Below are positions 1-64,000 of a stretch of 64,000 bases of DNA, piece by piece. The notes under the pieces are model-generated. The model worked only from the letters and a program-made list of their open reading frames with translations, did not search any database and was not told the origin of the DNA. Position numbers and translations under genes: made by a program. Source of the DNA: Phorcus lineatus (Eukaryota; Mollusca; Gastropoda; Trochida; Trochidae); the NCBI GenBank assembly GCA_921293015.1, contig OV121092.1:30449764-30513763 (forward strand), in the 5' to 3' direction. The first letter of the stretch is position 1. Each line of letters starts with the position of its first letter.

Positions 1-25
1 GCGTTATCCGTTGCGCCACACGCCC
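1..25 (-). tRNA. tRNA-Arg(ACG), unit 0 copy A, cut by window edge
   Basis: Only the 5' 25 nt of the gene (acceptor 5' strand and D-stem start) are inside the window. Confidence 0.85.
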
Positions 26-137
26 CTCTTGCTCATTATTTTTCAGAAAGGATCCTAATATCATTGAGAAGGTCGGCTCGGATCCTGGGATGACGATATG
101 AGTATTCTGATGAATGTAGCCTTCTAGAAACATCGTC

Positions 138-220
138 AGCACGGTGGCCGAGTGGTTAAGGCGTTGGACTTAAGATCCAATGGACGTATGTCCGCGTGGG
201 TTCGAACCCCACCCGTGCTA
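138..220 (+). tRNA. tRNA-Leu(TAA), unit 0
   Basis: Reference copy of the Leu gene: 83 nt, no intron. The acceptor stem AGCACGG pairs fully with CCGTGCT, and the discriminator is A. The anticodon stem TTGGA/TCCAA holds the loop CTTAAGA with anticodon TAA, which reads UUA. A long variable arm (GGAC/GTCC) marks a type II tRNA, and the T arm is GTGGG-TTCGAAC-CCCAC. The A and B boxes are intact and a T run follows 4 nt downstream. Confidence 0.97.
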
Positions 221-254
221 ATGTTTTAGTAAATGATTCAAGTTCATTTTCGGC

Positions 255-262
255 TATATAAG
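255..262 (+). promoter_or_regulatory. TATA-box match in Leu/Arg-B spacer
   Basis: TATATAAG is a full match to the Pol II TATA consensus. It lies about 35 bp past tRNA-Leu in the convergent spacer and recurs at the same place in every unit. No initiator or transcript is known, so its role is unproven. Confidence 0.25.
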
Positions 263-385
263 TGGGTTGACTAAATAAGTTTTGAGCTTAAATCTTGTCT
301 TTGATGTTCAATAATCAACATTTCCAATTATTTAAGTCGATGTTACAAGTCATGATAAATTTCTTTTTTTTGCAAAATAGTGTCA

Positions 386-458
386 CGAGCGTGCCAGGAT
401 TCGAACCTGGAATCTTCTGATCCGTAGTCAGACGCGTTATCCGTTGCGCCACACGCCC
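386..458 (-). tRNA. tRNA-Arg(ACG), unit 0 copy B
   Basis: Reference copy of the Arg gene: 73 nt. The acceptor stem GGGCGTG pairs with CACGCTC, with one G-T pair, and the discriminator is G. The anticodon arm CTGACTACGGATCAG carries anticodon ACG, whose A34 is normally edited to inosine to read CGU, CGC and CGA. The T arm is CCAGG-TTCGAAT-CCTGG. The body matches the usual eukaryotic tRNA-Arg(ACG). Confidence 0.97.
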
Positions 459-629
459 TATGGATACCCCAAGTGACAAAATAACACTTGAATTTAGGCA
501 TGGATGATAGGGGCGTTTAAGAATAGCAATATTTCATCCACTGACGGGCTAGTCTGAAAAATAGGGTTACTTTGATCCAACTCACCAGGAAATCTCACGC
601 AGTTTTTTATGAAAAGATTATAAAAGATT

Positions 630-702
630 CGAGCGTGCCAGGATTCGAACCTGGAATCTTCTGATCCGTAGTCAGACGCGTTATCCGTTGCGCCACACGC
701 CC
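630..702 (-). tRNA. tRNA-Arg(ACG), unit 1 copy A
   Basis: All 73 positions equal the array consensus. It is divergent from the Leu gene at 815. Confidence 0.97.
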
Positions 703-814
703 CTCTTGCTCATTATTTTTCAGAAAGGATCCTAATATCATTGAGAAGGTCGGCTCGGATCCTGGGATGACGATATGAGTATTCTGATGAATGTAGCCTT
801 CTAGAAACATCGTC

Positions 815-897
815 AGCACGGTGGCCGAGTGGTTAAGGCGTTGGACTTAAGATCCAATGGAAGTATGTCCGCGTGGGTTCGAACCCCACCCGTGCTA
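815..897 (+). tRNA. tRNA-Leu(TAA), unit 1
   Basis: One change from consensus: C to A at 872 in the variable arm, weakening its GGAC/GTCC stem. Confidence 0.94.
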
Positions 898-1063
898 ATG
901 TTTTAGTAAATGATTCAAGTTCATTTTCGGCTATATAAGTGGGTTGACTAAATAAGTTTTGAGCTTAAATCTTGTCTTTGATGTTCAATAATCAACATTT
1001 CCAATTATTTAAGTCGATGTTACAAGTCATGATAAATTTCTTTTTTTTTGCAAAATAGTGTCA

Positions 1064-1136
1064 CGAGCGTGCCAGGATTCGAACCTGGAATCTTCTGATC
1101 CGTAGTCAGACGCGTTATCCGTTGCGCCACACGCCC
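1064..1136 (-). tRNA. tRNA-Arg(ACG), unit 1 copy B
   Basis: Consensus sequence. Its downstream T run differs in length from the neighbouring unit. Confidence 0.97.
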
Positions 1137-1307
1137 TATGGATACCCCAAGTGACAAAATAACACTTGAATTTCGGCATGGATGATAGGGGCGTTTAAGA
1201 ATAGCAATATTTCATCCACTGACGGGCTAGTCTGAAAAATAGGGTTACTTTGATCCAACTCACCAGGAAATCTCACGCAGTTTTTTATGAAAAGATTATA
1301 AAAGATT

Positions 1308-1380
1308 CGAGCGTGCCAGGATTCGAACCTGGAATCTTCTGATCCGTAGTCAGACGCGTTATCCGTTGCGCCACACGCCC
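1308..1380 (-). tRNA. tRNA-Arg(ACG), unit 2 copy A
   Basis: Consensus at all positions. Confidence 0.97.
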
Positions 1381-1492
1381 CTCTTGCTCATTATTTTTCA
1401 GAAAGGATCCTAATATCATTGAGAAGGTCGGCTCGGATCCTGGGATGACGATATGAGTATTCTGATGAATGTAGCCTTCTAGCAACATCGTC

Positions 1493-1575
1493 AGCACGGT
1501 GGCCGAGTGGTTAAGGCGTTGGACTTAAGATCCAATGGACGTATGTCCGCGTGGGTTCGAACCCCACCCGTGCTA
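1493..1575 (+). tRNA. tRNA-Leu(TAA), unit 2
   Basis: Consensus gene; the 5' flank has one private change (ctagcaac for ctagaaac). Confidence 0.97.
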
Positions 1576-1738
1576 ATGTTTTAGTAAATGATTCAAGTTC
1601 ATTTTCGGCTATATAAGTGGGTTGACTAAATAAGTTTTGAGCTTAAATCTTGTCTTTGATGTTCAATAATCAACATTTCCAATTATTTAAGTCGATGTTA
1701 CAAGTCATGATAAATTTTTTTTTTGCAAAATAGTGTCA

Positions 1739-1791
1739 CGAGCGTGCCAGGATTCGAACCTGGAATCTTCTGATCCGTAGTCAGACGCGTT
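1739..1791 (-). pseudogene. tRNA-Arg(ACG) unit 2 copy B, 3' part, split by LINE
   Basis: This holds the 3' portion of an otherwise consensus tRNA-Arg gene: T arm, variable loop, anticodon arm and the end of the D arm. It stops where the LINE begins. The 5' portion resumes at 4,482. The two parts share the 11-bp duplication and together account for exactly 73 nt. Confidence 0.95.
1781..1791. repeat. LINE target site duplication, left copy
   Basis: TCAGACGCGTT, part of the tRNA-Arg anticodon and D stem region, is repeated at 4,482-4,492. Confidence 0.9.
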
Positions 1792-1807
1792 TTTTCTTTG
1801 ATAATGT

Positions 1808-1813
1808 TTTATT
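1808..1813 (-). promoter_or_regulatory. LINE polyadenylation signal
   Basis: AATAAA on the minus strand, about 12 bp before the start of the short A tail at the element's 3' end. Confidence 0.7.
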
Positions 1814-1915
1814 CACAGAAGTATATACATATTAAAATGAGTGGACAATATATACAATTTAAAAGTTGCGTCCATGGACATACATAATCTTAACTAGGAA
1901 ATAATCAGAATATAC

Positions 1916-2890
1916 CTAGTAAAATGGATAGTTCAGAACAATTTCATTATCATCACCTATAGTGATGATATTTAGGGGCAAAACATATTTGTTAATGAAA
2001 ACTGAAGATTGATTTTTACAGCGATAATGAAACCAGAGTAATTTAAAATGGTGTTTAACACAGTATTTGAAAAATGTGTCTAATTTGAGTTTTTTGTTTT
2101 GTAGTGAGGAAATTGATCGTCTTTTGTAAACGCACATTCGGAAGATTGCTAAAAATATATTTAAACAATCATTGTATTCACTCGTCACAGAAGAGTGAAT
2201 CCCAAACAATAGCCATGAAATTAAATCATCGAGAGAGTAACCCCTATCATGAAATATATTTGTAAATATATTTTTGAATAACATTATAGTTTCATAGAGC
2301 TCATCACAAAAAACAAACATATGAAACATATCTTCAATAGTATCCTGACACACTGGACACAAATTTGTGTCAGATTTGCCATATTTATACATTTTTTCAT
2401 TAGTAAAAACAATATTGTGACATATTCTAAAATCAAGATCCTTTTGCTGGGAAGATTTGTCATTATGAAATACGGATTTCCAAACTTGAGGCCACTTTAT
2501 GTCTAATATGTATTGTTCCCAAAAAGTAATTGAGGTTGCTTTTACAAAGTTTTTTTCAACAAAATATGCATAACAAAATTTAACATTAAGCTGATTGGAT
2601 AAAATATTACCATTGTCTGAAACAATACATACATCTTGTTGAAGTGGTTTACTAATGGTAGCATATGAACAAATGTGTTGGAACCATTCTCTTGGTAGAG
2701 ATTTGACAATAATAAAATATGCACATCGAATGTGTGAAACAGGTACATCAATATGACAGTTACGCACCATTTCTACAATGGCTGAGACCTTTAAAAATCC
2801 TGGCACAACCTCATAACAAATATTGGACAGTGTGCAAATGCCACTATCAATGAAAAAATTAAAGCACAACAACTTCTCCCTGAAACGCAC
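1916..2890 (-). pseudogene. LINE ORF2 C-terminal part with zf-RVT motif
   Basis: This continues the retrotransposon protein after a frameshift. The stretch around residues 130-195 has the tryptophans and the F-R-I-C-H-N-I pattern found before the C-terminal zinc-binding region of LINE proteins. C178, C181, H190 and C195 form a C-x2-C-x8-H-x4-C motif of the zf-RVT type. It ends about 100 bp before the polyadenylation signal. The first ~10 residues in this frame are not native: the true join to the upstream frame lies in the 2,859-2,890 overlap, so the initial Met is probably not a start. Confidence 0.88.
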
Positions 2891-4469
2891 GTGGTTGATG
2901 CATGATTTGCTCGGGATTAGTCACGAGCTCTCGTTGAGAGCACGTGACTTCATCCCACGCACGCAGAACTTCACCATAAAAGGGGTTTATCTCCTTAAGA
3001 TCACCCTCATTATAAACAATATTGAAAATATTTTCCCGGAGTCCCATATTAAGGTATTTTTGGAAAAATAACATAGCTGAATATTTCCATAATGATGTGT
3101 AATTGCAATCAAAAAGTTTCTTTACCAATTTTAAGCGAAATGAATGAACTTTGAATTTTAAACTAGGGAGAGATAAACCACCTTGTATGAAGTGTCCTAT
3201 TGTTGTTGTGCGCTTTACAAGTGCTGTTTTACCAGACCACAAAAAATTGAAAATACATGTTTCTAGGTCCTCAATAACCCAATCTGGAACGGGTAAAACA
3301 TAAACGCTATACCACAATTTTGATAGCATAAACGTATTTACAACAATTGATTTGCCCTGAAGTGTTAGCTGTCTTTGCGACCACAGACCAAGCAAAGATT
3401 TAATTTTATTTAATTTACATTTCCAGTTTTTGTTTTCACACGCTGATTTATCGGTACCCAAATGAATCCCCAAAATTTTTAGACAGTCAGATTTGACTGT
3501 TATTGGAAGATCAAATTTAGAAATACTATTATGATTTAATCTCCCCAAAGCTAACACTTCAGACTTGGATAAATTAATCTTAGCACCTGTAGCTGAGCAA
3601 TAATAATCAAAGGATGTAAAAGTGGCGATTACAGATTGCTTGTCACAAACAGTGACAGTGGCATCATCGGCATGTTGATACAATAAAGACTTATGGTGAG
3701 CATCAATAACAATTGGTTTAATATCGGTGTTAGCTTTTATAAGCTGATTGAGTGATTGGCTCACAATGACAAACAATAAACTGCTAAGTGGGTCACCCTG
3801 GCGGACCGACCTAGTAACAGGGAAGTATGGCGTTAGATGTCCGTTGATTTTGACACTGCTTTCTAAGCCTGAATATAGTATTCTAATCCATGAAATAAAA
3901 TGTTCACCAAATTTCATTTTTTCAAGAACTTTTATAATAAATGGTTGGGAAACACGATCGAAAGCCTTTTCTTGATCGATAGAGATTACATAAGCTTCCT
4001 CTAAGTCATTAGACAAATCAATTACATCTCTTAAGGAATGAATATTGTCAGCAATATCACGTCCGGGTATGCCGCAAGTTTGGTCAGAGGAGATGACAGT
4101 TTCCAGAACATGTTTCAATCGTGAAGCGAGAACTTTGGAAATTAGTTTACAATCAACATTTAAAAGTGATATAGGCCTAAAATTTTTAATGTCTCTTTTG
4201 TCTCCTCGTTTTTTGTAAAATAAACTTATAACACCTTTTTTCATTGAACGTGATAATTGCTTTTCACAAAATACATTATTTACAATATGAATAAAAATGG
4301 GTTTTAAAACATTCCAAAAATGTACATAAAATTCAACAGTGAGTCCATCATTTCCTGGACTTTTATGACGCTTCATTGCGTTAAGAGCTGAAGTAAGCTC
4401 GTCATCATTGATATTGTCATCAAGCACAATCTTATCTTCCTCTGAGAGGACGTCTTCTCCGCAATCCAC
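2859..4469 (-). pseudogene. LINE reverse transcriptase domain, 5'-truncated
   Basis: 536 codons of reverse transcriptase, RVT_1 family. Visible motifs are KSPGNDG (36-42), the NFRPISLLN block (97-105), motif A SIDQEKAFDRV (163-173), motif B RQGDPLSSLLF (223-233) and motif C HADD (266-269). Motif C normally reads Y/FADD; the His could be natural in this lineage or a mutation. The first codon is GTG and the frame stays open to the truncation at 4,481, so this is not a real start. The frame is lost at 2,859. Its product would copy element RNA at a nicked target. Confidence 0.93.
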
Positions 4470-4480
4470 TAGGTGGCGCT
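4466..4480 (+). promoter_or_regulatory. CTCF-consensus sequence at LINE 5' junction
   Basis: CCACTAGGTGGCGCT matches the CTCF core CCASYAGRKGGC at all 12 positions. It lies in the last bases of the truncated LINE, directly beside the tRNA-Arg target. It also encodes LINE residues on the other strand, so it may be coincidental. Confidence 0.3.
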
Positions 4481-4481
4481 C

Positions 4482-4512
4482 TCAGACGCGTTATCCGTTG
4501 CGCCACACGCCC
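4482..4512 (-). pseudogene. tRNA-Arg(ACG) unit 2 copy B, 5' part, split by LINE
   Basis: The 5' end of the interrupted gene: acceptor 5' strand and D arm, beginning with the right-hand target duplication (4,482-4,492). It lacks the anticodon, T arm and B box, so it should be silent. Confidence 0.95.
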
Positions 4513-4683
4513 TATGGATACCCCAAGTGACAAAATAACACTTGAATTTCGGCATGGATGATAGGGGCGTTTAAGAATAGCAATATTTCATCCACTGACG
4601 GGCTAGTCTGAAAAATAGGGTTACTTTGATCCAACTCACCAGGAAATCTCACGCAGTTTTTTATGAAAAGATTATAAAAGATT

Positions 4684-4756
4684 CGAGCGTGCCAGGATTC
4701 GAACCTGGAATCTTCTGATCCGTAGTCAGACGCGTTATCCGTTGCGCCACACGCCC
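4684..4756 (-). tRNA. tRNA-Arg(ACG), unit 3 copy A
   Basis: Consensus; first complete gene after the LINE. Confidence 0.97.
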
Positions 4757-4868
4757 CTCTTGCTCATTATTTTTCAGAAAGGATCCTAATATCATTGAGA
4801 AGGTCGGCTCGGATCCTGGGATGACGATATGAGTATTCTGATGAATGTAGCCTTCTAGAAACATCGTC

Positions 4869-4951
4869 AGCACGGTGGCCGAGTGGTTAAGGCGTTGGAC
4901 TTAAGATCCAATGGACGTATGTCCGCGTGGGTTCGAACCCCACCCGTGCTA
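4869..4951 (+). tRNA. tRNA-Leu(TAA), unit 3
   Basis: Consensus gene. Confidence 0.97.
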
Positions 4952-5118
4952 ATGTTTTAGTAAATGATTCAAGTTCATTTTCGGCTATATAAGTGGGTTG
5001 ACTAAATAAGTTTTGAGCTTAAATCTTGTCTTTGATGTTCAATAATCAACATTTCCAATTATTTAAGTCGATGTTACAAGTCATGATAAATTTCTAGTTT
5101 TTTTGCAAAATAGTGTCA

Positions 5119-5191
5119 CGAGCGTGCCAGGATTCGAACCAGGAATCTTCTGATCCGTAGTCAGACGCGTTATCCGTTGCGCCACACGCCC
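5119..5191 (-). tRNA. tRNA-Arg(ACG), unit 3 copy B, T-stem variant
   Basis: Plus-strand T to A at 5,141 turns the middle T-stem A-T pair into a T-T mismatch. The same change is in unit 7 copy B, four units away. Confidence 0.9.
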
Positions 5192-5362
5192 TATGGATAC
5201 CCCAAGTGACAAAATAACACTTGAATTTCGGCATGGATGATAGGGGCGTTTAAGAATAGCAATATTTCATCCACTGACGGGCTAGTCTGAAAAATAGGGT
5301 TACTTTGATCCAACTCACCAGGAAATCTCACGCAGTTTTTTATGAAAAGATTATAAAAGATT

Positions 5363-5435
5363 CGAGCGTGCCAGGATTCGAACCTGGAATCTTCTGATCC
5401 GTAGTCAGACGCGTTATCCGTTGCGTCACACGCCC
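5363..5435 (-). tRNA. tRNA-Arg(ACG), unit 4 copy A, D-stem variant
   Basis: G10 to A (plus position 5,426) breaks the first D-stem pair and alters the A box. This change is private to the copy. Confidence 0.88.
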
Positions 5436-5547
5436 CTCTTGCTCATTATTTTTCAGAAAGGATCCTAATATCATTGAGAAGGTCGGCTCGGATCCTGGGA
5501 TGACGATATGAGTATTCTGATGAATGTAGCCTTCTAGAAACATCGTC

Positions 5548-5630
5548 AGCACGGTGGCCGAGTGGTTAAGGCGTTGGACTTAAGATCCAATGGACGTATG
5601 TCCGCGTGGGTTCGAACCCCACCCGTGCTA
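5548..5630 (+). tRNA. tRNA-Leu(TAA), unit 4
   Basis: Consensus gene. Confidence 0.97.
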
Positions 5631-5796
5631 ATGTTTTAGTAAATGATTCAAGTTCATTTTCGGCTATATAAGTGGGTTGACTAAATAAGTTTTGAGCTTA
5701 AATCTTGTCTTTGATGTTCAATAATCAACATTTCCAATTATTTAAGTCGATGTTACAAGTCATGATAAAAATTATTTTTTTTGCAAAATAGTGTCA

Positions 5797-5869
5797 CGAG
5801 CGTGCCAGGATTCGAACCTGGAATCTTCTGATCCGTAGTCAGACGCGTTATCCGTTGCGCCACACGCCC
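5797..5869 (-). tRNA. tRNA-Arg(ACG), unit 4 copy B
   Basis: Consensus gene. The spacer before it has the 'aaaattattttt' type of T run. Confidence 0.97.
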
Positions 5870-6040
5870 TATGGATACCCCAAGTGACAAAATAACACTT
5901 GAATTTCGGCATGGATGATAGGGGCGTTTAAGAATAGCAATATTTCATCCACTGACGGGCTAGTCTGAAAAATAGGGTTACTTTGATCCAACTCACCAGG
6001 AAATCTCACACAGCTTTTTATGAAAAGATTATAAAAGATT

Positions 6041-6113
6041 CGAGCGTGCCAGGATTCGAACCTGGAATCTTCTGATCCGTAGTCAGACGCGTTATCCGTT
6101 GCGCCACACGCCC
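6041..6113 (-). tRNA. tRNA-Arg(ACG), unit 5 copy A
   Basis: Consensus gene. Its 3' flank carries 'cacacagctttt', shared only with unit 9. Confidence 0.97.
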
Positions 6114-6225
6114 CTCTTGCTCATTATTTTTCAGAAAGGATCCTAATATCATTGAGAAGGTCGGCTCGGATCCTGGGATGACGATATGAGTATTCTGATG
6201 AATGTAGCCTTCTAGAAACATCGTC

Positions 6226-6308
6226 AGCACGGTGGCCGAGTGGTTAAGGCGTTGGACTTAAGATCCAATGGACGTATGTCCGCGTGGGTTCGAACCCCAC
6301 CAGTGCTA
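6226..6308 (+). tRNA. tRNA-Leu(TAA), unit 5, acceptor variant
   Basis: C to A at 6,302 puts a G-A mismatch next to the inner end of the acceptor stem. Shared with unit 9. Confidence 0.9.
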
Positions 6309-6474
6309 ATGTTTTAGTAAATGATTCAAGTTCATTTTCGGCTATATAAGTGGGTTGACTAAATAAGTTTTGAGCTTAAATCTTGTCTTTGATGTTCAAT
6401 AATCAACATTTCCAATTATTTAAGTCGATGTTACAAGTCATGATAAAAATTATTTTTTTTGCAAAATAGTGTCA

Positions 6475-6547
6475 CGAGCGTGCCAGGATTCGAACCTGGA
6501 ATCTTCTGATCCGTAGTCAGACGCGTTATCCGTTGCGCCACACGCCC
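6475..6547 (-). tRNA. tRNA-Arg(ACG), unit 5 copy B
   Basis: Consensus gene. Confidence 0.97.
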
Positions 6548-6718
6548 TATGGATACCCCAAGTGACAAAATAACACTTGAATTTCGGCATGGATGATAGG
6601 GGCGTTTAAGAATAGCAATATTTCATCCACTGACGGGCTAGTCTGAAAAATAGGGTTACTTTGATCCAACTCACCAGGAAATCTCACGCAGTTTTTTATG
6701 AAAAGATTATAAAAGATT

Positions 6719-6791
6719 CGAGCGTGCCAGGATTCGAACCTGGAATCTTCTGATCCGTAGTCAGACGCGTTATCCGTTGCGCCACACGCCC
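6719..6791 (-). tRNA. tRNA-Arg(ACG), unit 6 copy A
   Basis: Consensus gene. Confidence 0.97.
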
Positions 6792-6903
6792 CTCTTGCTC
6801 ATTATTTTTCAGAAAGGATCCTAATATCATTGAGAAGGTCGGCTCGGATCCTGGGATGACGATATGAGTATTCTGATGAATGTAGCCTTCTAGAAACATC
6901 GTC

Positions 6904-6986
6904 AGCACGGTGGCCGAGTGGTTAAGGCGTTGGACTTAAGATCCAATGGACGTATGTCCGCGTGGGTTCGAACCCCACCCGTGCTA
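6904..6986 (+). tRNA. tRNA-Leu(TAA), unit 6
   Basis: Consensus gene. Confidence 0.97.
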
Positions 6987-7153
6987 ATGTTTTAGTAAAT
7001 GATTCAAGTTCATTTTCGGCTATATAAGTGGGTTGACTAAATAAGTTTTGAGCTTAAATCTTGTCTTTGATGTTCAATAATCAACATTTCCAATTATTTA
7101 AGTCGATGTTACAAGTCATGATAAATTTCTAGTTTTTTTGCAAAATAGTGTCA

Positions 7154-7226
7154 CGAGCGTGCCAGGATTCGAACCTGGAATCTTCTGATCCGTAGTCAGA
7201 CGCGTTATCCGTTGCGCCACACGCCC
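7154..7226 (-). tRNA. tRNA-Arg(ACG), unit 6 copy B
   Basis: Consensus gene; spacer of the 'ttctagtttt' type. Confidence 0.97.
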
Positions 7227-7397
7227 TATGGATACCCCAAGTGACAAAATAACACTTGAATTTCGGCATGGATGATAGGGGCGTTTAAGAATAGCAATAT
7301 TTCATCCACTGACGGGCTAGTCTGAAAAATAGGGTTACTTTGATCCAACTCACCAGGAAATCTCACGCAGTTTTTTATGAAAAGATTATAAAAGATT

Positions 7398-7470
7398 CGA
7401 GCGTGCCAGGATTCGAACCTGGAATCTTCTGATCCGTAGTCAGACGCGTTATCCGTTGCGCCACACGCCC
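7398..7470 (-). tRNA. tRNA-Arg(ACG), unit 7 copy A
   Basis: Consensus gene. Confidence 0.97.
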
Positions 7471-7582
7471 CTCTTGCTCATTATTTTTCAGAAAGGATCC
7501 TAATATCATTGAGAAGGTCGGCTCGGATCCTGGGATGACGATATGAGTATTCTGATGAATGTAGCCTTCTAGAAACATCGTC

Positions 7583-7665
7583 AGCACGGTGGCCGAGTGG
7601 TTAAGGCGTTGGACTTAAGATCCAATGGACGTATGTCCGCGTGGGTTCGAACCCCACCCGTGCTA
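7583..7665 (+). tRNA. tRNA-Leu(TAA), unit 7
   Basis: Consensus gene. Confidence 0.97.
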
Positions 7666-7832
7666 ATGTTTTAGTAAATGATTCAAGTTCATTTTCGGCT
7701 ATATAAGTGGGTTGACTAAATAAGTTTTGAGCTTAAATCTTGTCTTTGATGTTCAATAATCAACATTTCCAATTATTTAAGTCGATGTTACAAGTCATGA
7801 TAAATTTCTAGTTTTTTTGCAAAATAGTGTCA

Positions 7833-7905
7833 CGAGCGTGCCAGGATTCGAACCAGGAATCTTCTGATCCGTAGTCAGACGCGTTATCCGTTGCGCCACA
7901 CGCCC
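7833..7905 (-). tRNA. tRNA-Arg(ACG), unit 7 copy B, T-stem variant
   Basis: Same T-T mismatch in the T stem as unit 3 copy B. Confidence 0.9.
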
Positions 7906-8076
7906 TATGGATACCCCAAGTGACAAAATAACACTTGAATTTCGGCATGGATGATAGGGGCGTTTAAGAATAGCAATATTTCATCCACTGACGGGCTAGT
8001 CTGAAAAATAGGGTTACTTTGATCCAACTCACCAGGAAATCTCACGCAGTTTTTTATGAAAAGATTATAAAAGATT

Positions 8077-8149
8077 CGAGCGTGCCAGGATTCGAACCTG
8101 GAATCTTCTGATCCGTAGTCAGACGCGTTATCCGTTGCGCCACACGCCC
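8077..8149 (-). tRNA. tRNA-Arg(ACG), unit 8 copy A
   Basis: Consensus; lacks the G10A change of its counterpart in unit 4. Confidence 0.97.
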
Positions 8150-8261
8150 CTCTTGCTCATTATTTTTCAGAAAGGATCCTAATATCATTGAGAAGGTCGG
8201 CTCGGATCCTGGGATGACGATATGAGTATTCTGATGAATGTAGCCTTCTAGAAACATCGTC

Positions 8262-8344
8262 AGCACGGTGGCCGAGTGGTTAAGGCGTTGGACTTAAGAT
8301 CCAATGGACGTATGTCCGCGTGGGTTCGAACCCCACCCGTGCTA
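8262..8344 (+). tRNA. tRNA-Leu(TAA), unit 8
   Basis: Consensus gene. Confidence 0.97.
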
Positions 8345-8510
8345 ATGTTTTAGTAAATGATTCAAGTTCATTTTCGGCTATATAAGTGGGTTGACTAAAT
8401 AAGTTTTGAGCTTAAATCTTGTCTTTGATGTTCAATAATCAACATTTCCAATTATTTAAGTCGATGTTACAAGTCATGATAAAAATTATTTTTTTTGCAA
8501 AATAGTGTCA

Positions 8511-8583
8511 CGAGCGTGCCAGGATTCGAACCTGGAATCTTCTGATCCGTAGTCAGACGCGTTATCCGTTGCGCCACACGCCC
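8511..8583 (-). tRNA. tRNA-Arg(ACG), unit 8 copy B
   Basis: Consensus gene. Confidence 0.97.
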
Positions 8584-8754
8584 TATGGATACCCCAAGTG
8601 ACAAAATAACACTTGAATTTCGGCATGGATGATAGGGGCGTTTAAGAATAGCAATATTTCATCCACTGACGGGCTAGTCTGAAAAATAGGGTTACTTTGA
8701 TCCAACTCACCAGGAAATCTCACACAGCTTTTTATGAAAAGATTATAAAAGATT

Positions 8755-8827
8755 CGAGCGTGCCAGGATTCGAACCTGGAATCTTCTGATCCGTAGTCAG
8801 ACGCGTTATCCGTTGCGCCACACGCCC
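8755..8827 (-). tRNA. tRNA-Arg(ACG), unit 9 copy A
   Basis: Consensus gene with the unit 5 type of 3' flank. Confidence 0.97.
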
Positions 8828-8939
8828 CTCTTGCTCATTATTTTTCAGAAAGGATCCTAATATCATTGAGAAGGTCGGCTCGGATCCTGGGATGACGATA
8901 TGAGTATTCTGATGAATGTAGCCTTCTAGAAACATCGTC

Positions 8940-9022
8940 AGCACGGTGGCCGAGTGGTTAAGGCGTTGGACTTAAGATCCAATGGACGTATGTCCGCGTG
9001 GGTTCGAACCCCACCAGTGCTA
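8940..9022 (+). tRNA. tRNA-Leu(TAA), unit 9, acceptor variant
   Basis: Same acceptor C to A change as unit 5, here at 9,016. Confidence 0.9.
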
Positions 9023-9188
9023 ATGTTTTAGTAAATGATTCAAGTTCATTTTCGGCTATATAAGTGGGTTGACTAAATAAGTTTTGAGCTTAAATCTTGT
9101 CTTTGATGTTCAATAATCAACATTTCCAATTATTTAAGTCGATGTTACAAGTCATGATAAAAATTATTTTTTTTGCAAAATAGTGTCA

Positions 9189-9261
9189 CGAGCGTGCCAG
9201 GATTCGAACCTGGAATCTTCTGATCCGTAGTCAGACGCGTTATCCGTTGCGCCACACGCCC
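9189..9261 (-). tRNA. tRNA-Arg(ACG), unit 9 copy B
   Basis: Consensus gene. Confidence 0.97.
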
Positions 9262-9432
9262 TATGGATACCCCAAGTGACAAAATAACACTTGAATTTCG
9301 GCATGGATGATAGGGGCGTTTAAGAATAGCAATATTTCATCCACTGACGGGCTAGTCTGAAAAATAGGGTTACTTTGATCCAACTCACCAGGAAATCTCA
9401 CGCAGTTTTTTATGAAAAGATTATAAAAGATT

Positions 9433-9505
9433 CGAGCGTGCCATTATTCGAACCTGGAATCTTCTGATCCGTAGTCAGACGCGTTATCCGTTGCGCCACA
9501 CGCCC
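9433..9505 (-). pseudogene. tRNA-Arg(ACG), unit 10 copy A, B box damaged
   Basis: Plus-strand GG to TT at 9,444-9,445 breaks two adjacent T-stem pairs and the last two bases of the B box. Folding and TFIIIC binding should both suffer. The counterpart in unit 6 is intact, so the change came after the four-unit duplication. Confidence 0.75.
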
Positions 9506-9617
9506 CTCTTGCTCATTATTTTTCAGAAAGGATCCTAATATCATTGAGAAGGTCGGCTCGGATCCTGGGATGACGATATGAGTATTCTGATGAATGTAGC
9601 CTTCTAGAAACATCGTC

Positions 9618-9700
9618 AGCACGGTGGCCGAGTGGTTAAGGCGTTGGACTTAAGATCCAATGGACGTATGTCCGCGTGGGTTCGAACCCCACCCGTGCTA
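9618..9700 (+). tRNA. tRNA-Leu(TAA), unit 10
   Basis: Consensus gene. Confidence 0.97.
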
Positions 9701-9867
9701 ATGTTTTAGTAAATGATTCAAGTTCATTTTCGGCTATATAAGTGGGTTGACTAAATAAGTTTTGAGCTTAAATCTTGTCTTTGATGTTCAATAATCAACA
9801 TTTCCAATTATTTAAGTCGATGTTACAAGTCATGATAAATTTCTAGTTTTTTTGCAAAATAGTGTCA

Positions 9868-9940
9868 CGAGCGTGCCAGGATTCGAACCTGGAATCTTCT
9901 GATCCGTAGTCAGACGCGTTATCCGTTGCGCCACACGCCC
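9868..9940 (-). tRNA. tRNA-Arg(ACG), unit 10 copy B
   Basis: Consensus gene; spacer of the 'ttctagtttt' type, as in unit 6. Confidence 0.97.
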
Positions 9941-10111
9941 TATGGATACCCCAAGTGACAAAATAACACTTGAATTTCGGCATGGATGATAGGGGCGTTT
10001 AAGAATAGCAATATTTCATCCACTGACGGGCTAGTCTGAAAAATAGGGTTACTTTGATCCAACTCACCAGGAAATCTCACGCAGTTTTTTATGAAAAGAT
10101 TATAAAAGATT

Positions 10112-10184
10112 CGAGCGTGCCAGGATTCGAACCTGGAATCTTCTGATCCGTAGTCAGACGCGTTATCCGTTGCGCCACACGCCC
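10112..10184 (-). tRNA. tRNA-Arg(ACG), unit 11 copy A
   Basis: Consensus gene. Confidence 0.97.
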
Positions 10185-10296
10185 CTCTTGCTCATTATTT
10201 TTCAGAAAGGATCCTAATATCATTGAGAAGGTCGGCTCGGATCCTGGGATGACGATATGAGTATTCTGATGAATGTAGCCTTCTAGAAACATCGTC

Positions 10297-10379
10297 AGCA
10301 CGGTGGCCGAGTGGTTAAGGCGTTGGACTTAAGATCCAATGGACGTATGTCCGCGTGGGTTCGAACCCCACCCGTGCTA
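10297..10379 (+). tRNA. tRNA-Leu(TAA), unit 11
   Basis: Consensus gene. Confidence 0.97.
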
Positions 10380-10545
10380 ATGTTTTAGTAAATGATTCAA
10401 GTTCATTTTCGGCTATATAAGTGGGTTGACTAAATAAGTTTTGAGCTTAAATCTTGTCTTTGATGTTCAATAATCAACATTTCCAATTATTTAAGTCGAT
10501 ATTACAAGTCATGATAAAAATTATTTTTTTTGCAAAATAGTGTCA

Positions 10546-10618
10546 CGAGCGTGCCAGGATTCGAACCTGGAATCTTCTGATCCGTAGTCAGACGCGTTAT
10601 CCGTTGCGCCACACGCCC
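10546..10618 (-). tRNA. tRNA-Arg(ACG), unit 11 copy B
   Basis: Consensus gene. Its 5' flank has a 1-bp deletion (tttatcc for tttgatcc) shared with unit 13. Confidence 0.97.
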
Positions 10619-10788
10619 TATGGATACCCCAAGTGACAAAATAACACTTGAATTTCGGCATGGATGATAGGGGCGTTTAAGAATAGCAATATTTCATCCA
10701 CTGACGGGCTAGTCTGAAAAATAGGGTTACTTTATCCAACTCACCAGGAAATCTCACGCAGTTTTTTATGAAAAGATTATAAAAGATT

Positions 10789-10861
10789 CGAGCGTGCCAG
10801 GATTCGAACCTGGAATCTTCTGATCCGTAGTCAGACGCGTTATCCGTTGCGCCACACGCCC
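10789..10861 (-). tRNA. tRNA-Arg(ACG), unit 12 copy A
   Basis: Consensus gene. Confidence 0.97.
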
Positions 10862-10973
10862 CTCTTGCTCATTATTTTTCAGAAAGGATCCTAATATCAT
10901 TGAGAAGGTCGGCTCGGATCCTGGGATGACGATATGAGTATTCTGATGAATGTAGCCTTCTAGAAACATCGTC

Positions 10974-11056
10974 AGCACGGTGGCCGAGTGGTTAAGGCGT
11001 TGGACTTAAGATCCAATGGACGTATGTCCGCGTGGGTTCGAACCCCACCCGTGCTA
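10974..11056 (+). tRNA. tRNA-Leu(TAA), unit 12
   Basis: Consensus gene. Confidence 0.97.
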
Positions 11057-11222
11057 ATGTTTTAGTAAATGATTCAAGTTCATTTTCGGCTATATAAGTG
11101 GGTTGACTAAATAAGTTTTGAGCTTAAATCTTGTCTTTGATGTTCAATAATCAACATTTCCAATTATTTAAGTCGATGTTACAAGTCATGATAAAAATTA
11201 TTTTTTTTGCAAAATAGTGTCA

Positions 11223-11295
11223 CGAGCGTGCCAGGATTCGAACCTGGAATCTTCTGATCCGTAGTCAGACGCGTTATCCGTTGCGCCACACGCCC
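11223..11295 (-). tRNA. tRNA-Arg(ACG), unit 12 copy B
   Basis: Consensus gene. Confidence 0.97.
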
Positions 11296-11466
11296 TATGG
11301 ATACCCCAAGTGACAAAATAACACTTGAATTTCGGCATGGATGATAGGGGCGTTTAAGAATAGCAATATTTCATCCACTGACGGGCTAGTCTGAAAAATA
11401 GGGTTACTTTGATCCAACTCACCAGGAAATCTCACGCAGTTTTTTATGAAAAGATTATAAAAGATT

Positions 11467-11539
11467 CGAGCGTGCCAGGATTCGAACCTGGAATCTTCTG
11501 ATCCGTAGTCAGACGCGTTATCCGTTGCGCCACACGCCC
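11467..11539 (-). tRNA. tRNA-Arg(ACG), unit 13 copy A
   Basis: Consensus gene. Confidence 0.97.
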
Positions 11540-11651
11540 CTCTTGCTCATTATTTTTCAGAAAGGATCCTAATATCATTGAGAAGGTCGGCTCGGATCCT
11601 GGGATGACGATATGAGTATTCTGATGAATGTAGCCTTCTAGAAACATCGTC

Positions 11652-11734
11652 AGCACGGTGGCCGAGTGGTTAAGGCGTTGGACTTAAGATCCAATGGACG
11701 TATGTCCGCGTGGGTTCGAACCCCACCCGTGCTA
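11652..11734 (+). tRNA. tRNA-Leu(TAA), unit 13
   Basis: Consensus gene. Confidence 0.97.
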
Positions 11735-11900
11735 ATGTTTTAGTAAATGATTCAAGTTCATTTTCGGCTATATAAGTGGGTTGACTAAATAAGTTTTGAG
11801 CTTAAATCTTGTCTTTGATGTTCAATAATCAACATTTCCAATTATTTAAGTCGATGTTACAAGTCATGATAAAAATTATTTTTTTTGCAAAATAGTGTCA

Positions 11901-11973
11901 CGAGCGTGCCAGGATTCGAACCTGGAATCTTCTGATCCGTAGTCAGACGCGTTATCCGTTGCGCCACACGCCC
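11901..11973 (-). tRNA. tRNA-Arg(ACG), unit 13 copy B
   Basis: Consensus gene with the same 1-bp flank deletion as unit 11. Confidence 0.97.
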
Positions 11974-12143
11974 TATGGATACCCCAAGTGACAAAATAAC
12001 ACTTGAATTTCGGCATGGATGATAGGGGCGTTTAAGAATAGCAATATTTCATCCACTGACGGGCTAGTCTGAAAAATAGGGTTACTTTATCCAACTCACC
12101 AGGAAATCTCACGCAGTTTTTTATGAAAAGATTATAAAAGATT

Positions 12144-12216
12144 CGAGCGTGCCAGGATTCGAACCTGGAATCTTCTGATCCGTAGTCAGACGCGTTATCC
12201 GTTGCGCCACACGCCC
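12144..12216 (-). tRNA. tRNA-Arg(ACG), unit 14 copy A
   Basis: Consensus gene. Confidence 0.97.
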
Positions 12217-12328
12217 CTCTTGCTCATTATTTTTCAGAAAGGATCCTAATATCATTGAGAAGGTCGGCTCGGATCCTGGGATGACGATATGAGTATTCTG
12301 ATGAATGTAGCCTTCTAGAAACATCGTC

Positions 12329-12411
12329 AGCACGGTGGCCGAGTGGTTAAGGCGTTGGACTTAAGATCCAATGGACGTATGTCCGCGTGGGTTCGAACCC
12401 CACCCGTGCTA
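12329..12411 (+). tRNA. tRNA-Leu(TAA), unit 14
   Basis: Consensus gene. Confidence 0.97.
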
Positions 12412-12577
12412 ATGTTTTAGTAAATGATTCAAGTTCATTTTCGGCTATATAAGTGGGTTGACTAAATAAGTTTTGAGCTTAAATCTTGTCTTTGATGTTC
12501 AATAATCAACATTTCCAATTATTTAAGTCGATGTTACAAGTCATGATAAAAATTATTTTTTTTGCAAAATAGTTTCA

Positions 12578-12650
12578 CGAGCGTGCCAGGATTCGAACCT
12601 GGAATCTTCTGATCCGTAGTCAGACGCGTTATCCGTTGCGCCACACGCCC
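12578..12650 (-). tRNA. tRNA-Arg(ACG), unit 14 copy B
   Basis: Consensus gene; private G to T change in the 3' flank. Confidence 0.97.
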
Positions 12651-12821
12651 TATGGATACCCCAAGTGACAAAATAACACTTGAATTTCGGCATGGATGAT
12701 AGGGGCGTTTAAGAATAGCAATATTTCATCCACTGACGGGCTAGTCTGAAAAATAGGGTTACTTTGATCCAACTCACCAGGAAATCTCACGCAGTTTTTT
12801 ATGAAAAGATTATAAAAGATT

Positions 12822-12894
12822 CGAGCGTGCCAGGATTCGAACCTGGAATCTTCTGATCCGTAGTCAGACGCGTTATCCGTTGCGCCACACGCCC
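12822..12894 (-). tRNA. tRNA-Arg(ACG), unit 15 copy A
   Basis: Consensus gene. Confidence 0.97.
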
Positions 12895-13006
12895 CTCTTG
12901 CTCATTATTTTTCAGAAAGGATCCTAATATCATTGAGAAGGTCGGCTCGGATCCTGGGATGACGATATGAGTATTCTGATGAATGTAGCCTTCTAGAAAC
13001 ATCGTC

Positions 13007-13089
13007 AGCACGGTGGCCGAGTGGTTAAGGCGTTGGACTTAAGATCCAATGGACGTATGTCCGCGTGGGTTCGAACCCCACCCGTGCTA
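13007..13089 (+). tRNA. tRNA-Leu(TAA), unit 15
   Basis: Consensus gene. Confidence 0.97.
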
Positions 13090-13254
13090 ATGTTTTAGTA
13101 AATGATTCAAGTTCATTTTCGGCTATATAAGTGGGTTGACTAAATAAGTTTTGAGCTTAAATCTTGTCTTTGATGTTCAATAATCAACATTTCCAATTAT
13201 TTAAGTCGATGTTACAAGTCATGATAAAAATTATTTTTTTGCAAAATAGTGTCA

Positions 13255-13327
13255 CGAGCGGGCCAGGATTCGAACCTGGAATCTTCTGATCCGTAGTCAG
13301 ACGCGTTATCCGTTGCGCCACACGCCC
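13255..13327 (-). tRNA. tRNA-Arg(ACG), unit 15 copy B, acceptor variant
   Basis: Plus-strand T to G at 13,261 (A67 to C) breaks the T6-A67 acceptor pair. Confidence 0.88.
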
Positions 13328-13498
13328 TATGGATACCCCAAGTGACAAAATAACACTTGAATTTCGGCATGGATGATAGGGGCGTTTAAGAATAGCAATA
13401 TTTCATCCACTGACGGGCTAGTCTGAAAAATAGGGTTACTTTGATCCAACTCACCAGGAAATCTCACGCAGTTTTTTATGAAAAGATTATAAAAGATT

Positions 13499-13571
13499 CG
13501 AGCGTGCCAGGATTCGAACCTGGAATCTTCTGATCCGTAGTCAGACGCGTTATCCGTTGCGCCACACGCCC
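13499..13571 (-). tRNA. tRNA-Arg(ACG), unit 16 copy A
   Basis: Consensus gene. Confidence 0.97.
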
Positions 13572-13683
13572 CTCTTGCTCATTATTTTTCAGAAAGGATC
13601 CTAATATCATTGAGAAGGTCGGCTCGGATCCTGGGATGACGATATGAGTATTCTGATGAATGTAGCCTTCTAGAAACATCGTC

Positions 13684-13766
13684 AGCACGGTGGCCGAGTG
13701 GTTAAGGCGTTGGACTTAAGATCCAATGGACGTATGTCCGCGTGGGTTCGAACCCCACCCGTGCTA
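13684..13766 (+). tRNA. tRNA-Leu(TAA), unit 16
   Basis: Consensus gene. Confidence 0.97.
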
Positions 13767-13931
13767 ATGTTTTAGTAAATGATTCAAGTTCATTTTCGGC
13801 TATATAAGTGGGTTGACTAAATAAGTTTTGAGCTTAAATCTTGTCTTTGATGTTCAATAATCAACATTTCCAATTATTTAAGTCGATGTTACAAGTCATG
13901 ATAAATTTCTTTTTTTTGCAAAATAGTGTCA

Positions 13932-14004
13932 CGAGCGTGCCAGGATTCGAACCTGGAATCTTCTGATCCGTAGTCAGACGCGTTATCCGTTGCGCCACAC
14001 GCCC
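13932..14004 (-). tRNA. tRNA-Arg(ACG), unit 16 copy B
   Basis: Consensus gene. From here to the right edge the spacer is the 'aatttctttt' type again. Confidence 0.97.
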
Positions 14005-14175
14005 TATGGATACCCCAAGTGACAAAATAACACTTGAATTTCGGCATGGATGATAGGGGCGTTTAAGAATAGCAATATTTCATCCACTGACGGGCTAGTC
14101 TGAAAAATAGGGTTACTTTGATCCAACTCACCAGGAAATCTCACGCAGTTTTTTATGAAAAGATTATAAAAGATT

Positions 14176-14248
14176 CGAGCGTGCCAGGATTCGAACCTGG
14201 AATCTTCTGATCCGTAGTCAGACGCGTTATCCGTTGCGCCACACGCCC
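14176..14248 (-). tRNA. tRNA-Arg(ACG), unit 17 copy A
   Basis: Consensus gene. Confidence 0.97.
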
Positions 14249-14360
14249 CTCTTGCTCATTATTTTTCAGAAAGGATCCTAATATCATTGAGAAGGTCGGC
14301 TCGGATCCTGGGATGACGATATGAGTATTCTGATGAATGTAGCCTTCTAGAAACATCGTC

Positions 14361-14443
14361 AGCACGGTGGCCGAGTGGTTAAGGCGTTGGACTTAAGATC
14401 CAATGGACGTATGTCCGCGTGGGTTCGAACCCCACCCGTGCTA
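14361..14443 (+). tRNA. tRNA-Leu(TAA), unit 17
   Basis: Consensus; last fully consensus Leu gene before the right edge. Confidence 0.97.
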
Positions 14444-14608
14444 ATGTTTTAGTAAATGATTCAAGTTCATTTTCGGCTATATAAGTGGGTTGACTAAATA
14501 AGTTTTGAGCTTAAATCTTGTCTTTGATGTTCAATAATCAACATTTCCAATTATTTAAGTCGATGTTACAAGTCATGATAAATTTCTTTTTTTTGCAAAA
14601 TAGTGTCA

Positions 14609-14681
14609 CGAGCGTGCCAGGATTCGAACCTGGAATCTTCTGATCCGTAGTCAGACGCGTTATCCGTTGCGCCACACGCCC
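14609..14681 (-). tRNA. tRNA-Arg(ACG), unit 17 copy B
   Basis: Consensus gene. Confidence 0.97.
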
Positions 14682-14852
14682 TATGGATACCCCAAGTGAC
14701 AAAATAACACTTGAATTTCGGCATGGATGATAGGGGCGTTTAAGAATAGCAATATTTCATCCACTGACGGGCTAGTCTGAAAAATAGGGTTACTTTGATC
14801 CAACTCACCAGGAAATCTCACGCAGTTTTTTATGAAAAGATTATAAAAGATT

Positions 14853-14925
14853 CGAGCGTGCCAGGATTCGAACCTGGAATCTTCTGATCCGTAGTCAGAC
14901 GCGTTATCCGTTGCGCCACACGCCC
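14853..14925 (-). tRNA. tRNA-Arg(ACG), unit 18 copy A
   Basis: Consensus gene. Confidence 0.97.
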
Positions 14926-15037
14926 CTCTTGCTCATTATTTTTCAGAAAGGATCCTAATATCATTGAGAAGGTCGGCTCGGATCCTGGGATGACGATATG
15001 AGTATTCTGATGAATGTAGCCTTCTAGAAACATCGTC

Positions 15038-15120
15038 AGCACGGTGGCCGAGTGGTTAAGGCGTTGGACTTAAGATCCAATGGACGTATGTCCACGTGGG
15101 TTCGAACCCCACCCGTGCTA
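15038..15120 (+). tRNA. tRNA-Leu(TAA), unit 18, mild variant
   Basis: G to A at 15,094 between the variable arm and T stem. It breaks no stem pair and is shared with units 19 and 20. Confidence 0.95.
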
Positions 15121-15285
15121 ATGTTTTAGTAAATGATTCAAGTTCATTTTCGGCTATATAAGTGGGTTGACTAAATAAGTTTTGAGCTTAAATCTTGTCT
15201 TTGATGTTCAATAATCAACATTTCCAATTATTTAAGTCGATGTTACAAGTCATGATAAATTTCTTTTTTTTGCAAAATAGTGTCA

Positions 15286-15358
15286 CGAGCGTGCCAGGAT
15301 TCGAACCTGGAATCTTCTGATCCGTAGTCAGACGCGTTATCCGTTGCGCCACACGCCC
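15286..15358 (-). tRNA. tRNA-Arg(ACG), unit 18 copy B
   Basis: Consensus gene. Confidence 0.97.
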
Positions 15359-15529
15359 TATGGATACCCCAAGTGACAAAATAACACTTGAATTTCGGCA
15401 TGGATGATAGGGGCGTTTAAGAATAGCAATATTTCATCCACTGACGGGCTAGTCTGAAAAATAGGGTTACTTTGATCCAACTCACCAGGAAATCTCACGC
15501 AGTTTTTTATGAAAAGATTATAAAAGATT

Positions 15530-15602
15530 CGAGCGTGCCAGGATTCGAACCTGGAATCTTCTGATCCGTAGTCAGACGCGTTATCCGTTGCGCCACACGC
15601 CC
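15530..15602 (-). tRNA. tRNA-Arg(ACG), unit 19 copy A
   Basis: Consensus gene. Confidence 0.97.
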
Positions 15603-15714
15603 CTCTTGCTCATTATTTTTCAGAAAGGATCCTAATATCATCGAGAAGGTCGGCTCGGATCCTGGGATGACGATATGAGTATTCTGATGAATGTAGCCTT
15701 CTAGAAACATCGTC

Positions 15715-15797
15715 AGCACGGTGGCCGAGTGGTTAAGGCGTTGGACTTAAGATCCAATGGACGTATGTCCACGTGGGTTAGAACCCCACCCGTGCTA
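15715..15797 (+). pseudogene. tRNA-Leu(TAA), unit 19, B box C56A
   Basis: This copy carries the unit 18 change plus C to A at 15,780, so the T loop reads TTAGAAC for TTCGAAC. C56 is nearly invariant: it pairs with G19 in the folded tRNA and is central to TFIIIC binding of the B box. The gene is probably poorly transcribed. Confidence 0.75.
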
Positions 15798-15962
15798 ATG
15801 TTTTAGTAAATGATTCAAGTTCATTTTCGGCTATATAAGTGGGTTGACTAAATAAGTTTTGAGCTTAAATCTTGTCTTTGATGTTCAATAATCAACATTT
15901 CCAATTATTTAAGTCGATGTTACAAGTCATGATAAATTTCTTTTTTTTGCAAAATAGTGTCA

Positions 15963-16035
15963 CGAGCGTGCCAGGATTCGAACCTGGAATCTTCTGATCC
16001 GTAGTCAGACGCGTTATCCGTTGCGCCACACGCCC
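15963..16035 (-). tRNA. tRNA-Arg(ACG), unit 19 copy B
   Basis: Consensus gene. Confidence 0.97.
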
Positions 16036-16206
16036 TATGGATACCCCAAGTGACAAAATAACACTTGAATTTCGGCATGGATGATAGGGGCGTTTAAGAA
16101 TAGCAATATTTCATCCACTGACGGGCTAGTCTGAAAAATAGGGTTACTTTGATCCAACTCACCAGGAAATCTCACGCAGTTTTTTATGAAAAGATTATAA
16201 AAGATT

Positions 16207-16279
16207 CGAGCGTGCCAGGATTCGAACCTGGAATCTTCTGATCCGTAGTCAGACGCGTTATCCGTTGCGCCACACGCCC
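16207..16279 (-). tRNA. tRNA-Arg(ACG), unit 20 copy A
   Basis: Consensus gene. Confidence 0.97.
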
Positions 16280-16391
16280 CTCTTGCTCATTATTTTTCAG
16301 AAAGGATCCTAATATCATCGAGAAGGTCGGCTCGGATCCTGGGATGACGATATGAGTATTCTGATGAATGTAGCCTTCTAGAAACATCGTC

Positions 16392-16474
16392 AGCACGGTG
16401 GCCGAGTGGTTAAGGCGTTGGACTTAAGATCCAATGGACGTATGTCCACGTGGGTTAGAACCCCACCCGTGCTA
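16392..16474 (+). pseudogene. tRNA-Leu(TAA), unit 20, B box C56A
   Basis: Same two changes as unit 19, at 16,448 and 16,457; the two units are recent duplicates. Confidence 0.75.
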
Positions 16475-16639
16475 ATGTTTTAGTAAATGATTCAAGTTCA
16501 TTTTCGGCTATATAAGTGGGTTGACTAAATAAGTTTTGAGCTTAAATCTTGTCTTTGATGTTCAATAATCAACATTTCCAATTATTTAAGTCGATGTTAC
16601 AAGTCATGATAAATTTCTTTTTTTTGCAAAATAGTGTCA

Positions 16640-16712
16640 CGAGCGTGCCAGGATTCGAACCTGGAATCTTCTGATCCGTAGTCAGACGCGTTATCCGTTG
16701 CGCCACACGCCC
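16640..16712 (-). tRNA. tRNA-Arg(ACG), unit 20 copy B
   Basis: Consensus gene. Confidence 0.97.
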
Positions 16713-16883
16713 TATGGATACCCCAAGTGACAAAATAACACTTGAATTTCGGCATGGATGATAGGGGCGTTTAAGAATAGCAATATTTCATCCACTGACG
16801 GGCTAGTCTGAAAAATAGGGTTACTTTGATCCAACTCACCAGGAAATCTCACGCAGTTTTTTATGAAAAGATTATAAAAGATT

Positions 16884-16956
16884 CGAGCGTGCCAGGATTC
16901 GAACCTGGAATCTTCTGATCCGTAGTCAGACGCGTTATCCGTTGCGCCACACGCCC
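16884..16956 (-). tRNA. tRNA-Arg(ACG), unit 21 copy A
   Basis: Consensus; the last intact gene of the array. Confidence 0.97.
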
Positions 16957-17068
16957 CTCTTGCTCATTATTTTTCAGAAAGGATCCTAATATCATCGAGA
17001 AGGTCGGCTCGGATCCTGGGATGACGATATGAGTATTCTGATGAATGTAGCCTTCTAGAAACATCGTC

Positions 17069-17099
17069 AGCACGGTGGCCGAGTGGTAAAGTCGTTGGA
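17069..17099 (+). pseudogene. tRNA-Leu(TAA), unit 21, truncated
   Basis: Only the acceptor 5' strand, D arm (with two changes) and start of the anticodon stem remain. Sequence after about 17,099 is unrelated, apart from a displaced spacer piece at 17,118-17,140. Confidence 0.9.
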
Positions 17100-17145
17100 A
17101 GTACATTCAAATTTTGCACCAGGAAATCTCATGCAGTTTATTGTT

Positions 17146-18020
17146 AAGGCGTTTGACCGTTAATTAGTTTTAATAAGGTGTATTTTTGTTTGCTTTATGT
17201 ATTTTTAAAATAAATTTTCACCAATGATATTTGTCGAAATAAGTTTCTTCTTATCTGTACCTACCATACGGATTTCTGACAATATTTTTTTTACTCCAGT
17301 TTTGTATATACTATATATTTTATTCTACTTATTTATGTTGTTACAAAGGTGTTTTAATCCTCCAACATTGTTATATTGTGTTCATTGACTTTTATATACT
17401 GAACAGTCTATCGATTTTTCTATGTATTCATTCGCGGATTTCAAACCATTTAAATCTTCTGGATGACATTACATTTTAGTTGTTTATTTTGTTAAATGAT
17501 TAGCATTCGCTGACCGTTTCAAGCCGTTACTTAATATTAACAGAGATTCCGTAGTTGTGGTTTTCATGGTATCTTATTTGACATCATATGTGAAGATATT
17601 CATATATGACATCTCGCTTATTCGTTATAAAACACCAAAAACATGACAATTTCACAGCATGAAATTCAATGAATATTTACAAGCTTGTTTAATTGTGTAG
17701 AAGCCGATTTTAAACATACAAGTTATATGCATAAAAGTAATATTACCTTTCAAAATTATTTACTGAAGTTTTATATTTTACCTGATTAGATAAGTTACAA
17801 AAAATAGGATAGACTAATTGTAGCGGGCCATTGTCCGGTTTTCGGTTAGAAGACCGACTTTTTACCTTATAATGTAACTGTTGAATAAATTAACATGAAA
17901 ATGATAGACTCTTTCTCTACATGAAATAACAGCATTTATAAACCCTGGCAAACATGGCAAAGGTGTCTCCAACACATGTATTTGAAAGTTTTCTCCGCTG
18001 CGTAAGCTACTTGAAATATC
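17146..18020. other. AT-rich DNA, no gene seen
   Basis: No open frame of note and no exon with good splice sites. Around 17,821 a short 'tagcgggcc' motif recurs that is also in the repeat family at 19,205 and 43,491. Confidence 0.5.
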
Positions 18021-18023
18021 ACT

Positions 18024-18188
18024 TTTTGGATGATGATGATCATGATGACAACGACGACGACGATGATGACGACGACAACAACATCAACAGCATTAACAAC
18101 ACTATTAATGATGATGATGATGGTGCTGATGATGCTGATGCTGATGCTGCTGCTGCTGATAATGATGATGATGATGATGATGATAATG

Positions 18189-18238
<50 letters not shown>

Positions 18239-18262
18239 GGTGATGATGATGATGATGAAAAT
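18024..18262. repeat. GAT/GAC trinucleotide microsatellite
   Basis: Imperfect (GAT)n mixed with GAC, GCT and AAC triplets. The length is a multiple of three in all frames, so it yields long low-complexity frames (Asp-, Met- or Ile-rich) on both strands, none of which looks like a gene. Confidence 0.95.
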
Positions 18263-18689
18263 AATATTTATGCTTATTTCACGCTCTATGAGCACAAGTT
18301 TGCATTTAATTTCAATGCTCTCTGCTTCTGCCATTAAGTGACGATCCGGGACTTAAAGGCACTATAACATGCTTTTCGGTTCAAATTGGCTTTTGTAAGG
18401 CACATTAGGATATAGGTTCTTACTTAAATTATACCTTTTCAAGAAAAGACAGAAGCAATAGGTTTTGGGACAAATGAGAGCTTTTATTACATAACATGAA
18501 GCAATGCCAAATTAGGCGAGTAATTAATAATAATGAGATATTATTAGATAAATATCAATTACCAATTATGCAATAATAATGAAATGTAGTTTTGTAATAT
18601 AATGTAACAAAGCTCCTATACTAACTACAACTAAATAAAAGTAAGCTTATAAATACATGTATATATATACATGTATATATATAAGGAGA

Positions 18690-18880
18690 GGGTGGGTGGG
18701 AACTAAAAATGATTGCTGCCGGCATGGGGTCTCAAGCACGACTGACTGTAGTGCGTACCGAGAAACTCTGGTACCCAAAGGGAGCCTGCTATTGGTCAGT
18801 CTTTTCCCGCCATCACTTCTTTTTGTGACGGGCTGTTACAAAACGTCACAAACGTACGTTGTTTTATGACGTCACATGCA
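18690..18880. promoter_or_regulatory. possible promoter-like block
   Basis: A GC-richer patch in AT-rich surroundings, with an inverted CCAAT box (attgg near 18,791) and a palindromic cAMP-response element TGACGTCA near 18,868. No transcript or coding exon can be tied to it; it may be part of a repeat. Confidence 0.2.
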
Positions 18881-19204
18881 ATAAAATAATTGAAATGTAA
18901 GCAAAACTAATTTGTTCATTTATGAAAAACGTCTTCACTGGTTATTACATATTGATGTTCAAAACAAAATTAATGTCATTCAGATGAATGGTAAAACAAT
19001 TATGATAGACGAAACTGTTTTGAAATAATATATGCCACATATTTTGTATTCCTTTTGAAAGTGGGGAACGATATCATTCGAAACTACGAGAGCCACGCGT
19101 GGCGACTAGTGAGTGTAACGGAGAGTAACGGAGAGGGTCGAGGTGTTTCGAATGGAACGATATGTTTCAATGAGCTTTGTCATCTTAAATGATTCGACAA
19201 GTGT

Positions 19205-19440
19205 CTGTGACGTCATAAAAGTATTGTTCATGACGTCACTGTAGCGGGCCGTCTAAAGGGAGGTAGACCATTTTCTGAATATGTCCATGCGTTTATGACG
19301 GAAGAGAACCGGTAATAAAGAAATGATTACACTCGGAAATGACTTTTACGAAACTCGTGCGAATTTCTGTATCGGCTCTCTCACGGGTAATACAAAAATA
19401 TATTGCGATATGAAAATGATATTGCAATACTTGTATTGCA
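19205..19440 (+). repeat. dispersed repeat family R1, copy 1
   Basis: Shares long segments with 43,491-43,750, including the tgacgtcactgtagcgggcc block and the segment around acgaaactcgtgcgaattt. In this copy the right-hand palindrome arm is degraded. Confidence 0.8.
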
Positions 19441-20510
19441 CAATCTGTACGCAATACATTGGTTTTGCGATAATGAATTTTAAGCTTTAATTTCGACTTA
19501 GTTACCTTGAAAACGAAAATATCTGCAGGTTTAGTAGTTCTGCAGTAACTATCTATATTTTTGTCAGTTGTCCGTTGATTATTACTAGATTATTTATATT
19601 CAAGTTAAACATGGCGGTCAGTGTTAAAAGGATTTTGGTATTAATACAACCTATATATACGCGGAGAATTTACGTAATTTGCCTTTTTTCTTAACCACTG
19701 TGAGTATGATACATGTAATTTCTATGTTGTCAGTTTCACGAAATTGAACACGAAATCAGTGTTGTAATTTTTATCTAACAGAAAAATTTTCAAAGGTTAA
19801 GAAATCAAATTCAATAAACGTTTTCGTACATTTTATCTCTTTAAAGTGTTTTTAAAAGGACGACAAGTCATTTTAAAGATGCAAGTTTTTACGTCTACAT
19901 AGCTTAAATTTTTTCGAAGAATATAAAAGTGTTTTTTATGTGTTAAATGACTCGCATATAGGGTCTTTAGTACTCTTTACTAAACATGCAAAGTGACTTG
20001 ATAAGAACTCCATACAAATTTCTTTCTTTCATAGTTACACATTGACGGCACGAACACGTACAATAGTATGATATTTTGCACAATATTTGTCAATGTACAT
20101 CTTTCTTTAATTATTTGGGTTGTTAGAGTAAAAATAATTTTATTTAAGAAAATTTAACTTTTAAATTGGCATTAACTGCAGCTAAGGAAAATTCAATCCG
20201 ATGTATGTTTTCTACTGGGCATCAATAAAACGTCTAGCCGAGAGTTAGCTTTCTTTGCAAGACCTTGACCTCTTCATCAAGCACGTGAAAAAGGTGGGTT
20301 TTGTTTACGTCAATAGTGACACGAAACTGTATTTTCCAAACATATGGGGCAAAGATACAGTTTGTTTTGTAAAATTATGAACAAATATATAAATTATATT
20401 TTTGTAGAATACAAATATTTGCCGAAAGATCTATCGCTTTTTGTCCGTTACTTGTTTGGCGTTGACTAGATCTCTCCGATTATCGCATAAAGGGGCACTA
20501 GGTATTTTTT
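19441..20510. other. AT-rich DNA, no gene seen
   Basis: Nothing recognisable. An ATG in good context near 19,611 opens only about 23 codons with no known start. Confidence 0.4.
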
Positions 20511-20515
20511 AGAAT

Positions 20516-20546
20516 CCCCCCCCCCCCCCCCCCCCCCCTCCCCCCC
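20516..20546. repeat. poly-C tract
   Basis: 23 C, one T, then 7 C. Such G4-prone runs recur at 24,841 inside an inverted-repeat element. Confidence 0.9.
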
Positions 20547-22000
20547 ACAATATTACTTTCAGAAAACCGTATTACATTCAGAGGGTAAAAACCCTAATTT
20601 CTCAACTCTAAAATTCGCAGTCGTAGAGGAAATTATTGTCAATATCAATCAAAAGAACGCATTTTTGTTGACACCTTTCAATTATTTGAGGTATGGAAAT
20701 GGAGTCGCAATTTTAAAGCGACTTTACCGTGCTACTGCCCCTATATATAAAAATAAAGATTGGTGGCATTTATCTTAGAACTCATTTTCAGATTATCATT
20801 GACAGGTTTGACTTGTATAATTTTATACAAAAGACATGTTTTGAAAACATTCGCTTGATATGTTTACCAAACCATATTTTAGCATCAGCCTATATATTAA
20901 ATCCGGGAAAGTATCGTTCGTGCGTCGACCTGACAATGTAATTGATATGAAATTGATTTAATCACCTTTTCCTTTTGCTAACATGTTTGTTTTATAGTAG
21001 GCTAACTCAATGAATTGTCCATAATTATTTCACTTTTATTTCTATTCATTAAGTGAATATATCTCGTGACACAACAAAATCTATATATATATACGGTAAT
21101 AATGATCCATGACTCTTGTATGCGCTGTGAGCACGTCATAGTGGAGTTTAGCGCTATATAAATGGACATATTATTATCATTTAAACTAAACGGTTTTCAT
21201 GTTACATATAAATTTAAAAAATACATTTTAAATCTTCATTTAAAACAAAAAACAAATTTAATTAAATTAATACTCTATATTAGTTTCTATTAAATTAATA
21301 GATTTTGTTAGAAAAACAATAACAACACGATAAATATTCATGTTTTTGTATAAAAATATATTTCTTGTATTCATTGTCTAGATAAATAACACTAGGAAAA
21401 TCTCATTTACGTTATTCTAATTACACTTTTAGATGTATCTGCTTATTTAAAATTCCGGAATTCCGGAAAACCACGTTTCAAAAATATAAATACAACAATT
21501 TATATAGCAGAGTATAAAATATGAAATGTATAAAATCTGCAATTATAATAGTTTGACGCTATCTTTGACTTTTATGCTAAAGATTCATGATAATATTTGA
21601 TAATATTTAAAAGACATGTTTTGTTGTTAAGTCGCTCTTGACATATAGCATATTAAATACATATTTTAAATAGTAATATTAAGTTTTTATCTTGTATAAA
21701 ATGAATTTAAATTCGATTCATTAATATCCTCCGTGAAATTCAACCACCAGTAAAAAGACAATAGTGAAATTCCCATTGAATCACGTGCGTATCAACTGTT
21801 GTAAGAATACGTTTTTAAATGATTAAAACCATTGTCGCCTTTTACACATAACTAGAAATAATCTCAGCTATGCACTTCCGTCGTAATAACAAATCTTTTT
21901 CCATAGAAAAGTATTTGAATGACAAGTTAGAAGCCGACGCAGTTTATAATCTAACACATCAAAAATAACCGAAGATATTTATATTTGACTATACAGGGAA
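20547..22000. other. AT-rich DNA, no gene seen
   Basis: No open frame beyond 70 codons and no recognisable family. Short A/T tracts only. Confidence 0.45.
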
Positions 22001-22043
22001 TTGAGTTGAGGTGAGGTGTTTTGGATTTTAACGCCGCTTTCAA
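22001..22043 (-). mobile_element. tRNA-derived SINE family S1, 3' end fragment
   Basis: Reverse complement of the 3' end of the SINE at 30,534: the gaaagcggcgttaaaa block followed by the CCTCA-rich tail. With 22,603-22,710 it appears to be one minus-strand copy split by about 560 bp of other DNA. Confidence 0.7.
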
Positions 22044-22602
22044 AAACAGGCGCGTAACTAAGAATTTTTCAGTTGCAATCACAACTTAAGGATGTGATAA
22101 ACACAATACCAATCAAATGTAAAGGTGCCATCAAAATTATCTATGGTAAGAATAACGCAATGAACAACTGTATGTTCACCTTTGATTTATTTTTTTTATA
22201 CATTTTGAGACGATAGAACAAATGAAGAATGATTTGATTTTCCAATTTTTGAGATAACATAATACTAAAGTTTCTTAAACATGTTTTCTAAGATTATTAC
22301 TTGGATGCAAAGCGATTTTACCAACTTGGCAATACGGCGCAGATGTCTGGTCCGAGACACGCGAAAGACGCTATATACACCACACAAATGTCAATTTTTT
22401 TTATAAACAATAAACTATTCATCAAGTGGTTGGACATGATCGATTTTCTGCGAAGATTACCATCAGTAAAATTTTAGAGAAACATCTATTCAAGAAACGT
22501 AAATGTCAAATACTGTGTATATCCAAATTATATGACGTTTATACTAAATGCTTTTATTGAATTTCAAAGTGTAAGCACTTGCTTTTTGTGCTACAATTAA
22601 GG
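22044..22602. other. DNA separating two halves of a SINE copy
   Basis: It lies between two collinear parts of the same SINE, so it is either a later insertion or the product of rearrangement. No open frame or terminal repeats are evident. Confidence 0.4.
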
Positions 22603-22710
22603 TACTAGTATGCAGGGAGAAAGTCAGCAACACTACTGTGGCTGTGCATTGCGGTGAAACCTGCGAGCATCGGCTACAACTAGCGAACCACAAGTGTTAC
22701 CGCGCTGAAT
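22603..22710 (-). mobile_element. tRNA-derived SINE family S1, core fragment
   Basis: Reverse complement of the central part of the family, including ggttcgctagtt and the tttctccctgca block. The tRNA-like head is missing. Confidence 0.8.
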
Positions 22711-24045
22711 ATAATGAATTGATGCTGAGAAAATGATCGCCATTACTTCAAAACAAACTTTCAAATTATTAAATGTTACCTTAGCCTTCAGGATTGTTTA
22801 AAGTAACGTTATTTTTTACTGTTGTCGCTTGTATTTGTTTTTTTTTACAAAAATGCACTAATTTTTTTAAAGTTCTTAAAATTTCATGCTAAAAAAATAT
22901 CAAACTTTGAAATTATTGAATGTAAGTCCCATCGGTGTTGAGCCTCACTACATACCGTCGCGTTACAAAAGCGTTGACCTTATGTCAAAGCGCGTAACCG
23001 TTCACAAGAGAATTGAGTGCAATACTTCCGGTGTAGCTTTCTAGGTCACGTGACCTTAAACTGGGTGGGGGCCACATATGCATTCAGCTTCGATGAAGCA
23101 TTACACGATTTAAACTGGTAGTTATGAAATGTGACGCAAATACGATACGATACGATTGTTTGTACTATTATAGGAGAAAGCGTTGTTTTTCTAAAAGTCT
23201 TTTTATTTTACTGCTAATTTAACTTTTTAGGATATAGGTTGAAAAATTCTACTGTTAAAATCTTCTTGAAAGTATTTTAAAGTGTTCTATTATGATCCAC
23301 TGAAAACTACGTAATGATATTTTGAGGTACTGAATTTTCGTTAGAACAAAGACAAAATTCATGATGCCATGTTAATTCTTAAAATTAATTTTGTATATGA
23401 ATAGTTGTCTCTGTAATTTTTCGATCTTTTAGAATATGTTTCGATGTATGTAAGATTTTATTTATCATATAAACACCTTTACATAAATCATACAAACTGC
23501 ATCGACAATCGAATCAAAAGCTGTATAATTTGTACATATATTCAGTAGTAGATCACAAATAATATCAACCGTTAAAAACCGTTAATATTTGTTTTTGATA
23601 AATTGGGACAAACCAGGGGTGATTGAAACATGCACAAAGGTATAGTTAAGGTAAATGAGTCCCATCACGTATTAAATATCAATTTTAAATAAAAGCACAA
23701 ATAATTATTTTTAATCTATAAAAATGATGTAGAGACATCCATGATTATATCTATAGGCTTTGAATTTGATATGTACAGTATATTGCATGACATGACGTGT
23801 CGAATAGAGATTTATGTTTCAGACTTTGGTTTGGGAAGAGACTATACTTTGACAAAAGAAAGTAAATTTGAAGCTGAAGTCTAGAACAATTGATTAATCT
23901 ATAGTGCGTTAACACTGTATCCTCTTGTTCGGAACAATCTTTTAATAATATGGAAAATGGATTCTCAAATAAAGGACGGATCGATTGTATTAGACTTATA
24001 GGGGCAGATGTAAGATTTTTTTCCAAAATTTCATTTCGTAGAAAC
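22711..24045. other. AT-rich DNA, no gene seen
   Basis: No supported gene. A minus-strand frame of 98 codons at 23,751-24,047 has no recognisable domain and ordinary AT-rich codon content. Confidence 0.45.
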
Positions 24046-24075
24046 AAGTATCAAGTATCAAGTATCAAGTATCAA
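24046..24075 (+). repeat. 7-bp microsatellite
   Basis: About four copies of AAGTATC, directly before a segment related to 42,627-42,715. Confidence 0.85.
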
Positions 24076-24161
24076 GCGAAAATTACTGGTGGCCGTTTTG
24101 TGTGAACATTTTTTGATAATTTAAGATAGGAAAATTTATCCCGATAGCTTAACCGAACATG

Positions 24162-24630
24162 TTAAAGAGCCACTCCGTGATTTTCACAACCTATTTTTTT
24201 ACCTTTAATACGAACCTAAATGTCATATGTGGTGATATAAAATCAAAACATCTTAACTTTTCATGTCCAAAAGACATCTATATGACAAATACTTGTTTTC
24301 CATGAAAATCTAAAAACAGCCTTTTAAATGCACAGAGGTGTAGTTATCACGTCCAATATACATGAATACTAGTTATTTAACCTAACAAACACTATCAACT
24401 CCTAACTGTCCTCCTGGCTGTTTTAGATAAGTCTTCAAAATTACGTTTGACTATTTGACTGTCCGGTTTCCGATCATAATTGCGACGTTCTACCTTCATA
24501 TTGTCACTGTAAAAAAACAATAAGCTTTAAAATGTGTCTTTTTGGTAACAGTCGATACTTGGCGATCGAATGACACCATTGATTAAGTTTGGCATATATG
24601 ACTCCAACAACTCACGGAGTGGCTCTTTAA
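24162..24630 (+). mobile_element. TTAA-flanked MITE, copy 1
   Basis: About 461 bp between TTAA duplications, with terminal inverted repeats AGAGCCACTCCGTGA and its complement. No coding capacity. TTAA duplication is typical of piggyBac-type transposition, though these ends do not begin with CCC. A homologous copy lies inverted at 50,241. Confidence 0.85.
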
Positions 24631-24719
24631 GTTCAATTAGACTGCTGAGTGGTATTCTTTGATCCCTGAGGTATGTTATCTTCTAGCATTGATATTATGT
24701 ATATCATATTTATATTCTC

Positions 24720-24895
24720 CAGTGGCGGATCCAAAGGGGGGGGGGTCCGGTCCTCCCCTTTTGAAAATCAATTATAGATTCAAGTCATTAAAAATGAAAT
24801 GAATAGTAAATTATATATAACGTAACAAAAAGCCCAATTCCCCCCCCCCCCCCCCCCCCCCCCCACCCCTTTCAAAAATCCTGGATCCGCCACTG
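24720..24895. mobile_element. inverted-repeat element with G and C runs
   Basis: Ends are CAGTGGCGGATCC and its complement. A run of 10 G sits inside the left end and 24 C inside the right end, so the strands can fold back. No clear target duplication. Resembles short non-autonomous elements seen in many invertebrates. Confidence 0.75.
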
Positions 24896-27800
24896 CTCTC
24901 TGTGTAGTAGTATCATTGAAACATACTGTTTGCTATCTCTTAGTCAGATAAATATTTCGCCTTTTTCTAAAAATGTCCGTGAAAAGGAATGATACAATAA
25001 ACCATTTTCTATAACCCTGCTTACGCTTACATCAATACAAAAAAAAAGAAAAAAAAACTGACAAAAAGCTCTGTTGATTTAAAGCGATCTGTAGGCCAAC
25101 GCAGGCTTGTTTCTACTTATTGTTGTTGTTGTTATCGTTGTTGTTGTTCAATCGATTCCAGATAATATCTCTGCCTACGGCATGGACGCGTTACTGCCTA
25201 GACATTCAATCTCGAGCCAAAGGGGACCTTCTATTTGAGGGGGGAGGGAATTTTTGGTACTATCCCAATAAGGCATTTCTGTTGAGTCAAAAATTCAAAG
25301 GCACACTCAAGTTTGTGAACTAGTAATTATATCATTAAATATCATGATCTTGGATATCAAGCACTTTAGCCAATCACGACCCTTTCTATGTATTGTTAAC
25401 GGTGCATTCAAAGGATTGATGCTGCATCCGGACGTGTAAACGGCCTAGCTCAACCAGGTTATTTTTAAGACAAATACTTAGAAAACATATCCTCGTTCGT
25501 CCAATCAAGGTATTGTGACGTCACAATTGTGTCTACTACTTGTGTCACAATGGCAGTAACGTCGCCTAAATAATAGTTTCAGCACACTGTCGGCTAATAT
25601 ACATGATTGAATTTCGCAAATAATAAACAGAATACAAAATTTTCCACCGTTACCATTTCAGTTTTTTTTGTGCCGAACTCGTAAATAAAAACTATTTTAT
25701 TTGGGCTAAAATATGATTTTGTTGAGTTAACAATATTAGCAAAATACTCATCTGTTGGATTTTTTTCTTTTTCTGTTTTTAAAAAAAATAACAATAATTA
25801 ATAATTCGATAAGATATGATATTTGTTTGATAGTACACGGTGAATTTAGGCACCGAACTTTTGAAGAATATTGAGGACTTAAGACCTATGACGAAGGTGT
25901 TCATTTCACTCCTTTGTTGTATTAATACAATATGACATAAAATCAAAATCAACGTGAGTACAAAATTATGGAGGCTATAAAAATCATATCGAATTGGAGA
26001 GACTCAATTTTCGAGGAGTAATAATTTAATTTATTGCATAAAATGAATACGGGGAATTTGGGGTATTTTTTACGGTAGGTCATACGGTATTTCAAGCTGA
26101 CATAGTATATTTAGGAGAATAGGAAAAAATCCCAAAAAAAGCAAAACCAAACAATAAAAACACAAAAAACAACAAATGGCATGGAATTAAAGGAACGCGT
26201 CTTTTTTATTTTTCAACTGCGATTATTTATGGAATTATGAATTTATTGAAACATGTATCCAATGGTAACTCGGTCCGTCTACATATTTGTATGGTAACCT
26301 GTAACTCAACATAATTCATGTAAACAGCGACATTGTCCAAATGTTAAAATGTTACAGCATGTACATCTCTACAAAATGTGGACATTTTAGAAACGAATAC
26401 TTAACGGTTAACCTAAAACACAAAAAGCTTTTGTCAAAAATATCCTTTCTCAAATAGGTCAACTAATCTAAACTCATATTTATAAACTTATCCGAAACGA
26501 AACACACTGTACATAACAGACTCAGAGTTAAGTTTTCAGGTAGTAAATTATTTTGTTACAGTAAGCTTAATAGCCCGTTTATAGTTCTTAGCTTTTCATA
26601 TGTAAGAAAACAGTGGTTTAAACAAAGCGACCACGTGCGTTGTTCTTCATTGTTCCAGATTTTCTAGGCGCGAAGAGTTACCTCCCTTCAGCCGTGGAGT
26701 TAACGAAACTGTTACACCTGGAGAATATCAAGTTTTTATCACAGTCGGCCCATAAATTAGGCTTCTCAGCCCATTTCAAATGTTTTTACTCTAATTATGA
26801 ATGAGTTTTGATTTTCATGGAATCAGATTTAGGTATTTGAAACGTAAGAAATCTGCATTTTTCGACTTAGGCCTACACGATATCTACTTTGTTACGGTGG
26901 AATACTTGCTAAAAGATATCTATTCTCAAGGTATTTTTAATAAAATAACTATCACCATTAAAAATCACAATCGCATGCATCAAACTTTGAATTACGAATA
27001 AATTTATAAACATGATTTTTTTATGGGTAAAATGCGTTTCTTGTCATCCTGTTTTCTCAAGTGTTAATTATATTTTATCATCAACTGACTTTTGGTTTTA
27101 ACGATATTTAATTTTGTATTTTCATCGAGTTACGAGGAATTCAGCAAGTTGTCTTACACATATCGATACAGAAGCTGAAGAACAACTTTGATATATTGTG
27201 GCGAAAACGATTTTTTGGAAATAAACCTCTGTGAATTTCTATGGAACTATTGAGAAGTAACTTAGGATTTAGTTTTATTCTAATTGAAATTGTACAACGA
27301 ATAACATCTAGTCGATGTTCGTTTTTCACCGAAAGAGTGCAACATTTTTGTTCTACATAACATTAAACATTTTACAAAACGAAATCTCAAAAATACAATC
27401 GATCAACGTTTTAAAACAAATTGAAATATTTCGTAGCTTAATAATTTTTAAACGTTAAAAAAACTGAAAAATGTTGACTGAAAAATTGAGTAGAAAATAT
27501 GATTTTAGACCTTATTTAGGCTAGACATAAGGTGAAGTTTACAGCTAAGAAAATAACGATAACATTGTTAAAACGTTTTTTTCGTTGGTCATTTCAACAA
27601 AATCATTACTAAATTTGTATTATATTGTCGTTATATAATGACTTATGGACCGACAAAAAATTAGAATTACATCCATGAACATTCAACTACAGCTATGCAT
27701 ATGCCATGCCACCGAGATCCTTTATTTCAAACGCATACAGAAGATTTGCGTATTTTGCTGAATTAGATTTTACGCAAATATTACCACTAACTCAGAATCT

Positions 27801-28489
27801 TAGATCAACGATGATTTTCAATGGCGATTTAAATATAATATCGAGAGATTTATCAAATAATGGAATGCTTTAAAAAAATTGAGATAGATTTTATTTTTTG
27901 TCAAAGATTTGTAAAATTAAAAAAAATATGACATATTGTGTATATCCATTAAACGTTAACTTCTGGTTGACGACCATTAGTTTTAATTGTAAAGTTCAGA
28001 AAATAATTGATGACAAAAATATTTTAAAAAGTCGATACACGAAACTCCAAAATGGAAAGGGAGTGAGACTTTTGAATAAGAAATCAATTGAAAATGTGAA
28101 ATAAAAAGATACCACAAGGTTGAAATTCGGGCACCATACCATTAGAAAATGCGTTAATGATATCGGCAATGATTTATGACTTTTAGATTGAAGATAAACT
28201 GTAATCAGCTTTTATGTATCAACGAAATTACCATTTTTTGGTTCAAATAAATTAAAACCTCGAATACAGTTTGACTCAACGAGCCTTTTATGCAATAATT
28301 ATCACATTTGACATCTTCGTTAGTTTAGCTAGCGTCTTTACATTTTAGGCGTTAATTCGTACAGATCTGTAGAATGAGTAATGTTAAATCCGGTGCGGAA
28401 ATTACAATCAAATGTGCTTATCAGTGACGGAACCGTATGATACACTGGTATTTAGAATATTTCCTTTATCAGTTTGTGTATATGAAATG
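24896..28489. other. AT-rich DNA, no gene seen
   Basis: Contains a (TTG)n microsatellite at about 25,119-25,149. Frames of 60-70 codons occur at random density. No exon or RNA gene recognised. Confidence 0.45.
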
Positions 28490-29320
28490 GTATTTATTTA
28501 TTTATTTATATGCACATTGTCATGATGACGTTTACCTAAACAAAAGCTCATATCATTCGATGTCAGGAAGAAAATATTCCAAGAAATGAGAAGGGATTTT
28601 TTGGGGTTTTTTTTGCAGATTGAATAAGCAGTTATATTTGTCATCCAATAGCAAATTGTTTCGGTGCATATGATTGTGTGTAAAAATATAGGTTATTTAT
28701 ACGCTTCCATGATATCTTTGCTGTGATCAAAAGCTCGTGGTTTCACGGGAAAGGATTTGCTTTCGTAAATAAAAGGTTTTGTATTGTGTGTATCCCTTTA
28801 CATAGGAAATGGGTTTAATGTGCCTCCCACTATAACACGTTGGTTCGATGGTATCAGATTTCCTATAATCAAGTTACCCCATATCCAGGATAATTATTTT
28901 TATGTAGTTTTTCCATGATATCGTTGATACCGTCAAAAACTCTTGAAAGTTTGTGTCAGGAAGTAAATTTTAACAAGTGAGAGTTGGTGTATATTGTGTA
29001 TTCCTTAAAATAGAAGACGAGTTTCATGTGTCCAACACTATAACCCGTTGTATCCGGTCATCAAATTTCCTTTTAATATTGTTACGTCATATCAATTGTG
29101 TGATTATTTATATGTATTATGTCATTCTACCGTTGCTCATTCTATAATCTCATGACATTCTATGCCAGGAAGTAGACATTCTCATAAGTGAGAGGTTGTG
29201 TATTACTTGAAATATAAGACGAGTTTTACTTGTCTCACAGTATAAACCGTTGTTTTGGAATATCATATTAAAACAAATACATAATACGATAATTATTTAT
29301 ATGTACACTGTAATGTCGTA
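28490..29320 (+). repeat. degenerate tandem repeat, ~205-bp unit
   Basis: About four diverged units sharing blocks such as caggaagtaaat, aagtgagag, tattgtgtat, gacgagttt and actataaccc. No stable frame runs through it. Confidence 0.75.
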
Positions 29321-30533
29321 CAGACATAAAAAAAATAGGCAGTTGGCCGACATAAAGCACATGAGAGCACATGTTAATAATTATAGTTCAAAACTAATTA
29401 TCTGATTTAAATAAAAGTCATAACGCGGAGCGTTATTAGGGAAAAGTATGTGGTTTTTTGCTGTCACATATCTGTACATTAGTTAAAGAGGGCTTTTTAT
29501 GATAAACCAGTGGAGGAATATTAACATTACAGTTCCGGTTTTAGGGCAATAATGATGATTTTATAAGATAACTCTTACCATAGAAAGTACATTTCGGATC
29601 ACAAAATCATTTTGCTTAATTTTCCTCCAAATTCCCCGTAGCATAAGGATATACAAAACATGAAGAAATGTCAAATGCTATTACGCTGTTCGTTTGATAA
29701 GAGTACTTAAGCTTGGGGAAGCAGGCAGATATAAAAAAGTGTCATATCAACCGTCCTGTATCTACGTCTTACCCTGAGACAGGATGCATATCAACATACC
29801 TTTGACCAATCATCCCCAAATTTGGTATACTGACCCCCCAAATGTTTTATGTGTTTTTTTTGTGTTTGGACATCTTTTAAAATATTCTGGGTTTTTTTAT
29901 GGCAACAAGTGACAATATGTTTTATAAGGTGTGTTTTCGGATCATAACCCCGAGACTACTTCACTAATCATCACCAAGATCACGTTAATGCGTCTGTTCT
30001 GGGTTGGCCTTTTATGCAATTTGATTTTTTTTCTGTCTCATTGACAAGAATTTTGACTTTTTGAATGGTGTAGGGTTTGTAATATAGCAATACTGTAATA
30101 CATGTACTGCTTGGTCCTTCATCACCCAAAACTGTTAAACAGCATATCATATAGTCATGTGTTTTAGGGATGTATTGGTTAGAGATATTGAGAATGGGGG
30201 GAAGTACGAGACTTCCGTTTTTACGAGTAAAATATTCTTCTTCTTGAAATTGAAATATTTGCTCTTTACTGTTTTCAAAGTCCAAAAATCGGAGAACCGT
30301 GTTCATTTAAGCGTGATCTTATGATGCTTTAAAAAAAGTGTAACTATGTATTTCTATGTTGAAAATGTAAAAGGAATGAAGGATGAAAGATGTCTTGATT
30401 TTTTTCTATTATTTTGATTATCACCTCATTAAACATGAGTAGCATGAGTAGGATTTATATTTCTGGACAGGGATAAATAAATTTGTTTTCCTATCCTTGT
30501 CATTTCTCCCCCATGGTTAGCTGGATAAGTAGT
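29321..30533. other. no supported gene
   Basis: A minus-strand frame of 108 codons lies at 29,980-30,306. I recognise no family and see no splice or repeat context; it could be chance. Confidence 0.4.
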
Positions 30534-30843
30534 TAAGTGGCGCAGTGGTTAGCGCGTTCGGCTTCGGATCAAGTGGTCCTTGGTTCAAATCCCGCCAGGG
30601 GCTCGGCAACTTTGTCTGCAGTAGAGAAGTGTTCTACACACAATAAGGTTTGGGTGCAATGCTACATTGAATTTCAGCGCAGTAACACCCATGGTTCGCT
30701 AGTTCCAGCCGATGTTCGCAGGTTTCACCGCAATGCATAGCCGCAATGACGTTGCGGGCTTTCTCCCTGCAATAATACTAGCAGCCGCGATATAAGTGAA
30801 ATACTCTTGAAACAGCGTAAAACCCCAACTCACCTCACCTCAC
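30534..30843 (+). mobile_element. tRNA-derived SINE family S1, full copy
   Basis: The head resembles a tRNA with an A box (ggcgcagtggttagc) and a B box (GGTTCAAATCC), but its arms no longer pair properly. A conserved core and a CCTCA-repeat tail follow. Other copies are at 42,712 (head lost) and 22,001/22,603 (minus). Pol III would transcribe it; mobility depends on a partner LINE that cannot be named here. Confidence 0.88.
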
Positions 30844-32008
30844 TAATTGTTTTAGTTGCCGGGAAGACTTGACTATTTGAGATGCTTGTTTAATTATACT
30901 AGAGTAAATTTTAATTGTATTTTTAAAGTACCTATAAAAAGGAATTGTTTCCGAATCGTTTTACTTGTAATATGTTTTATCTTGAAAATAATGGTTATTT
31001 TGTCTTCTTAGTTTACCAAAGAAACAGAAATGCTTTCATCTTTGAAAGTATTAGGATCGATAAATCAATCAATCCTTATTCACTCAAAAATCGAACTGCA
31101 TTTAAATAGTGTAACACCTTACATTATTGATAGATGTAATATTTTTGAGGGCAAACGTGTTTTGTTCATGCGCAATAGGTAACTGTCATGCAAAGATTAC
31201 CCAAATATCAAATATTGTTAATGATTTAAGAGCATCAGATCCTTGTACCAAATAAAGATCTAACTTAGTCTTTTAACGGAAGAGCAGGGAAGTGTGTTTG
31301 TACTTTTCAATTGCTTATAAATGAGTGTATTCTATGCAACTCGTAGAAATTTTCCTAGTAACTGTATCACTTCGAAGGGATAGAGATTGCTATAATGATA
31401 TTTCATCTATACTCAACTCATTTGATTATCTTATTCGATTTAATTTCTTGACCAGCCATGCAATTCCGAAAACTTTCGTCAAAATATTGAAATAAAATAT
31501 TTATATAAAAAATTGAAAACTACAAACTCGTTTTCGAAAATACTTCCGATACATCAATTTTTTAAAAAAATTTTTTATTCCAATAAATAATCAATACATT
31601 TTCAGAAAGACATAATCAACAATACGACTAGATGGAATATATACTAATTCAACCAAATTATAGAGTCATAGTATCTTTCATCATAAGTAAAGTTATACTT
31701 ATTTTTTCTTTTTTTTTTTTTTTTGGAGTCTCTTCAGCATTTAGGTTGACAAAATTACACTGACACTTTGATCTAAATCAAAATATAACCCAAGCCCGTT
31801 TCTGAAAGCTACGTTTACAAGATGCATAAATATCTAAACTGATCTTTCAACGACAAGTTTTCGTTTCCATCACGTTCATTAGTCTCTCAAAAATACCTTT
31901 AAATACATATAAGGTTACCTCATGAAAAGATCTAAACTGAAATCTTTTCTGAGAATCCTCACAAAGATTTGATAAAATTGTAAATTTTGAAAGAATAATC
32001 CTTGGCAG
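30844..32008. other. AT-rich DNA, no gene seen
   Basis: A T-rich run lies at about 31,700-31,723. No gene-like structure otherwise. Confidence 0.45.
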
Positions 32009-32226
32009 TTTATACGCCACATCGTTGCGGGACTCGTTAAAAAACTCTACCATAAATCTCTTGTGTAATAATCGTCATATCATAACGTCATATGAATTGT
32101 CGTCCATAATCAGCCATCCATTAAAGGCTAGTTTTCCCGCATATTTCCACAGAATGCCAACAACACGACTCATAATTTAAATCAATGCGCCCGGATTTTC
32201 ATGAATATAAATAATTTTTACCAAGG
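32009..32226 (-). repeat. duplicated segment D1, copy 1
   Basis: About 218 bp related to 33,859-34,073, in the same orientation about 1.85 kb away. On the minus strand both copies contain an ATG followed by codons for similar short peptides (MVEFFNESRNDVAYK here) after an AT-rich leader. The frame continues for 68 codons, but similarity ends at the edge of the duplication. Confidence 0.75.
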
Positions 32227-33858
32227 ATATACAAACAAAATCTTTGAAGACAATTAAAGCAAATTATCTCTTTAATATATAAATAATTTTTGAAAACCTC
32301 TTTACATAGCGAATTTTGAAAATACAATACAGAAATTCATAAGATAACAAAATACTAATGCATAATAACATATGTAATAAAAATGCAATATGTAACAAGA
32401 TTTCTTTAATCATACCTGCTGTTTTACAAGTTCTCAACAAAGAGGTATATCTATGTTCATAGAGTGAGAAAAAAATCATATAACACGTAACAAATCAAAG
32501 ATTATGCTAATTTGAAGGAGATTTATATTTATTTGACTCTTGAAATATATTTTTTGCAAGAAAAAGAACAACAACCCCTTAAACGCAATATGTCTAATAG
32601 TGAAAAAGAATATTTAGGGTTTTAGTAGAAAGGCTATGCAGCCAACATTCAATCTGATTAAAAATAACATAATAGGGTACTCTAAATTATGTCGATTCAT
32701 TGCTTAATGAATAGGCGATTTATTTTCCTTTTGGTCGTCCCTCTAGAATTTACTATCATGAGATTTTACTCTCCGAATATCATCCGGTTTAAACAGAATA
32801 TATCCGTAGGAATGAAGCTTGAAATGTATGCATTAGGTATTGGTAGTTGTTTCATAAATTAACATGTATTTAAGAACTATTATAAATGACCAGTATCTAA
32901 TACTGCCGTAAACATATATTTGATTTACTGAATGTACATCAGTGGATTTGTTATCTATTGCATGTGATATGAATATTTGGAAATAAAAACACATTTAAAA
33001 AATGAGGTCTATGATGGGTACATTGCTGCACTGTTTGCTGTATTTTTGTGGTTTTCATACTCTTCTCGTTTTTTTATATGCTTTTTTTTCTTTTTTTAAA
33101 CGAACCAGCGAAAATACTCATTGTCTCTCTTATTTCGTCTAGTTAAGGAAATCCAAAGCGACGATTTCTTCAAATGCGTGTTTTTCAGAAATCTGAACGA
33201 GAGTTTCTTAGAGTTATTATAATTAGGTCCTGAAGCTATAACGTAACTAATAACTAATATTTTAGTCGTATTTATCACACGTGCATTGAAATATTCCATC
33301 TTTTGTATTGCGACGTTTCTTTGCCCGTGAGTTTAGTTTTCAGTTCTCTTCTTTTCGTTAAAGTCGCATTAATGAAACGTCGAACGCTCAAATCAGAAAC
33401 TTTTTTGTTTCAGTTATGATACGCCCGCCACTTGCCTTACATATTTTATTTACCTTCATGAAATTAAAAATTCACTTTGACGGTAAACGACATCTGTAAA
33501 TCAATTTAAAACAAACATTATGTTTCCTCTACAATAATTCTCGAAATGCTTTGGGAAGTAAGTTAACATTTAAACTATTTCTTTAATGATGAATTACATT
33601 CTAGATGAATTGATAAAATTACACAATGCATTTTTGAAATAACATTGCTCGTCCAAAGGACAAGGAAAATATATTTACTTGGTAACGCCAGCGTTTCGGT
33701 TTGCAATATTTTAGAAAAGCTTAAGACAAAAACGGAACGGAAACAGCTTTCGCCCATTCAACTAAAACAAGTAACAGGAAAAAATATTTACAAACACAAA
33801 ACTGTGTCTGTGTGTCTTTAAATAAACAGGGCGTACCGCATTCATTAAACCTCAGCGC
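32227..33858. other. AT-rich DNA between duplicated segments
   Basis: No gene recognised; scattered short frames only. Confidence 0.45.
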
Positions 33859-34073
33859 TTTATACGCCGCATCGATACGGGAGTCGTTAAAAAACTCCAC
33901 CATACATCACTCTTGTATAATAATCGTCATATCATAACGTTTTATGAATCGCCTTCAATAATCAACCATCCATTAAAAGCCAGTTTCCCCGCAATTTAGA
34001 CCACACAATGCCAACAACACGATTCACAATAAAAAAAATGCGCGCGAATTTGTGTGAATTTTCTACCTTGGCT
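33859..34073 (-). repeat. duplicated segment D1, copy 2
   Basis: Counterpart of 32,009-32,226. The minus-strand peptide reads MVEFFNDSRIDAAYK, followed by a possible splice donor (CTGAG then GTTTAA). This could be a first coding exon or simply repeat sequence. Confidence 0.75.
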
Positions 34074-34089
34074 TAAAGCGATGTGTAGC

Positions 34090-34400
34090 CAGCTTGATCA
34101 CGTGATCACCACGGACAAGCACACAAGAATGAACCTAGTTTAAGCGCAGCGGAGCGCTACAGGCTTCCCCTGCCCTTTCAGCAACCCCTAAAAGGTAGGT
34201 CAGCTTTCTTAACCCCTCTCGGACCGAGCTTTACCAATTCCGAACCGGGATCCGGTTTCTCGGGAGCTGTCACGCTCCGATTTGACTTCGTGTCGTCTGC
34301 CTTCGAAGATTGCTCAATTCAAGATGGCGTCAATTCCGTCCGCTCGCCTGATCTTCATTTCTGCAGCTGATATGCTAATCGGTCTGCTAGTACGGTCAGC
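34090..34400 (+). promoter_or_regulatory. GC-richer block, candidate promoter or exon
   Basis: It stands out from AT-rich flanks. It includes the palindrome GATCACGTGATC near 34,097, several CpGs, a splice-donor match AAAG|GTAGGT at 34,191-34,200, and CAAGATGGCG near 34,321, which matches the YY1 site often found at promoters. The ATG there opens only 34 codons. It could be an unrelated promoter or an upstream non-coding exon of the Polycomb gene. Confidence 0.25.
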
Positions 34401-35550
34401 GACTGGGTGGTCTATGCTTAAGTTATAGAGTCCCACTGATGTGGCGTATTGTCAAGCCTTACAATCACCTGGTCAAAGTTTCTACGCTTTGACGAGTTTT
34501 TGGTGAAGTTGTAAACACTTGCACCTTTTTGTTTTCGACTCAATCATATTGACTTGCCCCTGTTAGTACCAAACATTAGCATCCGGGAATTTGTGTCAAA
34601 TGATTCCAATAATCCTACTCAAATACATTCACTTAATTTTTAACTTAATTTTAGTCTCTTCTGTTTAAAATGACATGTTGAATACTTCACAGGTAACGTT
34701 GCCAAAGACGATCTCGCCGATTTATTTGCACTCAGCGCCCTTAGAGGTATTTTAACTATGTCCTCTAAGAGGACAACCAACAGCCGTTAAACAGTTGTAT
34801 AAAAATGAAGCGAGGAAGACAGAAAAAAGAAGCGAGCTGGAACGCGAAACGAACAAATCCACACCGCCGTACCGTGAGGTAATATTGCGTAGAGCTTAAA
34901 TATATGTCGATAAAATATCTTGCATGCTTTACTTTGGTCGTCGTAAAAATTGTTTTATAGAAAATTGGACTAGAATTCATTTCCAACGACAACGTCTTTT
35001 TAATTCTTTATCGAATTGTGAGAAGCAAATGGACAGTTATTCTTCCTGCATTGTGTCTTATGTGTATGTATGTAATATAATAAGGATTCAATAAAAAATA
35101 CACTAGTGTTTTATGGACATTCCTGTGTTAAGTTGTGCAAATAAACTATATATTATATTTCCTTGTTAGTTCCGCAATTTGTCATTACTTGTCACTAGTT
35201 CTATTTCTCGAATGTTAAACTATAGCTCGGGTGAATAGAAAAGTTTGTCCTTAGAATAATCATAGTTCATAGTTTCTACCAGGGCAAATTATTTGTCATA
35301 AGAGTTTTTCATTGTTAGAAGTTTGACTACGGATCAATGCCTTTAAGGAGAAATTCATGATAACTGTTGTGTTAGATTAATCTAACTAGTTTTATGAATA
35401 AAATCTCATAAAATGTTTGTGCCACGTTTATATTTCGTACTTTATACAATAAAGAAATTGTTATCCAGAAAATCTGTCTGTTCCTACTTTTAGTTTGTCG
35501 AAAGAGAAATTTAACTTAGAAAAATCCTTTAATGATTGTTCGGAAGTGTC
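34401..35550. other. AT-rich DNA, no gene seen
   Basis: Nothing recognisable beyond short chance frames. Confidence 0.4.
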
Positions 35551-36540
35551 GTCATCGTTATCAGATTGATGAAATGAAGCTAGAAGAAATCTTTGACTAT
35601 AGATTTATTATACTTTATCTTGTTAAATGTTTCATCGTTATCAGATTTATGAAATGAAGCTAGAAGAAATCTTTGCATGACTATATATTTATTCAACTTT
35701 ATCTTGTTAAATTTTTCATCGTTATCAGATTGATGAAATAGAGCTAAAAGAAATTGACTATAGATTTATTCTACTTTGTCTTGATAATTTGTTTCATCGT
35801 TATCAGTTTAATGAAAAGAAGCTAGAAAAATCTATAAAAAAAGTTTATTCTACATGTTTAGGTGTTACAATTTTCATCGTTGAAGTTTGCTGAAACATAG
35901 ACTTAAACTTGGATAAACATTTCAATGATATATTGTCATGTTTCTACTTAAAAGAATATATCTTTCAATTATAAGTTTAGTCTATTTTTTCCAGTTAGAA
36001 TTTTCATTAGTAATTGCTCAGGATAAACTATAGCTTTACTAAATATTTCAATAAATGTTCGTCGAAAGTGTGGTCATAATTCTTGTTCGATGAGTTAAAG
36101 CTAGAATAATTCTTTCAAAAACATTTGTGTTACCATTCGTTGTGAAAATTTTCATCGAATAAAATTTGCCTATAAAAAGCCATGGTTTGGATAAATCCTT
36201 CAATAATTGGTTGTCGAAGTAATGTCATCTTTATCAATTTGGTGAATTGAAGCTATAATAAGTCTTTGAACTAAGTTTGTTCTCTTTTTTCTTCGTCAAT
36301 TTAATATCATCGTTCTAGTTTGATTGAACCCATAGTTCTTTCAAAACCTTTTGTTTTACGTTTTGTTCTTCAATTTTTCATCATTTAAAGTTTGCTAATG
36401 ATAAACTATAGCTTTGGTAAATCCTTCAATAATTGGCTGTCGTAAGTGTTGTCCTTGTTTTTTGAACGATAAACTGAAGCCGGGATAGTGTTCTAATAAG
36501 TTAGTTGGTCCTTACAATTATTATCGTTAATAATGTGATG
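35551..36540 (+). repeat. degenerate tandem repeat, ~80-bp unit
   Basis: Blocks catcgttatcagattgatga, gaagctagaagaaatcttt and ttatcttgttaaat recur at 78-84 bp spacing near 35,553, 35,633, 35,717, 35,795 and 35,875. They decay further right. Confidence 0.8.
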
Positions 36541-37837
36541 ACGGATGAATGTTAACTAATTTAACCATTAATAAGTGTTGTTCTTTAGTTCGTAATTGTT
36601 TAGTTCGAGTTCCGATCTTTTATCAATAATTAAATGATAAAATATTGTTGTGATTGAATAGATATAGTTATTAGCCTTTTTTCTCTCTCGGGAGTGTTCT
36701 GTATTGAAATATTTGTAAATTCATGTCTTCCCTTTGATAACCTGCATTTACATACGAAAGAAAATCGTTCTTTAAAAGAGAATGGCTTTGATAAATCGTA
36801 GAAAGAATGTTTATATAATTTAAAGAATTGGCTTGAAAAATCTTCCAGATTACTACTTTTGTCATCATAACAATGCTTTGTGTATGTAAATTGCTTTATT
36901 GTCAAGTTTTTTTCGTTTTAGTTTATTTTAACTGCAGGTTTTCTTTTACGATTGAGAAGTCTTAGAGTTCTAATACCTAATTCATGAAAATATACAAGAC
37001 GATGAATAATTGGTAGTTTTCACCTATTTGTTAAAATGTTTGTCTTGAAAGAATGAAGCTGAAGACAAAGGCTGGTATGCGTCGTGGATATTTTATTCCA
37101 TTTCTTTTGATTTGTTTAATCAATTGTCCTTGGTTTGTCTTGGGTTTGGAATGAAGCTACGATTAATCTTAAATATTGGTATCTCGTACGTAAACTTCGA
37201 CAGCCATCTTGTTTTATCGTTTAAATATGTATCTCAGCTCTTAGCTTCCGTTTAATATTAAGTCGCTGCTGAACATATAAGATAAATAGAAAGACTTTGC
37301 CAGTTTGTACTTTTCTCTGCGCATCATACAAAAACTTTGACGTTAAAGTTATTTGAATTGCTTTAAAAATTTCGAAAAATCGTGAAAACTGTTGATGGTT
37401 ACGCGCGATATGGTTGATCGTTCGTATTTAACAAAATTTAAAAAAAAACGATAAAAGCGTTACAATAGAATAATTGTGTATGATTTCGTTCGTTTATCTA
37501 GGTCTAAAACCTGACAAGTCAAATCCACATACCTGACAAGTCAAATCACTTACTGTTGTACAGAATATGTCAACCTTGAAAAGACCAACTCGAAACATAG
37601 CCTTGAAAAACAAATCTAGATTTTGGATGAACAAACTTAGTACCTTTAATACTCACTTCCTATATTCATTTTGGCAATCATTTTGTAAGAATTGATTTTC
37701 AGAGATTTACCAAATACCTGAACAGAATTAATCCAAGGAAATTATTTCAGTAAAAAATATACAGGGCGGCCCTAAATAACTTTGGATTTATCAACGAGAT
37801 TCTGTCTCCCTACAGTGGTAACACAAGTGGAGTTTCA
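36541..37837. other. AT-rich DNA, no gene seen
   Basis: A small direct repeat, cctgacaagtcaaatc, occurs twice at about 37,510-37,548. No exon recognised. Confidence 0.4.
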
Positions 37838-38222
37838 CCTACGCTAACCTCTGTTTAAATTCGAGCACCTTCTGAGTGTCATGTAGATTCTCTTAGCGGC
37901 AAAATTCCAACACAAAGTCTCTTCCTATTTTCACCCAATTTGAACACTCTCTAACTGGAGAGGTGCGTTCTGTCATCGAGGGCGATGTCATGATTCAGTT
38001 GTTATTTTATGTAACCTTGTTCTGTGAAGACGAGTCGTGTGCTCAGTGAACAGTCGAATGCATTTTAGTTTTCTCCGAAGGATACGGGACTTACTGAGGC
38101 TTTGCCAATGGTAAGGTTTGAAACGACATCGCTAATTGCAAAACTATCTTAAATTGCATCCAATTGGGCGTATCCACATCTGTCCCAGAAAGAGCTCAAA
38201 TTAAGACGGAGGTTAGCGTAGG
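37838..38222. mobile_element. MITE-like element with ~30-bp inverted ends
   Basis: The left end CCTACGCTAACCTCTGTTTA and the right end (complement of CCTACGCTAACCTCCGTCTT) face each other 385 bp apart. No coding capacity, and no target duplication could be fixed. Confidence 0.6.
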
Positions 38223-38800
38223 CGGATATGACATATGTTTCAATAAACATGATTAAATATTCTCGTTTAATGAAACGTTGATCTGAAGTATTTTCCAGCC
38301 AAAAAGAGAAGCAATTACTTAAATAAATTGTGAACCTTTTTGTTTATTTAGATGTGTGGCTATACCTAGTGTAATTTCAGATGAGGGAGGAGAATAAGTT
38401 GAATGAAACATCTTTCTTTTCCAAATTTTAAGTCGTTGATTGATTAATGTTAATATCATCTCCGACATTTGATGGTCCAAAACACGAAGAAACACTTGAA
38501 CTTTCACCTCTAGTTCTCGGTGACCGCGTGGTTATGTTCCTTTGAAGTTAAACGAAGGGTACCTTAAAAAATAAATTAAAAATCTGGAAATGTTAGAAAC
38601 AATTATACTGATAGTCCATTTATGTCACGACTGAGTGGAGGAAACATACACATATAAAGGTCTTTAAAACGTCTACTTTAGATTAATAAAGCTGTGGTTA
38701 ACAATACAATTATAATTAAGGTAGCCTTAATCTAAAATCTTTTTTTCAATTTGTTGAACCGAAAGTAAAGATTTTTACATTACAAAACCCTTAATCAGTG
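38223..38800. other. no gene seen
   Basis: AT-rich, leading into the minisatellite. Confidence 0.4.
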
Positions 38801-40020
38801 GAGATATTTCCATTTTACATGTGGAAAGTAATCTGTTGATTTTAATAATAGGAAACCAGTTTAGTTGAGTTGAGTGTAAACAATTTTACATGGGAAAACT
38901 AATCAGATGAGGTTTACTATACCATTATACATTTGAAAACTAATTAGATGGCGTTTACACCATTTTAAATTTGAAAATTAATCAGTTGTGTGTAAACCGT
39001 TTTAAATGAGAAGTATAATGTGAGTATAAATCATTTTACATGAGAAAACTAATGTGACTATAAACAATCTTATATTAGAAAACTAATAAGTTGAGAGTAA
39101 ATCATTTAAAATGAGAAAACTAACCTGAGTATAAACAATCTTATATGAGAAAACTAATGTGGGTATAAACAATTTTACATTTGAAAACCAATCAGATGAG
39201 GTTTACTACACCATAGCGTTTACATCATTTTACATTTGAAAACTAGTCAGTTGAGTGTAAACTCTTTAAATGAGAAAAATTATGTGAGTATAAACTTTTT
39301 AAATGAGAAAAATTATGTGAGTATAAATATTTCTATTTGAGAAAACTTATTTGAGTATAAACCAACATATATGAAAAAACTGATGTGACTATGAATCATT
39401 TTATAGGAGAAAACTTATGTGACTTTAAACAATCTTTTATCAGAAAACTAATCATTTGAGACTAAACCATTCTATACGAGAAAACTAATGTAAGTAAAAA
39501 TAATTTTATATGAGAAAATAAATTCAGTATAAACCATCTAATATGAGAAAACTAATGTGAGTATAAATCATCTTATATGAGAAAACTAATGTGAATATAT
39601 ACCATATTATATGAGAAAACTAATCAGTTGAGTGTAAACCATTTAAAATGAAAACTCTCATGTGAGTATAAACCATCTTATATGAGGACTAATTTGAGTA
39701 TAAAGCATTTTATATGAGAAAACTAAATTGAGTTTAAATCATCCCATATGAGAAAACTAATGTGAGTATAAATCATCTTATATGAGAAAACTAATGTGAA
39801 TATATACCATATTATTTGAGAAAAATAATCAGTTGAGTGTAACCCATTTTACATGATAGAAGTAATCAAGTGAGTTTAAACCGTCTTATTTGAGAAACCT
39901 AATGCGAATAGGATAGTTCAACCCATATTTCATGATAAATCTGATATGTGAGTTTTTGCCATTTTTGCAGGAGAAAACGTTTTTGTGAGTGCAAACCATT
40001 ATACATGAGAAGAGTAATCA
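38801..40020 (+). repeat. compound minisatellite, subfamily A (~34 bp)
   Basis: Degenerate units of the form gagtataaaccatcttatatgagaaaactaatgt, about 34 bp, with many substitutions and small indels. Confidence 0.85.
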
Positions 40021-40875
40021 TTTGAATGTATTCCATTTGCCTTAAGGTCAATGGTCAGTTGAGTGCATTCAATTTGCCTTAAGGTATATGATCAGTTGAG
40101 TGTATTCCATTTGCCTTAAGGTGAATGGTCAGTTGAGTGCATTCCATTTGTCTTAAGGTCAATGATCAGTTGAGTGTATTCCATTTGTCTTAAGGTCAAT
40201 GATCAGTTGAGTGTATTCCATTTGCCTTAAGGTGAATGGTCAGTTGAGTGTATTCCATTTGCCTTAAGGTGAATGATCAGTTGAGTGCATTCCATTTGTC
40301 TTAAGGTCAATGATCAGTTGAGTGCATTCCATTTGTCTTAAGGTCAATGATCAGTTGAGTGCATTCCATTTGCCTTAAGGTCTATGATCAGTTGAGTGCA
40401 TTCCATTTGTCTTAAGGTCAATGATCACTTGAGTGCATTCCATTTGTCTTAAGGTCAATGATCAGTTGAGTGCATTCCATTTGTCTTAAGGTCTATGATC
40501 AGTTGAGTGCATTCCATTTGTCTTAAGGTCAATGATCAGTTGAGTGTATTCCATTTGCCTTAAGGTGAATGATCAGTTGAGTGCATTCCATTTGTCTTAA
40601 GGTCAATGATCAGTTGAGTGCATTCCATTTGTCTTAAGGTCAATGATCAGTTGAGTGCATTCCATTTGCCTTAAGGTCTATGATCAGTTGAGTGCATTCC
40701 ATTTGTCTTAAGGTCAATGATCACTTGAGTGCATTCCATTTGTCTTAAGGTCAATGATCAGTTGAGTGCATTCCATTTGTCTTAAGGTCAATGATCAGTT
40801 GAGTGCATTCCATTTGTCTTAAGGTCAATGATCAGTTGAGTGCATTCCATTTGCCTTAAGGTCAATGATCAGTTG
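40021..40875 (+). repeat. compound minisatellite, subfamily B (37 bp)
   Basis: About 23 units of a 37-bp repeat built on attccatttgtcttaaggt and caatgatcagttgagtgc. Variant patterns repeat every eight units (296 bp). Confidence 0.95.
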
Positions 40876-41560
40876 AGTATAAAGCATTTACATGGAAAAA
40901 CTAATAAGTTGAATGTACATCATTTCAGATGCGAAAACTAATTCGGTGCGTCTAAACCATTTTACATTGGAAAACTAATAAGCTAGATTAAACCATTTTA
41001 AATGGGAAAACTAATAAGCTAGATTAAACCATTTTAAATGGGAAAACTAATCATCTAGTATAAACCATTTTACATGGGAAAACTAATCATCTAGTATAAA
41101 CCATTTTACATGGGAAAACTAATCAGCTAGATTAAACCATTTTAAATGGGAAAACTAATAAGCTAGTTTAAACCATTTTACATGGGAAAACTAATTATCT
41201 CGTATAAACCATTTTGCATGGGAAAACTTATCACCTAGTTTAAACCATTTTACTTGGGAAAACTAATCAGCTAGTTTAAACCATTTTACTTGGGAAAACT
41301 AATCAGCTAGTTTAAACCATTTTACTTGGGAAAACTAATCAGCTAGTTTAAACCATTTTACTTGGGAAAACTTATCAGCTAGTTTAAACCATTTTACTTG
41401 GGAAAACTAATCAGCTAGTTTAAACCATTTTACTTGGGAAAACTAATCAGCTAGTTTAAACCATTTTACTTGGGAAAACTAATCAGCTAGTTTAAACCAT
41501 TTTACATGAAAACACTTATCAGCTAGTTTAAACCATTTTACATTGGAAACTTAACCATAA
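40876..41560 (+). repeat. compound minisatellite, subfamily C (36 bp)
   Basis: About 18 units around aaaccattttacttgggaaa and actaatcagctagttt. It shares the ccattt and atcag positions with subfamilies A and B, so the three derive from one ancestor. It resumes after the insertion at 42,016. Confidence 0.92.
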
Positions 41561-41570
41561 GAGTGTAAAC
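41561..41570. repeat. target duplication of foldback element, left
   Basis: GAGTGTAAAC, repeated at 42,016-42,025. The motif is also part of the surrounding minisatellite. Confidence 0.65.
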
Positions 41571-42015
41571 CAGTCTGATTAAAATCGACCGTTTTCCGAG
41601 GAATAAAAGTTTCAAAATATTGACTCTATCGAGATTCGAACTCTTTCTGTCTAGGCTATCCTCTCCACAGCGGTCTGAAGGCAGCCTCACTGCTCGCACG
41701 TGCCGACACCAGTTTAGCGCAGACAAAACCTAGTCAATAGCGAACCAATCACATCATCGCGTTTAAAATAAATTTAGCGGCGATCAAGGTTAACGAATGG
41801 TAAATGGGAGTTACTTGCTCCTAGCTACTGATACCGAATGCTTTTGCCGCACGCATTGTGATTGGTTAGCTTAGTTTACGCAAGAACGTGCGCTACAGTA
41901 GGGTGCAATCAGACCTAGTGGAGAGGATAGCCTAGGCAGATAGAGTTCGAATCTCGATAGACCCAATATTTTGAAACTTTTATTCCTCGGAACACGGTCG
42001 ATGTTAATCAGACTG
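41571..42015. mobile_element. foldback DNA element with ~97-bp inverted repeats
   Basis: 445 bp. The ends CAGTCTGATTAAAATCGACC and complement begin inverted repeats of about 97 bp (41,571-41,668 and 41,919-42,015). The 10-bp duplication of minisatellite sequence fits Mutator-like elements (8-11 bp). No coding capacity. Each arm contains GAGTTCGAATCTC, similar to a tRNA B box. Confidence 0.85.
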
Positions 42016-42160
42016 GAGTGTAAACTATTTTACATGAGAAATTCAATAGATATATTCAAACCATTTGTCTTGAGAAAACTTTGCAGTTAAGTGTAAACGA
42101 TTTACCATGACAAAACTAATCATATTACTTTAAACCATTTTGCATGGGAAAACTATTAAT
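42016..42160 (+). repeat. minisatellite continuation after insertion
   Basis: Degenerate units with gtaaac, ccattt and gaaaact spacing as before; starts with the right-hand target duplication. Confidence 0.75.
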
Positions 42161-42711
42161 TAATTAACTATTGATTAATCTTAATTTTGCAGTCGATTGA
42201 TTTTTTTGTGTAATGATAAAATGGTTATGGTACTTGTTGCATTATCAGTTGCATTTCGAACGTTATTGTTTAAAACAACTCACGAAAACAGATTTTTGAA
42301 ATCCTTATTCATAAATTTCTGGTTGTTAGTAACCGTTGCATCTTTTAATTGACGAACAAATCGCTATACCAAAGAGCTCGGAAAAATCTAAACTGTTTTC
42401 AATCTCAAACTCAAATTGATAAAAATGAAAGTCAGTGTTGACAAAACTCATACAGAGATTTATAAATAGGCATTTAACAGTGACAAAACCTAAGCGGCAG
42501 TCGAACGGTTTTCAAAAATGTTATTTCTTAATTTTTTTCCAAATAACCAATTCAAATATCTTATATTCAGAGGATCTAACATGTCACTACTCGAACAGGT
42601 CATCCGTAGTCTTGGAGGAAATGATCAAGTATCAAGCTTAAAACATTGGCCATTTTTGTGTGAACACTTTTCAATCATTTGACTTAGGGAATTAGCACAG
42701 CTTAATCGATC
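42161..42711. other. no gene seen
   Basis: Ends with a segment (42,627-42,711) related to 24,065-24,155. Confidence 0.4.
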
Positions 42712-42960
42712 ATGGTACGACTCCCGCCAGGGGATCGGCAATTTTGTCTGCAGTAGAGAACTGTTCTACATGCAATGCTACACTGAATTTCAGTGCTGCC
42801 CCAACCATGGTTTGCTAGTTCCAGCAGATGCTCGCAAGTTTCGCCGCAATACATAGCCTCAATAGTGTTGCGGGCTTTTTCCCTGCGATAATACTAGCAG
42901 CCGCGAAATAAGTGAAATACTCTTGAAAGCGGCTTAAAACCCCATATCGCCTCACCCATC
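42712..42960 (+). mobile_element. tRNA-derived SINE family S1, head-truncated copy
   Basis: Collinear with 30,590-30,843 from the end of the tRNA-like head through the core to the CCTCAC tail. The A box is missing. Confidence 0.85.
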
Positions 42961-43490
42961 ACCTCGATAATGGTAGGTTAGTTTCAAAACGTCTTTTCAA
43001 AAAATTAAAACTCATTACCCTGCAGTTGGAAACAAGATACCGTGCTACCGCTCCTTTAAAAGGCTGAAATTTTTTCTTGCCTTTACAGTTCATTAATGCG
43101 ATATAAGTTCATAACATTTGAAATTCCTATTCATCACATTGTATACCAAACATTTTAACAGCATATGTAGCAATATTATTTATGATTAGATGAAAGTAAA
43201 ACGCAGCTTTACATATTAATAAGAGGAGAGTAATTTCTTATAATCACACACTTAAAAACCAAAGGAGTAGAAGATCCACGAGGGCATACTTATTATAGAA
43301 CCCCAATCTCATTGACATCAGCTCGATATTTGTCCATCGAGGTTTCGATCTGATTTCAATGAGATTGTATAGAACTTCATTACCCATATGGTAAATCATA
43401 AGCGGTGACATATTTTCAATATGAGCACATGTGCACACATCACTTTTGCCTAGCAACGATTGTTTCAGCGCGAGTGACCGTATTTTGCCG
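42961..43490. other. no gene seen
   Basis: AT-rich. A short inverted repeat (caatctcattgac / caatgagattg) lies around 43,305-43,368. Confidence 0.4.
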
Positions 43491-43753
43491 TCTGTGACTT
43501 CATAAAACCATTGTTCATGACGTCACTGTAGCGGGCCGTCGTAAGAGAAGGAGGCCGTTTTCTGAATATTTGCATGCGTTTGAAATGGAATGGAATCGGT
43601 AATAAAGAAATTATTACCTTCGGAAGTGTGTCATATGACTTTTACGAAATTCGTGCGAATTTGTGTATAACCCTCGCTCTCGCTCGGGCAATACAAAAAT
43701 TCACACTCGTATCCTAAAAGTCATATGACACACTTCCTCCTGTAATAATCTCT
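43491..43753 (+). repeat. dispersed repeat family R1, copy 2, with palindrome
   Basis: Homologous to 19,205-19,440. Its right part is a near-palindrome with arms of about 58 bp at 43,611-43,668 and 43,691-43,749, around a CT-rich loop. It is likely a foldback element. Confidence 0.82.
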
Positions 43754-46700
43754 ATATAGAATATAAAAACTATTTAGATATCAAGGTAGTAGTAAACAAT
43801 TGAATATATCATACGAATATGCTGAGTAAAGTTTCGAAATTCTAGGACTCCATCTACCATAAGAGTCTGTGCTAACGATTTTAACGGTGTTGTCACAGTT
43901 ATTATTTCGTGTATTGAATATTAAGAGGTATTATGTGTTGTGTGTAAAAGGTGCCTGAATTTTTATTCTAGGCAAACAATAAATATGAGCAACACATCAT
44001 AGGGTAGGTACTAGACTCTTAAATGACTTTAAAGTTATTACTGATGATCCATTGCTTTATATGTCAAATTGTCTTTTTGCAGGTCCAACTACTTGAATAG
44101 ATTCTTGAGAATAACGATTGTTTGTCACTTAAAACCAAAACAGGTTAAAATATTCATTTATCGTTAAATACTAATTAAACTTTGAATGAAGATTTCAATA
44201 TGAACACTATTCATTTAAAGGGACAAAACTCAAGTCAGTGTTATATAACAGGCTAAAACTTTTCCTGAAATTATTTTTTTCAGTTATTCAAATAATTTTC
44301 AGTAAAGAGCCTCGAAATTTCTGTATGCGCATTCTAGAAACAATATTTCTAGTCTTCTTCCCCTGGTTTTATATATCTTGAGGGCCGGATAACAGACTTC
44401 ACTCTGCATATAATGCATAATTGGCAGTAATTAATTTGAAAAAATAATAATAAAAGGCATGAAAACTACGTAAAGAATTTCGTTTCCACAAAAACATCTT
44501 TATTGTACTTTCTCTTAAATGATAACTACACGTGACAGGTTTTTTTACATGAACAAACACTTCAGAATGCATGATGCGTTTATTGGTTGGAACAAGACAG
44601 GGTTGTCACATCCCCGTCTCGTTATTCATTCAAGCTTTCAAATTACGAAACAGCTTGGACAGATACATGAGAAATTACTTAATAATCATTTTCATAATTA
44701 AGCAAGAAATATATTTTCATATGTTTTTTAATCCTTGGATTTTACTTAGAACTTTACTGTAATTTACTGAAAAAATTAACTATCTTTTCAGAATTCTGCG
44801 AAAGTGTTTACTGTTTTGAAATATTAGGTATTCGGCTGATAAGATAAAAAATAAATCTTAAAACAATTTTGCTTTTGGTTTTTAAGTTAAACCATATATT
44901 CAAAGGTAAGAATTGATTTAATTCTTGCAGTGAAATAGGTAAAACTCTATAATTAAACATCGTGTCAGATTTGAAATTTTTTTCCTATAGAAGTCACAGA
45001 GGCGGTGTCACAAAACAAGCAACTGGTTTTCCTTGAACAATTCAATAAGCAGTAGTTTTTCATGAATTCACAAAATGAGATTGCCCCTCGAATTAAATTT
45101 GCACAAACTTCTAAACAAAAATTTGTTTGTTAATTGATGTGGTTGAAGCTGAAGTCGCCAATCATAAAATCATCTTTATTACCATAAAATCCATATGTCG
45201 AAGTTCCAGAAAATAATCATCAACTTTTTACGCATTTTTTTGCACATATGGTATTGTTTATACATGTAGTGATGAAAAAACCATCTGTTGCTGTTTGAAA
45301 ACAATTTCGATCAATCAAATGTTCATGTCATTTATGCATCATAAATCTTGTTTTTCCAGTTTAATCATATTTCGGATATACTTACAATCGGTTTAAGGTG
45401 CAATTATTAATACTACTAATGTAGTTAATTAGATGGAAATTAAATAACTATGAAGTTATTTCCAATTCGTGTTGTAATGTAATTCGATGTTATAATCTGC
45501 AAGTAATTTTCTTCTAAAACTAGCTATCGTTTCACAGTAAGGCACAATTTGTCATTTTTTAAACAACTCTTCAAAATCGTAAGACTTGATTATGTGATTA
45601 GCAGTCGTTTTCATCGAGATAATATTTTATTTTTCTATGCCATTAATCCACTAACACTCGATATTTGGTAAATTTACGTAAGCCTGCAGGTTTTACCATA
45701 GCTTTTATTGTGTTGCGTGCTTTCCTGTAAGCTCAAAACGCGACGATAAAAATTAAGCTTGATAGCGGAGTCGAATCGTAAACACCCATCAAAGCAAGTT
45801 CTTTATCTGAAGTATCGAATAAACCACAACGAGTTTATAAACTGGGAATTCTGTAATATCAGAGAGTAACGGGTTTTCATATTTGTACGTAAATTATTGT
45901 TTAACGGTTTAACGTTTTTGTTAAATAAGTCAACTAAAAACATTTTCAAATTTGAAATAACGATTCAGAGGTGTGCCCGAATAAGTCGACGTATCATAGG
46001 CTACGAGCAGCGAATTTATATTTTTTCTTATTATAATAATTTATGTAGAAGATTTCATAGATATTTTAGCGTTTACATATTTTTATTTTTATATACTGAT
46101 TTGAAAATGGAAGAGAAAATAAAAATTTCGCCCTGTTACGACTCTAAAGTGTGTTTGTATCTCTTACCAACTTTGAGAATATGGATGTTCTCCATAGAAA
46201 TGCTAATTATGAAAACATGTATTTCTGTGTTATAAAAATATAATTTATGAGGATATATTGTTACCAACTAAAATGTATACCTCTGTCCTACTTACTTTTA
46301 AATTCCCTTGATAGGCCATTATGTTTTTGAAAAATTCAAATTAACATGTTTATTTCCTTGTCCCGAATTTCTAAACTATACGATTTCATTGGTTAAAACG
46401 AATCCACGTCTGAACTTTGACCTTAACTGTACAGAGTTTGCCGACATAGCAGCGTAGCTTTCCCGCTTCAGTGAAACCCGCATTGAAAACGAGTGGGTGA
46501 TAGTTTAATTTTATGGACTTAATTTTTTCACAGTGTGTAAAAGGCGAATGAAGTTGAGCCACAGCTAGACGCTTATCTTGCGATGTGACACGCATTTTTA
46601 TGAGAACTGTTTAAATGTGAGCGTTATGTTACAGATAGATATCGCTGAGATGCATAGCATGTCAATTTCATGTACATTACAGTAATGATTGACACGTATG
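43754..46700. other. AT-rich DNA upstream of BMI1, no other gene seen
   Basis: No recognised exon. Overlapping short frames at 44,519-44,762 and 45,897-46,235 lack family features. Confidence 0.4.
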
Positions 46701-46841
46701 GATCTGCCTAGCATGCGCTATATTCTAACTGTTTGTTCATTGCAGTGAGTGAACGGATATGGCAATTTGAAGCTATTTCCGGATACAACTAACAGAGCTC
46801 TGCGGCCTCCCTTACCAATGGAAGGATAGAAAGAAGGAAAG
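46701..46841 (+). promoter_or_regulatory. BMI1: BMI1 5' leader with possible splice acceptor
   Basis: The stretch before the start codon has an in-frame TAG at 46,827, so translation cannot begin upstream in this frame. A branch-like ctaac followed by ttgttcattgcag ends at 46,745. The first coding exon may therefore begin at 46,746 and be preceded by a non-coding exon, as in vertebrate BMI1. Alternatively, transcription starts close by. Confidence 0.4.
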
Positions 46842-46953
46842 ATGCACAGAACGACGCGAGCCCGTCTGGAGGAAGTTAACCATCACCTCGTTTGTGTACT
46901 ATGTGGAGGTTATTTCATCGACGCCACGTCGATCATCGAATGTCTTCACTCTT
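46842..46953 (+). CDS. BMI1: Polycomb RING finger (PCGF2/4, BMI1-type), first coding exon
   Basis: Residues 1-37 of a PCGF2/4 protein, starting [20 protein letters not shown]. This family is the RING partner of RING1/RNF2 in Polycomb repressive complex 1, which mono-ubiquitinates histone H2A in chromatin. Zinc ligands C18, C21, C34 and H36 are in this exon. The CGGYFIDAT and IIECLH stretches are typical of the BMI1/MEL18 branch rather than PCGF1/3/5/6. The start is fixed by an in-frame stop 15 bp upstream. The donor is CTT|GTGAGT, in phase 1. The next exon is about 15.8 kb away. Confidence 0.95.
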
Positions 46954-48260
46954 GTGAGTACAGCAGGGTGACGCCTTATTACTTTCACTGTTAGTCGTAG
47001 CTTACAAAATAAACTGTTTTGTCTTTGCGTTATGATTTCCACTGGTGACGCATCGTTACCTTAGCCACGCTGATCGTTGAACGTCTTCATTCTAGTGAGT
47101 ACCGCAGGGTGATTCTTATTACATTCGCTGTAAATTGTAGCTTGTATAAACTGTTTTGTCTTTGCTTTATGATTTCCCCTGGGTGACGCATTGTTACCAT
47201 AGCCAGGCTGATCGTTGAACGTCTTCTTTCTAGTGAGTATTGCAGGGTGACGTCTTATTACATTCGCTGTAAGTTGTAGCTTGTAATATAAAGTATTTGG
47301 CCTCTTCCTGTGTGATCTCCCCTGGGCACGCATTGTTATCATAGCCAGGTTGATAATTGAATGTTTCATTTCTAGTGAGTACAACAGGGTGATACCTTAT
47401 TACATTCACTGTTAGTGGTTGTTTATGATGTAAAAATATCTGGCTTTGCTCGTGTGAGCTCCCAGGCTGGTACACTCACTGTTAGTCGTAGCTTGTAATG
47501 TAAAGTGGTTTGTCTCTATTCATGTGTTATCCTTTGGGTGATGAAGTGCTACTTTAGCCAGGATAATTCTTGAATGTCTTCAATCTAGTGGGTACCGCAG
47601 GGTAATGCCTTAATATTAAATTCACTGTTAGTCGTAGCTGTATAATTTAAGGTTTTCTGTCTTTGATTGTGTGAGCTCCCCAGGGTGACACATTGTTACA
47701 TAAGCGTTAGTGTAGCTCACATACAACGTCTGGTGGTCTATCCTCTCTTGAGAGTATCGTATGATGAAGCTGTTTCATTTATGCTGTAATTATATTGTAT
47801 CTAACATTTAAAATGTTCAGTTCATTGACGTGAGTACTGCCAGGTCCTATCAACTCGGTTATTAAATGCATGTTACAGTATAAAGAGTATTGTCTTTTCT
47901 CCTGTTCTGTTTTCACCCTTGTGAGTACTGCAGGGTGAAGCCTTGTTTCATTTACTCTTTGTTGTAGCTTTTAAGAAAGTTTTATGTATGCTAATGTGTG
48001 TACCACGAAAGGACGCCTTATTACCTGAAATGTTAGTTGTTGTCTACAATGTAAAGTCTCCATCAAGCTTGCTAGTGTATGTACCACAAGGCGACGACTT
48101 ATTTTATTAACTGTGAGTTGTAGTTACGATGTAGTGTTGTCTTAAATCGTGTGATAGCCGCCAGGTTACGCCTTATTTCCTTAGCTGTCAGTGGTAGTTA
48201 ACAACATTGTGTATAGTGTCCACTTCCCCATGTGAGTTTCGCAGGGTGACAGCTTATGCA
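46954..48260 (+). repeat. intronic minisatellite copied from the exon 1/donor boundary
   Basis: Units of about 138-142 bp begin directly at the exon's splice donor. Each repeats the exon's last bases and donor in the form gaacgtcttcattctaGTGAGTaccgcagggtga (given here in parts: gaacgtcttcattcta, then GTGAGT, then accgcagggtga). GTGAGT recurs at 47,095, 47,233 and 47,375, with a GTGGGT at 47,588. Units decay after about 47,700, but gtgagtactgcagggtga is still visible near 47,930. Confidence 0.85.
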
Positions 48261-50000
48261 TTTAGATTAAGACTGTACATTGGGCTCCTAGTTTCGTTCA
48301 TCGCAATCGTGATCTCAAAATCTCATAGGAGATGTTGATAATTTGATAATATTGATAATAATAAACTTTTTTGAGCATTCATTACCGGAACAGATACAAA
48401 AATGCATTAATAGATAGACAGACAGACAGATTTATTCAGCTTTAAGATAACATGACAATAACACCTTTTAAGGATAGGGTCTAAATTTACGACGCAGTTT
48501 TGGTCCTAAGATGACCCTAAAAATATCAATCAAATTAATTGTAATTAATTGTAAAGAGCGTTTTTCATCTGTACGCGCGGTTCTTTGAAGTGCATGTGAC
48601 AGTGTAGAAATGAAAGGAAATTTGTGCTTTAAAAGCAACAAGCGTATGTAAAATGGGATCTTATTACATTAACCTAATCATATCCAACGAATTATAATAT
48701 ATTACATGCATGTAAGCATGTAAAATAGATAATATAATAATCAATAATCTGGTAAAATGAAAAAACCTGTGAAAAACACAATGCGGATAATTATTTTTAA
48801 AAAGAAGATTATTTTGAAGATCTGGATCCAATTTTGTTAGACGATTCGAAAAATTAGGCTGCTGAGTACATCCTACGATGTAAATTTCCATTTTTTAACT
48901 TTAAAATGATGAAAGAACAGCTCCTATAGAAAGGTAAATTTATTGCTTCTCCTTCTATGGTGGACAATTCATAAATGCCATTAAATGCCATCAAAATTTT
49001 TAACAATAAAAATGAAGTTTATGATTACGTAAAATGATAAATAATAAACAAGGACATTTTGACATTGGGTAAACATTACGAAGACTTTTTCTTTAGGATT
49101 ACAATAGATCATTTTCCGCCAAAAATTTATCGTCTGAAAAGCTGAACGAAATACAAATCGGCGTCTTATACTTCACAAGGATATGTTGATGCGTAAATTT
49201 GAAAAGACGATTAATAAATTCAAACGCTTTCTTTGTGATTATTGCATCAAAGGAAGTCCTATCGTACTCGTTTCTGAACTTGAATACTAAAATACAAACT
49301 TCATTTTTATATGAAAATATTAAATCAACATAACCGTTTTAGAGAAAAATCCTAAATGTATAAACTGTTCAGTTCATTTACATATCTTCACTGTGTTTAT
49401 ATGAAATGTATTGCTAATCGAGAAAGAAAAAAAGAATTAATCGCATTAAAGATTTTTTCAAACTCATTCGAAAAATGTGTGATTCATCAGAGCTGGATTT
49501 TAATTTTTAATTCTAAATTATAATTTACAGTGTTTATTGCAATATCAATGTGAATGGAAACAATTCTTTAAGTGAAATATTTGACAGTGAAGCATGACGA
49601 AACTGAAAGTAGAACTTCAAATGTAAAACCGAAAGTTGAAAACTGCCTCATAGACAAAGCCATATGTGGCCGAACCAGGATGAAACTGTAAGATCAATTG
49701 ACTTTTCTAAAATCAATAGGAAAAATTTCTAAATATAATATCAATCGTTATAATCATGATAACGTTTGTGATAATAGAAGTTTTGCGGAACAAGGATCAG
49801 TAAACGTGATTTGTACTTTGGTTCCACGATGTTTAACTTTGAATGATGATATCATTTTTCCTAACTCTTCACATTTCTTCATATTTCGTCTTAATTCGTT
49901 AATCATTATATTAAGAATCTAACTTTATCAAATCTTAATCAAAAATCATTATTTTAAATTCATTTGGATGTTATCGCGGTTTTAAAGCCACTGTAGCACG
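48261..50000. other. BMI1 intron 1, no feature beyond simple repeats
   Basis: AT-rich; a short (GACA)n run near 48,415-48,430. No exon recognised. Confidence 0.45.
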
Positions 50001-50007
50001 TAGTTGT

Positions 50008-50008
<1 letters not shown>

Positions 50009-50040
<32 letters not shown>

Positions 50041-50056
50041 TATTTATCATTATTAA
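50009..50056. repeat. (ATT)n microsatellite
   Basis: About nine perfect TTA repeats, then imperfect ones. Confidence 0.95.
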
Positions 50057-50240
50057 AATTCAAATTATCCCCATCAAATAAATTACAAAATATATCTCTT
50101 TCGGGGTTAAAACATGTCTATACTCAACCCAATTAACCGTAAGCGTAAGTAAACATTTCAGTATCGAGCGAAATCTTCATGCGGCCATTTTATTGGGAAC
50201 ACCTCTGAAAATGTCAGTGAGGGAAATGTATTAGCATTCC

Positions 50241-50700
50241 TTAAAGAGACACTCCGTGAGTTGATGGAGTCACAAATGCAAAACTTCATCAATGGTGTCA
50301 TTTGATCGCGAAGAATCGACTGTTACAAAAAAGGATCATTTTAAAGCTAATTGGTTTTGTACAGTGACAATTCGAAGGTAGAAAGTCGCAATTATGATCG
50401 AAAACCGGACAGCCAAACGTAATATTGAAGATTTTTTTAAGGCCGCCAGGAGGTCGGTTTGGAGTTGATAGTGTTTGTTAGGTTATATAACTAGTATCCA
50501 TGTAAATTGAACGTGTGATCACCGCCTCTGTGTATTTATAAGGCTGTTTTTATATTTTCATGGAAAAACAGTAATTGTCATATATTTGTCTTTTGGAGAG
50601 GAAAAGTTAAGATGTTTTTAATTTATATCACCACATATGACAATTAGGTTCCTACCAAAGGTAAATAATAGGTTATGAAAATCACGGAGTGGCTCTTTAA
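50241..50700 (-). mobile_element. TTAA-flanked MITE, copy 2
   Basis: Same family as 24,162 but inverted; about 452 bp between TTAA duplications. The left end has one change (AGAGACACTCCGTGA). It lies inside BMI1 intron 1. Confidence 0.85.
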
Positions 50701-52640
50701 GTGAGCGCCCTACTCCGATTAAAAAAAAAAAAACATTTATGAATTGATAAAGATTGTTTTTCAATTTGTAACATTAAATCTGATGTCAATTTAATTTTTA
50801 GACTAACTTTTAAAATTTGAATCCAATTTAGTTCTTTTTTCGTATCTTATTATCTCCTGTCAGAAATTCAAGTTAATGTTTACATACACTCTCCTCTTCA
50901 AGATACATGAAAAATCTCACGTAAAGGTAAAACTTCCATTTGACCAAATACCATATAAACAATAATCGCGAATATACTGTACAATTACAAGTTCATTTAA
51001 ATAAATACCTTCCAAATATATGACTGCTTTTCATAAATTAAAATCGCCTCCATAGTAATATAATACGTACCGTTAAGAAATTACCAATTTTGATATATAA
51101 CATGTCCGGTGTAAAAAAGATCGGACATCTGAATGTTTTAAGAGATTATACAGCATTGTCGCTGTTACGTGATTCATTCATTATATTTCCTGTAATTTTG
51201 TCTCATCACGCTCAAAACAACCAGTTGTCCCTGACCAATGAGATGAATTAGATTTGACGTCATTTTGAAGTGAATTTCCCCTATATCACAGCAATAATCA
51301 TAGAGCTGTGACGATACAAACATTTTACGTTCGATAGTATCGTGATATATCAGAACGATGCGATACGATACAATACCAAAATTTCAGGGGTGTTTATGAA
51401 GGAAAATTATTTCTTGTTAAAACTTTTAATTTTTAGCAAAATAATGATTTTAAAAGTCGCGATATAAACGATTGATCTCGATACGTATATCGTATATTCT
51501 CAGATGGAGTATCACGATTCCCGATACTACGATATGTCCTCTGGTATTTTTTAAGGGAAAATCCTGCAAAACCCTTGTAGATGTATTGTAGTGAAGCCTA
51601 CCGTCAAACTGACCAAGCGCAACCATGATTGGTGCCGAGCTAATGATTGACTTTCTGTAAGACACTTTAATAAAGTAGACAAATTCGCCAAGGCCGTTTA
51701 GGAATTAACTCCAAGAACACTACATACGAAGTCAGGAACTTAAACCGCAGTCTATTGACCATTAAATTTATTTTTTTTATAATTTTTTATTTTTCAAACA
51801 CATTTTTCAAAGTTTTTACAAACTCAACAGTTGACAATCCGGTACAGCATTCAGTCAAAGTTCACATGAATAAATTATGACAAGTTGACCAAAATCTATA
51901 GAATAGGCTTATATTACACTAAATTATTGCGGAAATTAAATTTGTTATTAGAAAAATCAAATTTGTTTATCACTTTGATCACGTGACATAGACAAAGGTT
52001 TAACTCGAGATTTTGGAATGGAAAGCAATTCTTTTATAAAAATGGCGACATATTTGATGGCATCAGCATTGTTTGAATGTAGCAGATTATACATCGTCTG
52101 ATATGTTACATTGATACAATTTGAATACTTCTTACGGCAGGTTGAAAATGCGTCGCAAACTGACAATTATTATGTGAAAATCTTCTTGACCAGAAGAGCA
52201 ATACGAACAGGACAAATTATCTAATGTATTGTTTTCTTTTCTAAACGTCTGTATTTTAAAGGAATTTAGTGAAGTTTTAAATTTACAGAATTTTCTCAAA
52301 GTGACTTATAATTGAGAACACTAATATTTTTCCTGTCCGAACACAAATTTACAATGGGAAAAATGACTCAGAAAACTGCATGAATTAACTGTTTCGGACC
52401 AATTCTGAATAAATATATCTCTTTACTTCCCCAATGTTAAGTCCTTCTTAACAGAATTGCCCTCTTTATATTAAGATTAGGGAATATGTTCTTACAATTT
52501 CGTCGTAATCATTTAATTTAACCGGAAGTATTCTATTTGGGTACACATTGGACTTTCAATAACGTTAACATACTTAACCTATTTAACCATGCATAGTGCT
52601 TATTGTACATGCAGTGCGGTATCAACTATACCTGAAACAA
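50701..52640. other. BMI1 intron 1, AT-rich
   Basis: Around 51,300-51,500 there is a cluster of CGATAC/GTATCG motifs, also seen near 23,145 and 55,885-55,960; this is probably a degraded repeat. No gene. Confidence 0.4.
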
Positions 52641-52728
52641 ACTTATTATCCCACTGAAATTTCGTCTCACCAACACTTTTTCACGTCATATCACCCAAGA
52701 TTTTGTTACAGTTGCGTCCGAATAATCT

Positions 52729-52978
52729 TAGACCAAAATTTAGTCTAGGAAATATTTTGATAATTAAATGTTCCTTCATCCATAATATTATTTTCTTTGG
52801 GCTCCTAATTTCATATGTGTATTCAAGTGACAAGTGAAAAGTGACAAGTTTATTCCGTGAAAAGGCCTCATGGCCAAAAGCACATGAAAATACAGCTCAA
52901 AATCGACGCATGCGTCATATGTGTTGACCTAGACTGTATTAAAGGCTCCTTTATATACACAGTCATGAAGCAGGACTA
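52729..52978. mobile_element. short DNA element M2, copy A, in tandem repeat
   Basis: Inserted with a 9-bp duplication (GAATAATCT left, GAATAATCC right). The neighbouring repeat at 53,222-53,230 is the matching empty site. It starts TAGACCAAAATTTAGTCTA and ends GAAGCAGGACTA. It carries an extra internal segment, including ggcctcatggcc, absent from copy B at 62,937. Confidence 0.85.
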
Positions 52979-53013
52979 GAATAATCCTTGAGCCGGTAAT
53001 TTTTCATTTTGGG

Positions 53014-53015
<2 letters not shown>

Positions 53016-53051
<36 letters not shown>
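53016..53051. repeat. (AT)n microsatellite
   Basis: About 16 AT repeats. Confidence 0.95.
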
Positions 53052-53052
<1 letters not shown>

Positions 53053-53402
53053 CATGGACTTCCATTTACACCAGCATATAAACAGTACTATAGTTGTAAA
53101 TTCATTCATTGAGGTCTGAACAATACCTTATGTCACCATTTAGTTTTCGTACATAAATTCCGACAGAATTCCCAACACTTCATCACGTCATATCACCGAA
53201 GATTTTGTTACAGTTGCGTCCGAATAATCCTTTAACCGGTAATTTTTCATTTTGGGATATACATACAATGGACTTCCATTTACATCATCATATTAACAGT
53301 ACTATAAATTTAGATTCATTCAGTGAACATAAATTTCGTCTTGACCAAATTCCCAACACTCTATCACAAGATAACGCTGATGATTTTGGTACAACGTCTT
53401 AA

Positions 53403-54264
53403 ACGTACTTGTGCACACCAATATTTCTTTAACACAACGAATGCACAGATATTGCATATCTCTCGATATTCTTCAAGATCCTCACTCAAGTAATCTACCT
53501 CGTAAGTTATTTAACGAATATTTACGTATTCAGGTAGTAAAGTTGATTTTTAAAGACCGGAAGTATCTAATGTTACGTTACAATAAATCCGCATGAACTA
53601 CGATATCGGAAATATTAAGATTTTGCTTATAACCAGAAAATCGGAAACGGCAGCCGCTTTGGTCAATCTAATAGCAATACTAATGCTGTGTTATTAAATC
53701 GGTTTATTTTCAACATTGCTTTCATAAAACATAATTCATTATTTGTTCTCAGTTCAGAGTTTAGGTAAATTCAACAGCTGCACATAATAATAGTTCAGCC
53801 GCTTTCAACTGTCTATAATTTATCCGTTTTGTGCACAGCTAACCTTAGATTTGTTATATGTCCAAGCCGACAGCAGCTGTCTAAATTTTTTCATTGTTGA
53901 TTGCAGGTCAATTGTAAAGAATTTTAAGTATTTCATTGCATCGATAGATAGCTTAAGTCATTGCATAAGTTCTCTTAAACCTTAAAATAGCCAATTTAAA
54001 CCGTAAAAGCGTGCACTAGTGCCTTTAATCTTTTCATTGAACCGGGAATGTTTCACTATGGGTAGACTATTCGGTGCACTTCGATTTAAAAATCAACAAT
54101 ACTTCTTTTTGTAGTTTCATTTGGGCAGATATAAACTATACCTGTTCTCACCGTGTACCTTTTCCCAGATAAATTGCTTCCATTCACATAAACCTATTAA
54201 CAACACTTCTAATTGTTATTTTATTCAGTGTGATATGAAAAAAAACTTGATGTCTCTATGAAAT
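53403..54264. repeat. further diverged copies of the 240-bp repeat family
   Basis: Scattered blocks (aaccgggaat, ttcactatgggta, tttcattt, ataaactatacctg) recur here and at 54,600-54,900. No coding exon seen. Confidence 0.5.
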
Positions 54265-54330
54265 TTGAACCGGACAAATTTTTTTTTTGGAACACGTGTG
54301 CAATTAACTTTGATGGACATTGACAATACT

Positions 54331-54594
54331 GCTAATTGTAGTTTCATTGAGTGTGATGTAAACTATATATCTCAAGCTAACTGTAATTTCATTCAGTGTA
54401 GTTTAAACTATATATCCCAAGCCTACTGTAGTTTCATTCAATGTGATATAAACTATATATCACAAGGTAACTGTAGTTTCATTCAGTGTGATATGAACTA
54501 TATATCACAAGGTAACTGTAGTTTCATTGAGTGTGATATAAACTATATATCACACGCTAACTGTAGTTTCATTCAGTATTATATAAACTATACC
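54331..54594 (+). repeat. 45-bp minisatellite
   Basis: Nearly six units of gctaactgtagtttcattca followed by gtgtgatataaactatatatcacaa. The unit is 15 codons, so one frame stays open and reads like a Cys/Asn-rich repeat protein. Poor surroundings and the AT-rich repeat origin argue against a gene. Confidence 0.92.
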
Positions 54595-54924
54595 TGATTT
54601 CAATGTGTTTTATCCCCATAAAAATTCCGTCGTAACCGAATTCCCAATACTCCATTACATGATTACGGTGAGGATTTTCACTATGGGTACACGTATTCAA
54701 TGCACTTTCATTTAAATTTTAACTATACTTCCCATTGTAGTTTCATTTGGGGTGATATAAACTATACCTGATGTCACCGTGAACCTTACCCAAAATAAAT
54801 TCCTTCTTGACCGAATTCTCAACAGTATGACGTTGTGCCACCGATTTTGTAAATGCGTCTTAATCATTTCCTTAAACCGGGAAGAATGGATAGAATGTCC
54901 AATTAAGTATTTAAGATATTTCAA

Positions 54925-57660
54925 TGTGAAATATGATCCTAACTATATATAACATTTATGGATCCTGTTGTTCACCTTGGCAATTTACCGCATTTGTCTG
55001 TTTCAATATGAGATTAAATAATCGATGTATAAAAATGGAGAGAAAAATGTTTCATCAGCACTATTTAGAGATAAAAATGCAAATAAATTTAAAGATCATA
55101 AGAATGTGCTTGGATATTAAAACCTTTTTTTCTCTTAAAAACATTTCTGAAACATCATTTGCATGTATATATATCTCTAGTTGACGTGTATAGCAGGTCG
55201 GTTGTCACTTCGTAACACTTCCACGGTCTTAATGGAATATCCCTAACGGGACATAGAGTATGTTTCACAAATGATTTATGTAGCTTTCGAAAGAGCTAGA
55301 ATACCTTATTTCCCGAGTATAGTTCAAATAGCCTCCCTAAACTTGCTTCTTCATCTCAAATATCGAAATATTATGATATTTTCTTTCCTACAATGACAAT
55401 AGAAAATCAGCCATATAAATGTTTAGAAGTGGAAATATATGTCCCATCTACATAAACATTTGTTAAATGATACACACAACACACCATGTCATATTTGTCT
55501 TGGTGACTGCTGTAAATAAGTTTCAAATTTACTTTGATTCATTGACGTGCACCATTGTTCCGTTTTCGATCACACATCACAAGCCTCAATCTGTTTTCCC
55601 GTACATAAAATCATTAAGATTGTATATTTTCAGAAAAAAGTTTGATATAATTCACTCCAACAACATACTTTGTGTTCCTTATTTTCTTATTTTTCGAGGA
55701 AAATCAATTAGAAGTTCAGTGAGTAGTATATTTTTTGGCAAGTCTATCTAGCGTATCTAGTTCAGTCCCCGACATTAAAGTACATTTATCGAAGTGCCTA
55801 AATACAAAGAAGCCAAGTTACCATCTTCATTTACCAATGATGAAAAATAGATGTTATTTCTTTCGTACAGCCCTCGGAATCAAGAGAGTTGTGACGATAT
55901 CCTAGCATAGGGCACATTGTGATATGTTGTCCGTATCGTGATTTGTATCGTTGACTTTAAATAGTTTATTTCGATTTAAGAGATATTATTGTGCTTATCG
56001 TATTGTGAAACATCTGTATCCTGAAAACTTGAGCCGAAGTCAATAAGGAATCCGTAATAGTCGGTTCTATATATAATAGATATATTATGATATTATATCT
56101 AATATTTCTATAGTTCAAGAGAAAGGGCACACGAGTGCCTTAAGGGCTTGATGAGTTTTAGTTTTTAAACGAAAGGCTGTTTGAAATATTTTAGGGCTGT
56201 TAGCCTCTTACTTTGGCTTGTTGATATATGAGCGATATTGTAATTATGTATCTACAATATAATTGTTTGGAGACAAAATTCGAGAGAATGTGTCCATTTG
56301 CTCTTTCTGTTTCTGGTGTACATTTGAAACATATCGGTTTTCTGATTAAATTTTATCGTAATTGCCAAAACGAATAATTCTCCCGTAACCGTGAAAATTC
56401 CCGTTATCAATATGATTGGTAAGATTTTGAAGACGATATGAACAATGCACTGATGGCCTTTGACCTATGACATCATCAGATTGCTAACGGGAAGTTTCTG
56501 AAATGAAAATTTCCTTTAAAATGTTGAATTCTGAAGGGGATATTAGAAAATTGCGGTCTGATACTTCAACGTTATTATTAGTAATTCAACAACCTACGCT
56601 TCAAGTTTATTTCAAAGTTCTAACAAGTTTTCTGGAAATTCTCGTCGACAAAAATGTAAATTAAAAATTATATATTTCATATTGCATATTCAGAGGTTAA
56701 TCCATATTAAAGATTACCAGCTCGCAATACCTTTCAAGTAAAAACCTAGTTCAACAATAAAAGACGTATGAAATTGATTTGAATCAAAATATCCCCAAAT
56801 TTTAAAGTCACTTGAAATTTGAGGGGTATTTCCTTCAATTCCAAAAGGTTCTAGACTGAGAGATATGCCGATGCAGTTTCATTCCTATTATACAAAATGC
56901 AGTCTATAAACTTGTTTAAAGCAATGAAATAAAACAAAATATTTTATCACATTCCAAATAATTGGTATTGGTAGAAAGTAAACCCAAGAACCAATGCCAA
57001 CTTCTAAATGCCTTTGAAGAATTTTAAACCCAAGAATATGAAATATTTCATATATATGTCTTAACGATAAGTTATAATTTTGTGCATTTCTTTTTTTTAT
57101 GTAAGTATGCTCAAACGATTATTAAGATTTGTCATAATCACGCTAATAACGTTGTAATCCTCCATGACTTTCTCATAAGAAAGTAACCCTGTACTTATTA
57201 TATTTTCTTTCTTTTTGCAAGTATCACTCAATTCGTAGGAAATATAAGTTGAAATTCGAGTTTTTCATAATATTTCTTCATTATCCATCACTTTTAGTCC
57301 TTGGTAAAATAATTTACAGCAATAAGATTTATTTATGCTTGTACGCAGTTTAGAAATGCATATACATTTAGACCTAATTTGTCGTCTCAGAAATAAATGA
57401 CATTCCGCAAATCTTAAGTTGGCCTGTTGACGGAAGTTGTTTAACTTCATGCTATCGCTGTGTCATAAAAAGGAAGTTTAAAAACGTAGTTACAAGCATA
57501 AGGAAATAGCTCGTTTGCATGGTATCCTGTTTGCCTTAACTAGGCTGATAAAACAAGATACATCGGTGGAGAATACGAACTGAATTTTAACGTCCATAGA
57601 CCATACTGGACTGGATGTAAGAGAATACACGTGTATAAATTTTTAAATGATATATAATGA
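54925..57660. other. BMI1 intron 1, AT-rich
   Basis: No supported exon; frames up to 94 codons (55,467-55,751) show no family features. Confidence 0.4.
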
Positions 57661-57663
57661 TAA

Positions 57664-57747
57664 TGTCTGTCTGTCTGTCTGTCTGTCTGTATGTCTTTCT
57701 CTGTCTGTCTGTCTCTGTCTGTCTGTCTCTGTCTGTCTGTCTGTCTC

Positions 57748-57814
<67 letters not shown>

Positions 57815-57972
57815 CTGTATGTCTCTCTCTCTCTGTCTCTCTGCCTGTCTGTATGGCTGTCTCTCTCTCACACACTCTCACTCACTCTCTCCTCTATCTC
57901 TCTCCCTTTGTCTTTGTCTGTCTTTCTGTCTCTCTCTCCAACTTCCACCTACTGTCTGTCTGTCTCTCTCTC

Positions 57973-58067
<95 letters not shown>

Positions 58068-58068
58068 T

Positions 58069-58147
<79 letters not shown>
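57664..58147. repeat. TCTG/TC microsatellite, ~485 bp
   Basis: Interleaved (TCTG)n and (TC)n runs with a few unique breaks. Three overlapping plus-strand Ser/Leu/Cys frames and Arg/Glu frames on the other strand are by-products. Confidence 0.97.
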
Positions 58148-58152
<5 letters not shown>

Positions 58153-61100
58153 ACACAATAATATTTCTTAACATCAACTTCGGTTATCTGTAAAATTGAA
58201 AAGAAACCAAATACATTTGGTGGTTGCCGATTTCCCTAAAAATTGTAATATTATACACATACACTGTAGATATACTGGCAGCAGCGGTACACGTTAGTGA
58301 GCATAGAATTATGAATTCACAAAAATAGAGATATCATTTACTTTTATAAGATTAGTTCAATTTGATCCCCGTTTGGAAATTCTAGTGTCTGATATCGGTT
58401 CATCATTTGACATTTCTCTACTGGTTAAGGCGACATAACATTTAGCGGCCCGGATTAAATCAATATTTGATCTATTTATCCGAGTGGGGTTGGTTCATCA
58501 AAAGAGAATATCAGTACCAGTAACAACTAGATTCACATTCATTGTTAGACCGTCTAACCATCAGTACCAATCAGGTGTAAATACCCTTCAAGCTCAAAGA
58601 GTTCCATTATATGTATGTTAGACCGTTAGTAGCGCCCTTTGTATGAAATCACGAGTGGAATCGAGCGCAATATTAACAACAACAACATCATCATCATCAT
58701 CATCGTAATTTTTATGTTCCCGTTAAATGATTCCAACTCCTCATAATTGTCAGGAAGTATTTAAATGCATCACCTTTACATAAATAAAAAACACAATGAT
58801 ATCTATTTTTCAATGTTAGTAAAATTTCTGACCGTAGAGCTTTAAAACATTCCAATCTCGCATATGAATATAATGATCTTGTTTGTTACGCATTCTATTC
58901 TAGATAACATGATTTGTTATTCATATATGCAGTTTCAAAGGTGTAAAATTAAAGAGCTTGTCCATTCTTATGTCGTGTGTATGTGTGTTTTAACGATATA
59001 GTATTCGAAGATAATTTTAAGTGATTCATACGTGAATCTTTTATCATTTCTATAAGTAATATCGTTGGGTACAAATGGCGTTCCCCATACTCGTCCTTCA
59101 GGCGATCATCAGTTTTTTATCACATTTAATCCATACGTTTATGTCGTTCGACATAAAGTCATACACCATGACTGAATTATGAAGGATCTTTAAATCATTA
59201 TAGAATTCTCCTTAAGCTAGTTTTTAGCTAATTTAATCGCATAATGGAATTTATCTTTACTTTATTGATTAAATATTTATTTTTGATATATGAAATAAAC
59301 AATTGCTTCGTTGATCAAAGTGCGTGGCTATCTATCACTGAATAAATATCTGACCCAAAAGACTACGTTATTCACAGGTGGAGGGCAGAATAGTATACTA
59401 GTATATTTATTTTCACCAGATCGAAAGATGTTCCTTGGCTAATACCCACTCTGCCTTCGCCGCGCCGATGCAACACTATACGTGGACATTTGAAGAAGTC
59501 TTAAAGTTTAAGAACGCTTAACCCCTGAAATAACAATTTCGCCAATAAATCTAAAGTTATATAAAATTGACATTCATTTCAATTCTTTTATTTCTGTATT
59601 TGGGACCTTAGGCCCAGGGTACCAACATTTAATAATCAGTTTTCAAATTGTTTGATGGACAACTGTACAAATGTTCAAATAATATAATATACATTTTCAC
59701 AGTTTAACATAATAAATGGTCAAGCATTGAAGAATATACTTGGGTTATCCCATATTCCAAGTGCAAGGGCACTCATGAATTTCATGGAATTGATATTAAT
59801 AATTGATACATGAATATTAAAGACGTACTAGGAACCTAATTGTTTTCTCTATATCAAGATCTCCAACCTTCTGATAGACTTGCTTAATCTTTTATCTAAT
59901 AACACGGTCTGGATGGCAGACAGTGTTAAACATATCATCACCATTCGTTGACACAAGAAATGTCATCATTGGCTGAGCTACAAAGAGATAAGATATCACG
60001 GGAAGGGCATCCCTCTTGAGCCTCACCGCCTATTGACGAAGGTACTCGTTGACCGAGTGTCAATATCAGTTACTCTGTCGACAGTGATTGATGGCAAGAC
60101 GACCCTATCACATGACAGTCACGTGACTTAGTTGTGAATGAAGTTCGTGCCCGTGAAACCGAGAAAGGAATTTAGACGAGTAAAAAACGAACTTGAATTC
60201 TGAAAGCCGGTTTTTGAAGAGCCTGATGATAGTTGTTCGGGCTTCGCGTTTAATCTTTTGAAAATCTAGAAATATTGAAACCGACATTCTAAGAGGGGGA
60301 CTTTTAGTGTCGTTTTTCAGCAAACAAGATCTCGGCATTTTACCCCGCGAGTGTAACATTTTTTCATATTAAGTAAACAACGTCGTGAAAAGAAATACTT
60401 GCGTCGCTTCCCGACAAAAAGATCTCACCTTGTCACGTGAAAAGCCTGCCCAATTAAGAATAGCTTCATTACATACCAAGAGATGTACGTTTAGAAACTA
60501 TACGGCATGCTTGAGACCAAATGAAAGGATTTGTTTTCTTTGGAATGAATTTCAGAGTTGAACTTGTGCTTGACTGCAATTTATCAAGTATATTTGGCAG
60601 TTTGTGAACGAAAATAAATAATCGACGTTATCTAAATTATTTAATTGAAATACATGCAAGTGTAAAAATATGAATAGTTCGCATGCACTGAATTTTCAAC
60701 CAAGAACATACCAGTAATAAACTTAAATGATAAACTTTGAATTTGCATTGTTTAACCTCACAGAATAATAAATTTAAGACCCAAAAGGATGGACTCAATG
60801 AGTAACTATATACTATAAAGAATAAGTTGAGGGCCAATTGCCAAGGTGTATGTAATAGTGAGTTTATTTTGAAACTTCCTTATAACGTTGGTTTAAGCCC
60901 TTGCAAAACAATCTGTAAATGGCTTGACATCAAACAGTTTTTCGCTCGCTGTCCACGTGATATTAGATGTCATATCATGATGTCATATTACTATTGGAAT
61001 GATTTTAACTCTTTTATTCAAATATGTCATGGTGATTAAAGTGAACATGATATATCGTAAGTGCACGTTTGTCGTGGCATTTGTGTCTGTCAAATCTCTT

Positions 61101-62802
61101 TACAGAAGACAGTTTCTTCTTTTATAACACGTCTTGCGTCGAATTAAATGAAATTGGATATATTTTCGTTTCTATTCAAGAACTCTGAATAGCTAAAGGA
61201 AACTAAGAAATAATGTAATCTCTACGTATCAAGCGTATATCGTATTCTATAGACATGCATTTGTACGAAAAAGATGACATGTACACAATTTCCTTTTACT
61301 AGTCATGGCTTTGTAAACCAAAAAAGTTAACTATTCCGTTTAACTTAATTCATCCAGTAAGTTCGTGGTTTTCGCGGATATTCCTCGATCCAAAGGACTT
61401 ATTTGGATGGATAAGATTACAACTAGTTTTATCTTCGTCCAATTGCGTCGAATTTCACCTGCACAGTTATGCTAGTTTAATTAACAAAACTTGACTTGAA
61501 TATCACATCGCCATAAACAACGAAAAAAATATTTCCTCTCACTCTGAAATTTAATTCATTGGAATCACATGTAGCTATAGCTTTATTTTTTCCAAACTCA
61601 TACATTGTTATACTTTTAAAAGCTTTTTACTAATGTCAGTGTACTGTTGATTCGTTAATATATAAGTATCTCTCTCATATACGAGATCTAATATTACTGA
61701 TCTAAATACGATGTCTCCGATCTTTTAAGGCCTATTTATTTTCAATTTTAGCGAACTTTCCTTATTCTATAGAGTCTACACGTCTCCGCTTCGCAAGAAT
61801 CCTTAGCCGCATGCATTTATTTCTTTCGCAAGAGAGTAAAGGTTAAAGGTCGTCCTCGTTTTTATTCACGTGCACCATGTTACGTAACTTTCCCGTTTTG
61901 AATCTATGTAGAGTCATTTCCGCAATCATAAGTCTCGCTGATTGGTTGATTTGTGATTCTATATATAGATCCAAGGAAGCTGACTAAACTGCTTCCTGCA
62001 AGAAAGCTCCAATGTTTGTTTAACACCCAGACTATATTTTCGCCCCATTATAACCTCTTGACAGTCTAGATCTGAAGTCAACCATTTCTCTGAGGCTTCT
62101 TTCTTATATTAATAACATAATCGTTTTAGAGAATCATATTTCAGAAGCTTAATGTAAGTCTACGTCAAATGTGTATCACTTCTCGGTAAAGCGGTAAAAA
62201 GAGAAAGAAATTCGCTACGAGAAAATTAACATACATGTAAAGCTTGCAATAACTCTCAGTTAGCATAGTCCGTATGTATAGTGAAGTGGTGTATACTTGT
62301 TCAGTTTCTCGTAATGATTATATTTATTCTTACGATGCAATCGGTTGCTGTTTTCCCGTGAGGTAAAAAATTACCATTAACATGTACTTTAAAAAAGAAC
62401 TTAAAGACCTATATATATTTTATTTAGTAATCTTTGAATCCATGTATCTATATATCTGTACAATTGATTGAACTAATGCATATGAAAATTTTGAAATTTA
62501 TGAAAAATAAATTATGAAAATTAGGATGGTCAATAAGTTCTTACGATGAGTGTAAACACATGAAAATACATCCTTTCGGCTAAGCAAATTATTTATTTTG
62601 ATGATTTATGATTTTAAGCGTTTATGACATCCTAATACAGTTGACCGTGACGACTAAGAAAGTCGAACATTACATGAGTAATAGCGAGGTTGTGGCAACC
62701 GACTTTTCGATGTTCTCTTTGACACTACAAACCACACTCATTTCGTTACAATTGTATGACACAATTGCTCGTATAGTAATATCTTAATTATTTTTTTTTC
62801 AG
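58148..62802. other. BMI1 intron 1, AT-rich
   Basis: A (CAT)n run lies at about 58,684-58,704. A minus-strand frame at 60,108-60,359 contains MPRSCLLK (see findings). The intron ends in a T-rich tract and CAG at 62,802. Confidence 0.5.
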
Positions 62803-62899
62803 TTTGCCGGACATGCATAGTAACATACCTGGAGACGAGCAAGTACTGTCCTATCTGCGATGTCCAGGTACACAAGACAAGACCCCTCCTCAATATCAG
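62803..62899 (+). CDS. BMI1: Polycomb RING finger (BMI1-type), second coding exon
   Basis: 97 nt encoding residues 38-70, from [20 protein letters not shown] to the [10 protein letters not shown] stretch. It supplies the remaining RING ligands C39, C42, C53 and C56, completing C-x2-C-x12-C-x-H-x2-C-x2-C-x10-C-x2-C. The acceptor is a run of T then CAG. The donor is CAG|GTAAAT. The first codon is shared with the previous exon (T|TT, Phe) and the last with the next (AG|G, Arg). The sequence from [12 protein letters not shown] onward is close to vertebrate BMI1 and PCGF2. Confidence 0.97.
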
Positions 62900-62936
62900 G
62901 TAAATATTGTAATTATTAACTCCTCTTAGGATATTA

Positions 62937-63101
62937 TAGACCAAAATTTAGTCTATAAAAAATATATATAATTGTTCCTTCATCAATAATATTTTTTTCA
63001 TTGGGCTCCTAATTTCAGTATTCAGTCAATCTAGACTTGCTATATGTGGACCTAGACTGTATTAAAGGTCCCTTAATGTACACAGTCGTGAAGCAGGACT
63101 A
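62937..63101. mobile_element. short DNA element M2, copy B, in BMI1 intron 2
   Basis: A 165-bp copy flanked by perfect 9-bp duplications AGGATATTA (62,928-62,936 and 63,102-63,110). Inserted only 37 bp past the exon 2 donor. Confidence 0.85.
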
Positions 63102-63415
63102 AGGATATTATTGCTAAAAAGATGATATCAATGAGATGATAAGGATATTTGGCTGTTTGAAGCATGTTTTCGTTAGTTTTTATATGCATCAATTGTTTTC
63201 AGAATTTGATTTTCCCAAGTTATCATGTTTGAGAGTAAATATATAAGAGTTTATGGCTTTGAGAATCATTTGGAAGATGGGGGGTTCCCCCCCATTATAA
63301 ATAAAAACACTAGAATGATATCTTATCTTTTTTGTAGATTTACCTTGATCGGTATATGATCATAATCGCGTATTATAATCTGTTATTTCATATGTATATA
63401 TGCATATATGTAAGT

Positions 63416-63715
63416 AGAGCACAGTGGTGAAGTGGTTGTCATGCTGTCCTCATACGCCGAAGGCCCGGGTTTGATTCCCGGTGGAAACACCAAACATTGA
63501 CCTGGGTCTCAAACTGTTTGTGTCCGTGGACAACACACTTAATTAACATTGAACACAGTCCACCTAGCTGATAAAGTGGGTACCCTGAAATCTGGAACCA
63601 AACGCTTCGTTGCTGATAAAGTGTAATTACTTTAGGGTAATAATTGTGAGTATCGCTTTTGGTACCCGTGAGTGTGGAAGGTACCCGTGAGTGTGGAATA
63701 TCCACTCAATATCAT
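63416..63715 (+). mobile_element. tRNA-derived SINE family S2
   Basis: The head has an A box-like TGGTGAAGTGG and a B box GGTTTGATTCC. A conserved-looking core follows (cagtccacctagctgataaa, gtgggtacc), then ggtacccgtgagtgtggaa duplicated in tandem (about 63,660-63,698) and an ATT-rich tail. Family S2 differs from S1 throughout. Confidence 0.82.
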
Positions 63716-63877
63716 TATCACGTCTTCAAGCTAAAATTATAAATCATGCAGTAAAGACTGATGAGCTGCAGAGATCATTATTCTACTTTCAGTATCGATG
63801 ATTATATCTTAAATGATGTCATTTCAGGTTAGTCATAGAATATGTTCCTATTTGTTTATGACTTTGAATACTTTTAG

Positions 63878-63933
63878 GGCGGACAAAACTCTGCAGAACC
63901 TCGTGTACAAGTTGGTCCCAGGGCTGTTTGAAG
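63878..63933 (+). CDS. BMI1: Polycomb RING finger (BMI1-type), third coding exon
   Basis: 56 nt encoding residues 71-88, ADKTLQNLVYKLVPGLFE, the conserved segment directly after the RING. In BMI1/MEL18 it is followed by a K-R-R-R-x-F segment, which must lie in the next exon outside the window. The acceptor is TTTTAG; the donor GAAG|GTTGGT is weaker than the others but in the phase expected from vertebrate BMI1. The RAWUL domain and C-terminus are not in the window. Confidence 0.93.
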
Positions 63934-64000
63934 GTTGGTGTCTTGTTTAATTAAATTCGTGTATCAGTTTCAATGTATCAGAGGATTAAGGATTAAGGAT

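Follow-up and report, generated by a model that had tools for sequence, protein, structure and literature searches.

Site-specific LINEs are usually bound to one gene sequence. Those of the Tx1 group belong to the L1 superfamily and carry an APE endonuclease, and we take the zebrafish elements Keno, Mutsu and Dewa to be members of this group. Keno targets U2, Mutsu 5S and Dewa the tRNA-Leu spacer (PMC3706591). The planarian LIN15_SM and LIN25_SM, together with NeSL-1_TV, are specific for tRNA-Arg, tRNA-Glu and tRNA-Pro genes, and were placed near the NeSL/R5 elements, which have a restriction-like endonuclease (PMC4640811). Dictyostelium TRE5-A inserts ~47 bp upstream of tRNA genes, reaches 83% of tRNA gene positions and requires a functional B box; the Pol III machinery has been implicated, and TBP is an in vitro partner of the TRE5-A ORF1 (PMC5391098). 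Outside the LINEs, Dada DNA transposons use fixed sites inside tRNA genes, at nt 8-13 or around the anticodon, and sometimes strike more than one tRNA species, the groups being named for the one mainly targeted tRNA (PMC8869645). In the excerpts of the literature that these accounts come from, the tRNA-linked LINEs are reported either to use one tRNA species each or to insert outside the gene. Our literature search, which rests on such excerpts, turned up no LINE described as inserting into the body of tRNA genes of many kinds, and an earlier precedent, or one held only in a database (Repbase), may exist.

The window analysed here, a 64,000-nucleotide stretch of the Phorcus lineatus genome, holds a tRNA-Arg gene split by a LINE. 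We consider it very probable that this LINE is a dead, internally deleted copy from an L1-superfamily family that targets many kinds of tRNA gene at one structural position. In this family, a target as wide as a gene class goes together with an insertion point fixed to almost one nucleotide within the gene. As far as the excerpted reports describe the known systems, it has something in common with each of them. Like LIN15_SM, LIN25_SM and NeSL-1_TV it is a non-LTR retrotransposon aimed at tRNA genes, but those use one tRNA species each and the Phorcus family genes of 25 anticodons, and its APE-type endonuclease and L1-like reverse transcriptase (RT) differ from the restriction-like endonuclease found near the other three. 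The traits of the LIN15_SM type are absent: the endonuclease is APE-type and not restriction-like, and only 7 of 70 insertions lie in tRNA-Arg. With TRE5-A it shares the use of tRNA genes as a class; however, TRE5-A sits at a fixed place upstream, whereas all 70 readable Phorcus insertions fall inside the gene and split it, 65 of them at nt 21-23 and most at nt 21/22. Keno, Mutsu and Dewa also have multicopy small-RNA targets, but only a single one each, and Dewa lies in a spacer and not in the tRNA gene. Dada resembles the family in its fixed insertion site within tRNA genes and differs in having a DDE transposase and another site.

The split tRNA-Arg(ACG) gene and its LINE copy

The target of the insertion is a tRNA gene array at 1..17100 (right edge approximate, no strand assigned), for which ARAGORN found 62 genes in the window, 41 tRNA-Arg and 21 tRNA-Leu, and the Rfam tRNA model also gave 62 matches. 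Most units are spaced by 677-679 bp (~678 bp), each with two tRNA-Arg(ACG) genes on the minus strand and one tRNA-Leu(TAA) gene on the plus strand. The Arg genes make up 146 of the 678 bp (21.5%), in line with the 17-kb array, one fifth Arg genes per unit, of the initial annotation. In the split gene, which is on the minus strand, the distal (3') half with the left duplication copy is found at 1739..1791 and the proximal (5') half, with the A box and the right duplication copy, at 4482..4512, and both pieces are letter-for-letter copies of the intact array gene. The target-site duplication TCAGACGCGTT (1781..1791 and 4482..4492, no strand assigned) is exactly 11 bp long with no extra common base on either flank, and was placed at tRNA nt 21-31 by counting back from the anticodon stem. 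The earlier description of a LINE splitting a tRNA-Arg gene with an 11-bp duplication is confirmed by the match of the pieces to the intact gene and by TCAGACGCGTT on both sides.

The LINE copy itself (1792..4481, minus strand) has both ends and is 2,690 nt long, where full-length copies measure ~5,276 bp. Read from the sequence, it has a short poly(A) tail of 4 A past the target's own AA (1792..1795, minus strand) and an AATAAA signal at 1808-1813. ORF2 is present as two pieces on the minus strand in different frames, an RT piece at 2859..4469 with RVT_1 at ~3459-4199 (E 4e-32) and a C-terminal piece at 1916..2890 with a zf-RVT-like motif at ~2300-2491 (E 1.7e-5, under Pfam's cut-off). The frame is broken near 2887-2893, where the window copy is 17 bp shorter than its close relatives, and the APE-type endonuclease has been lost. 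The element had been described as 5'-truncated, which full-length relatives rule out: the 25-mer at 4457..4481 (minus strand, sense GAGCGCCACCTAGTGG...), or a close variant of it, is the end of the full-length copies, and the divergence of other copies begins at window position 4456. The copy is therefore internally deleted, its 5'-terminal 25 nt being joined to the body by a deletion of ~2.6 kb. The identical deletion joint and ends recur in a neighbouring copy of the array (L051/L052), 5.4 kb upstream. Exchange within tRNA arrays duplicates interrupted units, as this copy shows for one case, and may also remove them. No second LINE copy was found in the 64-kb window, and a set of 10 among the longer open stretches in the rest of it gave no Pfam match above the cut-off. 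The best of these 10 showed a weak pentapeptide-repeat match (E 4e-4).

Full-length relatives and superfamily placement

Full-length copies of ~5.3 kb encode an ORF1 with zinc knuckles (CCHC) and an ORF2 with an APE-type endonuclease, an RT and a zf-RVT-like motif. Exo_endo_phos was matched with E 1.9e-9 in L010 and 5.7e-7 in L026, and L1 endonuclease structures align to aa 20-247 of the L026 ORF2, where the endonuclease is N-terminal to the RT. Judged against solved structures only, the RT piece of the window is closest to human L1 ORF2p (1e-55, vs. 1e-13 for R2), as is the full L026 ORF2 (E 2e-79, vs. about 1e-13 for R2). Traits of target-primed insertion are also seen, with A-tails of variable length and duplications of ~8-14 bp at 10 of the 21 5' ends read. 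These sequence comparisons support placing the family in the L1 superfamily (L1 and Tx1) of non-LTR retrotransposons, and at this level the L1/Tx1 assignment first made from the window stands. Within the superfamily, a weak hint of the Tx1 clade comes from a comparison of endonuclease loops, where 'LTX' of PDB 2v0r, presumably the carrier of the Tx1 hairpin, scored 67.6 bits, 'LR1' 56.7 bits and the L1 endonuclease 55.3 bits. Target-specific insertion, a trait of the Tx1 clade, is present in the family, as all 70 readable copies lie in tRNA genes. Searches for RT relatives gave 9 pattern-matched stretches in viral contigs and 27 in general genome contigs, none of them confirmed. The junction pattern had 0 matches in viral contigs, tblastn gave no match in phages, and in plasmids the one match, of 27.6% in an Alicyclobacillus plasmid, is perhaps a bacterial RT.

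Junctions across the genome

The 3' junctions were surveyed in one genome, the 958-Mb genome from which the window was taken, by searches that score the best candidates and gave 38 LINE copies (the window's included), 82 protein matches and two sets of 40 DNA matches. In total 78 copies were inspected, one possibly counted twice, and as 8 were unreadable at the 3' end (7 are N there) all counts rest on 70. On the window alone, the chance insertion of an untargeted LINE would be conceivable, given an array with 21.5% Arg sequence and 29 TT|A nick-like sites per unit, 2 of them within Arg genes. The genome-wide junctions refute this alternative, to which we give practically no credence: every one of the 70 copies has its 3' end inside a tRNA gene, always oriented as the gene, and none lies at an unrelated site devoid of tRNA sequence. 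The target-specific insertion proposed earlier is thereby borne out. In 65 copies the distal half of the gene begins within three nucleotides, at nt 21-23 just beyond the A box, and the poly(A) end usually abuts nt 22 (nt 23 where nt 22 is also an A), with the A box and D loop just before it. The site is not strictly fixed, since the remaining five junctions (His in L034 and L094, Gln in L046, Glu in L095 and Leu in L096) lie elsewhere in the D arm. A B-box motif was present at the expected place in 45 of 54 script-parsed flanks, vs. 0.61% of 20,000 random pieces, and intact neighbouring tRNA genes are present at the insertion loci.

At the other end of the element, 21 copies could be read. 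In 13 of them the 5' half of the same tRNA follows directly after the element's 5' end, six lack it (L010, L022, L023, L080, which is partly masked, L081 and L087), and in two (L027 and L085) a far larger part of the gene is repeated. Left outside the 21 were L015, L017, L018, L019, L020 and L024, which either fail to reach the 5' terminus or show rearrangement at it; among 13 stretches taken for 5' ends in one round, L083 and L088 are all N, L090 is short of the end and L091 was left out. LINE/small-RNA chimeras are reported to exist generally (PMC13174262), and the tRNA pieces could in principle be chimeras made at the RNA level, when the reverse transcriptase switches templates to a tRNA. 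The flanks contradict this, as the array spacer continues beyond the tRNA 3' half, the 5' half is found at the other end in the 13 copies above and duplications flank the ten, and we regard RNA chimerism as extremely improbable.

Range of target genes and mode of recognition

The genes struck represent 25 anticodons and 15 amino acids. The initial annotation proposed a LINE targeting tRNA-Arg, with most copies expected at the same tRNA-Arg sequence, and recognition of TCAGACGCGTT of tRNA-Arg(ACG) would account for the window copy and for L051 and L053, which are joined to exactly this sequence; a related TCAGACGC is also common to Arg-TCG and Trp. However, these three, all in one array, are the only such copies, Arg(ACG) is not the host gene in 67 of 70, 63 lie outside Arg genes of any kind, and the joints in Glu (CCCGAAATCC), Gly (CAGGCGAGTATTC) and iMet (CAGCACGC) have no resemblance to it. 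Copies that are 99.1-99.7% identical occupy Trp, Phe, iMet, Glu and Arg-TCG, and therefore one element uses many targets. The genome-wide junctions thus reject specificity for tRNA-Arg, which we hold to be most improbable.

The number of copies could also overstate targeting if one or a few insertions had been spread by unequal exchange in the tRNA arrays, and apparent array duplicates are seen (window/L051, L031/L032, L055/L056, L057/L064-L066 and L058/L067/L068/L099). Many copies are such duplicates, so that 25 anticodons is our lower bound for independent insertions; L069, a Thr-TGT insertion at nt 22 by manual reading, and L076, a decayed Thr-like copy labelled CCT by the script, add none to this figure. 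Spread alone nevertheless fails to account for a common joint across 25 anticodons, in about 21 clusters (hand count) on 10 contigs, and is rejected as highly unlikely. A subfamily with 58% protein identity behaves likewise, with copies that are 99.1-99.6% alike across ~1.1 kb in Gln, Leu, Asn and Arg-TCG. A more distant LINE (L050, 36%), the only such LINE checked, appears to end in unrelated DNA.

A near-constant position in so many tRNA genes suggests recognition of a class and not of one particular DNA sequence. It is likely, in our opinion, that this LINE lineage treats tRNA genes as one class, reading a common feature of the A box and D arm and inserting at nt 21/22, so that a single enzyme serves at least 25 isoacceptor genes, and that this behaviour has persisted while subfamilies diverged to 58% protein identity. 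The APE-type endonuclease of ORF2 would open the antisense strand with a nick at nt 20/21 or 21/22, leaving a 3' end from which reverse transcription would be primed on the A-tail; the cut in the sense strand would come to lie 8-14 nt beyond this nick, in the region of the anticodon stem. The A-box side (nt 8-21) may provide the anchor for recognition, because the local sequence, that of the anticodon stem included, differs between targets (11 genes compared), and because the joint keeps its place at nt 22-23 in the apparently intron-bearing Leu(CAA) and Ile(TAT) genes, where the distance from A box to B box differs. Such anchoring could be by direct reading of the DNA or by contact with Pol III factors bound to the A box. 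The same pattern could arise by tethering to Pol III factors (TFIIIC/TFIIIB) as proposed for TRE5-A, without any reading of the A box by the endonuclease, which we regard as quite possible, if somewhat short of an even chance. Many different tRNA genes are struck despite their varied local sequence, and TRE5-A, with its need for a functional B box and its ORF1-TBP interaction, is a precedent in the excerpted report (PMC5391098). On the other hand, TRE5-A sits outside the gene, and the Phorcus joint, which in most copies keeps to a single structural position within it, suggests that the DNA is read locally; the apparently intron-bearing genes are also struck at the same nucleotide. It is a standing question whether such precision is owed to an endonuclease that reads the shared internal promoter or to Pol III factors, and the Phorcus family makes it testable. 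An enzyme recognising A-box-type sites could also shed light on target changes by LINEs, and the insertions bear on the tolerance of repeated unit destruction in tandem tRNA arrays.

Among the copies surveyed there was no insertion in Ser, Lys, Asp, Tyr, Cys or elongator-Met genes, and a claim that all tRNA genes are targets is therefore unwarranted. An apparent tRNA-Tyr lies in the arrays of the struck Leu(CAA) genes.

The interrupted tRNA-Arg gene and its array

A tandem tRNA array occupies the window from position 1 to ~17 kb, and each unit of ~678 bp holds a pair of tRNA-Arg(ACG) genes and a single tRNA-Leu(TAA) gene. One tRNA-Arg gene (1739-4512) is split by a LINE on the minus strand (1792-4481), which encodes an L1-like reverse transcriptase (RT). 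Both gene parts are identical to the intact gene and TCAGACGCGTT flanks the insert on each side, a duplication of exactly 11 bp beyond which the match stops, confirming the insertion and the duplication described in the initial annotation. Read along the tRNA-Arg gene, the tRNA 5' half is followed by the 5' end of the element, then by the element's 3' end with its AATAAA and short A-tail, and last by the tRNA 3' half; gene and element are therefore read in the same direction. The reading frame of this copy is broken near 2890, where it has 17 bp fewer than its closest relatives.

The Arg genes make up 21.5% of the array unit, in line with the one fifth estimated earlier, and two of the 29 TT|A sites per unit lie within them; from the window alone, a chance hit and targeting could therefore not be separated. 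The array ends at 16950-17130 within a tRNA-Leu gene, which passes into unrelated AT-rich DNA, and further on the window holds several minisatellite arrays and a long CT-rich repeat (38883-41549, 46923-47416, 54331-54592 and 57694-58147).

A common site in many tRNA genes

The 958-Mb assembly of this single genome (74 contigs, window included) was searched for further copies, here numbered with L. The first search gave at least 52 matches, comprising 38 LINE copies (window copy included) and 14 tRNA-only matches; of the 37 other copies, 20 were taken with long flanks and 17 as short 3' stretches. A protein search gave at least 82 matches, from which the 3' side was read for another 32 copies of the family and for a single distant LINE. 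Two DNA searches, one using the 3' end of the subfamily to which the window copy belongs and one using a second subfamily (at least 40 matches each), added eight copies. They also supplied the 3' ends that were missing from three copies already taken: L019 and L027, which other sequence interrupts, and L077, which the stretch taken had cut short. In all, 78 copies were examined, of which L078 and L097 are possibly two pieces of one. All copy counts are lower bounds, since only the best candidates were scored, and many copies look like array duplicates.

The 3' end was readable in 70 of the 78 copies (seven have N there, L021, L033, L042-L045 and L062, and L078 shows none), and in all 70 it lies inside a tRNA gene. 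With the anticodon stem taken to start at nt 27 and positions counted backwards from it, the distal half of the gene begins at nt 21-23 in 65 of the 70 (in the first 65 copies, 59 by script plus L069 after manual correction, and all five of the later ones). The start is at nt 23 in 15 of the first 65, 12 of which have an A at nt 22 that is indistinguishable from the tail; three Pro copies start there without this A. The remaining five junctions are at other positions of the D arm (His L034 and L094, Gln L046, Glu L095, Leu L096), with both tRNA-His insertions several nucleotides off the usual site.

Among the readable copies the targets span 25 anticodons and 15 amino acids: Arg ACG/TCG/TCT, Trp CCA, Phe GAA, initiator Met CAT, Glu TTC/CTC, Leu CAA/TAA, Pro AGG/CGG, Thr CGT/TGT/AGT, Ala CGC/TGC/AGC, Gln TTG, Ile GAT/TAT, His GTG, Val TAC, Gly GCC and Asn GTT. 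None of these copies was seen in a Ser, Lys, Asp, Tyr, Cys or elongator-Met gene. Many identities are backed by intact neighbouring genes (ARAGORN, Rfam) and the remaining ones were read from the anticodon loops. A B-box motif stood at the expected place in 45 of 54 script-parsed flanks, as compared to 0.61% of 20,000 random pieces of the window outside the array. The proposal of a tRNA-Arg-targeting element is supported as to target-specific insertion, but not as to tRNA-Arg being the target.

Nearly identical copies sit in different genes: L011, in an iMet gene, shares 99.7% identity with L009 (Trp; 5,276 bp compared), L010 (Phe) and L012 (Glu; 4,622 bp compared), and 99.3% with L014 (Arg-TCG). 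A subfamily with an RT protein only 58% identical is found in Gln, Leu, Asn and Arg-TCG genes, its copies being 99.1-99.6% alike over ~1.1 kb. A single more distant LINE was checked, L050 (36% identical), which seems to terminate in a 17-A run followed by unrelated DNA, a boundary read by eye in this one copy. L020 lacks ~390 nt at the element's 3' end and has no poly(A) tail, yet it is inserted in a Pro(CGG) gene at the usual site, which suggests that the normal RNA end is not required for site choice.

Eleven intact target genes were aligned at the joint, a comparison confined to genes that are hit. On the A-box side there is an A at -8, a G at -4 and an A directly before the joint, each in 9 of 11, and the base after it is G in 10 of 11; deeper in the anticodon stem most positions vary and two stay pyrimidine. 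These recurring bases are features general to tRNA genes. Leu(CAA) and Ile(TAT) genes, which apparently bear introns (read from the sequence and from long Rfam matches), are hit at nt 22-23 despite a different A-to-B-box spacing, and the insertion position would therefore be set from the A-box side. The endonuclease may read the DNA itself, or a Pol III factor may guide it.

5' ends and target duplications

Full-length copies of the main subfamily measure 5,276 bp, those of another 5,329 bp. The last 25 nt of the window copy are the 5' terminus of such copies, and the element, earlier called 5'-truncated, has therefore instead lost ~2.6 kb internally. Another copy within this array (L051/L052), ~5.4 kb upstream, has the same deletion joint and ends, seemingly without the 17-bp loss, which is evidence that the array has copied an interrupted unit.

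The 5' ends that were read come from 21 copies, window included, that extend to the terminus or almost to it; L015, L017-L020 and L024, which stop before it or are rearranged there, fall outside this set. The 5' half of the same tRNA directly adjoins the element in 13 of the 21 (window, L009, L011, L014, L016, L025, L026, L028, L082, L084, L086, L089, L092), and two (L027, L085) carry a repeat of a longer stretch of that gene. At the other six (L010, L022, L023, L080, which is partly masked, L081 and L087) the same-gene half was not found. Target duplications of ~8-14 bp were readable at 10 of the 21, with a mismatch in L089 and filler bases in L082 and L092. In the Pro-gene copies L022 and L023 the 5' ends adjoin a piece of a tRNA-Phe half, a T-run and other DNA, which suggests that interrupted tRNA loci have exchanged sequence.

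The element's first 16 nt (sense GAGCGCCACCTAGTGG, within 4457-4481) are identical in three of four compared 5' ends (L009, L081, L084, L087) and near-identical in L081. The antisense of this end, CCACTAGGTGGCGC, fits the CTCF core motif, and the end is a possible promoter or insulator site.

Known systems and kinship

TRE5-A likewise has tRNA genes as a class for its target, but its insertions lie ~47 bp upstream (PMC5391098); one tRNA each is reported for LIN15_SM, LIN25_SM and NeSL-1_TV (PMC4640811); Dewa is located in a tRNA-Leu spacer (PMC3706591); and Dada elements hit fixed tRNA positions but, unlike the present LINE, are DNA transposons (PMC8869645). Our literature search, which covered papers in part and had Repbase outside its scope, found no LINE reported inside many kinds of tRNA gene.

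In the full-length copies L010 and L026, ORF1 has CCHC knuckles and reaches up to 378 and 418 aa, respectively, when counted from the earliest possible start. Their ORF2 is open over 1,290 and 1,298 aa and encodes an APE-type endonuclease, an RT and a zf-RVT-like motif that scores below Pfam's cut-off. The nearest solved protein to ORF2 is human L1 ORF2p, over aa 20-882. Compared with solved structures, the endonuclease scores higher with the LTX chimera (2v0r, 67.6 bits) than with LR1 (56.7) and L1 (55.3). The chimera presumably carries the Tx1 loop, and its score is only a hint of Tx1 kinship.
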